The notes under the pieces: model-generated
What the model saw: the letters and a program-made list of their open reading frames with translations, nothing else
What the model was told of the DNA's origin: nothing
Databases searched by the model: none
Assembly (NCBI RefSeq): GCF_921293095.1
Contig: NC_060251.1
Location: 60,653,585-60,717,584, forward strand
Reading direction: 5' to 3'
Source of the DNA: Ischnura elegans
Lineage: Eukaryota; Arthropoda; Insecta; Odonata; Coenagrionidae
DNA: 64,000 nucleotides
Position numbers and translations under genes: made by a program
Shown here: positions 1 through 64,000 of the stretch, piece by piece
How the letters are laid out: every line of letters starts with the position of its first letter
Numbering within the stretch: the first letter of the stretch is position 1

Positions 1-2030
1 CCGGAGCTTCCATTAAATGTCTCATAGTAATAGCTACCCTCATCTTCTTCTATAGATTCAAATAAAGCCACAGCTTTTGCCCAAATAACTGCTTGTGATA
101 GAGAAACATCATTCAACCGTTTATTATAAATCCGGGTAATTAGAAGTCTTTCTTTTTATTCCAGTAATGAACTTCGTGTACATGTTGACCGCTTGGCTAA
201 AGTTGGTGCGGCTGATGTCACTGACGTTTTAACCTCGTCTTAATTCAGAATAATGGTGCAGACTGTCGACGTCGTGAGCTTAAACTTACGCACAATATCA
301 CTTTGATGCTCTTTATTTTCAAAGCAAGTGATAACTTTCAATTTTTCTTCATGGTTTATGCTTTTCCTTGATAACTTCTATACTTTTCTATCCCATATTT
401 ATTTTTTGCCATTGATAACTTGATTTTTACTCTGTATGGCTCTATCAAAATCGCCTTCTACCACTAAACAACTGCCACACTGTATTTCTGAGATGCAGAG
501 GGCCTACTGCTGCTGGGAAGAAATGAAGTCATTGTCCCATTGTGTTTGAGACTCTCTCGAACTCTTAAAAACTGCACACCAATATTTCTAGTCATCAGAA
601 AAAAATCTGATATAAAATTTGTAAAACTTTTTTAGCGAATATCTTTGTATAAACTTACCTGCTTCATGGAAAAATAAAGATATGTTCTGAAGTTTGAATG
701 CACCATTTTCTAATGCACATTGAAATAAAATACTATATCAAATAGATAGTTTTAACATTCAAAAATAAGATAGAATCAAATATGGTGTATTGCACGTAGA
801 GAGTAAAACAGTACTACTATCGGCATTCCGTAATCGAATAAGGACGCCTCAATATTATTGGAAATTATTTTTGTCTTCGCAGTATATTTTCTCATCAGTC
901 TTTATTTACATAAATATATACCTACAGCTAAGTACTTTTACATTTAATCCTACAATGGGTTGACTAATTGTACTGATCTTTAAGTATACATATATATTAC
1001 CTATCAAAGTATATAAGTAATTAATTACCTTAAAATAATCCTATCAGCAAAAGGCCATTGACAATGTAGAAAAAGAATTCAACTCCCTTCTGCAGGTCAT
1101 CAACCACTTTCTTCTCTTAATTTTGTCCAGTAGAACATAAAACCTTTTCTGGAATAAAATAGAGATACTTAAGGAACAGGGCACTATACAATTCATATGG
1201 TTTTTAAACATTTTTCCAGAAGATCCATGCTGCTTTAATGAATACCAAGAGTTGGATTATGTGTATCGCATTTAAGAAATTACATTAACTGTGTAAAGTT
1301 GATCATTAGAAACCTTCTTACGAACTATATACATATGTCTTTTAGTCAATACTGTCTACTTATTATCAAGTAGGTCTTTCCAAACTCTCCCCTTTCTGTC
1401 TTTCTTAACAACTACTTGGCAAAAAAATGTATACACACTTTTAAGCATTACAACTGCAATTATTGTCGCCAAATTTTCATTAAAGCTATTGCATTAACCA
1501 ACTTTCTATCCACTTCCTTGTTCTGTCTTCTGCAATACCTACCGAGCCATGATGTCATGGGGGGGCGCTCTGATGACATCAAGTTTTCTCAATAATGCTC
1601 CTTAGATACATAAATATTATCTTTATGATCTTGCTGACAACTTTATGATCTACTTTAAAGTTGTGCTTACATTTCTGAACTCTAAAAGATTTACAATATG
1701 GCTTTACTAAGTACACACTTTCAGTTCAGAAAGCCTTAAATCCAGCCATATTGTCTCATTATTAATCATTATTCCATGCAGAGTTGATGGTTTGAGGCAT
1801 TACTTTGTGGAATTTATTCATAATGAATGAAATAGATAGTTTACTTCTCACTCCTTTGCCCACCTTTCACTGCAGTTAGTCATCTTGGGTGCATCGGCCC
1901 TACCTACCTCCCCATCCTCTCACATCCCCTTGGCTTTTACAACCAGGGGAAGACCCAAACCCTCCCCCTCCTCCCTTCCAACCGCCCCCTACCTCTTGAG
2001 TTCCCCCCCCCCCCACTCCTTCTGGTTTAT
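1..2030. other. No gene seen
   Basis: AT-rich sequence with stops in every frame. It contains a C-rich stretch at about 1890-2015. It may be intron of the gene whose possible last exon is at 4440. Confidence 0.5.
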
Positions 2031-2039
2031 ACATTCAGG

Positions 2040-2150
2040 TATTTAAGGTGACCTATCTATGTACTCCTCGCCTGAGGATGATGCAGTGCATCGAAACTGC
2101 AGTCGTGATCGAATAAATATTTTTGTGGAAAAACAAAGTTCAATTTTCAT
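2040..2150 (+). mobile_element. Solo Penelope-like 3' end
   Basis: CCTGAGGATGATGCAGTGCA followed by TCGAAACTGCAGTCG and AATAAATATTTTTGTGG matches the general form of Penelope-type 3' UTR ends (compare CCTGATGATGACGTCACAGT in the 13.8-kb element). No coding part remains. Confidence 0.4.
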
Positions 2151-2209
2151 TCATTATTCCACACACCAATTACCTAAAGCATCCCCTTGCTATCCTTTAG
2201 TGGACTGTA

Positions 2210-4049
2210 AGCCGGCACTTATTTTTCAAAAATGATCTGATATAAGAATCTCAAAGGTCTCAAAATGTGCGAATTACCGTACAGGCCTACTGCCAAAGTT
2301 TTTCGCTTCTATAGCGTTGGGGTGTTTTTCCCTCGTCCCCTCCCTTCCGCTCCTATCCTTTCCCAGAGGCGTCGGCGGGCTCCCATCGTGGCGGCACCTC
2401 TATCCTTTTTTCCTTCCTCTCCAGCCCCTCCCCGGGTGATCGGGCGTATAAGCCACTGGCTTGGTTCCCGGCCCTGGTGTGTTGTATCCTTCGAAGGGTC
2501 CGCCTTGGACCCTCAAACTCATTGCCAAAGTTTTTGTGGTAGTTCTATACAGTCAATAATAAATTTTGGTTGGACTCTTCTTTCTTGGTCACTCATCTAT
2601 TTTAATTAGTCAAAGGTTTCATTGCTCGTGCGGCATGACCATTAACCACACTAAAATTTTGCACTTTCTCTTTGCCTCTGATAAAGTCTTCCCTCTTCTT
2701 CCTAAACTGTACAGGACGATTGAAAAAGAAAGTATTGATATCGAGGATAGAGAAGAAAACCTGTGTTTTAGTGGCCAAGCTGAGTGACTGAGATTCTCAT
2801 TGTTTATACAGTAGATAATTTTGTGCATGCCATCTGTCATGTATACGTCAAATAAAATATATAAACCATCTCCAAATACTTTCATTGAAGTGGTTTTTGT
2901 CATTTTCTTTTGCATGTTTTCAAAAGTCATCAGTTCTGATAAAAAAAACTTCCTACCTTTTCAAAAGGCCTTAATCCCTGTATGAGAGGCAGCTTAGTTT
3001 TCTGCCAAACTTTAAACACCATTCACACTGCTGTTCTGGAACCATGCCTAACATCATGCGTCCTCCACATGTGCCAGAAAATCATCTTAAGGGTGCCTCT
3101 CATCATAGGTAATTTCAGGGAAAGTGGCAGGACTTCTGACACACTTCCTATTAGGCTGATTAAACTGTCTTTTCGTAACTTTGTCAATATTTTCACTAAT
3201 TTAAAAATTAAATTCACATTTAACTGAGAACTATTGCTACTACTCGCCAATCATCTAAGTCACATAGAGTGTGCGAACCAACATTTGGAGATGGGTAGAG
3301 TGAAAGGGGAAGGGAAGGACCACAGAAAAAGCTTTTCCAATGACCAAAAGTCCACTTTGATTGTTAGACATGAAAAGAAACGAGATTTCAAGCAGTTGTT
3401 TCAATATATGTATTTAACCAGTGAAAATCCTACCCCTATGAAAAAATTGTATAAACCTGTTTCAAAATTTTATACAATTTATACAATTGCCATGGCAATG
3501 TATAAGATTGTATAAAATTTTGAAACAGGTTTATACAATTTTTTCATAGGGGTAGTTTTCCTCCTTTTCTACTCCTTCTCTTAGTGTACTTTTTATAAAA
3601 TTGCATTAACAAGTAAATCATACTGTTCTTGGCTGGTCATAATTAGACCTCTATAGATCCACTCTGCCAGCATGTAAGGGAAAGGAGAGAAAATCCAAAG
3701 GACTGAGGATGTTGCACAAATCAAGAAGCGCGCGTTGCAGCTAATGGCAAGGACACGGGGGCACATGGCAGGTGCCTTTGAGGCAGCATTTCCACACTAA
3801 GGAATCAAGATACAACAAAACAGTTGAAATTTTTGATCAGAGGGATCTCAAATGTCATGTTTATCCTAGAAAAATTTTTATTTGGGTTGAAAAATTCAAA
3901 TTTCAATATAACTGCATTTAGGCCCTTCAGTCACGGCTATCTGATGTCGCACGAACCTGAAACTTTTATATAATTTTTTCTCACCAATTTGCACAGTACG
4001 AGGCCACAAATTCTTAAATCAGATCATTTTTGAAAAATATGCACCAGCC
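2210..4049. mobile_element. 1.84-kb element with long TIRs and an 11-bp flanking repeat (MULE-like)
   Basis: The left end (2210-2275) and right end (3985-4049) are inverted over about 60 bp; the best core is ATTTTTCAAAAATGATCTGA. Both sides are flanked by TAGTGGACTGT (2198-2208 and 4050-4060), as expected for a target duplication of 9-11 bp, which points to the Mutator-like group. Its short open frames show no recognisable domain. A palindrome (3430-3555) is nested inside. Confidence 0.52.
3430..3555. repeat. Near-perfect 126-bp palindrome
   Basis: The left arm starts CTACCCCTATGAAAAAATTG and the right arm ends with its complement, CAATTTTTTCATAGGGGTAG. The arms meet at GCCATGGC without a loop. 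Two small indels near the centre are the main differences. Probably a foldback-type miniature element. Confidence 0.85.
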
Positions 4050-4439
4050 TAGTGGACTGTCTTATCAATTCCCGCTCATCTTCCAATTTCGAGAACTTTA
4101 ATGTTACCTAATTCTCCTTATTAGTTAATATCTAGTGCCATGAGCCTTGGAACGATTGCCATGGGAAATCAGGAACCTGAACAGTAAATGCAGTGGCCCG
4201 GAAAGTCAAAGGTCCTTGGTTCGGGGAATTTTTTCCCCATGGCAATTCTCCCCCTTCAACTACTACATCCAACTATTTTCATGTCATCATCACCATTTCT
4301 TTGCCATGCTCTCTAATCAGCTATTGCAAGAGAGATACCTTATGCTTAAAATATGTAGAAATAATATCTCCAACACCTGAGGTGCCTACCTATTCATTTT
4401 ATTTATGAAATGAATGTATCCCTTTTTTCTATTTTCCAG

Positions 4440-4561
4440 GTACATGCTGCAAATCATCCACCCTTGAAGTACGAAACTCAAATGCACATCCTTTGGCTTG
4501 TGATTTACTGTTGATGACTCCTAGAATCATCCTTGCTGACTTCATCAAAGTGATGCAATAA
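4440..4561 (+). CDS. Candidate terminal exon of a gene entering from the left
   Basis: A strong pyrimidine tract and acceptor (TTTTTTCTATTTTCCAG) precede 122 nt. The longest of the three frames reads TCCKSSTLEVRNSNAHPLA and later ADFIKVMQ to a TAA at 4559-4561. An AATAAA signal lies at 4739-4744. The upstream exon was not found and the product is unknown. It could equally be a decoy acceptor. Confidence 0.3.
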
Positions 4562-4934
4562 GAATTTATTTTCGTACTCTAAGCATTCATCTTGTGCAGA
4601 TTCATTATTTGGAATGAAAATATCATTTTCTTGCACAAATTTTTACAGCATATTCTCCTTGCATTCTTATGCATGTAATTTTTGTCAATTGAAAACAGTA
4701 GCTTTTACTAAGTTGTGATATATGCAATGTAATCTTAAAATAAAAGTTAAGTTTTTATAACTTGTATCTTTATTTATTTCTCAAAAATTATCGTTATAGC
4801 TGGTGCAGATTATTCATGAAATAAATATAAGATAGTCACTGGAATGGCATTAGCCTTACTGAGTGAATCAAAAATCTTGTACCTAGAAAAAATATCTATG
4901 TATATAAGATGACACATAGGCAATGAAAAAAAAT

Positions 4935-5012
4935 ATCCTTTGCTGAGATTTGAACTGCTGTTCTTCCATGTAGGAAAAACTTACTTTACCAACTAGGCTA
5001 CCTCAAAGTTTG
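4935..5012 (-). repeat. Degenerate tRNA-like (SINE head) sequence
   Basis: The minus strand has TAGCCTAGTTGGTAAAGTAA and CAGTTCAAATCTCAGC, positioned like the D and T arms of a tRNA. The acceptor stem is not paired well enough to call a gene. Confidence 0.4.
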
Positions 5013-5983
5013 ATGTTGAAAGGGAATCTGTAATTAATATCCCCTCAAAACTCTAAAGCCCATTTAACTTTGAACCTCAATTCTAGCATGTAAATGAGTC
5101 CCATTTTTTCGGCCCTAAACATATATAGGTTGTTGAAGGTCGAATTCAGGTAGGGTGTGAGATATCGGCCGTAGCTAGGAGTCCTTGAGGGTCATTTCGG
5201 CCGAAATTGGAGGCAGTGGAAACAAACTCCAAAAACTCAAAATTTTCTATATTTTGAAATCATTGGAAATGGGGAGTTCAAGGTCAAATTATGGTGTGGT
5301 GTGAGGTATCGGCGATGCTGAAGGTCGCTTTAGTAGATGATTGCAGTCAAGTAGGCTATATTTTCGCCCGACTGGCTCATTTATCTAAAATAACCATACA
5401 AGGTTCGGGAATACTCCCCTACAGAAATAACTAAGCGTAATTTCTCTATAACTACTCAACTATAAAATTAGGTACAAAAGTCGATCTACGACGAAAAATA
5501 TTAGCTATTCCAGTGTGTGGAGTATAAAAGATTAATCTTTAAATTTTGGAAAATAAATTAAAAATACCTAAACGGAAGCTTTAGTTATAAAACCTAACTT
5601 TGCTAAAATCCAACGTATGAACTCAATTCAAAGACGAATGCATTCCTCATGACGAGTCTGAACCGGTTAAAATTAAATATTCAATGAAACGTGTCCAGCA
5701 TTAATTTCAGTAATAGTTCGACGCGCGGAGAGTGCTGTGAGTAGCGCGACCTCGGCTCGAGGAGACGGCTCTAGCGAAGGAAAAGGAAGCTAGTTCGGGC
5801 ACTGCAGGGAATACATTCGGCCCCATGCATCTTGGCTCAAAATCGCAAAACGCCGGACAAATGTACAAAATGGCTTTTTTGAGATAGAGGCTTATAACTT
5901 AGCGTGAATACTCATAAATGATTACCAGCTGTGGGTTTATGTGCCATTTTACATTAATTTGACCTGTTACTGATATAGAGTAT

Positions 5984-6246
5984 CAGTGGCGCCGACTCCT
6001 TGGGGCCTGAGGGGCTCGAGTCCCCTCAAAAATTCATTATGGGTGTGAGGAAAAAAATGTGTCAGGCTTGTTGATTTTCCCTGGAGTTTCCATATATCGT
6101 GATTCGAGTTATCAGGGTTCTAATTTTGATCATTTGACTCTTGTAAAATGCTTTAAAAAAAACTTAAAACTCACTACTTAAAAAATTTCCCGGGGCAAGA
6201 TCCCCGGTTCGGGCCCCCCCAATATTTTTGTAAGTCGGCATCCCTG
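5984..6246 (+). mobile_element. hAT miniature element, family CAGTGGCGCCGACT, copy 1
   Basis: The left end is CAGTGGCGCCGACTCC and the right end GTAAGTCGGCATCCCTG, an imperfect inverted pair. The flanks are TAGAGTAT and TAGGGTAT (8-bp TSD, one mismatch). Other copies lie at 11751, 12695 and 57591. It abuts the codon-like segment at 6247-6482. Confidence 0.78.
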
Positions 6247-6482
6247 TAGGGTATTCCAAAGAAAGATTTAGTGCCTTCCCGGCTGCGTGAAGAGTTATCG
6301 GTATCGCCACCGGGCTAGGAGCTGCGTTACTGCCGACGTTTCCATGTCTGACCCGGCCATCGTCCTCAAGCCTCATGGACACATAGTCGTAAGAACGATG
6401 GCTATGTTGGACATCAAAACGTAGGCAGTAATGCAATTCCTTGCTCGGTGCCGATCCCGAGAACTCTTCACCCGGTAGCCTA
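6239..6482 (-). CDS. Candidate exon cut by a hAT miniature element
   Basis: On the minus strand, acceptor AATTGTTAATGTTTAG|GCTACC is followed by about 240 nt of clearly more GC-rich, codon-like sequence (ELHYCLRFDVQHSHRSYDYV, then AIPITLHAAGKALNLSLEYP). The frame then runs straight into the hAT miniature element at 5984-6246. Without the insertion it would continue a few codons (ISVTGQINVKWH). The last part faintly recalls the beta-strand pattern of metalloprotease (ADAM/ADAMTS) propeptides, which is a guess. It may be an intact exon ending at a donor I did not see, or a broken exon. Confidence 0.35.
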
Positions 6483-6489
6483 AACATTA

Positions 6490-8090
6490 ACAATTTAAAA
6501 AAAAAACGCGCTCGATATCGTTTTTCTCCGAAAATCATTGAATTTAATCAGGTGGTGTTGCGGTGATATGATTTTCTGGAATATGAAACACAATATTGTG
6601 TGTGAAGTGACCTAATTAGTAATTAGCGTTAAGAATACTCGCTAACTGCGGTGTTCAAAAGCACTTAAACGATTGATCAAGCACTGGCACTCATTCACTC
6701 ACGTTCTAGGAAAAAACTGCCCCATAGAATAGACTAACTTGGGATTTCACTGATGGAATAAATTTTTTTTGTGTTCATAAACTGTTCTCAAGTTTCCTGT
6801 CGGACATATATGAATCAATGTTTTGATTATATTCAATATTTGAATCCCGACTTGTGCTTCTTTGTCAGGGAAATGAGTGAGTCCACGAAACATTGACCCG
6901 ACTGGAAACCCGAGAACAGATACTGAGCATCAATCGTAGGGAAAGCACCGAGTCAAATTTCAAATTTTTGCATTGATGACAAATGGAAACATTGTATCTT
7001 CTAATATTAGTGAAATTTTTACATTTTCCTTTGCGATAAATGAATAAATTACGTCACTAATTACCAATTTAATTGGTCAATACAATGTCACTCATCCTCA
7101 TGATTGCAGCTACAGATATAAATCACCGATCCAAAGAGGAGCATTTAAAGGTAAGGATTGAAGTTAAGTATTACACTTCTGCTTGCCACTGCCCTAATTG
7201 GCGGCGTGGAGGGTTGATGACCTTATTGACTCGCGGGATCAGAGAAATGCAAAGACTTCGCTCTACTCCTGACATCGTCACTGCTGCTGGGCATTTATGT
7301 GGAAAACAGCTAAATAAAACGCATGTCTGAGAATATCATGCGAATTCGACAAATTATCTCATTTTAATAAAAATGATTTGGAAATCAATTTTGAAATCAA
7401 TTTTTTACGAAGTTTTCTCTTAATGATCTTATTAAAACTGCATTGAAATTCCTGAGTGTGTACCTAAGTCTAGACACTTAACTTTGCTAATATCCAACGT
7501 ATAAAATCGATTCGGATACATCTACATACATTATGACGAGCTCTAATATTTTTAAGTTGAATTCTCCAATACAGTAGTTACTTCATCAAATAATAAAAAT
7601 CATAATTTAATCAAAATTTTGATTGAAATTTTAAATGAAAACGGAGGACATAGTAGTGTTTAGGTTCGCGTGGTGCGTAATACTGTTCATCTTCCATTCC
7701 TACTTTAATCGTGTTAAGCTTGCAGTTAAGACTCGAACAATCCAGTATTATATTATTCACTTTATGGATATACGAAAACAAGTACAAATACTTTGTGAAA
7801 TTTGTTTTTTTTAATTAAAGATTGACAATAATACAACACACTACAATATTTACTGGAGTAAACAATAAAAGTCATAATGTAATCAAAATTTTTATTGAAA
7901 ATGTAAATGAAAACGGAGGACATAGGAGTGTTTCGGATCACGTGGTGCTAACGAGCCCCTTTATAAATGACTATAAAGCAAGTGTTCTAATTAATACAAA
8001 ATAAAATCGCATACGCACATATGTCACTTGACGACTGAAAATTTGAGTTCCAGATCTTGTGAAGGGCAAAAGAATGATTGAAATATGATT
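6490..8090. other. No firm gene; partly repetitive
   Basis: Short open frames only. Two similar stretches (about 7590-7660 and 7866-7940, both with GAAAACGGAGGACATAG) indicate a local duplication of about 75 bp. Confidence 0.45.
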
Positions 8091-8356
8091 ATCAATAAAT
8101 TTAACGAGATTCACAATATTATTCTAAAAGACTCATCGTCGGCGTCGAGGCTTGGTCCGGTCGGTCAATTCGGTCGTCGTGTCAGCAGTGCTCAGTCAAG
8201 TGACCCTAAATGGGGGCGACCGCGAAGCACATATGCATTGAGGGTCACGTTTTCCCAGGAAGCTGGACCAAATACGCGAGGGAATGAACTCGAGCGCAGC
8301 AAAGGCTTTTAAACCTCTTTTATACAGAAAATTTGTGTCGCGAAATTTCAACCCTA

Positions 8357-8709
8357 GATAGCTGATTTCATTAGGAACCAAAATTACTCATGATGTTTAG
8401 GTCGAAAACGCAAAATTTCTAAACTACAGAAACTCTGAGCCACGCACTCCGTTTGGCCGTGATTTTGCCTTGTTGCCGGATGCTCTAGACAACTCATGAC
8501 CTCGAATGCGCTACCTCTCAGCTAGCGAGCTGCTTTGGATATATCGCAATATCCGGCAGGAAAAGCGTACGAGGTCATGAGTTGTCCAGAGTCTCTGGCA
8601 AACTCGCGGCCATTCGGAGCGCTTGGCGCAAAGTTTCTGTCGTTTAAAAATGGTGCTTTTTCAACCCAAACATCGTACGCAATTTTGGTTCCTACTGGCA
8701 TCAGCTATC
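8357..8709. repeat. Diverged inverted repeat with about 150-bp arms
   Basis: The left arm (8357-8510) contains CTAGACAACTCATGACCTCG. The right arm (8565-8709) contains the complement of the same sequence with one change. Both share AGGAACCAAAATT near the outer ends. A further partial copy of the outer end (GGCATCAGCTATCCAGGGTT) is at about 9022-9060. Confidence 0.72.
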
Positions 8710-8809
8710 CATCAAACGATTTGATCTTTGGATTATTCTTCCTCATAGAATAATCCTCCAAGGTCGTTAGTATATTAATTGCGTATGCTTGGTTTCGCTT
8801 ATAGTAGGG

Positions 8810-9010
8810 CCCGCCCGCCTTTGTGACGGTGCGGGATTCCTCGTCCCCTCCCTTCCTTTCCTATCCTTCCCCTGGAGGTGTCGTCGGGCTCTCATCGCGG
8901 CGGCGCCTCCTTCCTTGCTCCTTCCCGTCCTTCCCCTTCTGGGTGCAGAGGAGAAAAGCTAGCGCTTACAGTCCCTGCCCCAGGAGTGTATCCCCGCGAG
9001 CCCGCCCTAG
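8810..9010 (+). repeat. C/T-rich repeat shared with 2320-2430
   Basis: CCTCGTCCCCTCCCTTCC, then a GTCGTCGGGCTCTCATCGCG-type stretch, then CTCCTTCCTTGCTCC is colinear with 2330-2430. Probably the 3' part of a retroelement family. No coding content. Confidence 0.5.
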
Positions 9011-9559
9011 GGTTTCGTTTCCATTGGCATCAGCTATCCAGGGTTAAAGTTTCGTGAAACAATTTTTCTCTATCATGCAAGGTCTCTGCACCTGAAAAGA
9101 AAAACCGTTCTTTGCTCGAGCGAGTCAACTTTGACGAAGGGTAGATAGGGAAAGAAAGAGAAAGGGGAGCGATAGATATATAAATACAGATCATGCTATT
9201 TACTAAATGAAATAAATTCTCCAAGACGGTGCACTCTTTAGTGGGCAAGTTAAGGGTTAGGGTACCGCGAAAGATAAGGAAGAGAATCAGTCTGTAAATT
9301 CACCACAAGCATTCCATTAAAATAATTGTTTAATTTTTGCTAAAAAACACTTGCCAAAGTAACTTTTGAAATTAAATAAGTAAGATAAGTTTTCAAAAAA
9401 GAAAAATGTTTCAGCTTTTGTGTAAATCTAGGAAAATTCATCAAGTTTGAAAAACATTTAGGAAAAAATATTTTTTAATTCTATATTTTATGTATGCGGG
9501 ATAAATTTAATTATGATTGCAATTAATTAAAATATTGTGTGGGCGACAGTGAGCATTCT

Positions 9560-9690
9560 TTTTTGGGACTCCATCGAGAACACAGCTCTCCTATCCGCTA
9601 GCCTTAAGGCTTTTAGAAGACTTCTCTTTTCTCCAACTTTTCTCAGCACTTCCTCATTATGTACTCGGTATCCTCAATCTCTCTCAATCT
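9560..9690 (-). mobile_element. Non-LTR retroelement scrap (C-terminal region)
   Basis: The minus-strand translation YRVHNEEVLRKVGEKRSLLK matches the N-x-x-V-L-x-x-(V/I)-G-E-K-R-x-L pattern common near the C-terminus of arthropod non-LTR polyproteins. The surroundings are degenerate. Confidence 0.42.
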
Positions 9691-9759
9691 CCTTCGGTAA
9701 CTCGTTTGGTAAAGCGCGTACTGTAGAAGGGACGTATTCACCTCAAGGATGATAATAAA

Positions 9760-10800
9760 TGATATTAAGTTGAAGATCTGAAGTGATGCGAAACGCATTG
9801 AAGCGGGTCCTAAAGCAAAATTTAATTAATTGTTCGAAATTTTCAAGTAACTTTTAATTGAGTAATACGCTAGTGTTCCACCAGATTATGCCAGAAACAA
9901 ATCTCTATAACCGTAAGTACGGACAAAAAAAGAAAAGAACATTTTGCATAAGAAATAAAAAGTATATTAAGTATATTAATGAAAATATGATTGAATATTC
10001 ATGAAATAAGACTCTGCAAATATTCTTGGCTTGGAAGAATTCCTTGTATGATAGAAAACTGTCATTTTTTGCAAGCGCGCGAGTTTTTGAGTATTTCTAT
10101 TGGCAGTTTGAAACCTAGCTAACACTTTTTTTCCGTAATACTATTCTGAATTTTCAACGCACTAAGAGAGAAAATTTTATGAGCATATTAACATGGAGCT
10201 ATTTGCTCCAATGGTTAACGTATTTACATGTATGAAAATTTTTCTCCCATACGAAAGATACGAAATTCGTTCGCGCAATTCTTGAAATTTTCTCATTGCT
10301 CACCGATTATTAGCAAACTTCAAGTGATTCACTGTATACTTCTCACCCAGTTAACGTGAAAAATATATTAATCACAGCTTCAACGCGTAATAATTATATC
10401 ATGAGTTATTAATTTCCAAGAGATATAGTAGTTCAAAGAGGACCGAATTCAACGGACTACATTTTTTTGAACAACATCCAGTCACATTTAGAGACAAAAA
10501 TAGAAAATTCCCCATGCAATAAATAATAGACTTAAGAAATAAAGAAAGAATCGGTCATATAGTTTAGGTATTATACGAAATATATCGCATGCTTATTTCG
10601 TGCGCCACAGAAAAATTAATCTCGGGAATCCCCGCAAAATAGCTCAAAGGCTAATGCGCGTGCCAGCTCCATTGTTGCCGTCGCTAAGCGCCAATTCCGA
10701 GAAAATTCCTGGTCCCGCACAACATTACTCCAGATTCAATCCTCTCAAAATTTATTCCGTAACCAAAGAAAAAAAGCTGTTCTGCGCCGATGGGGCTTGA
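9760..10800. other. Presumed 5' flank and 5' UTR of gene A
   Basis: AT-rich and non-coding. No clear TATA box or initiator could be fixed. GC content rises from about 10590 towards the ATG at 10801, which suggests the 5' UTR begins near there. Confidence 0.3.
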
Positions 10801-11709
10801 ATGAGTAACAAAGACCAAGGGGGCTCCGAACGGAAGGACACCTACGTGCAGACTGACATCGCGGGTGCCGTTAACTTACCGCCATCAATGGAAGGGGAAG
10901 ATTCGAACGGAACTCCGGTTAGCGGAGGGGTTGGGGAAACTGAGGGCAATAACGAGACCGATTTTACCGGGGACGAAACACTGCCAGACGTCAGCGAAGA
11001 GGAATTTCGAGAGGGGAACTTTATGGAGTCAACAAGGCGTCCTGATGAAGAAGCACCTATTGACGAGAGTGAAGAAGTATTCCGTGAGGGCGGTCAGATG
11101 GATTCGGAAAGAATACCATCCAGGGATTCACAAGCCGAAGAACCTATTGACAAGAGCGAGGATGCACAAGGTACCGATGAAATAGGCACTCCACCTATCG
11201 ACCAAAGCGAGGAAGAATTCCGTCAGGGCATCCAGATGGAGTCGACAAGGATCTCATCCAGGGATGCACATTCCACCAACGCGATAGATGCTCCACCTGT
11301 TGACCAAAGCGAGGACGAATCCCATCGGGGTGCCCAGATGGAGTCAGCAAGGACCCATTCTAGCAAAGGTCCTTTGCCTAGAACTCAAGCATCCGTCCCC
11401 TGGGACAGTGCTGATGACTCTTCCTCGTGTTCTGGAGCTTCTGCAGAAAATAGGAGTGCCCTCAACGCCATCAATTGGAGTGCTTCAATAGGTCCCTTGT
11501 CCAGGATTCAAGAATGCATCCCCTCCCACAGTGCTGAAGGCCCACCTTCACATGTTGGAGTTTCTGCAAATATTTGTTACTCCTTCAATCCCAACGAATG
11601 GACTTGGTCAGAAGGACCCTTGCCCAGAGGATCAGGATCAGGTGCTGAAGGCACATCATGTGACAGAACATACACAATCCCTAGGGAATGCCCTCAACCA
11701 GCTCACATG
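10801..11709 (+). CDS. Gene A exon 1 (residues 1-303)
   Basis: This is the initiating exon, starting at the ATG directly after an in-frame TGA and ending at donor ATG|GTTAGTAAAG, phase 0. Residues about 60-175 repeat an acidic module of the form D-x-S-E-(E/D)-x-F-R-x-G-x-x-M-(E/D)-S four to five times. Two looser 45-residue units follow, each with GPL(P/S)R, then S(A/P) and an Asn-rich end. The open frame runs on past the donor to 11913, but that extension is intron sequence plus a hAT miniature element starting at 11751, so I exclude it. The motif YVQTD lies at residues 15-19. Confidence 0.68.
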
Positions 11710-14700
11710 GTTAGTAAAGATTTCTGTGCTTACTCTGAGTCATTCTGTATCAGTGGTGCCGACTCCATGGGGCTTGAGGGGGCCCGAGCCCCCTCAAACA
11801 TTTGTTATGGGTGTGAGGAAAAAATGTGTCAGGCTTGTCGATTTTCCCTAGAGTGTCCAGATATCGACATTCTAGTTATAAGGGTTATAATGTTGATCAT
11901 ACGACGCTTCTAAAATGCTTAAAAAACTTAAAACTCACTACTTATAAAATTTCCCGGGGAAAGATCCCTGGTTTGGGCCCCCCTATATTTTTTATAAGTC
12001 GGCGTCCCTGTTCTGTATGCTACTTTTCATTAAATTATTGGTCTAATACTCTCAATTACAACTCAATCCTCAAAATATTGTCAATGGGAGGGGGCCACAT
12101 CTAACTTTAATCATTGTATATACTTATGTATTTCAAAATTCAATCACCACCAAAGGTACAACTCTGCATTGACCACCAACTTAAGTATCTATCGCCATTA
12201 AATTATTTCATTGGATTGAGAGTTCAGTAAATTTGAAAGAGTTAGAAATTTACACAACTCTATAATTCCAATCTAGAATTGATCCTGCTTAATTAATAAA
12301 AATTTTATGAATTGAATACAACTTTTTTGTCAGAGAAGAATTCAGAAAACTCAACCAAAAAAGATTTATAGTTGTTACTACTGAACAGTCTCAGCTTATA
12401 CAGGATAAAATAATTTAGGCTATGGCACATCTTCCTTATCCATTTTATCATTCATTACTCATCAATCCTCATCCTGATTCATTCCCTAGCATCTTTATTC
12501 CCCTAAGTATGCCCTGATATGAGTTGAACAGTTTGCAAACAATGCCAGTAGATTTGTGGGACTGAATAGCTTCCTTATTAAAATTAGAACAATATATTAT
12601 GTACCTACCTTTTCAAATCCCACAGGCAATTTAGTATATTAGCATATACTCCCCCTGAAATTCGTTCCTGGATCCACTTCTGCACAGTGATGGTCAGTGG
12701 CGCCGACTCCATGGGGCCTGAGGGGGCCCGAGCCCCCTCAAAGATTCTTTTGGGGGGGCGGAGCCCCCTCAATAATTCAAGAAAATAATTATGTTATATT
12801 ATGCTTTGTGAAATCACAAAAATATATTGGTAATTTTTATTTCCCATGTTTGACGATAATTACCTTTTAAAATAAATTCAACAATGTATTAAAACAAATA
12901 ATTATAAGGTTAAGCAGGTTAACTGAATCAGGTGGTGTGAATCATGATAGTGTTTCGGTGCTGCGACACACTTTCAATTTAACCTCTTCCCGGGGCAAGA
13001 CCTCGGATATGGGCCCCCCAATATTTTTTATAAGTCGGCGCCCCTGGTGATGGTAAGGGTAATCAAATATGTCTCTTCATAAACTAACACAGGGTTTTCA
13101 TCCCCTTATATCCCTTTTTCTTTGGAAATAAAAATAAATTTTTATTCATCAAGACTTCCTTTCCCAATGGAGCACACATGCTTAAGGAAAAATCTCCAAA
13201 TACAAGAATGAATGTATGATGTTTGGTAGCATAAAACAGCATAGGAGAAGATACCTTATGCTTAAGTTATTAAGAGAACAGTAAAAAGGACATTATCTGT
13301 GGTACAAAAATATTAACCTCCTAAAGAGAAACAACCGCAACTCAATACAACAAAATTACAAAAAAGAATGCATATTTAGTACGAATAGTTAAGGCAATAT
13401 CACTATGGTACAGCATCAGCGTGTTGGTTTCAATGATTTTCTTCTCCATCATCACAGGAGTCATGCCATTCTGAAGGTCCTCAGGGTGTTGAGGTGGCAC
13501 TTACAGGTCAGCAAAACCCTCACTACGTCTCTGTGGATCACTGCTCAAGGTAAAAGAAACAAAAATAGCTGTATTTGAAATTATTCAAAGTATTTTAAAG
13601 GTATTTAGGGACTTTTGTTTTTCTTAAATGTTATTAAGCACTTATTATACCATGGCTTTATTTCTTCTTCCTCCTTTTTTTGGATTCCATCCTCCTTTCA
13701 ATTTTTGTTTTCTGATGATTAGATTTAAAAAAAATATGTATTGCCTTCTTTCTCTATTGAAAATATTGAAGGCCAGCTATCATTCTAGTAAATGATAAGA
13801 AAACTATGTACTTATCCACCAATTTATTCTTGCGGTACAGCTAGTTTTGACACTGTGACGTCATCATCAGGTACTAAGGCTACAAACATAAAATACGTCC
13901 TTATATATTATGAAAAGGATGTGATTTCAGTTGGGGAGGAAGAAGGTAGTTGGAAGGGGTGGCTGGGAAAATCTCAACGAGGTGATTGGCATTGTGAGCG
14001 GTTGGTGAGAGTTGGAGAGGGGTGGGGTGTAGAAGAGCATTGGCTGGGAGTTACGGAGGATTATCAGTGACTAAGGTAATGACGGGTGTGTCCGTAGTAG
14101 TAGGGGGAGGGGAAGGATTATGGGTTGCTTGTTTTTCCGTGTCACAAAGGCTTTTAAGAGAGGGGAAAGGTTTTTAAATACAATGTCATTAAGCAGGGGA
14201 CGTTTCTTCATTAGTTTTCTAATCACCAACTCCTCTTTTTTGTCCATTCTTCCACCTTTTCCTTCCTGGTGTAGAATCCTTGGGATGAAATAACTGCTGT
14301 GGTTCTCTTCCCACAAGTGTTTTGCAAAGTGGGACTGGGAGAGGTTGCAAGTCCAGAAACTCCTTTTGTGCTCCTCTGCTCTCAGCCGGAAAAAGCGGCC
14401 TGTTTGTCCAACATAAGCAGCAGAGCACTCGTTACACTCTAATAAATAAATACCTGTGTTGTCCAATTGGTCACTTCTCTCTTTTGTGTCACTAAATATT
14501 CTTTTCAGGTTGTTGTTGTTATAAAAGGCATTCTTGAAAAGGTTTTTGGCAAACAGGTTGCTAACTTTCTGTGACAAAAAACCATAGTAAGGTAATCTAC
14601 ACCACACAAATTTATCAACCTTTGATTCCATTGGACTTAATAATATATCTTGTGCTCTTAGGGAGCGTTTGTTTATGAGCATTTTATCCACAAGTGTTCT

Positions 14701-17700
14701 GTTACACCCATTCACTGTTGCTATTGCTTTAATCGGATCCCCACAATTCCTTACCACCGCCACGGATTTTTGAATTTGCTATTTTTAGAAAAACCACCAC
14801 CAGGGATCATGTTATCCCCTCCGACTTCCGCCATCACATCTCTCAAAAGTTATCAACCATGAATGATCCACCATGAATGAAGAAATCTTGCAAGTCCCAC
14901 TAAAACCTTTATTCACTAGATGACATATTTTGGCAGCACAGGGATTTGTCACTTTCCCTGACTCGTACCAAACCCAATCCATTTTTTGGTACATATCATA
15001 GAAAAATTAACAAGAAGTTCTTTTCTTGAAACCATTTCAAGAGGACTCCAGCCCATTCCTCTCCTCAACCAATTCCACTTTCCCCTTGCCACTCCCTCTA
15101 CATCCAGAGAACAAAATACATCAGGAGGAAGATTCTAGGACCTCATCAACAGACCCAAGGACTATGCCATAAGGAAGGTCTTGACAACACCTTGAGCTCA
15201 TCCTTTCTCCTACCCTTACGTTAGGGTCCCCTGCAAATACCATTGCTCTAAACAAATGAAAGAAAAGAGCTTTGAACACACCCTTGAAAGTGATGTGAAA
15301 GCATAGAAATAAATGAGTCATGTAATAAATAGTATTTCAGTAGAAATTACAAGATCTCTTTCATTTATGATTTTACATACAATGTTTAACACTTGCCCAC
15401 TTTTCACCTCACAGAGATGGCACTAACAGGCGACAACAAAGCTACACTGGCAGAATGAATTCTGTGCAAGAGAGAGAAGTGCCATGTGACTCCAACAATC
15501 AGGTAGTTTCGAGAAGAGCTAATGACTGTATGGAAACTCGAACTAGAGCCTCACCAAGTTGTGAATCCGTATATCATGATGCTGTCTCGACTCCCCCAGA
15601 TGATGCACCCCTTATGAAGACAACCATTCGATTAACCATCACGGCAAAGGCAAAAAAACCACGTAAGTACTGATCAATTAACCATCACAAATAGTGGCAG
15701 CGATAAGGGCCTCGCAGACCCCGTGAGCCTTTAATTCATTTACATTTACACAAACATAGCTTGTATAGGGCTCCCACAAAAATTTTTGCAGGGGAGGAAG
15801 GGGGGCCTTAGTGCCGCCACTGACCACAGATATTCTGCGATTAAAATGAGTAACTACTAGTGATAAATTTGCATCAAGGAGTGCTAATTTTAATTCAATG
15901 GAAACAAGTGAGATAAGCCGTAATGTATTAGGCAGTGCATGTTCTCAACCAAAATTTACAAAATAGTTTCTTAAATTTAGCACAATTATTACAAAAAATA
16001 TATATGTATTTGACTATCCTCACACTAAAAGTGGTATTCGTATAAAAAAGAAAAGATTCTTTACATTGAATAGTTAAGCTTGCAATCTTTGGGGCTCAGG
16101 AGTCTGGAATTAAATCAGGATCAATACAATGTAGAGTCATCACAATCATTACTGTTGATCCCGAATATTATATAGTGGAAGACCTTATAATGCAGTCAGA
16201 ATTTATCTTCCCTAATACCTAACTTATAAAAATTTGAGTTCTTACAGTTGATCAAATATGTTCCACAAAAACTGGATAATCATCCTCATTGTTTCTTCAA
16301 TTAAAAATATGGAAATTTGGCTAACCCCTTTCAGAGCAAGTGTCACTCCCAGCAACATTGGAAATTTTTCCCCAAATCGAGGAATCACCCTGAGGGTCTC
16401 CTCTAAAATCTTTGTAATAATAAAATAATCATACCATAGTAATGGTATTTTTTGATCAATTTCTTAAATAAATTCTGTGTTATATAGAAAGGTATATTTT
16501 CTATGCTCAATAAAAATTTCTGAAAATTATTAGAAAAATTATGTATTTCAAAACAAATTTTTCAAAAGTTTCTCTTGAAAATAGCATAGCAATCTTCCCA
16601 TGAAGTTAGGTGACTATATAGAGCACTTAAAGGTTTAAACATTGCAACAATTTGTGTGCATAATTCATGCCTATTTCCCACATTATACAATACAGCAACA
16701 TGATGTATTTTTGTTAAGGGTCAGGTTGAAAATAAAAAGTGATAAAACTATTTATTATATCTTTTATATTCCACTCACTTAAAAGCACAAAATGTGGACA
16801 CCTTAGAGTCACATGAGTACACTATCGGTAACAAAAACACATACCACTATTCAAAACCACACACGGCTACCGATAAAAGACACCACTTAACGAAATCATA
16901 TAACCAGTGTTCATATGAGACATTGCTCTATAAAATCTTACAAAACAACATATATATATTATCAATTTTCATTTCTCACCATCATTCATCAGCTTGCCCA
17001 CCAAGGAACCCTTGCCCACCTGATAGACCTCAAGAGAGACAGCAGCAAACACCTTGCGAGAGACAGCAGCAAACACCTTGTCAGAGACAGCAGCAAACAC
17101 CCTGTAAATCTGGGAGGCCAGCTCCTCCTCCAGCTGGTGATAATCCAGAGGGAAGACTGGCTAGGTGTGCAGCAGAATCTGTCCTTCGCCTCATGTCAGC
17201 TCTTGAGAGACAAGGTGCATCCGACCGATCAGCTGAGATGGTACTCTCCCCAAGGGGAATAGTAGTCTGCATAAAGCCCACAGGACCAAGGCAAGACCAG
17301 CCCAGGCCAGAATGCCAGAGGTACCAACTTGATGCAGTTTAGATTTACTAATAAAGTAAAAGCTAATAGCAATTTTCCACAAATTCAAATTATTCATACA
17401 ATTTTTTACTTAACTATTATTATATTTATTTATATTTAAAATTCATTTATGTGTTAGAATATCACCAAATAATAATAATAATATAGTTATACCAAAATAT
17501 AATGGACTATCAAAATAATAGTAATAAAAATTTATTCATTTCAAGAGGTCACTAAAAATGCACACAGGAAAAAGCTGATGTCTTCTTTAGTAACACTTTA
17601 TGAATGCAATTCATACATTGAAGTACTGCAAGCAAAATTAAAATGGGAATCTGCAATAAAATTATACAAACATTTATGCAAGACAATCAATTAGGAGGTA

Positions 17701-20700
17701 AATGATTTTGTAGAGATAGATACTCTTTCAGTGACCGTTAACTTTTTGGAAAGGATACACTTGATATGAGCAGGAAGTGTATTCATATCTTTGTTGCTAA
17801 ATACACAGGACTCATCTGACAAAACGTATTGCAAAATATTCACTCATGAATTTATATATTTGCTCCTGTTCGGTGAATATATGTTGGTACATTGAAAGAG
17901 AGATGGATAAGCACAAGGAATGGGAATTGATGATGGGAAACGTTGTGATATTTTTGTTATGAGTTCCATCTACTAAAAATTTATACTCTCTGTTAAAGGT
18001 GGGGTGCTTGGGAGGTATGCGGATTGCCTCCTTTTTCTTTTTTTTAAGTTGCTTCATAGCTCATTGAGAATATGGATTGGAGCCAAATACGCAAGCTTCA
18101 TGCTAGTTCTTTCGCAGGATCTCCCACGATATAGAATACCAGTGGGATCTTGGAGCTAAATTATTCCTCTTTTCGCCGGAAAGGTACGGAATTTTGAGTT
18201 GCAGAATCCCCTAGAATTTTGCTTTGCGGGATGCTTGGGTGGTATGCGGGTAGCCTACATTGATATTTTTGTCGTCAATTTGCACGCGTCGGAAAACCAT
18301 AAATATCTATCAAAAAGTCTAATATATATTTCGTTTGGATAGTGCTAAAATATTAATTCATCGTTCTTTATTAACAGAAATTATGAAATGTATCCATATC
18401 GAAAAATTGAGGATCGCCCTTGGGCTGTCTCCAATGCATATGGATCGTGGGTAGTAGCCACAAGGGAAAACATTATATGTATTATCCTTGAGCCCGAAAA
18501 TAGGTAATGATGTTCCCATTTACACGAAACGTTTCAAGGTAAAGAAAATTTACTTAACCACCATAAACGTCCAAAGAAAGATTTTTACCTATCTATTAAA
18601 ATTAAAATTTATGATTTTAAGATAACTTTCATGCACCTGCCGTTATCTCGAATATCATTTTAGAAATTACATACCAGTCGAAGAAATTGAATCATATGTA
18701 TCGATTTGGGGTAAGTATTAGTAAACAATACATTATGGTCCCAGACAGCACAGAATCCTCCGTATCTAATTCATATGCAGATAGTATCCATTGACTACCG
18801 CTCCGTCGCGTTTCGTCAATGGATACTATCTGCATACAAATTAGATACGGAGGATTCTGTGCTGTCTGGGGTTGGATACCAAGTCTGCGATCTAAGGGAT
18901 AACACAAAAATGTTGGATGACAAGGTTAGTTCCACCTTGCTTTGATCGTGTCTTTAACTCTCACATTTCTTTGAGGATGTTCCGCGGCATGAAAGTTTTG
19001 TGGGATAGCGATGTTCTTACCACAGCCGAAGATCACGAGGAGAAGATCGATTTCTCAGAGATTCTGAAATGTAGGATCTTGAATTCGGCGCGTATTGGAC
19101 GCAATGAGTTTTATTTTTATTCACTTAGACTAACTTCGAAGGTAGGGGGGTCAATGCTCAAAGTCTTCAGTAAATTATGAATTTCTATCTTATCATGATC
19201 ACGTCGAAAGTCAATCCGCAGTTGATTTTTTTCTCGCTATAAATCTAACATTGTAAGAATTCTTTGACGTTAACGTAGACAGCGATTATTCATTTCAGTT
19301 GCTCATCGTCACTTGGAAAAGCATTGATGATTTGTGCGTATTTGGTCATTCTGCTCAGATAATAGATCAAGTTAATTTGTTACGGCCGTTTTACACAGGG
19401 CATGTAATTCCACAATCTGACGTCTGTACGACGGCGCAGTCAAAATTGTGTCGTGTATAATGCAATGAATTGCTAGAAGGTATTCGAGAATGCATGGAAA
19501 TGAGATGGCAAAATAGCCCCTGTTCTAATTCCGTTCGTACATTCTTGCATTTGCATGCCATTATGAGAAATGAATGTTATTCTAACCTGCGCAATTACGT
19601 GCCCCTTGTAAAACGGCTTTTACGTTGACCATGTTTCCATCCTGATTAATCCCGTTTTCTTATCGAAAATGGAAAAAAAACTCATTGATTGAATTGCTTC
19701 TCACTCTTCACATTTTAGACCCATGCACGAGATAGGTATGTAAGTATGGACAGTGTAAAAGCGGAGAAGGTAAATGGGAGATGGACTTATAGATAATTAT
19801 TTTGCTCCTATGTTCTTGACGTTGATTAAGACCAGTGGCATATCCAGGATAGGGACAAGGGGCAGCTAATTGGGAGGTAACCTCACAGCATTAGTGGGGG
19901 TTCAAACAACATTATCGGTCTATCTAGTGTAAAGTGGATGCCCAAAGGGGAGCAAAAGCCCCTTTTAGCCCCTTTCTGGATTGTAACATACCGAAAGGGT
20001 GTAAAATAGGCCCTAAGCTTATTTGTTTTTCAATTTGTTAAAATAGGTAAATATATGTAGGAAAATAGGACGAGATACTTTTGTACAAAGTGGCAACCTT
20101 CAAAAATTTTGATTTTAACTAGGGTGTGATTCAATCCAATGGGGGGCTATGTTATATAGCCCCCTTAAATACGCCACTGACTGGGATCATTTTGTTGATT
20201 ACATATCTCTGATGATTTCAGCTTAGAACAGTTCATAGACATAACATGGATGACTTCACTGATATGCTCTCCACCTTAATTGAAAACTTTAAAAACCAGA
20301 TGCTTGTCAAATTTTTAATCGCAGTTGGATTAGGGAATATTAGGAACTTTGATATGTTTGTCACCTGAGCTATAGTTAAAGAACCCTAGGGTAATGCTAA
20401 AAACTTAAATAAATGTCTTTGTACACTCAACTAATGGTTGAATTTTCAAAAACTCCTCAGGGGACCTGGACAAAATGCTGCTACACCTGATGACCGTGCG
20501 ACCAAACGATGCTGTAACAAAAATCAGCCGAGTCAGGGTATAACCTCAAATAATCCTGACTGCCCACCCCCATCTAATGATGGTCAGAAACTCAGACCAT
20601 GCTGTAAGGACTATCTTGCCAAATCTGGAAAAGGCTCCAGTCCCTGTGGGGATTCTGGACGACCTTCTCCATGTGCTGACAGACGAGAGACAGAAGTATG

Positions 20701-23700
20701 TGGAAAGGAATCTAGACCCTCTTCTCCATGTGCTGACAAAAGGAAAAAGGGAGTTTGTGGAAAGGAATCTGGATCCTCATCCCCATGTTCCGACAGAGGA
20801 AGATCAGGATCATTTCACAGGGAATCGAGACCATCTTCTCCAAACCCTTGTAAAAGAAAAACAGGATCATGTTCCAATGGAGATCATGATGGAGAGTGCC
20901 CTCGTTCGTGGCAATCTAGGGTACCATCTCCAGTAGATGATGACGACGATTGTTTAAGACGCTTCTGCGAAGAATTTCTTGCACGACAGCGCAGGGAATC
21001 GAGACCTTCTTCTCCAAACCCTGGTAAAAGAAAAACAGGATCATGTTCCAATGGAGATCATAATAGAGAGCGCCCTCGTTCACGGCAATCTAGGGTACCA
21101 TCTCCAGTAGATGATGACGATGATTGTTTAAGACGCTTCTGTGAAGAATTTCTTGCAAGACAGCGCAGGGAATCGAGACCTTCTCCAAACCCTGGTAAAA
21201 GAAAAACAGGATCATGTTCCAATGGAGATCATAATAGAGAGCGCCCTCGTTCACGGCAATCTAGGGTACCATCTCCAGTAGATGATGACGACGATTGTTT
21301 AAGACGGTTCTGTGAAGAATTTCTTGCAAGACAGCGCAGGGGTCGTGAACCCTCCACATGTAGTGAACATGATCAAAGCTCAAATTCATCCTGTGACGAA
21401 GATCCTCCACCAAGGAGAGGGCCATGTTCAAAAGGTGTTGGAATCCAGACAGAAGAAATAGAAGGCATTCCTCAGGATCCCTGTGAAGATGAAATATGCC
21501 CTCCTGACCTGTCATTGTGCACTTGTGAAGATGATTTTGAGCGAGATCAATTATGTGATGATGAACAAATTTCCCATTCATTTGTAACAGCTTCAGATCC
21601 AGACATAGAACCGTGTCCAAGGCCACAAGATGACTTCATGAATCCATTTCCTTGCCCATATTATCCGGCCTGTATAGAAGCTGCACGCCAGGGTTGGCCG
21701 GGGCCTAATTTTGGCCCACCCAACAATCAACCGCCTAACAACCAACCCCCCAATAACGGTCGACCATTTGGACCACCCAATGACCGCAGAGATTTTACCT
21801 ATGGAGAACCACCAGATTCAGGCTATGCAAGCTCTGGAGGAGACTTAAATTCACCATATTTCAGGAATTGTGTTCCTCAGCCACAAAATTTTCAACAACC
21901 AGGCACATACAACAGAATGCCCACAAGGTCTGGTAACATGCAGCCGATGGGTGGAGAAGGGATGGTGACATTTTCTAATGACAATCCACCATCTCATTAC
22001 CGTAATGACCAAGTATTTTATGATGGTGGCTTCCAGCAAACTTCCTGTGGTGTAAATGGGGGCTGGCAACAAAATCAAGCACATAGAAATTGCTGTTCCA
22101 GACAAAATTCTCCGAATCCGCACTTTTCATCAGATCCTAGACCAAACGAAAGAAATTTCTTTACAGGTGAAGGAAATTTCAACCAGAATAGTCATCACCA
22201 CAATTGCCAACCAAATTCCGGATCAAATTTCTCAGAAGTTGGAAGATATTATGACGTACATCAACCTCAGAGAAGACCCATGGAACCTGACAGCTCATCT
22301 CCAGACTTAAGAGGATGTCTGAATGAGATGAATTTCAATTTAGGAGAGGACCCCTGTGAAATAGCAACTTCATGTCGTCATGGTGATGGTGAGGGTTTAA
22401 GTCTGCAAAAAAAAGATTCGCTCTCACCTTTGACAGAAGAGATATCGAGACTAGGACAGATAGTGGATAGAATCGTAGATGTGGCTGGACCACTAACTGA
22501 CTATTTCATGAGGTGTTTCAATGAGGTTCCAGCACTGACAGCTCCACAGAATACCTCAGATACTCCATCTTTGCAAGAAATGAATGAAGGTTCTAGAAGG
22601 ACTAGCCAGATTGACTTCGAATGCAACCAAGGTAAACCGGGTAATGATGCTATTACGTCTAGGGCTTTCCAGGAGAAGCCCCAGACCTGCTCAGCTCAGA
22701 ACAGAGAGCCTCCAATCAGAAACCAAAGAGAAGCTTCTGACAGAAGATTGAAATCAAATTGCATATCTGGTCAGAAGGACAGCATCAATGAAGGACTAGA
22801 TGACATGAATTTTTGTGTACAGTTTTTGGAGAAGTTGAAAAATCAAACTAGCGATGTAAATGCCATGTTTGACCAAGATGGTTGGGAGACAGGAAGTCAA
22901 ATGATATTATGTGACTTCCCTGAAGATGCATGTCAAGGAAATGATGAGGGGTTTGCAAAATACCAAGGATATTCCAGTTTTTCTCAACAAAGGAATGGAG
23001 AACAGAATGACAGATGTTCAAGCCACAAACATGCATCAAATCAGAACTACGACATAAACAGAGGCAATTGTCAAGGTGCTGCTTCACCATGTAACTTCGA
23101 AAATGATTATCATTCAAGGTAAGTTGTAGAAGCTTGTCTTTCTCATCTATATAAGTTTATGTACATTGTTAGATAAAAATTAATAGGTACTGATGAGCTG
23201 TAATTAACAAATGATAAGAAATGAGAAAGGGGATCTTCAACTCCAGCCATTTAAATGTGTTAGATATGCTTGGTACACATTGAATTGGTCAACTGGTCAG
23301 GCTAGGATCTCAGCATATCATATAAATTGCAAAATATGAGCTCATCAATATAGTTTTCAAGAAGAGATCCATTTAGATGACAGGAAACCCTCTTCATAGC
23401 ATCAAAATATAGCTTTATTCCATGCTAAGGTGACAAATTTAAGTGATTTCAATGATGATGATTCCTTTAGTCTCTCTCTACAGCAGCTGTGCACATTTCA
23501 TACATGAAATTGATGAGCAGCACTTCAAAAAGGTTCCTTGTTCATCAAAAATCACTACAATAGACCCCCCTACAGCTTAACGATGGGTTCAACTTTAAAT
23601 GGATTTCACTCACGATCTGGGATGATTTTAAAAATTATCAAATTTTGACTAGTTTGACAATGTATTTATGGGTAATAATATTTTTAGTAATCATAATCCA

Positions 23701-24152
23701 TAGTATATTTCATATGCATTACCTGTATCACGTACATTCAATGGATTGGAGCTGATGCTATTAACACCAACTCCACATCGGTAAACAATACAATACCAAG
23801 TATGACTGCATTCACTTTATGATCAGTTATCCTGAATAGATTGATACGATAAAGTGATATGGATACGCTACTACTGACGGGGCTTTGAGGATAAACCATG
23901 GCATATTATAGCCAATCCTTAGGTTAAGTTTTACTATTCCATATAGATGCACACTTTCCATTGATACAATTTTAATGTTAGCAATTCTTTTTCATTAATT
24001 CATTCTTCAGTGGTGCAAGAGGTCTGACCAGCAGGGCTTCAGAAAATTACAGCTCAACCTCTAACTCCAATTTCAATACCGACAAAAACAAGAATCTTCC
24101 TGCAATATGTCAAAAGCATAGGGACCAAATCAACAGAAGACAGACAATTTGA
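10801..24152 (+). CDS. Gene A: repeat-built Cys/Pro/Ser/Asp-rich protein, six exons, 1458 aa
   Basis: I do not recognise a family. The six exons are 10801-11709, 13458-13549, 15415-15662, 16993-17320, 20461-23118 and 24011-24152. Every intron is GT..AG and every junction keeps the reading frame (phases 0, 2, 1, 2, 2). The coding length is 4377 nt, exactly 1459 codons with the TGA. The ATG at 10801 follows an in-frame TGA directly, so translation cannot start further 5' in that frame of the same exon, although its Kozak context is weak. No signal peptide or membrane segment is visible. The protein is hydrophilic and low in complexity: acidic Ser/Glu repeats in residues 1-180, Pro/Cys/Gln repeats near 418-450, Cys/Ser/Arg/Asp repeats near 590-818, and an Asn/Gln/Pro/Gly-rich part near 930-1130. 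Two QT motifs (Q17-T18 in YVQTD; Q855-T856 in GIQTE) resemble dynein light chain LC8 ligands. Introns hold an antisense Penelope element and hAT miniature elements. A structural or scaffold role is inference only; tissue is unknown. Confidence 0.72.
11751..12010 (+). mobile_element. hAT miniature element, family CAGTGGCGCCGACT, copy 2 (gene A intron 1)
   Basis: It has a perfect 8-bp target duplication TTCTGTAT (11743-11750 and 12011-12018). It sits 41 bp after the exon 1 donor of gene A, and its first 160 bp happen to continue the exon 1 open frame. Confidence 0.82.
12695..13046 (+). mobile_element. hAT miniature element, family CAGTGGCGCCGACT, copy 3 (gene A intron 1)
   Basis: The ends are CAGTGGCGCCGACTCC and AAGTCGGCGCCCCTG. 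It has a perfect 8-bp TSD GTGATGGT (12687-12694 and 13047-13054). This is the longest copy, with a different AT-rich centre, which shows that internal deletion derivatives exist. Confidence 0.82.
13458..13549 (+). CDS. Gene A exon 2 (residues 304-334)
   Basis: This 92-nt internal exon has acceptor TCATCACAG|GAG behind a pyrimidine-rich tract and donor CTCAAG|GTAAAAG. Read in phase 0 from exon 1 it is open throughout (starting ESCHSEGPQGVEV) and ends in phase 2. Its last AG joins the first A of exon 3 to make an Arg codon. It is too short to stand alone; support comes from the phase match on both sides. Confidence 0.6.
13795..14763 (-). mobile_element. Penelope-like retroelement, 3' part with GIY-YIG endonuclease
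   Basis: The minus-strand ORF at 14763-14071 (230 aa) contains GIYLLECNEC at residues 104-113 and AYVGQTGRFFRLRAEEHKRS at about 116-135, followed by SHFAKHLWEENHS. This is the GIY-YIG endonuclease core that follows reverse transcriptase in Penelope-like elements. The region before it (VDKFVWCRLPYYGFLSQKV) fits the RT-EN linker. The RT itself is missing (5' truncation). The 3' UTR ends with CCTGATGATGACGTCACAGT and AAGAATAAATTGG, of the kind seen at Penelope 3' ends. It is inserted antisense in intron 2 of gene A. Confidence 0.75.
15415..15662 (+). CDS. Gene A exon 3 (residues 334-417)
   Basis: The acceptor is TTTTCACCTCACAG|A and the donor CCAC|GTAAGT is near consensus. The exon enters in phase 2 and leaves in phase 1. 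The frame reads DGTNRRQQSY at the start and ends with a basic stretch, TITAKAKKP, before the split Pro codon. An internal ATG at 15455 gives a shorter open frame, but the exon is open upstream of it to the acceptor. Confidence 0.64.
16993..17320 (+). CDS. Gene A exon 4 (residues 417-526), Cys-Pro and ERQQQTPC repeats
   Basis: The acceptor is CATTCATCAG|CT and the donor CCAGAG|GTACCA. It joins exon 3 by completing a Pro codon (C|CT) and exon 5 by an Arg codon (AG|G). It opens with CPPRNPCPPD, followed by three copies of the octapeptide (E/Q)RQQQTPC encoded by a 24-nt tandem repeat at about 17034-17105. The second half (ESVLRLMSALERQG, then EMVLSPRGIVVCIKP) looks like a short helix followed by a strand. 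The open frame continues into the intron to a TAG at 17340. Confidence 0.62.
18740..18870. repeat. Hairpin: 56-bp arms, 19-nt loop, 54/56 matched
   Basis: Left arm 18740-18795 (starting CCCAGACAGCACAGAATCC) and right arm 18815-18870 (ending GGATTCTGTGCTGTCTGGG) are complementary at 54 of 56 positions. The loop is TACCGCTCCGTCGCGTTTC. It lies in gene A intron 4. It could form a long hairpin RNA if transcribed, or be a foldback element. Confidence 0.9.
19833..20179 (+). mobile_element. hAT-like miniature element (CAGTGGCATATCC), gene A intron 4
   Basis: The ends are CAGTGGCATATCCAGG and AATACGCCACTG. The interior (for example AGATACTTTTGTACAAAGTG) is shared with 24898-25205. No clear target duplication was found. 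It lies in the intron before the long repeat exon. Confidence 0.62.
20461..23118 (+). CDS. Gene A exon 5 (residues 526-1412), main repeat exon
   Basis: This unusually long 2658-nt internal exon lies between acceptor AACTCCTCAG|G and donor ATTCAAG|GTAAGT. It is open over its whole length in the frame given by exon 4. It has short Cys/Pro modules (SSPCADKRKKGVCGKES), then three tandem 58-58-57-residue units at 20819-20992, 20993-21166 and 21167-21337, each ending VPSPVDDDDDCLRRFCEEF. These are followed by GIQTE at residues 853-857, an acidic Cys-rich stretch, (P/N)QPPNN repeats, a long Asn/Gln/His/Gly-rich region, and a more structured C-terminal part (ISRLGQIVDRIVDVAGPL near 1185; FCVQFLEKLKN near 1310). 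The open frame starts without an ATG, which fits an internal exon. Confidence 0.8.
24011..24152 (+). CDS. Gene A exon 6 (terminal, residues 1412-1458)
   Basis: The acceptor CATTCTTCAG|T is read in phase 2 from exon 5 (AG|T gives Ser). The frame is open for 46 residues (GARGLTSRASENYSS at the start, QINRRQTI at the end) to a TGA at 24150-24152. Two AATAAA signals lie about 90 nt downstream. The Ser/Asn-rich composition matches the end of exon 5. Confidence 0.66.
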
Positions 24153-24260
24153 CCCAAGAATTCCAACCTCATAATATTTCCACCGACACATGAATGCAGG
24201 AGAAGACTCATCCATAGAAGCTATCAATAGATACAGTGAATAAAAATAAATGTCATTGAT
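24153..24260 (+). promoter_or_regulatory. Gene A 3' UTR with polyadenylation signals
   Basis: AATAAA occurs at 24239-24244 and again at 24245-24250, about 90 nt after the gene A stop codon. The cleavage site was not determined. The block from the last codons through these signals is present again at 24757-24873. Confidence 0.55.
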
Positions 24261-24756
24261 GCTCATCAAAATAAATTATCACCAGTATTACCAGCATTAT
24301 TGAATTATTTTGAATTACTATCATAATTTCTATAAATCCAGAAAACTTTTTATCATGTGAATTGAAAATTTCCTTTTTTTCACAGAATCCAAATCAAAGA
24401 TAGCTAAACATTTATGTATGAGTTTTAAATTAAAAGAAAATTTTCATTTCCAACTGATTATGCATTATTTAAAAATAATCCTAATCATATCATATCAGTA
24501 TGAAATTAAACATTTTTCCGTATGATGACCAGGAGAAACCCACTGATTATCACAAACGCTTGCGCTATTGACATCAAATATGTACATGGACAAACTAGAT
24601 AGACTATGCTACTTAGAGCACAGTGCTAATTAACCTCCAGTCACTGGATTTAAATTCCCAGAGGTTGCCTTTCATTGCAGGATTTCATTCTAACAATCCC
24701 TTCAAATTAGATTGCCTGTACAGGCACGCCAGGCACCAAGTGGATATTATTGTGTG

Positions 24757-24873
24757 CAGACAATTTGACCCAAGAATGCCAACCTCATAATATTATAACC
24801 AACACATGAATGCAGGAGAAGACTCATCAATAGAAGCTATCAATAGATACAGTGAATAAAAATAAATGTCATA
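24757..24873 (+). repeat. Second copy of gene A 3' end (stop, 3' UTR, polyA signals)
   Basis: This 117-bp block repeats 24141-24256 in the same orientation with only a few substitutions, including CAGACAATTTGACCC and the double AATAAA. There is no poly(A) tail, so a simple processed copy is not indicated. Its left flank contains a piece resembling the start of the hAT-like element that begins at 24898, so it may have moved with that element. It could also be an alternative polyadenylation region. Confidence 0.7.
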
Positions 24874-24897
24874 ATAATAACCAGGCACGGTAGGCAC

Positions 24898-25205
24898 CGA
24901 GTGGCGGATCCAAGATAGGGACAAGGGTTTGGGACTAAGTGGGAGTTAAAAATTGGATACCCAGTGAATAGCCCCTCTCTGAATCTGCCACTGGATTGTA
25001 ACATACCAAGAGCATGTGCAATAGGCCTTAAGTCCAGAGCTAATTTGTATTTCAATCTGTTAAATTAGGTAAATATATCGGAAAATATGACAAAGTAAAA
25101 AGGTACTTTTTACAAAGTGCAGCAACCTCGAAAAATTCCGATTTTATCTAGAGTGAATTTCCACCCAATGGAGGGGGTATAGTCCCCACCATAGATCCAC
25201 CACTG
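24898..25205 (+). mobile_element. hAT-like miniature element, second copy of the 19833 family
   Basis: It runs from about CGAGTGGCGGATCC to TAGATCCACCACTG. The interior is colinear with 19833-20179 (GATAGGGACAAGGG at the start, ATTGTAACATACC in the middle). It lies 25 bp after the duplicated gene A 3' end. Confidence 0.62.
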
Positions 25206-25209
25206 CATG

Positions 25210-26745
25210 GGCATGCAATGCATTCAAAGGTAAAATGCACCGTTAGTTTTAAATGGCTTAATAAAGCCAAAATGATAAAAAGTGAAATGCTAAAGCTCTG
25301 AAAGAGAGTGTGATATAAGTGAATGCTAGGGGTTAGAAGAAAAGAGAAGTATAATCCATAAATAGAGAGTGGAGGGATGAAATAGTGAAATGGGAATTAT
25401 TGGACTTCACTTCATCTCCAACTCTCTGTACTTCATCCAAAGCTATGCTTTAAAATCAATTTTCTGAAATTTATGACGAGCATACAGGAAAAAACAAAAA
25501 AATGAATCTTCATGCACAAAGAGTAATGCATATTATGCACTTTGTATCTTAAATGACAACAGTAGAGTTTATATAGTGGTCCAACCAATGTTTCATCCCC
25601 TAGGTTAGGGATTCGTAAGTTACAATAGCCAAAACTAGAATGACTGCCCAGCAGAAAATATCACAAGAGCAGATAGGGGAATGTTTAATTCCTGAATAGT
25701 ACAACCTACAAAAATTGTTGAATGGAACTCTACAATGCATTGTAGCAGGATTTTTCTCAAGTCAAGCTAATCTTGACATACTACATACTGCAAAGGGTGT
25801 TGACATGGAAGGAAAAATTGAAGTCAGTGTGTACACAGTGAAGTACCAAATTAAGTATTTTTCCCACTGGTGAAGCAGAAGGAATATATGAGGTCATTCT
25901 AACCCCATGGCCCCTTAAAAATACTGCTCATACTGGATAAGAATGTGAGGAAAATGATAGCCATAAAGTTAAAATTATATGCTATATAATTATCCATTAA
26001 TCATTTTGCTATATTCTAACATGATGCTATCAGCAATACCTTTTTCATTCTTGATTCTGCCTCGTTTAATTTTCCTACTACGTTTTGCCCTCTCTGGGTC
26101 AATTGCCGAGACTTGAAAGCATTCAATAGACCAGCCTACAGGTGCTCAAGAATCATATTGGTTCAGATACAGGCAAATGGACATCATGCATGTGCCATTT
26201 GGGAGTCTAACAGCAGCAAAAATCCCTAGCCCCCAAAGCACTTCAAAGTGACTTGCAGCCAGTTAGTAAATGTAATACGTATTTCCTTGTGCCCTGCACT
26301 GCTGGAAACAAATTTGTTGAGTGAATTTTTGCGAGATGATGTAGCTTTTTCCTAATTCTTTTCTTAGGTTTTTACAGTTGAAAATTCACATTTTATACAA
26401 GATTTTTGGGTTTTCTTGGCTACTTTTGCACACCTTAGAAATCATGTGTAGGTGTAACGTCACCCACGGTCATTATCCACCGAGGTCTTCAATCGACAAT
26501 GACAATATTGCATATAATACATTGCAGCATAAATTAAAGAATGATCAAGAGTCAAACACATTTTTTCACCTAGTATGATGCAGAAACATGAATTGTGAGG
26601 GAGGAGGATGAAGTTAAAATGTATGTGTTAAAATTAATCTGGAAGACCAAAAAAAATATGGTATAAATTGAGAGAATGGCTAATGATGAGCTATTCAACA
26701 CAGCCATTCAAAAACTTTTGGAAGGGAAAAGTTGAGACATCAAGA
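25210..26745. other. No gene seen between gene A and the piggyBac-type element
   Basis: AT-rich, with no open frame having protein-like composition and no recognised repeat. Confidence 0.4.
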
Positions 26746-26748
26746 TGT

Positions 26749-27588
26749 TTAACCCTTTCGAGACGGCGGAGTTTTCGTCTTAGCATGACTGCTGTACTGA
26801 GCCCCAAGAGACTCTTCTTTCTCGTGGTACAGAGCATTTTTGGAGGGCATTCGTTAAGAAGGGTCTCGCTGAACGTTTTTCGACCCCTCCACACAGGGAC
26901 TTCGCATTATCTCGGACTCCAAGAGTAGTTGTGCTCCCTCCTTTCCGGGTTTACGACCATACCTGCGGCATTGGATCGCGGTCAACTTATGTATTGCTTA
27001 TATGTATTTAGCAAATGGATAATTGTAGCTTGCACGTAAATTACAGACTTTGAATTGAATTCCTCATTTTTATCTGAGCATTGTCAAATTTTAAACGAAG
27101 TTCTAAGGCCATTATTAACGCATTTAACGCAGCAACAATTTCCATGTTGATGTTAATACATAACTCGATATATAAGTTAATATTTGTCGTATAATTTCGT
27201 TTAAATATTGTAAACGCTGCTCAATAGACAAATAATTCAATTCTTAGTGTATATTTCTTGAGAAATGAACAAATATTTATTTCGAAAATTGACTGTATAA
27301 ACAATTGAATGACCGCTGTCCCGTACCGCATAGAGGGGTTATAAAAGACGAAGGGTCCGGGTACCTGCTCCCGGATTCCGGGGGGTTAATCCTAAACCCC
27401 GAAGCGTTGGGTCCCGAGACAAAGACGTCGTAAACCCACGACCGTCCTAAAAGGGGGGCTAGAAAACGTATATATACGGCTTTCGATCTCCTGGCCGGGA
27501 AAATCTCACACATATATATACGCCCGTCATCTCCCGGGTCAGGAAACGTCCACACGCATATGTACGTGTACAGTAGGGAAAAGGTTAA
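26749..27588 (+). mobile_element. piggyBac-type miniature element (840 bp, TTAA ends)
   Basis: TTAACCCTTTCGAGAC at the left and GTAGGGAAAAGGTTAA at the right give TTAA target sites with CCCTTT/AAAAGG inner ends, as in piggyBac elements. There is no transposase ORF. The right third carries about three diverged 40-bp units (GGGAAAA/GGAAACG starts, CGTATATATACG-like cores) at 27460-27575. Confidence 0.62.
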
Positions 27589-27852
27589 GGAGAGACTGAG
27601 GATTAGTAATCACAAAAAGAACATTGCTGAACAAGCATGATTGGGGAAATGAGCTCCTGTGATGGATGGGATGAAGATGGGTAGGATATACGCCAACTTG
27701 TCAAATGTAATTTACAGAGGAGTTGCAGGTTTCAATACTTTGTCACAGTAGTATAAGATTTAGGGGTTTAATGGAAACATCTCAGCTAAAAATATCTGCT
27801 GTGACTCCACCTCAACTTTTCTGAGACAGGTTGGTGAGAAGATTTTCCACTG

Positions 27853-28504
27853 CAGTAATAGGGTAGTTTCCTTCATCAAAGAAAACGAAAGGCATTGATT
27901 GCGATTTGTTACCCACCATTAGTGTATTCATAATATACAAATTATTTGGTTTTAGAAATACCAGTTTAGACGAATGGCAAGGGTCAATTTTATCCTCATT
28001 CGAAAAAGGGCAGATTGGCGCCCATGCGATGCCACTCCACGTGACGTCACAGGGACCTAGTTTCTATAAGAGTAGATAGGAGTTTTACATCGTCTGAGAT
28101 TACCAATGCATGCTTGAGGCACAGCGCTCAGGGAAACATGTCTTAATAATCACCTATTAAAACTGGCTAAGGTCTGAAAGTTTTCTTCGTTTGATAAGGT
28201 ATTAATAACCCTTATTTAAGCCAAGTGTTACCTGCTAGCATCCTGCGTCGTATCAGCGCTCAGAGCCTCGCTCCAAGGTCACCTCACTTGTGGCAGCGGG
28301 AACCAGAACGACGTCACGCGGAGTTTTTCCCGGCATTCATACTTACCCGTCACGTTTTCGCACGCTTGAAAATTTTCACTTTTCATTTGATCGCGAAAAA
28401 TAGATATCGTCATATAAAAATCTAAAAGCGTGAAATACGTACTCCAGGAGTAATAATCTTTCGATTTATGCAATAAAAAATAATAGGAAACCACCCTATT
28501 ATTG
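27853..28504. mobile_element. 652-bp TIR element, copy A
   Basis: The ends CAGTAATAGGGTAGTTTCC and GGAAACCACCCTATTATTG form an inverted repeat of about 20 bp. The whole 650 bp recurs in opposite orientation at 49297-49974, including CACGTGACGTCACAGGGA and a GAGCGCTGATA-type segment near the middle. There is no plausible transposase ORF. Superfamily not assigned. Confidence 0.74.
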
Positions 28505-28509
28505 TTTCA

Positions 28510-30340
28510 CAGATGTTAAACTGGTTGATACACAACCTGTAAGACTTATCACGTTAAACGTTGCACTCAGTTATAAAATTAAAATGATCCAGGAGAGCCT
28601 TCTTCCATTGGCAAAGCACTACCTAAGCAGGTCACAGTTTTATAAATATTTATCGGATTACTGCAATTGTTCTGCTCTTGCCAGAGGGCTATTTCCAGTA
28701 GTGATAGACAGATAAATTGTGGAGCTAACTATGTTTTGCTAATTTTTTTAATGATTAACAAGGTATTGAAAAGTTTATTTTAATAGTTAGGCTTTCTACT
28801 TATAATATAACAGCTCTTATTAATTGACCAATGTAATATTATTAGATGCGAAAATGAAGTTCCATGTCAACAAAGTTTAACCTTCTGCTATGGTGTCTAT
28901 TTTTAACCTTAGCCCAATCACATTAATTAAGGTTGTAAAAAAGTAAGCTTTCTGTTTTTTTTTAGGTTTTCCATCTTAGTTCATTCATTTATTTCACTAT
29001 TTCTTAGATGTAAGTTAAATGGCTGATAATGAGTTGTTTCCTGTAGGCTAAGAATAACCGCATTGACAGGTCAATGTACTCTATAACAGTAATACAAACC
29101 ACATGATCAACTATTCATGGGAAGTAGCCAGATGAAAAATCACATAAAACATTCACTCCAAAGGTGATAGCCAATATCTAAGCATTTACACTATTTCAAT
29201 GGCATCACCTGATGAGTAGCCTGTGCACTATAAGGCAATTCCCTTTTTAATTCCAAGTTACTATCCCCTAAAATTGGGTCGCAAGGATTAGGGTAGCTAT
29301 ATCATGGTGTAAAAATTTCCACTGTGAAAATATAAAATAAAAGAAACAAGGACATGTGCAAGGATTTATGCATCATATAACTTGATTACATGTCTTAAGT
29401 TCTATGAAAATGTCTTGAGGAACAATCTCGCATACTTAACTGTATTAATAAACATACACACAACAATACCATTACCAAAAATTCATATCACAGAGTAGAT
29501 CATTCAATGTATTCAGGCACTATAACACAGTCATTAACATCTGACTTGTCACTATCTTGACTTACTATTGCCTCTAAGGAAATCGTAGAAAACACAAGAG
29601 GCTGCTGACCTTAAGCATCTAATACATGGTAGATTTATCTCCTGACATAGTTGCACAGATATTTTTCTTCATTTTAAATTGGCCATTATGGCTACTCCAA
29701 GCATAAAAATGCAACTATAGCCCATTGTATTTGAGCAGAATATCAAAATTTGATTTGTTTAGCAGCACATATAAAATAAAAATCGTACTATGCAGAATGC
29801 TTATGTAAAGTATTACATACCATTTAAACTTCACCAGTGGTAAAATTAGTTGCCAAGAATGTTGCTTCAATAAAAATTGGCCACAATCTACAAAGAATAA
29901 CTTCCATGATATCATTGCACATTGTCTGAAAACAAAGAATGTAGAACCTTTTAAATAAATAAACTGAAAGACATATTCTGATGAAAGAAATTACTTGCTG
30001 CCACTTTCCCTGGAATAGATAGCTCCTTCAAAATTTCTACACATAGTTGCATAAAAAAGAGATCTGAATCTTGCTTTCTGCAAATTCTCAGTAATTTTCT
30101 TTGAAAAACTGACCATTTTTGTCAATATCCGAAAGTGTCGGACCAAAAAGTCATTCAAAATTTTGACTAACATCAATAATTGTAATGTTGAATCCATTGC
30201 AGGCATACAGGGGAAAAAGTGCAAGTTTTGATCCATGAAAACTTCATCATATAGAGTGGCTTTTCAGCATTCCATGGATACTGAGCTTGGAGAAGGTTTG
30301 ACATCAGTATTGCTATACTAAGAGTTCATTCTGAAAGGGC
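28510..30340. other. No gene seen; possible 3' UTR of the 30346-30751 exon
   Basis: AT-rich. The nearest minus-strand AATAAA I noted downstream of the stop at 30346 is near 28772, which would imply a long 3' UTR. An 81-codon minus-strand frame at 29991-30236 has no domain and is not called. Confidence 0.35.
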
Positions 30341-30345
30341 TTGGA

Positions 30346-30751
30346 TCACCTCGGCGTGGGCTTCTTTGAACTACATGATGAGGGGACCATACCATACAGT
30401 TCCCACATGCCATGGCCCCCATTCCCGCCATCTTTGTGGCCAGCATCCGGCGCAGAGTTCTGTAGGTCATCGAGTGAATCAGCCATTGGGGAATAGATTC
30501 CTTCTCCTCCAAGATGATGACCAGAGTCAAAAGTCTCCGAGATTTCTGAAGCACTATTGGAGAGATATTCATGTATGTTGGATTTCCTGTGGGCCCAAGC
30601 CCTATTTTCCACGCTATCAAAATATTCAGGATGCGCTGAGGAAACATTTAGGGAGTCCGGGTAGGGGTGGTCTACAGTGGACACTGCTGGATTCTGCGAG
30701 CATCTTATGGACTGAGTTCGTACTCCTTGACAATGCATCACATTGCTGCTG
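30346..30751 (-). CDS. Candidate terminal exon, acidic Ser/His/Gly-rich C-terminus
   Basis: The minus-strand acceptor is CACATCACTACAG|CAGCAGC, and the frame is open for 134 residues to a TGA at 30346-30348. It reads VDHPYPDSLNVSSAHPEYF, later FDSGHHLGGEGIYSPMADSL, ending SSCSSKKPTPR. Composition and length support coding, but two other frames are also open for long stretches. The required entry phase (2) does not fit the exon at 31861, so the upstream link is unresolved. No polyadenylation signal is close by. It may be the 3' end of gene B or of a separate gene. Confidence 0.42.
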
Positions 30752-31860
30752 CTGTAGTGATGTGGCAAGCAGATGACTCTAGTTTTCGTATTAGACTGGA
30801 AAATGAAACAGATAAAAATAGTCAGAAGGATAGATATGACATCAAGACTAAGGAACTACATCATTGAAACAAATAGATACTTTGAATCATTTTCCACAGA
30901 ATAATAAACAAGTTTATCTCAATACAGGAAACAAGGAGAGCACATATCAAAAAGATGCGTAACATTCAAGAAAAACTACAAATATGCCATTTGAATAATG
31001 AATAAAAGAGTGTATAATAAGCTAAATGGAATTAGCAAATAAATTAAGCATACACTCCAATTTTGCTTAAGCAAAGAATTTATAGTTTATAGATCATGAC
31101 ATTCACATTTGGAATCTTATAATAACACTTAAAATTCAATGACAAAACCGTTTTAGGAACAGCCACTTTTTCAAGACACTAGTTACATACTAACTATGAC
31201 ATATCCATCTATTTTAAATCCCCATGCTCATACTAGTCATCTATCAGCACTGAAAATAAGTCAAAAAAGTCATTTCTGCTCACTAAGTACTAACTGTAAA
31301 CACATGTCAGTACATGCAAAGAAAATTAAGACTAAAATGGCACAATTAGAACACACAGCCTCTTCTCATGGAATCATTCCACTAGGGTATAGGGTCCTAC
31401 GCATAGGAATTAATAGATGTTTCTCACTAACTAACCTGATCAGTAACAATAATTTCCCCTTGACATATTATTTAACATGACACACAAAAGCAAGGCAATC
31501 AGTAAGCTAAGCTAGATTAAACCAAAGTTAAGCTGCCAATTGGTTGTTTACTGATGCATGGCACCCAAGTTCTCTCAACCTGAAGGGAAACCTCATATAT
31601 GATGAGAAGGAACTCAGAAAGAGCAGGAGAAAGGTGACAAGTCTTCCAAGTTTTAAATTTCACTAATTATTGGAAATAATACTCGGAAATATTGTTATGG
31701 GGCATATATACATAATTAGGGGTAGAATTACAATGATGCAATTCATTCAAACTGCTAACATTTTTTAAGAATAATAATGAATCTCTCATGAAAAAGTATG
31801 TGAAACAAACAATCTTGGATAACCTTTAATCTAATGGGTATTATCTCAGATATTGCTCAC

Positions 31861-31929
31861 CTTCTCTGCAAATATCTCACAAAGTATGATGTGTTGCCCA
31901 CATTCAGGGACCACAAGGTAAATATGTAA
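31861..31929 (-). CDS. Candidate short exon (23 residues)
   Basis: The minus-strand acceptor is AAATTTTGTAG|TTACAT and the donor GAGAAG|GTGAGC. The 69 nt are open in phase 0 and read LHIYLVVPECGQ followed by HIILCEIFAEK, unusually protein-like for this AT-rich stretch. The product is unknown. The nearest phase-compatible upstream candidate is 39877-39931. Confidence 0.36.
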
Positions 31930-32739
31930 CTACAAAATTTTTGCAAGCAAATAAGAGGCACAGCTTACATAATACTCATGAATTTTGAGAAGGTACTTTT
32001 TTTTACCAAGATGTACCTCTCAACATTGACAATGTATATCGCAAGGTATTTTCAGAGTAGGTAAGTCATTACAGAGCTAATACAAATTGGATTCAAGGTA
32101 AACTATTTTGAAAATAAGACATCCATGGCTGCAAGTATCTGCTTTTGTTTTCCAAAGGAAATGCTTTGCATATCAAGAAAAATCTGCATTCCCAATACAC
32201 TTTCTGAGCAATCACATTTTCAAAAAGTAAGACTAGCCCTTAAAAAATGGGCAATATGTTAAGGTTTGAGAAGATTACAACTCTTCCTAAAGATTTTCCA
32301 GTAAGATTAACATGCTCTACACACAACGGTATCAAGGAGCACGGTTATAGATTCCATTTTATCTAAACTTCAAGATCATTAAAAGTTTGAGCTGATGATT
32401 CTTTGTATCAAGATCGGGTAGGTACCTTCCCGAATACAGAAAGGCATCAGCTAGCCCTTTGCTCCAAAATAGTCAATCCTCATTCACGCTAACTGCATTC
32501 CAAAAATCAAACAAAATGCATTGGAGCTAGGCGCCACGAGCTGAAACAAAACAACCAAATCATATCGTGCACTTCCATGCTGCAAGGATCAGGGGGAACA
32601 GGTTGAGGCTAATGGGATTGTACACACACAAAGCTGGCCAACTGATAGCATTCCCGAGAACAATCCATGGGCTAAAAGCGTACACATAGGAAGAGGGTGG
32701 TTTCCATAAGCAAAAATGGCACATTCTTCTTCAGACCAA

Positions 32740-32990
32740 TCTTGCGCTTCATTCCCTTAGCAATTCACACACTGCTCCCTCGTCAAAACCCCGCCCAACC
32801 CCTCACCCTCATCACGTGTGGAGGGGAGTCGGTGAGTCGACTCTTTCCCCTTTCCTCCCTTTTCGCCGCTTCCTCAGGGCCTGCAGTCAGTGGGTCAGGG
32901 CAAGGCGCTTTCTCCTCCACCAGCTACTGCCCATGCCGCTCGTCTTACCTGCCTGCGCCACGACAGCGAAGGTAGTGAATGGGAAGAGTT
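32740..32990. promoter_or_regulatory. GC-richer block, possible non-coding exon or promoter
   Basis: This is a local rise in GC/CpG within a very AT-rich 10 kb. On the minus strand GGCGCAGGCAG|GTAAGACG looks like a donor site, which would fit a 5' exon upstream of the candidate exon at 31861-31929. No coding frame is convincing. Confidence 0.22.
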
Positions 32991-33129
32991 GGTCATTTCT
33001 TTCAGGATGGGTCAAATAATTTGCACAGAACCAAACACCATTTTGCACAGTGATACCATCATTAAAAAATGGATACAAGGGCAGCCCACGAAACTGAATA
33101 CAAATACATAGAGATTTCTCGAACAAATG

Positions 33130-34860
33130 GAATATTTTCTAAACAACGCAGTTGAAAATCCTAATTATTATGCATCCTATGATTTCATGACAAAATAGTA
33201 TCTTTATTTCTCAGCGTATGACTCAATCAAACACATTCAAAATAAATTGAGCAGCAAAATAAGAGCAATAGTAATGTATATCTTTATTCAATTGTACACA
33301 AGGTATTAATCTACCTACCTTCCTAGTTTAACTTCTCACTAATTGTTGACAACTTGACATTTTACAATAGGATGTTTCAAATGAAAATCAACAAGTATAT
33401 ATTATCACACGGTCAATTAAAACCAATATAAAATATTCTAACCATACATAATTTATAAGTTAAACTTTTACCATCCATAAAATAACATGCAATGGATCAT
33501 CTAGAACTAATTTTTTTCATATAAACATAATTTACACAAGATTCTTAAAAAAAACATCTTCCTTGACCTCAAACTGAAGATTTACAAAATTACTAGAACA
33601 ATTAATGACGTCTGACGGTAATAAAGGGGAAAAATATATACACAAAAATTCAATAAGAAATGGCTCTTATCACTGCAAATTATATATGTGAAGCACTAAC
33701 ATACTCATCACTTTAATGAGGAGGCGAACAAAGGAAAATGGGTGCACATAAATTAATAAGGTGAATTATTGATGCTATGAATTTAATCTTAATCCTGTGG
33801 TAAGAATTATAATGTATACAATAATCAGAATGAATTTTATAAGGAATTAATTGATAGTTCCAACCTGTAGCAAATAAAACTCAGAGGAGCCTATTGCTAG
33901 AGTAATTATAACATATTCTCAACATGGCGCTAATAAAAAAGCATGCCACATTTTCCATATTTATTCATTTCAAAGGGATGCCAACAGCAGTTATACAAAT
34001 TGAGGATATTTCCTTGATTACAAATTGATAGTAAGATAAAAATATTGATTTGAATGGAAACACTTATCGCATAAATTGAGCCATTCTAGGAATACATAGA
34101 GATACCAACTTGGGATTTGTTTTTAATCATCACAGAAAGCATGATAAATCACAGGCATTAATTAACATTGGCTGGCTGTTGGAACATTATAGTACATAAA
34201 TTGTGGGCCAACAATTAATAATCCCTGTTCATTTTCAGCATAATATTTTATAAAAATAAAATTCTCTACCATTCCTTAGATTTATTTGAAAGAAATAGAC
34301 TGATTAATGAAATACACAGGACCTTGAAAGTCTCTATTATAGCTTCTAATTTTGAGGAAATGGTTCATAAAATCAGCAACAATGAGAACAACATTAATGT
34401 ATCCAAAAGTACAATATCAAGTCAACTTGATTTCAAGATTATAAAAAAATGAACCATAACGATAAATTTTACAGCATTTAAAATAACTAGAAAATTTTTT
34501 CAGAGACATTTTATTTTCATTTGAAAACGTTTAGTAGGGAAAAGAAGTTTGAAAACATGAAGAGCTAATCAACAAAAAATATCGTTTTTCAGGTCTAGAA
34601 CGGCAAAAAATTGCAAGCTATCAATTAGCTAAAATAAAACAAGTTTTGCTCTGTGATAGAAGCAACGCAGTGATGTTCATTCATTTTTTTATGATTTGAA
34701 AACTTACATTTAAAAAATTGGAAAATCAGCAGAAAAGTACATATTCCCTGCATATAGGAACTACACAAGAATTTCAGCAGGCAACAATATTTTCATGTAA
34801 GGCGTTTTTTGCAGCTACATGCTCATACTGATGTTCTTTGGAATATTTCAATTAGTATTA
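33130..34860. other. No gene seen
   Basis: Very AT-rich. No open frame with protein-like composition and no clear repeat structure. Confidence 0.5.
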
Positions 34861-34879
34861 CATCTAAAAATATTTGTCT

Positions 34880-35060
34880 CAAGAAATCTTCACGGAAGAA
34901 TGTTGCAGCCTAGTGGGTAGGATAATGGGTCGGCTAATGATTGAAGGGCCCCCAGTTCAATCCTGGGCGAAGCCTTCGGACATCCCCAAGAAAAATCGCA
35001 GCAGTGTGACATGGTCTAGGAATAGGAGCTCGCCCTCACACTGTACGTATACATCAATAA
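34880..35060 (+). mobile_element. tRNA-derived SINE-like sequence
   Basis: A-box-like CAGCCTAGTGGGTAGG and B-box CAGTTCAATCCTGGG are spaced as in a tRNA head. A body follows (AGCCTTCGGACATCCCC and on). Confidence 0.5.
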
Positions 35061-35089
35061 CATGCCTTTAAGCTCTACCCTCACCTATC

Positions 35090-35338
35090 AATATTAATAA
35101 TGAAAAACACTTCGTTACTTCCACAAAATTCTCAGAGTTTCTATTTTATTACCGGTTTCGGCTATTACCATTTTCAAATACATACAATATATTTATGTAA
35201 GATAAGAGATTATATATATTATATTATATAAGATACATTGTATGTATTTGAAAATGGTGTAATAGCCAAAACGGGTAATAAAATAGAAACTCTGTGAATT
35301 TTGTGGAAGTAACAAAGTGTTTTTGATTATTAATATGG
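35090..35338. repeat. Large inverted repeat (about 100-bp arms), Penelope-like terminal motif
   Basis: The left arm reads AAAACACTTCGTTACTTCC, then TACCGGTTTCGGCTATTACC. The right arm is its complement with few changes, down to GGAAGTAACAAAGTGTTTTT. The centre is AT-rich. The AACCGGTAATAGCC-type motif is of a kind I associate with Penelope-like 3' ends, so this may be two 3' ends in inverted order. Confidence 0.72.
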
Positions 35339-36923
35339 AGCCCTTCCACCACGTAAAAGCTTCAAGTTTCGATTTTACTCATCTATCAAATCCAACATCC
35401 GGGTTGAACCACTGAGTGAGTGAAGCCTCCTTGGGCTAGACACTAAGTTAGAAATTAAAATGCTGTTTTCGGTAGCAAGTCACCGCTCACTTTTTAGCAG
35501 CATTTTTAGTACATACCCAATATGCAGCCAAAGAAAAAGGGTAATTTGCACCTAAAGTGTGAAATGCACATAGCAATTTACGTGCGCGCTTACAAGGATC
35601 ATCTGGGGTCATCAACATTTAGGCCTTCTCAAACCAAACTTGCAAATAATCCAGGGCTATGTAAAGCATTCTTGCTGGTATCCTTTGCTGACAAGGTTGA
35701 AAATGTAACCTCATGGGGTTTCTTACTAAATTTACCTCTCTGGATCAAATACCCATCGACAGTAACCCCAGCAAACAAGCTATCACTTGTTCTGCATGTG
35801 ATCACTTAATTGATCTGAATTGAATTATTAAGTGCTTTCAGTCCAATGCTGCTGGCCAACATGTATGTATTTCACAACTTCACAGTCTTGAACTATTGAG
35901 GCCATTGCTAAATTTTAATCAAAATCACCTGTCGTCAACACATAATACATGTGGTCGTTAGCACCCTCTCATCTCCCACAATGGGCTGGTGATGGTGCTG
36001 CCAGCATTGGTCATTTGGTTGGTGAATAGAGAACTAACTTTGCCTATTTGAGCACAGTTTTTAAGAAGAATTATGGCTAATAAGGTGGCAATGTGTAAGT
36101 GTATGCTGCACCACCAGATTTTATTATGTTAAAAAGTAGATATGCTATTGATTCCACGAGTATGAAATTTTGACAGTGCCAGACACAAAACAAATGCAGG
36201 GATTCAAAGGACTCTTTTGGAATGCAGGGGGGTGTTGAAAGAGTGGAGTGAAAGAAGCCTATCAACTGCATCTGCTATATACTGGACAACACTGGCATGG
36301 TATATGGACTACCAAATACCAGATAATTGCACCTAAAAATAAAGCGAAGTTTCTCTAAAACTTTTCACTATCAAGAAAAGGCACTAATGCTAAGCAAAAA
36401 TTCAATAGTGACAAGCTGATAAAAAAGTGCCATCTCAAAATGTGCTCCTAGAAGGATAGCCTTGAAAATGTGCCGTCGAAGTTTGTGCATGGAGTAAGCG
36501 ATTAGGTGTAAAAGTGCTCAAAATGACTTCATCCCACACAATATCAAGCAGTTTGAATATCATGACAGACTCGAATAGAAGGGTTCACTTGCTTCAAACA
36601 TTAATTTAAAAATCCTGCCAATGAGTGAAAGTTAGTTAGAATGGTATGCTGATGCAATCAATTGCCAATTATTTATAACACAGGGCAGTAGCCAAGGGGG
36701 GCAGGTCGAACGCTGCTCGATCTGTTCATCTCAACCAGCCTGGGAAAATACCACCCACTCCCTCAGTAACGTTGACTTGCTCCCCAACCTGTCAACCTAT
36801 ATGTCCTCCCCTGGCCAATAATTCTGGCTACCTCCCTGTTATTACAACTGAAAACCGACTAGGCATTAGGTCAGGCGTTACATAGTGGAAGTTCAATACA
36901 TTGAAATAAAAGATAGTTGCACT

Positions 36924-37186
36924 CAAGGGCGGATCCAGGACCTTTTCCTGGGGATGGTACAAAGGTCTGACAAGCAAACAGTCCTCTCATATTTGAGATT
37001 AAAAACAACATCCAACAATTACTGACGGGAAATATTCTCTTTTTTACTATGAAAATTATTAACATTAAATTAACTGACTGAGGCTTTGTAATAAAAAAAA
37101 TAACTATATTAAAAATCTTATCCATTATTTAAGTATCTGGGGGGGGGGGGGGCACGTGCCCCCTAACTCCCCTAAATCCGCCTATG
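36924..37186 (+). repeat. TIR-like repeat family GGCGGATCCAGG, copy 1
   Basis: It starts CAAGGGCGGATCCAGG and ends CTAAATCCGCCTATG, an inverted pair. The interior (GGTCTGACAAGCAAAC, CTCATATTTGAGATTAAAAA, then a G run of about 12 and CACGTGCCCCC) is shared with 50289-50592. Probably a non-autonomous DNA transposon. Confidence 0.65.
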
Positions 37187-37199
37187 GTTTCACTTTTAT

Positions 37200-39870
37200 T
37201 TCAATAGCAAACATTTTGTTAGTTGGTGGAGTGATTTCACTTAACTGATAATACAGATTCTTCCTCCTTACAAAACTTCAGACCTGAGATGCAATATACA
37301 TATGTACTTTTATGTACTCTTTCAGAACTAAAATACCTTTGGTGAAACACAATGAAACATCATGGTTCTGAAAATGTTTCAAACAATTCAGGAAAAAACG
37401 TTTGGGAAAATAATGTTTGACAAGTACAAAAGGATGACGAGCTCCTATAAGTAACGCCTCCAAGATAACCTGATGAAGTTCATAAAAGAGATGGAAATAT
37501 AGAGGGAATGATCTAGCAAATTTGAAAATTAAAAATATCCCTGGATACAGGAGTACCTAAGCTCCTTCCTCCACATGTGATTTAACTAAGTCTTTATATA
37601 ACATAGCTCATTTCCCACCAATTACACACATCTCAGGTATGTACAAAATAGGTACCAAATAAATTAGTGCTCATTTTCATTCGGGAATACAGCCAGCTTA
37701 TTTTCACCTGGAAAATATACATCCAACAATTCAGGAACATGTATAAGAGGTCATAAAAAATGCTTTCATAATAGTGAGGAAGAATTGAAAAGTAAATACC
37801 TATGATGTTCCTTTCTTAACTCACATAAATGCAAAATCATAACCATAGTTGATCCAAGACTAGACCATTTACATTTTTACACACAGAACCAGACAAATAA
37901 TCCATGTCTTCCTTTTTGGTGGAGATAATAAGTAAATCTGTCACATCTTCCAAAAAATAAATGTTCTACACAGTCAGCATTAATACTATTTTATGTATTG
38001 CTACCCAAGGGATCAGTTTCTTATAAAAATTATCAAATGAAAACAAAGCAAAAATGATTAAAATATACTCAATAGTGACTGAACCTAATAATAAAAGAAG
38101 ATGGGCCTGAAATTAATTATGGTTATTGGAATTTTCACCACATAAATATGTTACAATGGTGATATAGGTTTTGCCAGCCTCCCTGATGTTATTTCAAAAC
38201 CTTATCATTTGAAGATACCAGCCAATTGTCAACAGAACGATGACTGACAGAAATCACAGTCACCAGAATGATAGTGATGTAGCAGTCACCGGAATGATAG
38301 ATACATATATGCAGTGGAAAACACAGGAGTGGCTTAGAAACAGGCTTGAAAACGACAGGCATACTCAATGAAATCTTTGATAGGCTAATTTAAATGAAAA
38401 AACTTCACTGCAGTCACAATATCCTTCCAAACAATAACGCCGGCACTCCCGTATTAACAAGTACATATTTGCACTATTGATCTAGCATGTCCGTCATGAT
38501 AATACAAACCATTCTTGCTACTAAGTAGGCTAAAAATATTTCCCAAAGCTAACACAGGGTATAATCATAATAGGTAATTATCAAAATGGTAGCGATGAAA
38601 CCTTTAAATAAAAATATATTGTTTTAAATTAAAAAATGAATTAATAGCTGCCAGAGTCACAGCTTATAAACGTGGCAATAGCTAAGGTCTTCTGCAAGAG
38701 AATGAAAAACTTTAAACACTTTAATAAATACAGCAACTAGAAAATAATTATGAAGATATTAAGGAAGACTACAGGAATTTTGACTAGTACGTACAATTTA
38801 CCACCATTTTGTGGTGAAAATACTGATCCCAGGCAAAATCCTTCAATAGTTGAATAAAATAAGTAAAAAATATATATACATATACATAAAGCAGGCTAGA
38901 AAATAAAATATGATAAATAAATCAATGCAGAGGTATCCTGTGATATTTCTTCGATGATTAGCAATACACATGGTTTACAGGGATGAAGATAGCAATTTCA
39001 TAAAGTCCAATACATTTTTAATGGACAGGGCCTATACATTATCATTTTCTTATAAAAAATGCCCTCTAAAGGCTTTTCAACACAGAGATAGGTAGTTTCA
39101 TTAATCCACGCCATATTTCAAAGAGTAATCAAGCATGTTTCTCATTACAATACTCAGATTCACGAGCAGCTTTTTCTTCATACTAACACATAGGTACATA
39201 TCAGTTGTAGAGAAATACTAGGACTAGACCAATTGATAAATGAGTGCACACGTTACCTGATAGCAAAAATCTACTCATTTGTAAGGCACAATCTTAGCAC
39301 CTGATCAAACCAGCTCGTAGTAATTAGACTGAGATATTAGAGGAAAAATATCCATTTCCCACAGCATAATTCAACATGTGTCACGAATAAACTTACATTT
39401 CCCCCATGTATATACAATAAGTTACCATGAGTAGTGCAACTATGTATTCTCCATGAATGTATTAACCAAACTTTTGCCAAAATAAAAAAGCTAATTTATA
39501 CAAGTAAATAGACAAGCAACTCCCTAAAGGTTTGAACCCCAAGAAATGCTGACTCCAATAATTATATTCCACAGAGTGCACTAATAGCTTTAATGATTCA
39601 TCAGAAAGGTCAACTGCAACTCAAGGGCATACAAAGGTAGAAGATTAGCTTTTTTGCAAAATTATCTTGCAATAAAAAATTCAACTCAAATTGCCCTTAA
39701 TTTTTTTTTGAATTATTGAACAATTTATTCGAAAAAATATTACAACTCATCAATTACCACCACTGAAATTAAGCTGACTGTATACAGGCCTTATGTATTA
39801 TACATTTTATACATTTTCAACTAACTTGAACAAAAGTTAGCTGAAAATGTATATAATAAGCCTCACAAGA
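37200..39870. other. No gene seen; probable intron
   Basis: AT-rich with stops throughout. One acceptor/donor pair on the minus strand (about 39252-39328) has stops in all three frames and was dismissed. Confidence 0.45.
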
Positions 39871-39876
39871 AATTAC

Positions 39877-39931
39877 CTTTCTGTCATAACCCTGGTCTGT
39901 GCTAATAATCAAGTGTATTTCAAATTCAATG
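39877..39931 (-). CDS. Candidate short exon (18 residues)
   Basis: On the minus strand a long T-rich tract ends in TTTCTCAAG, followed by 55 nt open in phase 2 (IEFEIHLIISTDQGYDRK) and donor AGAAAG|GTAATT. The peptide is protein-like. It does not match the phase of the gene B exon at 41021-40476, so either an exon is missing between them or this belongs to another transcript. It would join in phase with 31929-31861. Confidence 0.33.
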
Positions 39932-40400
39932 CTTGAGAAATAATAAAAATAGCTAAATTGATTAATTGAATGTAAAAATATATAGAAAATAAAGAGAATA
40001 TATAAAATAATTCTATGCATTATATAATTCAACCTCTCATGGACCAACAAGGTATGATACAGCTCAAAGATTAAATAAGTATTACTTCCTACCATTTTCA
40101 TTTGCCACAAACTTAAATAAAAAATAAACCCAGGGAGATAAATTGCCTAATCTACTTATGCTGTTGAAGTGGCAGAACACAGTTGAACTACTTGTCTAAC
40201 ATCCTCAGTAAAAAAAACTACATCGCTATCAAGTACCAACTTTCAGAATAACATATGCACATACGGTAAAAAATATGCACGATATTAGGATAGACTTACA
40301 CAATACATAAATGCAATTTTTTCCATTGAATTCATAAAGTCAGCTCCTGCACCACTGGCAAGAGCTTAGTGGATAACATAACGTACATTGAGGGAGTCTT

Positions 40401-41021
40401 TTAGGTATCCGTGACACCTTCAATACTCCAATCCCAGGAGTATTGGACTAAATCAAGAGGAGTAGATGAGCCTACCTTGCCACTGTCAGTCGTACTCGTT
40501 ATTGGCTTCCTGGAGGAGTCTGTCCGATGCACTGCACTGCTCGTAACGGATGACATACTTTCATTGGACTTGCTGGTTGCCCTGGCGACAGGTGATGGAG
40601 GGGCTTTTGGTGTTTTCGACTTGGTGGGCGGAAGTGGAATGCGACTGAGCCTCCCGGCACGGCTCTGCGACCGTAGCTGAGTCTGTAGCGGGGGCGTCCT
40701 CGAAGACGGAGGAGTTCTGGATGAGGGGGGCGTTCTGGATGCGGGAGGTGTCCTTAATGAAGGATTGGATGTCCTGAGAGCCGAGACTGGCCCAGCATTC
40801 CGACCACCCCTTGATCCATTGTTTTCATGAGAGGACGCCACATAGTGTGCTGACTCGGTACTGCTCCCATTGATGTCTTCCTTTGGAGTCATGGGAGAAT
40901 TGAATGTGTGAGATGATTGCTTCCCATTGGGCACCAAAGCATCGCCATTTTGCGTCATGGTGCTCTCCAGCAACCGAATCCTGGCTCGTGTCCCCTCCAG
41001 TTCTATACTCTTCTCCTCCAG
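40401..41021 (-). CDS. Gene B 3' exon with SRIP (SxIP) and SRTPP repeats
   Basis: The acceptor is TTACTTTCCAG|CTGGAG. The exon starts with coiled coil (LEEKSIELEGTRARIRLLES), then a Ser/Thr/Asn-rich stretch, then (A/S)SRTPP-type repeats at about 40680-40740, then a basic Pro/Ser-rich segment with RLSRIPLPPTKSKTPK (codons near 40634-40650). A good donor, GGCAAG|GTAGGC, would end coding at 40476. If unused, the frame stays open for 24 more residues (ending WSIEGVTDT) to a TAA at 40401-40403. I cannot decide between these, so the end shown is the longer one. Confidence 0.68.
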   Translation of the reverse strand: MEEKSIELEGTRARIRLLESTMTQNGDALVPNGKQSSHTFNSPMTPKEDINGSSTESAHYVASSHENNGSRGGRNAGPVSALRTSNPSLRTPPASRTPPSSRTPPSSRTPPLQTQLRSQSRAGRLSRIPLPPTKSKTPKAPPSPVARATSKSNESMSSVTSSAVHRTDSSRKPITSTTDSGKVGSSTPLDLVQYSWDWSIEGVTDT

Positions 41022-44000
41022 CTGGAAAGTAAAGAGCAACATTGCTGGATTACATCACAGATATTCTGGAAACCAAAGGAAATAATGAATAAAATCGGAA
41101 AATGAATGGAAAACAAAGTCACCAAAAATTAAGGTAAAATGAGGGATGAGAGCTGATGATATTTTTGGAGGCGATTCAATACTGTTATCACTCTGGCTGG
41201 AGTAGCACACCCAACAGAGTACAAGATAGGTAATCTCCTAATAAATTTAAATCCCCCTGTTACTATTTCTATTTTTGATTTCATAAATAAATCTTGTCTC
41301 ACATTGCTCATCACAGTAATTCAGCAAGAATTCCTCTATCCCCCACTGAGAACACAGGCAAGCATAACAAGTCTTCAATGAAAATTGATCCGATACCATT
41401 CACAAAACAAAAGAGATTTATGAATCAAAGAGAATGAAATTTGGGCACGAGTACATGGTATTACTCGTAATGCGGAAAGAATGAATTATCATGGATTTTT
41501 AGAGTATTTGAAAATAAATAACAGTTAATTGAAAATACATACAATAAAGAGACAGTTTCTGTGAGAAAATCTAACAGTGTGTATGAAAATAACCATTATT
41601 TTTTACTCCAACAATACAACAATTTCTATTTCTTCGAAAAAATACTGAAAGATGTACCTGGAATCGGAGATCCTCATTTTCCTCTTTGGTCTTCTCAAGG
41701 TCAGTACTTGTCTCACCTCTCCATGCCGTCATCCACTCAAGTTTTTGACGCAGTGTCTAGAAGGAATTAAAAAAAAATGGTTTACCGCCAGAAAACAAAC
41801 ATTCATGAATTCACTGTAAATATATCAGATCAATCAAAGATTAGAATTGAATTGAATGCAATTAAGGTGACTGAGAAGGCTTAATCCTGGCAAGTCTGCA
41901 TTCATTTAGAAATTTTCAAACTGAACTTAACTGGAGTACATTCATAAAACTGCTTTTGAAAATTTATAAAACCTTTGCATCCATTAAATAAAATCAAAAT
42001 TTTGCCTTTACATTAAGGCAGGGATATTTTCAACAAATAGGGGAAAACCTACCCTAACATAGAATTTTAAATATTTTTGTACATAAATAAAATAACACAC
42101 CAGTAATAATAAGGCAACGCAGATCTTCACAAAGAGACATTGAATAAAGTGCCTTGGTTATTCTATTTCTGAGAATTCAAGATGTATTTGAACATAATGA
42201 GCATATACTTTCAGTCTAGCTATATGTACTTTTAGATTTAAAAGAGCAGTTGTGAGACTTATAGCATTAGTAGTTCAACTTGAAGCATAAGCACAAGATG
42301 AGTTGAGTATAGGTTACTCACAGATACAACAAAAGTTAAAATGTCATGAAATGGTTATCATGCTCAAAGCATACCATCCACTTTTGGTTTTTGTTGCTAA
42401 TGACAAAACCCAGTCAATTTTGACTTAAAACTGGTTCAATCAGGTCAAATCTAGTAAATAATAATCCAATTGCTTCCAACTGGAAACAACTGGAATTCTC
42501 CCATGGGTAGCACCAAAGTCATAATTGACCTTGAAGACTTGAAAGGACATTCAAATTTCCAAACTCACCTCCCTCTCCATAGCTGTTACCAGCAAATGCC
42601 TCCTCAGTTCCAAAACGTTCTCCTCCTTCAAGATAGCTGCAACCACTCTGGGGTCAGCACGCTTCACACCCCTTGAAGAAGCCATCACCTCTGCCGGATT
42701 GCTCACCACCCCATCCAGATCACCAAGGTTTGAAAGTGGCCACTCCCAAGCCTCCTTACGCACTCCCACCCGGAATGATGAGGACCTGGACACCCTACCA
42801 CTAACATCAGGGCATGGTGACTCCCTTACAGGGCTCCCTAAGGGACTACCGGGTAAACCTTGGACATCCTCGGATGAAGAAACCCCCAGGAGTGGACTAC
42901 CCCCTACCGGTGATGCTGCAGCAGCAGTGGCTGCTGCCGTCATCGATGCTCTTCTCCGTAACCCACCCCCAACAGTCAGTGGGGATGAAACCCTGCCTGG
43001 AGACCCCCTACCGCTCCCTGCAGAGCTCCCCCTTCGGCCAGGCACCCTCACAAACCGTGCGTGAAGTCCATGGATCCTCGAGTTTAGCTCAGACTTCTGG
43101 GACAGGGCAGCCCGCAGCCGCTCCTCGAGCTCCGACCTCTGGGCCACCAGCATCATGGCCTCTTCCTGGAGACGGGCGACGCGAGCCTCCGATCCTACCG
43201 CGTCCGCCTCCATCTCAGCTACCCTCCTGAGCAATAGGTCCTTCTCCCTCCGGAGCCTCCGCACCTCCCCAGCAGTTTCCTCCTCATCATCATCGTCATC
43301 TGCCCCACCCCTGCTCCCAACAGGGTCCCTCCCACTCCCATCCCGCCTCCTTCGCCCACTGACCACTGCCTCTTCCTCCTCATCTTCCTGGTGACTCTCC
43401 AAGCGGACCTGCATTGAAGCGTAACAACCATCATCAAAACATAAAGTCAAATTTAAAAAAATTAGTAAAATTGGAAATTGCAATATTTCCAATGGGTTTT
43501 ATTTTGACACTTCGTTTTGTTGTTACAAAAAGCATTATCAAGAGTTAATTTTGTTTGTAACTATGAAACATGTAGCGTCAATATAAAATTCAGTGGAAAT
43601 ATTGCAATGTCAAATTTTACTAATATTAAGAATTTCCATCAAATCCTGCCTCACATCATACAAGAAAAAAAAAAGTTGTTAAGGAGGACAAGATTGGGCT
43701 AAAGGAAATTTGTGAGACCGCATCCCAGGGGGATGTTTTGAGGGGCATGAGGAGGGGCTTCCTTTGGAGTCTGACCCATCCCCTTTCTGACCAAACCAAA
43801 GGAGAAACCTCAGCAGAGGAGACCCAAAAAATATAGGAGGCCACCCATATGCCTCTGAACCCACCCCTCTGGAATGTGGCTTCACTGATTCCCAATAGAA
43901 CAATTTTTATTTACATCACACTCGGGTTGTGTAGTCAAGCCCAGAAGATATCACTGCACTTACAGCAGTGGAGTGCTTGAAGCAGCATTTGAGAGAGCAT

Positions 44001-47000
44001 GCTTGGAAAATTGATATAGCACATTTGATATTTCTGATACAATGAATGCAGAGAATAGAAACCATGGTTACTAAGAGTCAGAGGGCATTAACAAGGATTT
44101 AATTCTTTCGTCAGTTTCAACAATAGTAGAAAAAATATTTAGGAGCCAAGTAATGAGACATAGAAGACAATTCTTTGTATCAAGCTCTTCCAATTCCCTC
44201 ATATAGATCCAAAGTGCATTAGCAATTTGGAATTACTACTGCAGTACCATAGTTTTGATGGGCATCATTAATTCTTTGGGATGCAGGCTTGGAATTAATA
44301 CTTAATAATTTGATGAAAACAACAAGAAGAAGGTAAATAACCACTATCAACAGCACGTCCCTTCAAACTAGTTATTGTTGGTGAGTTCAAGGAACACTCT
44401 AAGTGCCAATGTCACTCACAGCAATGGAAATTTTTCCTTCAAGTCTTAATTGATGAACTCATTTCAAAAATCTTTGTTACAGTAAAATAATTTGAGCACA
44501 ATAATGTATTTTGCATAACTTCTTAAATAAAGGTGTTTCACAAAGGAAAACATCTATACCCTGTAAACATTTTCAGCAATTTTTAGGAACATAATGGTTT
44601 TATAGACATTCTTCATTAGTTTGGCATTTCTCAGTTAAGTGAACCAGCAATTTCCACATGACATGAGGCATTTCTACATGGAACTCAAATTTTCAGCAAA
44701 TTATATTTAAATAAGGAATATAAATGGTTCTTTAGACATTTTTCATTACGTTTTCATTTCTCAGTTAAGTAGCCTGAGGATTACTGCATGGAATTAGGCA
44801 ATTCTGCATGTCACTCAAAGGTGAAATTGGTGAGAAAAGGTCACCAACCTGCAGCTCTTCCACCTCCCTCCTCAGCTTGGTTCCCTTCCTCTGGATCACC
44901 TCCAGGAGCTCCCACAACTCGTCCTCGCTGGACATGCCCGCCTGCTGCCGGTGGTGGTGGTGGTGCTCCTGATGGCTCTCACCCGCCTCACTGGCCGGCG
45001 ATGACGTGGTCGCTCCCCCTGAGGACTTGGGGCCGGTCACCGTCCCGGAGCTGTGCAGATCCTTCGTCTCCGTGCTGAACCCGGAGTCCTGGACCGTGCT
45101 CCCGGAGGCCGTCCCACCACTGCTGGCCTCGCCCCCGCTGCCCCCTCCCCCGCTTCCGCCCCCACTCCCGCCGCCTCCGCTCTTCCTCTGGACGGTCTTC
45201 TTGGCCGCCTCCGGTTCCTTGAGTTTCCTGCGGACCCTTACGCCCGGGCCCCAGTCGCGCCATCCCGTGCCCGCGGCGACCGCTGCGGGCGGGGAGGCGG
45301 AGGAGACGACGGCCGAAGGGCTGGACGAGGCGGAGGACGGCGACGAGGAGAGGGGACGGGGACGGAGCTTGATCCTGGCGGCGGTAGGGGTGGTGGTGCC
45401 CGCGGGAGAGGACCCCTGGCCTCCCCGCATCGAGGGCTGCTCCGAGGCAGCCATCTTGCTCCGGAGGTGCGGGAACGTCTCCATGACGACATCCCGGAAC
45501 TCGAGTAAGGCACCCACTTCATTTTGGAGTTCCTGGTTGAAATTAAAAAGAATAGGATTGGATGGTAAATCGAAAGTATTCAAAAAGTATAGTAGAGGTC
45601 ATGATTCGAGTTATAAGTGTTCATACGGCAATACTCTATGCAGGGATGAGCAACCCGCGGCCTGCATGCGAACATTTTTTTCCGGACCCTCCGTGAACAT
45701 TTTTTCCGGACCGCGGGATTTTATTTTTTTTCATACCACCGAAAACAGCACATATTGGCCGTTTACATTGGGGTTTATTTAACATTTTAACAACTAGACG
45801 GGCATGAACAGCCTTGCCCTGGATAAGGACAACCTACCCAGGTGGGACTCGAACCGCGACCTATAATAGGCCTGTTAAGAATAATTGTTACCATGCGAGG
45901 ACTTTACCCCGCCGCCACCAAGGCCGGCAATTTATCACACTTAAACAAAACAATTTTATTTTTATAGTGGGTAAAGTAGTGAGAACTAATACATTAAAAT
46001 TTCTAATATTTTCTACACATACATGCAAGGTTAATAGTTAATACAATAATAATAATAATTCGTTTTGTTTCCATTGTCCACTCCAAAAATAACTGCTGTG
46101 GGTCTAAATCCAATCCGGGGGAAATATATTTTTATATGGAGCCCGCGGAGTTATGATGCATTCCCAACGTGGCCCCCAATATCATTGTTTTACCCGCGCA
46201 TTTTGCCAAACCAAAATTAAGGCGGCAGCAAGTGGAGGGTAAAAGGTTCGAACGTAATGCTGGGAAGAAGCTGTCTTAGGGGCACAAGGAGGTTAGAATA
46301 TCTGGAGGCGCTAGGCAGCGCTTCTTCCGGGTTTCCTTGCGCGTTTATCCATTTTGCTGGACAATACTTCGCCAACGTTCCAGTTGGTTTCTCAGTTCCA
46401 GAAATGAAGAGTTTTTTCCACTTGATATACACCCTGTTTGGCGCCTATTTTGTGGAGGCGTGCCCTGATTGGTCGGGATCTTTGAAGACCCGTTTCCACG
46501 CGCTGGCGAGAGTGTAGCCGTCTTCACGGTTGAAGTTCTTGGGTGTTTTGGTGAATTCAACTGCCTCCCTGATGACCCTTGGATACTAGCGACCTTCTTT
46601 ATTCAATAGAGGCGTTATCGAAGTTAATGTTGTGGGTCGGTCCAGGGGCGCAACTAGCAATTAAGACTAGGGGGGGTTTTAGGCACAACTAATAATGGGG
46701 AGTTAGGGGCTATGGAATACCCGCCAGGGGAAGCTGGAGGTGCGGGGCCCTCCCCCAGAAATTTTTTAAGATAAATGGTTCAAAATGGTGAGTTTTACGG
46801 CCTTCTGAGGGATATTTTTATAATCCTTAAATTATTCTATAAGTAATATTAATCTAATTAAGTGAAATGGATTAAACTTAAAAATTTCTCTGAGCTCTTG
46901 GGGGGGGGGGGGGGATTATCCCCCAAAACCCCACCCTCGCTGCGCAACTGGGTCGGTCCACTCCATTGGTGTTCCGCCACCGCTGACTGGCTGAATTGTC

Positions 47001-50000
47001 TATTCTTACGGCCCTTCTGTGTTCTTGGACTCGGCATTTCAGTGCTCTTGATGCCGATATAGGAATCAGCGCAGCTGCATTTAATCTGGTATACTGCACC
47101 ACAGATGTCTTCATTGGCCCTTATGGGATTGTCAATGTTTTGATCAAAGTAGGCTTGTCTAATCCTACCCGAGCACCTCCATTCCTGCCACACTTCGCTC
47201 CACGCTCGGAACCAATGGTGCCCCCTCCAAGAACCCCCAGAAATGTAATCCTTCCTCAATAACCCAACCGGGAATGCTTTTTCTGGATACGGCCTAGCCC
47301 AAAATATTGTGATCATCTGATGAGTATTGAAAATTATAAGATCAATAGAAAAGGCTAGCAATTATTTTGCAACGGACAATTACTTCGGGAAAGGCACAAT
47401 TTTAAACTTAATACGTAAACACAATTCTTGGTACTACCCTCGGAAACCCCCTTGCTTAAGTCTTTGCCAGCCCAAGTTCGAAAACGATATGACGCCACTA
47501 ATCACAAGGTCATATCGCAAGGGTAATCATTCATATACCCTTGACCTAACACGACTATTCAAATTCAATCATGTCGATAATACTACTATTTCCACAGCGT
47601 AGATTTAAGATCACCATTTTCTCTTTAATTATACTTAAACCAGAAATATTAAGGAAAAAATGTTCTGAAAACTTAGCGGATAAATATGAGCAAAAAATTA
47701 AATTACTTACGAAACACGGCCACAGTACCTAATAAAACATTTCACCCGATTTCACACAATGATATATCAAGCTCACAGAATTATATATTAAGCTCACACA
47801 AATATATATTAAGCTAAAACCAACAATCATAGGATGAAAGGATTAAAAGTGTGTCATTATTCAACTCCAGCAAAATTTGATGGCAATAGCAGGTATCTCA
47901 GCACAAATTTTCTCCGAGACCATAAATAAGTACATTTTCCTCATTCTTATCACACCTCACTTACTTAGAGCAACATAAATTTGAGTATAATTGAATGAAA
48001 ATTGCGAAAGGAAAAATATCGTTTAAGCTATAATAAAATGTTAAACGTATTCCATTCAGGGCCCACGCAAACACCTGACCCTATCCAAGTTTTTAACATA
48101 GTAAAGAGCTTTCAGGATAATCAGTCCCCATTTGCATTGCTTGGTAGTAAAATCATAGAGAAAAGAAACCATCTCTAAGTTTAATGAATTACCACATGAG
48201 TAGATTCAACCAAGAGAGCACTTCAACCTCTCCGTTTGATATTGCGAAAGAAAATAGGAAGAGAAGTATCGCACACATGTGAAAAATTGAACTAATTACA
48301 GAGAAACAAAACAGCGGTACATGCATCAATCGGTAAGAGGAGTAGAATACGGAAAACTACGATACGGAAATAGTATTAAATATTTAAAAAATGACAACCT
48401 AAATAACGTGTATCTTCTATACTACCCAATTACTAAAGTCACAGGAAATGTGCATCATCAACGACTGAAAACAAATGTAGATATTCCTCGAAGAAAAAAA
48501 CAGACCGTAGGGAAATTAGAATACAATGGTGGGCGAGAGATAATTTCTAATTTATAACGGGCAAATACGTAAAGAACAAGAAAACATGGGAAAGAAAATG
48601 ATAGGCTTCTTCCGAGGGGCTAGTTAAAAAAACAACTATTCGTAAAAAAATGTTTACTAAAAAGTTTCGTCCTATCACGAAGGAGACAGATAATCAAAGG
48701 GATATACCCTCTTTCTATGAATACTAATAAATGTAACAGCGGCAAAAGTAGACAATTGACGTAAGGAAAGAAATGATCATAAATGAGAGAATGAGACACT
48801 GACATGTGAATTGCGCACTTGGGTAAGGAATTATTTTCCATTGACAGACAGGAAAAACTGGCTGATTTCATCCTTTCCTTCACGTTCATATTTCCATATC
48901 TTTATCACCCCCAAAAAAATAATTTACTTTCAAATCACCCGGGAAACAACTAGAAAGAGGACAAATAGAACTTGACAGCAACTGAAAGAGGTTTACTGAG
49001 GGCAACGACGATAAAATTAGCAAGAATAAGTCCATAGGTTACAACACTGCGTTAACAAATGACTCTATTAACAGAACCACGAAAATGTGCAAAGACATGA
49101 ACAATATAGGAGAAAATTCGCATTTAAAAATCATTCGTCTAGACTACAATTCGAACGCGGATCTCCTGAATCCCTTGGACATTCACTCCGACCAATGATA
49201 GCCTGCTATTGCAGCTGGTAACCGGAAATGGGGAGATCCGGGTTCTAATCCCGGTCACGACTGATGATTATTTCTCAACGCATTTTGTCCTCCAGCGTTA
49301 ATAGGGTGGTTTCCTATTACTTTTTTATTGCCTAAATCGAAAGATTATTACTCCTGGAGAACGTATTTCACGCTTTTAGATTTTTAAATGACGATACCTA
49401 TTTTTAGCGATTAAATGAAAAGTGAAAAATTTCTAGCGCGCGAAAACGCGACGCGTAATTAGGAATGATGGGAATAAGTCCGTGAGACGCATTTCTGGTT
49501 CCCCCTCCCGCCTTGTGAGGTGACCTTGATCGAGGTTCTGAGCGCTGATAGGACGCAGGATGCTAGCGGGTAGCTGAGTACCTTGCTGGCTGGTAGCGCT
49601 TGGCTTAAAAAAGGTTTATTAATACCTTATCAAACGAAGAAAACTTTCCGACCTAAGCCAGTTTTAATAGGTGATTATTAAGACATGTTTCCCTGAGCTC
49701 TGTGCCTCATGCATGCATTGGTAACCTCAGACGATGCATAACTCCTATCCTCTCGTGTAGAAACTAGATCCCTGTGACGTCACGTGGAGTGGAATCGCAT
49801 GGGCGCCAATCTGGCCTTTTTCAAATGAGGATAAAATTTGACCCTTGCCATTCGTCAAAACCGGTATTTCAAAAACCAAATAATTTGTGTATTATGAATA
49901 CACTAATGGTGGGTAACGAATCGCAATAAATGCCTTTCGTTTTCTTTGAGGAAGGAAACTACCCTATTCCCAATGGTTAAATAATAGCGCAAATGCCTCA

Positions 50001-52541
50001 ATACATAGCCATTGCGGAAAGTAACAGCACATCTGCGAACACGTCAAGTCATTCCATTATGGGAAAGGTGTATTTCACAAGCACAGAAAGGCAATAGCGA
50101 TTCGAGTTAAAAAAAAACATTAAAACGTTTTGACCAAGTCGCTCAAAAGTTTCGTCCAAATTGAATCCCAAAAGAGATATGGAACGTTCAAATAAGAGAA
50201 CAGCTTCATGCAAAATGTTTTGCTCCATCCCTCATCTCTCAAAAATCCCTTAAAAAATATTCTCCGATGATTTTCACAGTATCCTGTACATCGGCGAATC
50301 CAGGATATTTTTCTGGGGGTGGGGCAAGGCAAAACGGTCTGACAGGCAAACGGTATTCTCATATTTGAGATTAAAAATAGCGTACAACAATTACTGTACG
50401 AAATAATATCTTTATTTTAGTATGAGAATTAATATGCAATTAAATGATTGAGGCTCAGTACTACACAAAACAAAACGAACGTAATGATAGCCCTATTAAA
50501 ATCTTTACAATTTTTAAGCGTCTTGGGGGGGGGGGGGGGGGTGGCGGCGGGAGGTCACGTGCCCCCATGCGTCTTCCCTAAATCCGCTTATGACCCTATA
50601 AACTTACTCTTCTCTTCATAAATTCCCTTATTTTTTCCATATACATGGCGACAGTGAAAATAATGATACAGCTCATGATATAATTTTTTTAAATGTACAA
50701 CAACAAGACCACGATTCAAATTGGCAAGACAATAAGCTATGTCATAGAATATTATTCCCAAGAAAGGTTCCGCCAAGTCTTTTGTTTACAACCGAGAGTG
50801 AGAAATTAATCCCCATTTCTCACACGATGAATCAATCTCTAGGAAAAATCGCCTCAGCAACGAGATATGGGTCACCCGGTGGGACGTCGGCGTGGGAACC
50901 AAGGCCTCCTAACAACGTCGCCACGGCGCGAAGTTTAAGTGGCACTTCAACGAAAAACAGTGGCTGAAGTCTACCTTCAAGGAGAGGACGAGTGGAATCA
51001 TTCGCCTACCTCGAAAGCACCACTGTAGTCAAATGAAATATTGCTATATATTCCACTCAATGTATTTGAGCACGACGCGTTTCGTTGTTACAACAACATT
51101 CTCAAGTGCCTTCTCAAGTTCATGACGCGTCGTGCTCAAATAGATTGAGTGGAAATATTGCAATTTTTGATGTAAATAAGTAGTAACGTTTAAAGTATGG
51201 AATAGTCCAGGCATTAGGTTTGCTCACACAATGCATTAAGAAGGCGCATCACTTCCTCTCTACCACTCCCTTTCGACCGGTCGTATTTCGTCTTTTTTCG
51301 CGATCAATTACTCGTCTGACACTTAAGTTATCATGTGAAAGTTCCCAGGTTGCATAGAGTAGACTTGAGTCAAAATTTTCCAGCATCTCAAAAATAAATT
51401 TAAAAATCTATTCAAAATACATGACGCCGGCTTTTTAAATTTGAGATAAAGATTTCGACCCGGATTTACCCTAGAGTATCTAGGCTATGATAAATTGGAG
51501 GAGTCTACTGACAGCTAATATCATTTGCGCCATTAGGGAAAGGTAAGGAAGGAAGGATGGAGAGATACCCGGCGTCGACATTAGCCTGCTCTTAACGAAA
51601 GGCACCAAGGGGACCACGGCTTAACGTCCTATCCGACGGACGGAGCACAGGCAGAGCAGTCCTCCACACAACACTCAAACAGGGATCGCGCGGTCTCAGA
51701 AAATTCTCTACCACCGCCGGGATTTGAACCCGAGTCCACCGGGTGGAGAGCCAACATTCTACCCACCACACCATCGTGATCCCCGGATCAACTCAACATT
51801 CCCCGAAAGTGCAAGATGATGCGTAAAATATTCGTCGCGAAAAAGACTGGTTGCGCGTGAGTGACGAGTCTCTCTTGGGGGAGAATTACCTCAAGGAAAA
51901 AATTACTGGCACAGGATGAAGGTAATTGGAGGAATGTCACATGCAATCAAGGGACGCACGAACGCAGTGTATTTCTTTGAATCATTAAAATGGTTCCCAG
52001 CTAAAGTCGTCTACAGCTTCTTTCTTTCATGTTGGTTTCAATCAATTGGTTTTTCAGCCATGGTATATCAGGATAGGTCCATTGAAAGGTAAGGGATATG
52101 GGAAGGCAAGAGAGCAGTTTTTGCGACTTTCTGTTTTAGTGTCACAAGGAGGTTGTAATCCCAGAGGTGAGAGAGTAACTCATTTTCAGTAAGGGGCAAG
52201 GACGCAACAAATGCATTCGGTGAATATTTTAGACTGTGAAGCAGAGGAGTTATTTTAAGATCTTTACGGATGTTTTTGTTGCTTAAAAACCAGGGTGAGC
52301 CGATGACTTTACGGATGACGCCGTTTTCTGTTGATTTTAGCCGTTTTAGATAGGTTTCCCAAAAAAGGATAGTGATACTAAGCAAATTATAACGGGAATG
52401 GCTTACCTGTAGGACAACCAACGACTTGGCCTGCTCATGGAAGAGATAGTGAAACGGTGCCGGAGATCGAAGCTGGACATCCATGGCCAGGGGCTGGTCG
52501 TCAGCGGTGGCGGGCGCCTGTACGCCCCCTCTGTCCGGTAC
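40401..52541 (-). CDS. Gene B: coiled-coil/disordered, SxIP-containing protein (partial, five exons found)
   Basis: Minus-strand exons in transcript order are 52541-52407, 45532-44849, 43408-42569, 41756-41658 and 41021-40476 (or to a stop at 40401). Every exon is a multiple of three with phase 0 at both ends and clear AG/GT borders. The first found exon has no convincing start, so the 5' end is missing. The 768+ residues read: helix (HEQAKSLVVLQ, then ELQNEVGALLEFRDVVMETF), Ser/Pro/Gly-rich linker, helix (SSEDELWELLEVIQRKGTKL), acidic linker, long heptad-rich helix (VRRLRREKDLLLRRVAEMEA), Ser/Gly linker, helix (VAAILKEENVLELRRHLLV), two short coiled-coil exons, and a basic Ser/Pro/Arg tail with SRIP. 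Coiled coil plus a tail SxIP suggests an EB-binding microtubule protein. Families such as MTCL/SOGA come to mind, but I cannot confirm any. Confidence 0.7.
41658..41756 (-). CDS. Gene B exon, 33 residues
   Basis: This small phase-0 exon lies between acceptor CCTTCTAG|ACACTG and donor TTCCAG|GTACAT. It reads TLRQKLEWMTAWRGE, then DLEKTKEENEDLRFQ, typical charged coiled coil that continues directly into the next exon's LEEKSIELEGTRARIRLLES. Confidence 0.66.
42569..43408 (-). CDS. Gene B exon, 280 residues, main coiled coil
   Basis: The acceptor is TTCAATGCAG|GTCCGC and the donor GAGAGGGAG|GTGAGT. An acidic, basic and Asp-run start (ADDDDDEEETAGEV) leads into about 75 residues with strong heptads (KDLLLRRVAEMEADAV, ELEERLRAALSQKSEL). 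A Ser/Gly/Pro-rich linker with many SP sites follows, then a final helix (VAAILKEENVLELRRHLLV). Codons are GC-rich. Antisense open frames cover the same place and are shadows. Confidence 0.75.
43480..43610. repeat. Inverted repeat, relative of 51036-51163
   Basis: The outer arms TTGCAATATTTCC and GGAAATATTGCAA face each other, with a TTGTTGTTACAAAAAGCATT centre like that of the 51-kb repeat. It lies in a gene B intron, 72 bp upstream (transcript sense) of the exon at 43408-42569. Confidence 0.55.
44849..45532 (-). CDS. Gene B exon, 228 residues
   Basis: The acceptor is TTTCAACCAG|GAACTCC and the donor CTGCAG|GTTGGTGA. GC-rich codons contrast sharply with the AT-rich introns. A short helix (ELQNEVGALLEFRDVVMETF) is followed by a Ser/Pro/Ala-rich segment, a run of Gly-Ser repeats (about residues 125-140 of the exon), the acidic motif VQDSGFSTETKD, a five-His run, and a second helix, SSEDELWELLEVIQRKGTKL. 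The long open frame on the opposite strand is an antisense artefact of the GC-rich codons. Confidence 0.72.
45780..45940 (-). mobile_element. tRNA-derived SINE, family 1, copy in gene B intron
   Basis: On the minus strand GGTTCGAGTCCC (B box) is preceded by a tRNA-like head (GCCTTGGTGGCGGCGGGGT) and followed by GGGTAGGTTGTCCTTATCC and GTTGTTAAA. The tail is shared with 62135-62255. Confidence 0.6.
46217..47361 (-). mobile_element. Penelope-like element remnant, frameshifted, split by a hAT miniature element
   Basis: On the minus strand, degenerate GIY-YIG signatures are spread over two frames: GAVYQIKCSCADSYIG, then in another frame RALKCRVQEHRRAVRI, then SQSAVAEHQWSG. After a 308-bp insertion the C-terminal part resumes as EFTKTPKNFNREDGY, typical of the end of these elements. 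Several frameshifts and stops make it a pseudogene. It lies in the 6.9-kb intron of gene B, in the same orientation. Confidence 0.66.
46643..46950 (+). mobile_element. hAT-type miniature element with perfect 8-bp TSD inside the Penelope remnant
   Basis: The element starts CAGGGGCGCAACTAG and ends TGCGCAACTG. It is flanked on both sides by GGTCGGTC (46635-46642 and 46951-46958). The 8-bp duplication and CAG..CTG ends are the hAT signature. It contains a G run (about 46901-46914) and no coding sequence. Confidence 0.78.
47400..49140. other. Gene B intron, no feature recognised
   Basis: AT-rich sequence with short chance open frames. It lies within the 45533-52406 intron. Confidence 0.5.
49141..49262. 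repeat. Two tRNA-like B-box segments head to head
   Basis: The minus-strand GAGATCCGCGTTCGAATTGT (about 49147-49166) faces the plus-strand GAGATCCGGGTTCTAATCCC (49234-49253). The space between reads like diverged heads. It directly precedes the TIR element at 49297. Confidence 0.45.
49297..49974. mobile_element. 652-bp TIR element, copy B (inverted relative to copy A)
   Basis: It starts TTAATAGGGTGGTTTCC and ends GGAAACTACCCTATTCC. The body is the reverse complement of 27853-28504 with scattered changes and a small extra segment near 49575-49600. It lies in the gene B intron, next to tRNA-like sequences at 49141-49262. Confidence 0.74.
50289..50592 (+). repeat. TIR-like repeat family GGCGGATCCAGG, copy 2
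   Basis: The sequence is colinear with 36924-37186, including GGTCTGACAGGCAAACGG and a long G run (about 50525-50541) before CACGTGCCCCC. It ends AAATCCGCTTATG. The G run may be of uncertain length in the assembly. Confidence 0.65.
51036..51163. repeat. Inverted repeat with GAGCACGACGCGT core
   Basis: The arms share CCACTCAATNTATTTGAGC and ACGACGCGT and face each other around a short CAACATTCTCAAG centre. A related inverted repeat, with the outer GGAAATATTGCAAT motif, lies at 43480-43610. Confidence 0.62.
51590..51785 (-). mobile_element. tRNA-derived SINE
   Basis: The minus strand reads ATCACGATGGTGTGGTGGGT (A-box region), GGGTTCAAATCCCGGCGGTGG (B box and 3' arm) and a body ending GGACGTTAAGCCGTGGTCCC, a tail type widespread in invertebrate SINEs. 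Confidence 0.62.
52068..52403 (-). mobile_element. Jockey-type LINE fragment (end of reverse transcriptase ORF)
   Basis: The minus-strand translation ETYLKRLKSTENGVIRKVIG, then SPWFLSNKNIRKDLKITPLL, matches the thumb/C-terminal part of Jockey-clade reverse transcriptases. It begins within a few bases of the gene B donor at 52406 and by chance stays in frame with that exon. Only the 3' end of the ORF remains, 5' truncated. Confidence 0.68.
52407..52541 (-). CDS. Gene B, first exon found (45 residues)
   Basis: The minus-strand acceptor is CTTCCCTAG|GTACCGG and the donor CTACAG|GTAAGC. In phase 0 the frame reads VPDRGGVQAP and ends FHEQAKSLVVLQ. This joins the next exon's ELQNEVGALLEF into one continuous heptad pattern, which favours this frame over a second open frame that has many Ser and Trp residues. 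The open frame runs into the intron, where a Jockey-type LINE fragment begins at once and should not be merged with it. Confidence 0.55.
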
Positions 52542-52697
52542 CTAGGGAAGAGAGAACAGGGGTTCAAGTTAAAACATTGCAATGAAATATTATACTTAAA
52601 ACTCACTACAAGCATTAATTTATTCATCAATATAAAAAAAGGTTTAGCTTCCCCCATATAGTTTAAAATTGAGTTGTGTTCGTTACAAGCATTCAAA

Positions 52698-52803
52698 AAT
52701 AAAATTTTTGGAAATTAGTAATTTAAAATTTTAGGAAATTTGTAATTTATAATTTTAGGAAATTTGTAATTTTAAATTTTAGGAAATTTGTAATTCGTAA
52801 TTT
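52698..52803. repeat. AT-rich tandem repeat (AGGAAATTTGTAATTTA unit)
   Basis: About four units of 22-24 bp built on TTTTAGGAAATTTGTAATT with drift at the ends. It directly precedes the 250-bp direct repeat. Confidence 0.7.
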
Positions 52804-52813
52804 TAATTTTTTT

Positions 52814-53060
52814 AGGCATATCTCTATCAAAGTGCATATCCCCTGAATTATTACCCGAGATGCTCATGAAGTCAGAGCTGACGGAAAATAAATTACGTAG
52901 TAACCGGTAATACATAGACAACAGTGGCATAAGTTTGCTATACTCATTTCGAAAAATTATACAATAAATCGACTATAAAATTTTAAAAGTCTATTCTTTT
53001 CGTTATTTGGCAAGCTATAGTAGGTCTCATTCTTAACAGCTTCATGTGCCCACTTCGGCT
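52814..53060 (+). repeat. 250-bp direct repeat, copy 1
   Basis: It starts TAGGCATATCTCTATCAAAG and ends TTCATGTGCCCACTTCGG. It is colinear with 54545-54790 with scattered substitutions (by eye close to nine in ten bases identical). A partial third copy lies at 54079-54190. Confidence 0.78.
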
Positions 53061-54078
53061 TTGGTTTCATGATCAGCTAGGTGATAATTTCATTAATATT
53101 TTCTTTTATTTTCGGACTTGCTTCTTCCATCTGTGTCTCTTCAGTTTCTGGCAGTCATTTGTGATCAAAATGGGTCAAGGGGTCACTCTGGGTGACTACG
53201 CGACCGTTAATTTCATGGAATAATTTACCTTGCATTTTATAACTGCTGTTGAATTTAATGCAAAAAATCTCTCCACTCTGCGAAGCATTTGATCATGTTT
53301 AGTATGAGGAGAGAATTCCGACTCCATAAGCTGTGCACAAAATAAAATGAGTACATCAAGGTTGAGCACTATTTATCGACAGCAAAAAGGCAGATATTTT
53401 GGAGAGGAAACAGCGACTGTAAAATTTCGATAAAACACGCATTTCAACCGTAAATCAGACGAGGCTAATACCAATAATGCTATAGCGAAAACATCTACAA
53501 ATACTTTGAAGGCTTAAGAGCATAGTAATATTAAGAAATATAATTCATGTATGAGATTAAATTATGAAAATTAAATAATCGTTCACAAGAGAGCACATGG
53601 GATACGTCCTTGCCTATATATATTCCGAAATGTAATTCCAACAATAAAGAATGGATGGCGATGGGAATAACCAGCTCATGCGTAAAAAGTCATAGTAGGA
53701 CGAATAAAGATAGCGCCTAAGCGGTTTGAATTAAATGCATTTTCATATAAAAAGAGAAAAAGACTCTCTTTCGCAACCATGAAAGTGTTTGTTCTCTCGG
53801 CATGCAAGTTCACGGCAGGCGTAAATAATAGCTAAGGAAATTACTATGATTTCATCTTCATACACAAGTAAAAATTACTTCCGGAGGGAGACCATAAAAA
53901 TGGGATGCATACATGTTATCGGCAAGTTGGAAACGATTATTCTAGCAGAGTGCCTTAAAAATGTTGCACAGTCACCACCGTGAGTTTATGGCACATAATT
54001 ATGACGGAGCGGCATAAAAACGGACGGAACGACGCCAGAGCCAATACAATGCTTTCACATACAGCATTTAAATGTTAG

Positions 54079-54190
54079 GTCTATCTGTATCAAAGTGCCC
54101 ATCCCCTGAATTTTCACACGAGCTGATCATGACGTCAGAGTTAACGGGATATAAAGTACATTGTTACCGATAATAAATACGCAACGGTGA
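54079..54190 (+). repeat. 250-bp direct repeat, partial and more diverged copy
   Basis: It matches only the first 110 bp or so of the unit (CTGTATCAAAGTGCCCATCC, TGACGTCAGAGTTAACGGG). It is more diverged than the other two copies. Confidence 0.62.
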
Positions 54191-54544
54191 TGTAATTTTA
54201 GATATACTTCTGCCGAAAAAAATATAAGTAAAAAATTTATTCAGCGAAGGAGCATTCAGGGTAAGGTCTTAGTGGTACTTAAACACCTGCACAGCCAAAG
54301 TGAGTTTTTGATCGAAGTCTTATCGCACTGTGGTCCGAGAAAAGAATCGAGAATCTAATTCGGAATCACGAAGAAAATAATTTTGCTTTTTTTATTTCCT
54401 ATCATCTATTTTCATAATGAATTATAGCTTCGTAAATTAGCTTCCTTTACGCACACAGATCATGAAAGAAGTCTACCCATGGAAAAAAGTACGTACGCTA
54501 CGCAGGGCCAATACAATTATTTCACATACACCAATTTAAATCTT

Positions 54545-54790
54545 AGGTATATCTCTATCAAAGTACCTATCCCCTGAATTTTTACCCGAGATGCTGATGA
54601 AGTCAGAGTTGACGGTAAATAAATTACGTAGCTCCCGGTGATACATAGGCAACAGCGGGATAAGTTCGCAGTACTCATTTCGAAAAATTATACAATATTT
54701 CGACTATAAAATTTTATAAGTCTATTCTTTTCGTTATTTGGCAGGCTATAGTAGGTCTCATTCTTAACAGTTTCATGTGCCCATTTCGGT
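54545..54790 (+). repeat. 250-bp direct repeat, copy 3
   Basis: It is colinear with 52814-53060 through TATTCTTTTCGTTATTTGGC and AGTAGGTCTCATTCTTAACA. Confidence 0.78.
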
Positions 54791-55521
54791 TAAATAATTA
54801 ATGCACCCTTTTTTAAATCTAATACAAAAATAATGACGTTAAAATCGTCCCCGATTATCTGACAAAATAAGGTATAATTCCAAAATAACGCTTAAAACCT
54901 GATATATTTCACAACCCAGTCAGATGGAGATTTGCATTTATCAGGGAATCGCAGTTTAGAGGAACTTCAAAGAAGAAACATGACCACAGTCCTTATTGCG
55001 AATATTACAACACAGGATTATGCATTCGGCCATTATTGCATGTTGACCATTTATTTGAGTTTGAGGTGTGCCCGGAAAAATGACTGCGGTAATGATATGT
55101 CCTCTTAATCGCAACTATAATCCTCTTCAAATATCTTTGCGACTGGCCTACTCGTGCAAACTCAGTATGTTTCGATCGGCATCGTGGCAGGAGGTGGGAC
55201 CTACGACACCAGGGGTGAGGGATGGGGGGAGAGAGAGGCGGGCGTTGCCATGTTTCCTCAAAAGACTTTGTCAGTGCATGGAAAAGAAAGACTCTCTTAA
55301 TAACCCTCTTCCGATTTGGCAACACAGCTAACTAACTAACGATGCGTACACCACAGAGAATTGAAAGAGACTGACTCCCTCTATCGCATTTTGGTTGGTT
55401 TTCAAGAAGTCACGTGACATCCACTCTCACCCCCCCCCAAATTTGGCCTGCCTCCCAGTCGCAAATATATTTTATAAATGAAACCTAACGTACCTCAAAA
55501 ATATCTATGAGATTGCTTCCA

Positions 55522-55683
55522 CTAACTATAAGATCGTTCCACAGGAGAGCTTGTTACTAACATTCTGACGTACGAGTTGAATGTAGTGAAACTTATTTGA
55601 AGCGTCAACTTTCGAGTGTGAACACGCAAATTCATGAGAGCTTGACGGAAAAATATCTCCTGCTCTGATTTTTCCTCGGACAT
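55522..55683 (-). CDS. Weak candidate 5' coding exon (53-codon ORF)
   Basis: The minus-strand ATG has A at -3 and opens MSEEKSEQEIFFRQALMNL, which looks protein-like, then runs to a TAG at 55522. It lies upstream of the first gene B exon found. Possible donors inside it (CTC|GTACGT, phase 2; TTA|GTAACA, phase 0) are either out of phase with that exon or weak, so I only flag it. Confidence 0.2.
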   Translation of the reverse strand: MSEEKSEQEIFFRQALMNLRVHTRKLTLQISFTTFNSYVRMLVTSSPVERSYS

Positions 55684-56227
55684 GCTGGTCTGCCCGAATG
55701 GCTTTCATGAATTGTCAAAGTTTAGACGTCACACCCTGAACATTACGAGATCGTGCTACGTCGAGTGGTTGGCGCAAGAAAATGCATTTCTTTTATGAAT
55801 TATCAAAGTTCAGAAGTTTCGCCTATGAACATTCTGGCAATCCGCCACATCGAGTTCACCGTAAAGAATATATTATAAAAGGACAAAGAACACAACAAAT
55901 TCTAAAACGAGCGTGTACATCGGTCCATATGTAGATCAACAACATACGGCCGTACAATAGAGAGTTAGTCCCGGTGGAAAACCTTAAAAACTTGCCCAAT
56001 ATGCGTCGGAAAATCCCGAATCGGTTATTAAAGCCTGAATCACACGATTATTTCTTCCATCCCTTCTAATGGACAACTCTAGCGATCGATCCAATAATGG
56101 CGGAAAAAATGACAATTTCACGCAATCTTTTTCTACGATGGCTCGAGGGATGGGTTTTCTATCCCTTTTTCCATCACTCGGCACGTCTTTTACCGTCGCT
56201 GAAACTATCGCTAGCATCGTCCTTCAG

Positions 56228-56475
56228 CAGTGGCGTAGCCAGGGGGGTTCGGACCCCCCCGAAATATAAAAAACGCAATTATTTCCCTTTATAAAAGAAA
56301 AAAATATTGAAAAATCATGAATTTAGGATATATATCTTTTCAACAAATGAAGTGATTTCGATTATGAAAAGTGTTAAAATTAGTTAAAACCCTCTACTTA
56401 GTACCTACCCTGTTTATCAAAAATTTCTCCCCTGGTATTGGACCCCCCCGAACGAAATTCCTAGCTACGTCACTG
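56228..56475 (+). mobile_element. hAT miniature element (CAGTGGCGTAGC family)
   Basis: The ends CAGTGGCGTAGCC and TAGCTACGTCACTG form a terminal inverted repeat. It has a perfect 8-bp TSD TCCTTCAG (56220-56227 and 56476-56483). The interior is AT-rich with GGACCCCCCCGAA boxes on both sides. Confidence 0.82.
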
Positions 56476-56624
56476 TCCTTCAGCCAATCAGAACGCACGG
56501 CCGCTAAAAGCGATTTTAACTTCAAGCTTGGCTTTTAATTCATAGCAGTGGTACAGGTAAAGTGACGGAAAAATTATCATTCCGGCTCCACGGTAAAACA
56601 AATTTAAAAGAATTCTAACGGAAA

Positions 56625-57003
56625 GTGGCAATGAAGAAATGGGAAGAAGACTGGCAAGAATCATCAAATGAAAGATGCACCCACCTAATCTTCCCAACCG
56701 TTGCCATTAGACAAAGTTTCAGTTTTCATACAAACTCAAAAACTACTCAAATCCTTAGTGGACATGGAAACTTTAGAGCGTATGAGAAGAGAATTACGAA
56801 AAGGTAAGATGGAAACTGCCCAGAATTCGGAGAAGAAGACACGGTTGTACTTAGAACTGAAGATTGCATTAGGTTCGAAACAAGAAGATACACAATTTTG
56901 AACCACATGTGGAAAATGGACAGAAATTTTGGGTCCATTATTAGAGAGGCACTAACATTCTCACCACGACTATTGCACACATTCTCCACACAGGCTCCTG
57001 ATT
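56625..57003 (+). mobile_element. R1-clade-like LINE C-terminal fragment
   Basis: The frame beginning at 56625 reads QILSGHGNFRAYEKRITKR, one TAA stop, then CPEFGEEDTVVLRTEDCIRF and LTFSPRLLHTFSTQAPD. This is the 'LSGHG.F..YL' and 'CP.CG.EDT..H...C.RF' signature at the end of R1-type ORF2 proteins, with its zinc-knuckle residues partly lost. Pseudogene. Confidence 0.66.
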
Positions 57004-57590
57004 AACATTATTTAGAAAATCCAGAAGTGAGAAGACAGAAGATTACTCTGAAGAGGAAGGAAGACGAAACTTCGAAGAAAGAAGAAGTAACTCTAGAAGG
57101 AAAGTAAAGAAGAGTCCGCAGGCCGCGATGTGGCATACCTTGCGGAAAATTTACGGTATTATTTGGTTTTCTGATTATCCCATTTTAGCAAATTCATTCA
57201 TTTAAATAAGAATTGTTTAGTTTTGAAATAAAGGGGGAGTAAGTTAAATAATGTGAACCCCCAAACATGTACTATCATCATTCCTGCCCACTCTCGAGTG
57301 GAGGGGACCAGTTAAGGAGAATGGAATACTCTGGAATTCAGACTTGAAATCTCATAACATTCCATTCTCCTGTTTTTTCGGCTCCACCGGCCGAGATGGA
57401 ATCTCGGACTTAGACCTATCAATACCTCAGAAGATGTACATACAAGAGAGCGTATAACGGCTAGCAGTCACCAAAAGCCGAAGCCAACATTGATACTCTA
57501 TCGTTCGTATAATAATGGGAAGTAAAATAAATAAATATTAATTAAGTAAAATAAAGTAAATAAAATTAAAGTAAAATAAATATTAATAGA

Positions 57591-57844
57591 CAGTGGCGCC
57601 GACTCCATGGGGCCTGAGCCCCCTCAAAAATTCGTTATGGGTGTGAGGAAAAAATGTGTCAGGCTTGTCGATTTTCCCCGGAGTGTCCAGATATCGAGAT
57701 TCGAGTTATCAGGGTTCTAATGTTGGTCATATGACTCTCTTCTAATATGCTTAAAAAAACTTAAAACTCACTACTTATAAAATTTCCCGGGGTAAGATCC
57801 CCGGTTTGGGCCCCCCCAATATTTTTTGTAAGTCGGCATCCCTG
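57591..57844 (+). mobile_element. hAT miniature element, family CAGTGGCGCCGACT, copy 4
   Basis: It has the same ends and interior as copies 1 and 2. The flanks TTAATAGA and TTTACAGA match at 6 of 8 positions, so this is probably an older insertion. Confidence 0.74.
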
Positions 57845-58189
57845 TTTACAGATAGATTTACAGATTGTTAAAAATCGTGGTATTTCACCATCTGCCCCAG
57901 AAGTAAATTTAAAGGAGATAAAATTCCCAATCGTAATAAACAACATGAAAAACAAGAGACACAAGAGTACTCAGTCAACCAAACAAATCACGCGATCCCG
58001 TATATATTTCTTTCAAGGGCGATACGTCTCAACCGAGACACGTTACACATTTTCCAACGGCATTATTAGACATTTTTTGATACGTAGAATTTTAAACTAC
58101 GTTACTTTTTAGAACGAAATTTCCGAGACCTTCACAAATTCAGATTCAAAAGTTCTTCTGTCTTCCAAGAAATTCTCCTCTGGGATCCA

Positions 58190-58700
58190 CACTATGCGTG
58201 GTTCCTCCCGCGCGATCCTCCTTTGCAACTTTTGAAATGGGAGTCGCTTGTTATTTTTTTCTGCGGACGTCGAGTTTGCGCAAAAACCTTGAATGACGTT
58301 CCCCTGGCGCAACACCGCCTCCTTTTATTAAAAAAAAGAAACAACGCCATTGCTACCACCGCACTTTTGTACGTCACCCACGGCAACTGTTCCCAACACG
58401 CCCCTCCCTCCCCCCCACCCCTCCGTATCACCTCATCCGTGAACCTCCCCCTCTACACGTACGCCCACCCGACATCCCACTCCCCCCTCCCACCAAAGAA
58501 CCTCCATCCCACTCCACTTTCCACCCACCGTGGCCGCAACACCGCTCTGCCCCGACCGGAGACTCAAAGCCGTGGTCGCTTCAACGCTTTTCCCCCTCTG
58601 CACTCTTCCGCCTTGCAAACCCACCGGGGAACGTGCCAAGGGAAACACCCGCTGGAGGCCGAGAGGCGCGACAATCCCATCGGCGCGGGTTCACTCTAGT
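58190..58700. promoter_or_regulatory. GC/CpG-rich block, possible promoter region
   Basis: This 500-bp stretch is much richer in C, G and CpG than its surroundings (for example GTCGAGTTTGCGCAAAAACC, then many CCCCTCC runs). It lies upstream of gene B on the minus strand, so it could hold its first exon or promoter, but I saw no transcription-start element and no phase-consistent first exon. The open frames here are compositional. Confidence 0.25.
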
Positions 58701-58748
58701 TTGCGGGCGAGCATTGCCATTGAACTCCGAATTATTAATCACGTGCAT

Positions 58749-58994
58749 CAGTGGCATAGCCAGGAATTTCGTTCGGGGGGGTCCAAAACCAGAGAGGTCC
58801 AGGGAAAATTTTTGAAAAAATGGGTACCAAGTAATTGAAAAATTCTCATGATCGAAAAAAACTTCATTTTTCAAACAAATCTTTGGTAAATTCATATTAT
58901 TTTTCAACATTCTATTTTATTTGATGATGAAGCAAAATAATTGTATTATTTTTCTGGGGCGGTGGTCCGGACTCTCCCCCTCGCTACGCCACTG
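58749..58994 (+). mobile_element. hAT miniature element (CAGTGGCRTAGCC family), second copy
   Basis: It begins CAGTGGCATAGCC and ends CGCTACGCCACTG. The flanks ACGTGCAT and ATGTGCAC are only a partial match. The inner GGGGGG boxes near both ends resemble those of 56228-56475. Confidence 0.7.
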
Positions 58995-58999
58995 ATGTG

Positions 59000-61900
59000 C
59001 ACCAAGCACCGTAATCACCAAGGGGAAGGCACGTATTAGGCACATAATTAACGGTTAAAACGTGAACAATACGGCCAGATCCGATGAAAAAATTCAATGC
59101 ATTAATATTAGTATGGAAATTTTATTTCCTCCTCACTAACACACTAATATTGACACCATCTCCTATTCTCTCACCAGTACAAGCAGAACCCGCGATACAC
59201 TCGTTGAGGTCACCAGCCCAGGGGCACCTCTCCTATGACATTACGTTTTTCAATACAGTTACATTCCGCAATGGCTGCCACAAAATCACTTCGAAGAAAT
59301 ATATCGATAATTAAATCCTAAAATTTGAAAAATTTTGCGAAAAATCAGCTGAAAATCGGAAGCAAAAGCCTACGAACTCGAAGCCATATTGATTATGCCC
59401 GTTTCGGTGTACTACATCAAATGCCATAAACTTCGGCACAACAAAAACGAAATTTAAAGCTTACATTATAAATTCGTAGTTTTCCGATGCGTGTGAATTG
59501 ACAGCAAATTCACAGTACAGACAACCCGCACACCATCCAAGTACCCCAAGAAGCAAATTTCTGACCAAGCTACTGCCGACGGGGTATTTGGGGACAAGAA
59601 GTTCAAAATTCAGAGATAATATAAACTGAGCGCTCGAGGTGGCTACAATGAAGCGCAGGGCTGAACGGTTTGCTGATTCAGTAGTTCGGGTTTACTAAGA
59701 ACCAGTATGCCGGTTCCAACTGAAGAAAAAACACCTATCCAACAGGAAAAAGCTTCTAAAACCTGAGCCACCCGAGCGCATTGCCAATGTCAAATTATAG
59801 CTACATCACACGCCACTGAAAGCCGTAGGTCCAGTCACGGCTTACAGACATGGTGGTGACCGGAGAATGAGAGTATGCTAGAAAGTTTACTCGTAAGGCA
59901 AATAACTAGTCAACAAGAAAAGAAGACAATAAGAAACAATTCTAAAATGAAGTCACAGATTCAATCTTAATGGTACCTGAAGATGGTAACGGGCAGCGAA
60001 ACCATATTTGGAAAGACTGCAATTTTGAGTAAAAGGGTTTGCTTTTCCTTTCCTCACAGGAGTATCATTTTCAACACGCACTTCAAAAAGTAATCAAAAT
60101 TAGATGGAAAACGCATCATACCGTGAAGGAAAGGAAAGATGGCTACGGAAGAGGTAAATAAATGCCAGCGTGATCGCTCTCCATGTCTCACGATTACAAC
60201 TTTCTAAAAAGAAGTGGATGAGTTGCTAGGGTAGGTGTGGGCTCCGATTCTAGCGTGCCTAAACGTTTTTAATCTAGGAAAATTGCCGACGATTCGGCCA
60301 GCCTTGCATTAGACTCAATATTTCCAACTACCAAGCTAAAGGTCTCCAGCCAAGGGAACACGTGTCCGGAGATTTGATGAACAAAAAGAAGCCAGCAGAT
60401 CGAGATAATTTTTCCCTGGCTCTTATGAACAATTTCTCCACCATTCCCCGATTACAGGCAGAAAACAACTCGGACGGAAAAACTTTAAAATAGTACACAA
60501 GAATCGGAAAAGTATTAAGAAAAAGAATCCACCATTTTAGACTTTCGAATGAGTACACTTTCTCTCTTGTTCTTCAATGAGTGCTGCGAGAAATCGGTAA
60601 GAAGAGTTTTATAAAAATAATAAACCGAGCGTGAAGAGGAAGGGTCACCAAGTTGGGTTTCTCCCACAGCTTATCTGTTCATAGCAGAAGCACGAGAGAA
60701 GCTTGAAAAGACAATCTACTACCTTGAGAAGACAAAGAAGAGGTAAAGCCAACCACACGATGATAAAACTAAGGAAACATCATACGGAAGGGAGTATCGG
60801 GCTAACAAGGTTAATCCTTTTAAAACCAAATAACAGAATAAATTAAAGTGTTTTCTACACAGGCATGAGAATCCATTGCCGATAAAAAAATTATAAATAA
60901 ACACAGTGAAGATAGCATGGGAAAAAGGGCCATTCTATCGTAAGAATATCCAGCGAATTGCCGGAAAATTTGGTTGGAAGGAAGGTTAAATATTAGCACC
61001 ATCTACGTCTGGAATGTTTTTACATACACCGATTATAAATGGATATATGTGGTTATAGAGAGATCGGAATCCTATGTAATTTGGTAGCCAAATGAGATAC
61101 TGAAACCATATGGCACGTACGTTCCTAGAACAGCAAAATAAAGAACTCTCAAGGGAGCCCAGAATAAAACATGAGACAACCTGGTCGGACGTACTTCAAG
61201 ACAATATGGCCTCGTCAGGGCAGTTTCCTACGGGAGAGGAAATGGGAGAAACTACATCAAAATGCTTCAGTTGAGGAAGAAGGCGCAAATAATAAAAAGC
61301 GCGAAAATGAAGAAATTAGCATAGGTGAAGGCAGAATAAGGGCGGACATTCTTCATCTAACTAACCTTAAGGTTAATGAATTGAAATAACATTCAATTTA
61401 CAAATTCAATTTATTAGAGACCTGGTAAATTTTGAGATTTCCAAGGAAAAGGGTCAAATAAGAAAGGGAATAAAATTACTGGAACTCCCCGGTAGAAAGG
61501 AGATTGCTAGTTAAAAATAGATCTACCTCCACGACCAGGTGAGAGCACTGCAATAGCAAATAAGAAAAATTAACTGCTATCACACAGGATCCAGATTACT
61601 TAAGGATTATTTGGTTAATTAAATTATTGAACCTCATACAGAAAACATAAATCATGCGCCAATTTCAAGAGTTCATTCACCATAAAAGAAACCCCGCTCT
61701 TAGGGTATCTGGAACTTGCTTTCCTCTGAGACAAGGCTGAAGCCCGAGGCAAATCCTCATGATTATCACTAACGCAAAAAGAAATCGCAATATTTTATTC
61801 ACGTTTTCAATGACGAGGAAATATAAAAAATTGACGCCAATTTTCCCCTGTTCCGCCATCCGAAGGCTAATGTTTCCCGTTTAGTCCTCATTACAGCTAT

Positions 61901-62130
61901 CAAACCTTGCGAGATTATGTCCAACAGATAACTTCGCAACCGTCCTTTGCACCTGCCTCGTGGAAAAAAGTCGGTCTCCCTTCCCTGTACGATTCCCGCA
62001 ACGCGAAAAAGAGTTTCGGATTTCACATGGGCACTGCAAATGAGTGAAGTGAAAATCTCTCAACCAAACACGGCGGGACATTTTGCAACTCCACTTGATT
62101 TTGGACAAAACGCCCAACCCGACGAATAGA
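59000..62130. other. No gene seen
   Basis: Moderately AT-rich. Open frames are all below about 80 codons without domain-like composition. It could be first-intron or intergenic sequence upstream of gene B. Confidence 0.45.
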
Positions 62131-62134
62131 ATAA

Positions 62135-62255
62135 CTCTAAGGCCAATGTAATACGCCTGCCAAACAGAAGTCGCGGATTCGAGTCCCGCCCAGGTAGGTT
62201 TACCCTATCCAGGCATGGTTGTTCGTGTACGTTTAATTGTTAAACGTTGAATACC
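62135..62255 (+). mobile_element. tRNA-derived SINE, family 1, second copy
   Basis: The B box GATTCGAGTCCC, then CAGGTAGGTTTACCCTATCC, GGCATGGTTGTTCGTG and AATTGTTAAA are colinear with the minus-strand copy at 45780-45940. The head is degenerate. Confidence 0.6.
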
Positions 62256-62259
62256 CCGA

Positions 62260-63368
62260 TATAAAATGGTCAACATAAGCTGAATTCGGTGGTTTGAGAA
62301 TGAAATAAAATAATGTAAATAAAATCTCCAAAATCGGTGTATCATTTGACTTCGTCCATCACCGTTTTAGCCCGAAAATTACCGAACATATTTTTTTTTC
62401 ATATTTTAGATGACAATTTTTCGGGTTAATACCGCAATCTAGTCCCCGTAGGTGTATGCTAACTCAACCGAGACATCGCATACTAAATATTACTTTCTGT
62501 CATAGCCTTTCGGACTGTTCCCCTCTTCGAAAATATTCTATTGCACCCCATTACCACCATAACTAATCTCACTATGTCAATTTGTATCTACTCAGCTTTC
62601 AGGTCTGTATTTAGAAATATCATTCGTATTTCATTTGTTCTCATCTTTGCCGACCTCATTCAAGAGTAATAAGTTCGATAATGTAGTTCGCATTAATTTG
62701 GATTACAAAAAATGTCAAATGGAGAAGTACGAGTGCTCTTGGGTACATTAATGATAATTTAAATCAGTTGCGTCACACGATTTCCAGATTTGCCTCCACA
62801 ATTTCCCCGTTATGAATGGAATGAGGGTGACGCAAACAAGTCGACATTTCTCCAGATACTAAAAATATTCCTAGAGATCACGACGTGAAAACGGAGAAGT
62901 AAATATCCGGGGTCCATAAATTCAACGTAGTTTACTTTAGAGCGGATGAAATTACACTATCGACAGCCCATCTCCCTGCATCCGTAGAGGCAATTTATGC
63001 GAGTCTCTGCGGTAAAGCAACGTGAAGGATACGGGAAATGGGAGCTTCGATCTTCGGATTTTATGCGAAAAGCGTGAATCACGGCCGATATAACTCCTCG
63101 CTCTCAAAACCATCCCTCTTCCGTCGCTGTACGAAAATACAACACGCCATCAGAAGGAGAAGAAAGGAAGTTGCCGTGGGATTTTCTCTCGCAATTACTT
63201 GATGCGGTGCCCCAAGTTTTTCTAGTGCATACATGCATGCATTAGCGAGGACGCAAAGAATGGAGACGGTCGAAATGTGAGCGTGGAGAAGAATGAAGAA
63301 GCTGAAGTGGACGGAGAGAAGAAGTGACGACGAAGTGTTAGGTACGGTGGGCGAGGAAAAGAAAATGC
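62260..63368. other. No gene seen
   Basis: No recognisable coding frame. The 104-codon minus-strand open frame at 63079-63393 overlaps the repeat body that starts at 63369 and is not convincing. Confidence 0.4.
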
Positions 63369-63885
63369 ATGAAACAAGTGACTTTGAACGCAACCACGCG
63401 CACGGGTGCTAAGTCATGCACCGAGGATGAGGGTTCGCCATAAAAAATATTTGGCTTAGCCGGGATACGAACCCGTTTCTCCCGATTGCCGATCAGGCGT
63501 ATTAGCCAGTTACTCTACCAAGCCATCTTCTCAAGACAAACTTTTACAAACGATGGGTTTTACCTAACCAGGCGTTGACGTCACAAGTCAACACTGTGGC
63601 ATTTGAATCGTAGGTCGTGCTTACTAAGCCACTGCCGGAGAAATTAAACCTTCTTTTTAACCGACAACGACGAATTTCAAAGCACTGCATGAAACAAATG
63701 ACTTTGAACGCAGTCACGCGCACGGATGCAATGTCATATACACCAAGGATAAAGTTCGCCATGAAAAAATAGGATGGCTTGGTGGTGAAACTGGCAAACA
63801 CGCCTACCAGTAATCGGGAGATCCGGGCTCGAATCGCGGCAAACCCCAATATTTTTTCATGGCAAACTTCATCGTTAGTATATAT
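63369..63885. repeat. Paired tRNA-like units with duplicated body
   Basis: A minus-strand tRNA-like unit (63451-63522; acceptor arms GGCTTGG and CTAAGCC, B box GGGTTCGTATCCC) and a plus-strand unit (63776-63844; GGCTTGGTGGTGAAACTGG, B box GGGCTCGAATCGC) lie 250 bp apart. The 90 bp to the left of each (TGCATGAAACAA, ACTTTGAACGCA, CACGCGCACGG) is directly repeated (63369-63455 and 63687-63775). The anticodon loops are abnormal, so I do not call functional tRNA genes. Confidence 0.58.
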
Positions 63886-63962
63886 CACGACTCGCTGCGC
63901 TGCGCGCGCTCGTTAAGGGGCTCCGCCCCTTAAAAACCCCGGGTCCGGCTTCGCCGTCTAGA
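63886..63962. other. GC-rich inverted segment
   Basis: CGCTGCGCTGCGCGCGCTCG is followed by the hairpin AAGGGGCTCCGCCCCTT and CCCCGGGTCCGGCTTCGCCG. Composition is unlike the surroundings. Function unknown; probably the start of another repeat that leaves the window. Confidence 0.4.
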
Positions 63963-64000
63963 TTTGTGATTCTTCGAAGAATTTTAGTTCGCATAATCTC

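Follow-up and report, generated by a model that had tools for sequence, protein, structure and literature searches.

A candidate six-exon gene of the damselfly Ischnura elegans for a repeat-built, mostly disordered protein with two LC8-type motifs

Do the open stretches found along a segment of damselfly chromosome 6 belong to one gene and, if so, what kind of protein would that gene encode? The window under study, that is the whole stretch of DNA analysed, comprises 64,000 nucleotides of the + strand of chromosome 6 of Ischnura elegans (C6:60653585-60717584). A first-pass annotation, which gave the outer coordinates, had proposed here six phase-matched exons encoding 1458 residues, and we recovered a coordinate set giving exactly those numbers (Table 1). 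Specifically, the six-exon join, running from 10801 to 24152, is 4377 nt long and corresponds to 1458 amino acids followed by a TGA stop. All five introns of the model show GT-AG borders, an in-frame TGA (10798-10800) lies immediately 5' of the exon 1 ATG, and AATAAA motifs are present 3' of exon 6, starting from about 24240. An NCBI annotation of the I. elegans assembly exists (PMC10681423), so that the gene may already figure in it.

Table 1. Positions, within the window, of the exons of the six-exon model and of the repeats, motifs and elements discussed in the text.
Feature	Position	Strand	Description
Exon 1	10801..11709	+	909 nt; acidic modules; donor ACATG/gttagtaa; ends in phase 0
Exon 2	13458..13549	+	92 nt; phase 0 in, 2 out
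Exon 3	15415..15662	+	248 nt; phase 2 in, 1 out
Exon 4	16993..17320	+	328 nt; 24-nt unit ERQQQTPC x3; predicted helix 17145-17210, predicted hairpin 17232-17273
Exon 5	20461..23118	+	2658 nt; within 895-codon open frame; donor TCAAG/gtaagttg
Exon 6	24011..24152	+	142 nt; TGA at end
LC8-type anchor VQTD	10846..10857	+	RKDTYVQTDIA; residues 16-19
Acidic repeat modules, exon 1	10975..11372	+	e.g. PIDQSEEEFRQGIQMESTR
Nested tandem array, exon 5	20650..21336	+	57-nt units x3, then 174-nt units x3
LC8-type anchor IQTE	21443..21454	+	SKGVGIQTEEI; residues 854-857
Local copy of gene 3' end (24141-24256)	24757..24872	+	95%; 616 bases downstream
Short element copy 1, intron 1	11751..12010		inverted ends CAGTGGTGCCGACT / CAGGGACGCCGACT; 8-bp target duplication TTCTGTAT
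Short element copy 2, intron 1	12695..13046		8-bp target duplication GTGATGGT
Antisense open frame, intron 2	14071..14778	-	235 codons; weak GIY-YIG match, E 0.01, below cut-off
Dispersed repeat, intron 4	18046..18474		stretches 18046-18207 and 18213-18474

The exon chain and its chance expectation

The agreement of the exon phases had initially been regarded as unlikely to arise by chance. This proved to be overstated: the introns contain 26 spurious open stretches of 80-400 nt bounded by AG and GT (each frame being counted separately) whose sites score at least as well as the worst site of the model, and with so many candidate sites to choose from, phase agreement alone is weak evidence. The weight of the argument is carried by the long open frames of exon 5 (895 codons) and exon 1 (370 codons), for which the probability of encountering no stop is about 5e-27 and about 1e-9, respectively. 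The same probability is 0.13 for exon 2, 0.004 for exon 3, 0.0006 for exon 4 and 0.04 for exon 6. The splice sites were scored with matrices. On this scale the donor at 23118 is excellent, as 0.0% of GTs reach its score, and both the donor at 17320 and the acceptor at 20461 are poor, with 14.3% of GTs and 21.0% of AGs, respectively, scoring equally high.

Because phases alone are weak evidence, we searched the stretch between exons 1 and 5 for the best phase-consistent chain, scoring both sites and codons and using as controls 20 random 10-kb loci, each on both strands. The chain reached a score of 92.8, compared to a control maximum of 35.0 over the 40 strands, and of 72.2, compared to 14.0, when a penalty of 5 per exon was applied; in these comparisons the real stretch is somewhat favoured, since exons 1 and 5 served to train the coding model and the same 20 control loci supplied the frequencies for noncoding sequence. 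Most of the score derives from exon 4 (codon score 57.9 bits).

The best chain is not identical to the model in its middle part, and this bears on the possibility that the locus holds two genes, or several isoforms, in place of one six-exon chain, with the middle exons partly wrong. Under the exon penalty, the search selected for exon 3 an alternative donor after 15527, which keeps the phase unchanged, and added a 66-nt exon (18118-18183) falling within repeat sequence; when the penalty was omitted, exon 4 was also split in two. In addition, exons 2, 3 and 6 are weak individually. On the other hand, exons 2 and 4 were recovered under the penalty with both their modelled boundaries, and bridging exons are needed in any case, since the phase 0 left by exon 1 does not fit the phase 2 that exon 5 requires. 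We regard two genes or several isoforms as quite unlikely. In conclusion, four or all five of the junctions of the six-exon model are probably right, the uncertain points being where exon 3 ends and which donor exon 4 uses.

Copy number and mobile elements

The genome searched amounts to 1,722,721,009 bases in 110 contigs. In DNA searches, exons 1, 2, 3 and 4, each with short flanks, gave themselves as the single match, and so did the 174-nt array of exon 5 (20818-21341). For exon 5 these 524 bases were assayed as DNA and the whole exon through a search with the protein. As the genome search passes over very common words, a single match does not by itself prove rarity. The whole-protein search returned eight matches, seven of which map to the gene region and one to chromosome 7 (L012:8238-8363). 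The latter was considered as a paralogue and rejected, having proved to be a broken fragment of 21410-21534, with 107 of 126 columns identical (85%) and one 1-nt gap. This fragment retains the residues GIQT, but the acidic residue that comes next is replaced by a Gly.

When exon 6 and its 3' flank were used as a DNA query, one local copy was found besides the query itself. This copy holds only the last 12 coding bases of exon 6 and stops shortly past the AATAAA; it is perhaps a truncated retrocopy, although no A-tail was seen at 24757-24872. Since the exons tested lack multi-copy matches, the gene is not, by these searches, a multi-copy transposon; the many genome copies by which a transposable-element open reading frame would be recognised were not found. 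As far as searched, the sequence data are consistent with a single-copy gene.

Several transposable-element remnants do occur in the introns. Both copies of the short element in intron 1 show short inverted ends and an 8-bp target duplication, the defining features of the hAT type; the open frame of exon 1 extends into the first of them. The antisense frame of intron 2 is perhaps the remnant of a Penelope-like element. Elsewhere in the window, an open frame at 46858-47361 (-) resembles, by eye, another GIY-YIG-type end and matched no Pfam family, and a long inverted repeat, with 56-nt arms that are 96% complementary and spaced by 19 nt, is found at 18740-18870.

A further exon at 18378-18503, which would be the seventh, fits in phase and has fair splice sites, but was rejected on evaluation, as 97 of its 126 nt lie inside the dispersed repeat of intron 4; its codon score is negative. 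Among the seven non-self copies of this repeat that were fetched, six match 18213-18474 at 70-75% and all six extend into the candidate exon, some copies carrying indels that would shift its frame. The seventh copy (L041) aligns with 18046-18207 instead. The candidate resembles the exon 4 hairpin to a degree equalled or exceeded in 300 of 3000 shuffles, which is not significant. The protein search had shown this segment as unique, which indicates that such a search misses old repeats and that DNA searches are the better test. The six-exon model without this segment is the better one, and its use as an exon is possible.

The remnants in the introns are the observation that would fit the absence of any gene, the open frames being due to chance or derived from transposons. 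Against it stand the 895- and 370-codon frames, the lack of multi-copy matches for the exons tested and the synonymous bias between repeats described below, and we consider it very improbable. We conclude that the damselfly sequence is very probably a coding gene.

As to the surroundings of the gene, several large coding-looking frames, coiled-coil-like and Ser/Gly-rich, are present at 40401-45598 (-) and probably represent a neighbouring gene; the Pfam matches of the three frames scanned were all under the cut-off. A tRNA-like match at 63452-63524 (-), with 32.8 bits versus an Rfam cut-off of 29, is perhaps a tRNA-derived SINE. A scan of the window for the X-box (RFX) gave 43 matches versus 46.7 expected, which corresponds to chance level.

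Repeats, composition and predicted disorder of the protein

The protein had been described as combining three unrelated tandem repeat sets. Three sets are indeed present, and the one in exon 5 turned out to be a nested array of 57- and 174-nt units, in which the three 57-nt units preceding the 174-nt units had previously gone unnoticed. Each 174-nt unit opens with a unit of the 57-nt type, so that one nested array of six is formed. In the protein, this array reads as three 19-residue units followed by units of 58, 58 and 57 residues, the third 174-nt unit being shorter by 3 nt, in frame, and each 174-nt unit closes with a predicted helix, DDDDDCLRRFCEEFLARQRR. The acidic modules of exon 1 comprise three copies of 79 nt and five copies of a 26-nt core, and the 24-nt unit of exon 4 is present in three copies.

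The 174-nt copies 1 and 2 differ by five synonymous and five nonsynonymous changes (pS 0.127, pN 0.037), and copies 2 and 3 by two synonymous and no nonsynonymous changes; pooling the two comparisons, with sites rounded, gave a Fisher p of 0.006. In exon 1, one module pair gave a p of 0.03 and the other two pairs also showed pS > pN in the coding frame, as did four of the six wrong-frame controls. Among the 57-nt units, pN exceeded pS in one of three pairs. The synonymous bias between repeat copies may therefore be taken as moderate evidence of selection, resting on the 174-nt copies. The recent in-frame growth of the repeats lends indirect support to the earlier description of the protein as fast-evolving.

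The 1458-residue product contains 11.2% Ser, 9.9% Pro, 8.8% Arg, 4.8% Cys (70/1458) and 13.2% Asn+Gln, in agreement with the high Cys and Asn/Gln content previously noticed. The portion encoded by exon 1 is acidic (D+E 19.8%) and has 1.7% Cys. Composition and motif counts were computed on the six-exon protein; some of the other figures derive from a seven-exon version of 1500 aa.

AlphaFold2 models were obtained from single sequences, which may look disordered in the absence of an alignment. For exon 4 the mean pLDDT was 60.8, with one helix and one hairpin. For exon 5 it was 38.3, with values below 50 in 786 of 885 residues; in this model one helix appears per 174-nt unit (10-residue pLDDT means of 77, 82 and 74), together with longer C-terminal helices of low confidence. 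All together, these predictions show a mostly disordered protein with a few short helices.

Domain searches agree with the initial failure to recognise any domain: no match above the cut-off was obtained with Pfam for exons 1, 3, 4 and 5 (best E 0.011), and no family with NCBIfam, a prokaryote-oriented library, for exons 1, 4 and 5. The sequence search of the PDB returned one match for exon 5 (best E 1.7), none for exon 1 and two for exon 4 (best E 0.49), all unusable. The fold search with the exon 4 model gave 72 matches at E <=10 and none at E 0.001; the MADS-box proteins at its head (E >=2.1, with a low-confidence model as query) were discarded as not significant. A viral_contigs scan with exon 5 yielded five pattern matches and no relatives, and nothing was found in the literature on odonate orphan genes.

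LC8-type motifs and possible functions

Ana2 is one of the clients of LC8 (dynein light chain), and two motifs of the damselfly protein, VQTD and IQTE, are candidate sites for the same partner. PMC6607443 describes the LC8 anchor as a Q at position 0 with branched or mid-sized residues on either side of it (-1 and +1) and with D, E or P favoured at +2; H-bonding residues are preferred at -4, binding becomes less likely when position -2 is bulky and hydrophobic, and many anchor-bearing peptides fail to bind LC8. Both motifs conform to this rule for TQT-like anchors as given there. Judging the flanks by eye on the same description, VQTD has a favourable Asp at -4 and an unfavourable Tyr at -2, and IQTE has a Gly at -2, which is not bulky, and a Gly at -4, which is poor. 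IQTE lies in a stretch with pLDDT <50 in the single-sequence model. The two motifs seen match the pattern [VI]QT[DE], found at least twice in 15 of 20,000 shuffles, and a looser pattern, [TVI]Q[TVI][DEP], occurred at least twice in 512 of 20,000, the LC8 motif having been picked after the sequence had been seen. In addition, the I. elegans genome contains an LC8-family (Dynein_light) gene, in two pieces on C3, and a further LC8-family match, with two stops, on C12.

On the basis of these motifs, LC8 would pair two chains in parallel through residues 16-19 and 854-857, and the repeated helices, together with the C-terminal helices, might bind partners many times over. The modules present in several copies are the acidic EEFR type, ERQQQTPC and an SP/KRK linker joined to the short helix, and the product would be a cytoplasmic or nuclear multivalent scaffold. 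As the most likely reading, though with less than even confidence, we tentatively put forward that a real six-exon gene encodes a disordered repeat protein acting as an LC8-paired multivalent scaffold; here we infer its expression, its LC8 binding and its scaffold role. The structural or scaffold protein suggested by the first-pass annotation is consistent with the disorder, the repeats and the two LC8-type motifs, the role itself being one that we infer.

Cysteine-rich proteins of insect sperm tails and outer dense fibres are of cytoplasmic type and carry many Cys in short repeats. The damselfly protein is similar in both respects, although it is larger and a regular Cys-Gly-Pro repeat was not seen in it. 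A Cys-bearing structural protein of sperm, or of another cross-linked structure, has to be weighed, outer-dense-fibre-like, in which the Cys of the short repeats would be cross-linked and the LC8-type motifs incidental. The Cys content, the abundance of Ser, Pro, Asn and Gln and the PC-containing repeats of exons 4 and 5 are all in line with it, and the Cys would be cytoplasmic, since no hydrophobic leader is apparent, by reading, at the N-terminus. However, exon 1 is low in Cys and the regular Cys-Gly-Pro pattern is missing from the sequence as seen, and we hold this alternative to be possible, if on the doubtful side.

A nuclear or chromatin protein appears rather unlikely. It would account for the KRK-type basic stretches, with KRKTGS in all three 174-nt units, for the 25 S/T-P dipeptides and the disorder, and for the acidic character of exon 1, but no DNA-binding domain reached the Pfam cut-off in the exons scanned, and the fold matches to the MADS-box do not go below E 2.1.

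To return to the LC8-paired scaffold, ASCIZ (PMC5963919), 53BP1 (PMC12187134) and, with LC8, Panoramix (PMC7861614) are disordered LC8 clients, and the damselfly protein is like them in its disorder and in anchors with D/E at +2. In contrast to this likeness, no domain or sequence in common with these clients was found, and the damselfly protein has only two candidate motifs, 838 residues apart. A narrower version of the scaffold, odonate-specific and LC8-dimerised, in which the partner helix DDDDDCLRRFCEEFLARQRR would have been multiplied by recent tandem duplication and the valence would vary between populations or species, is in our opinion unlikely.

Uncharacterised repeat-bearing orphan genes occur in insects, and the damselfly gene resembles them in that no second full copy and no domain were found and in its in-frame repeat growth. 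It is, in this respect, an unproven insect gene of an already known general kind, and if the gene model alone is right, one further uncharacterised insect gene is described here. If the LC8-paired scaffold is true as well, a large domain-less scaffold gene would be added from the Odonata, an early branch of the winged insects, and its young array, in which the last two 174-nt copies differ by two substitutions and a 3-nt deletion, would suit the study of how tandem duplication increases binding valence.
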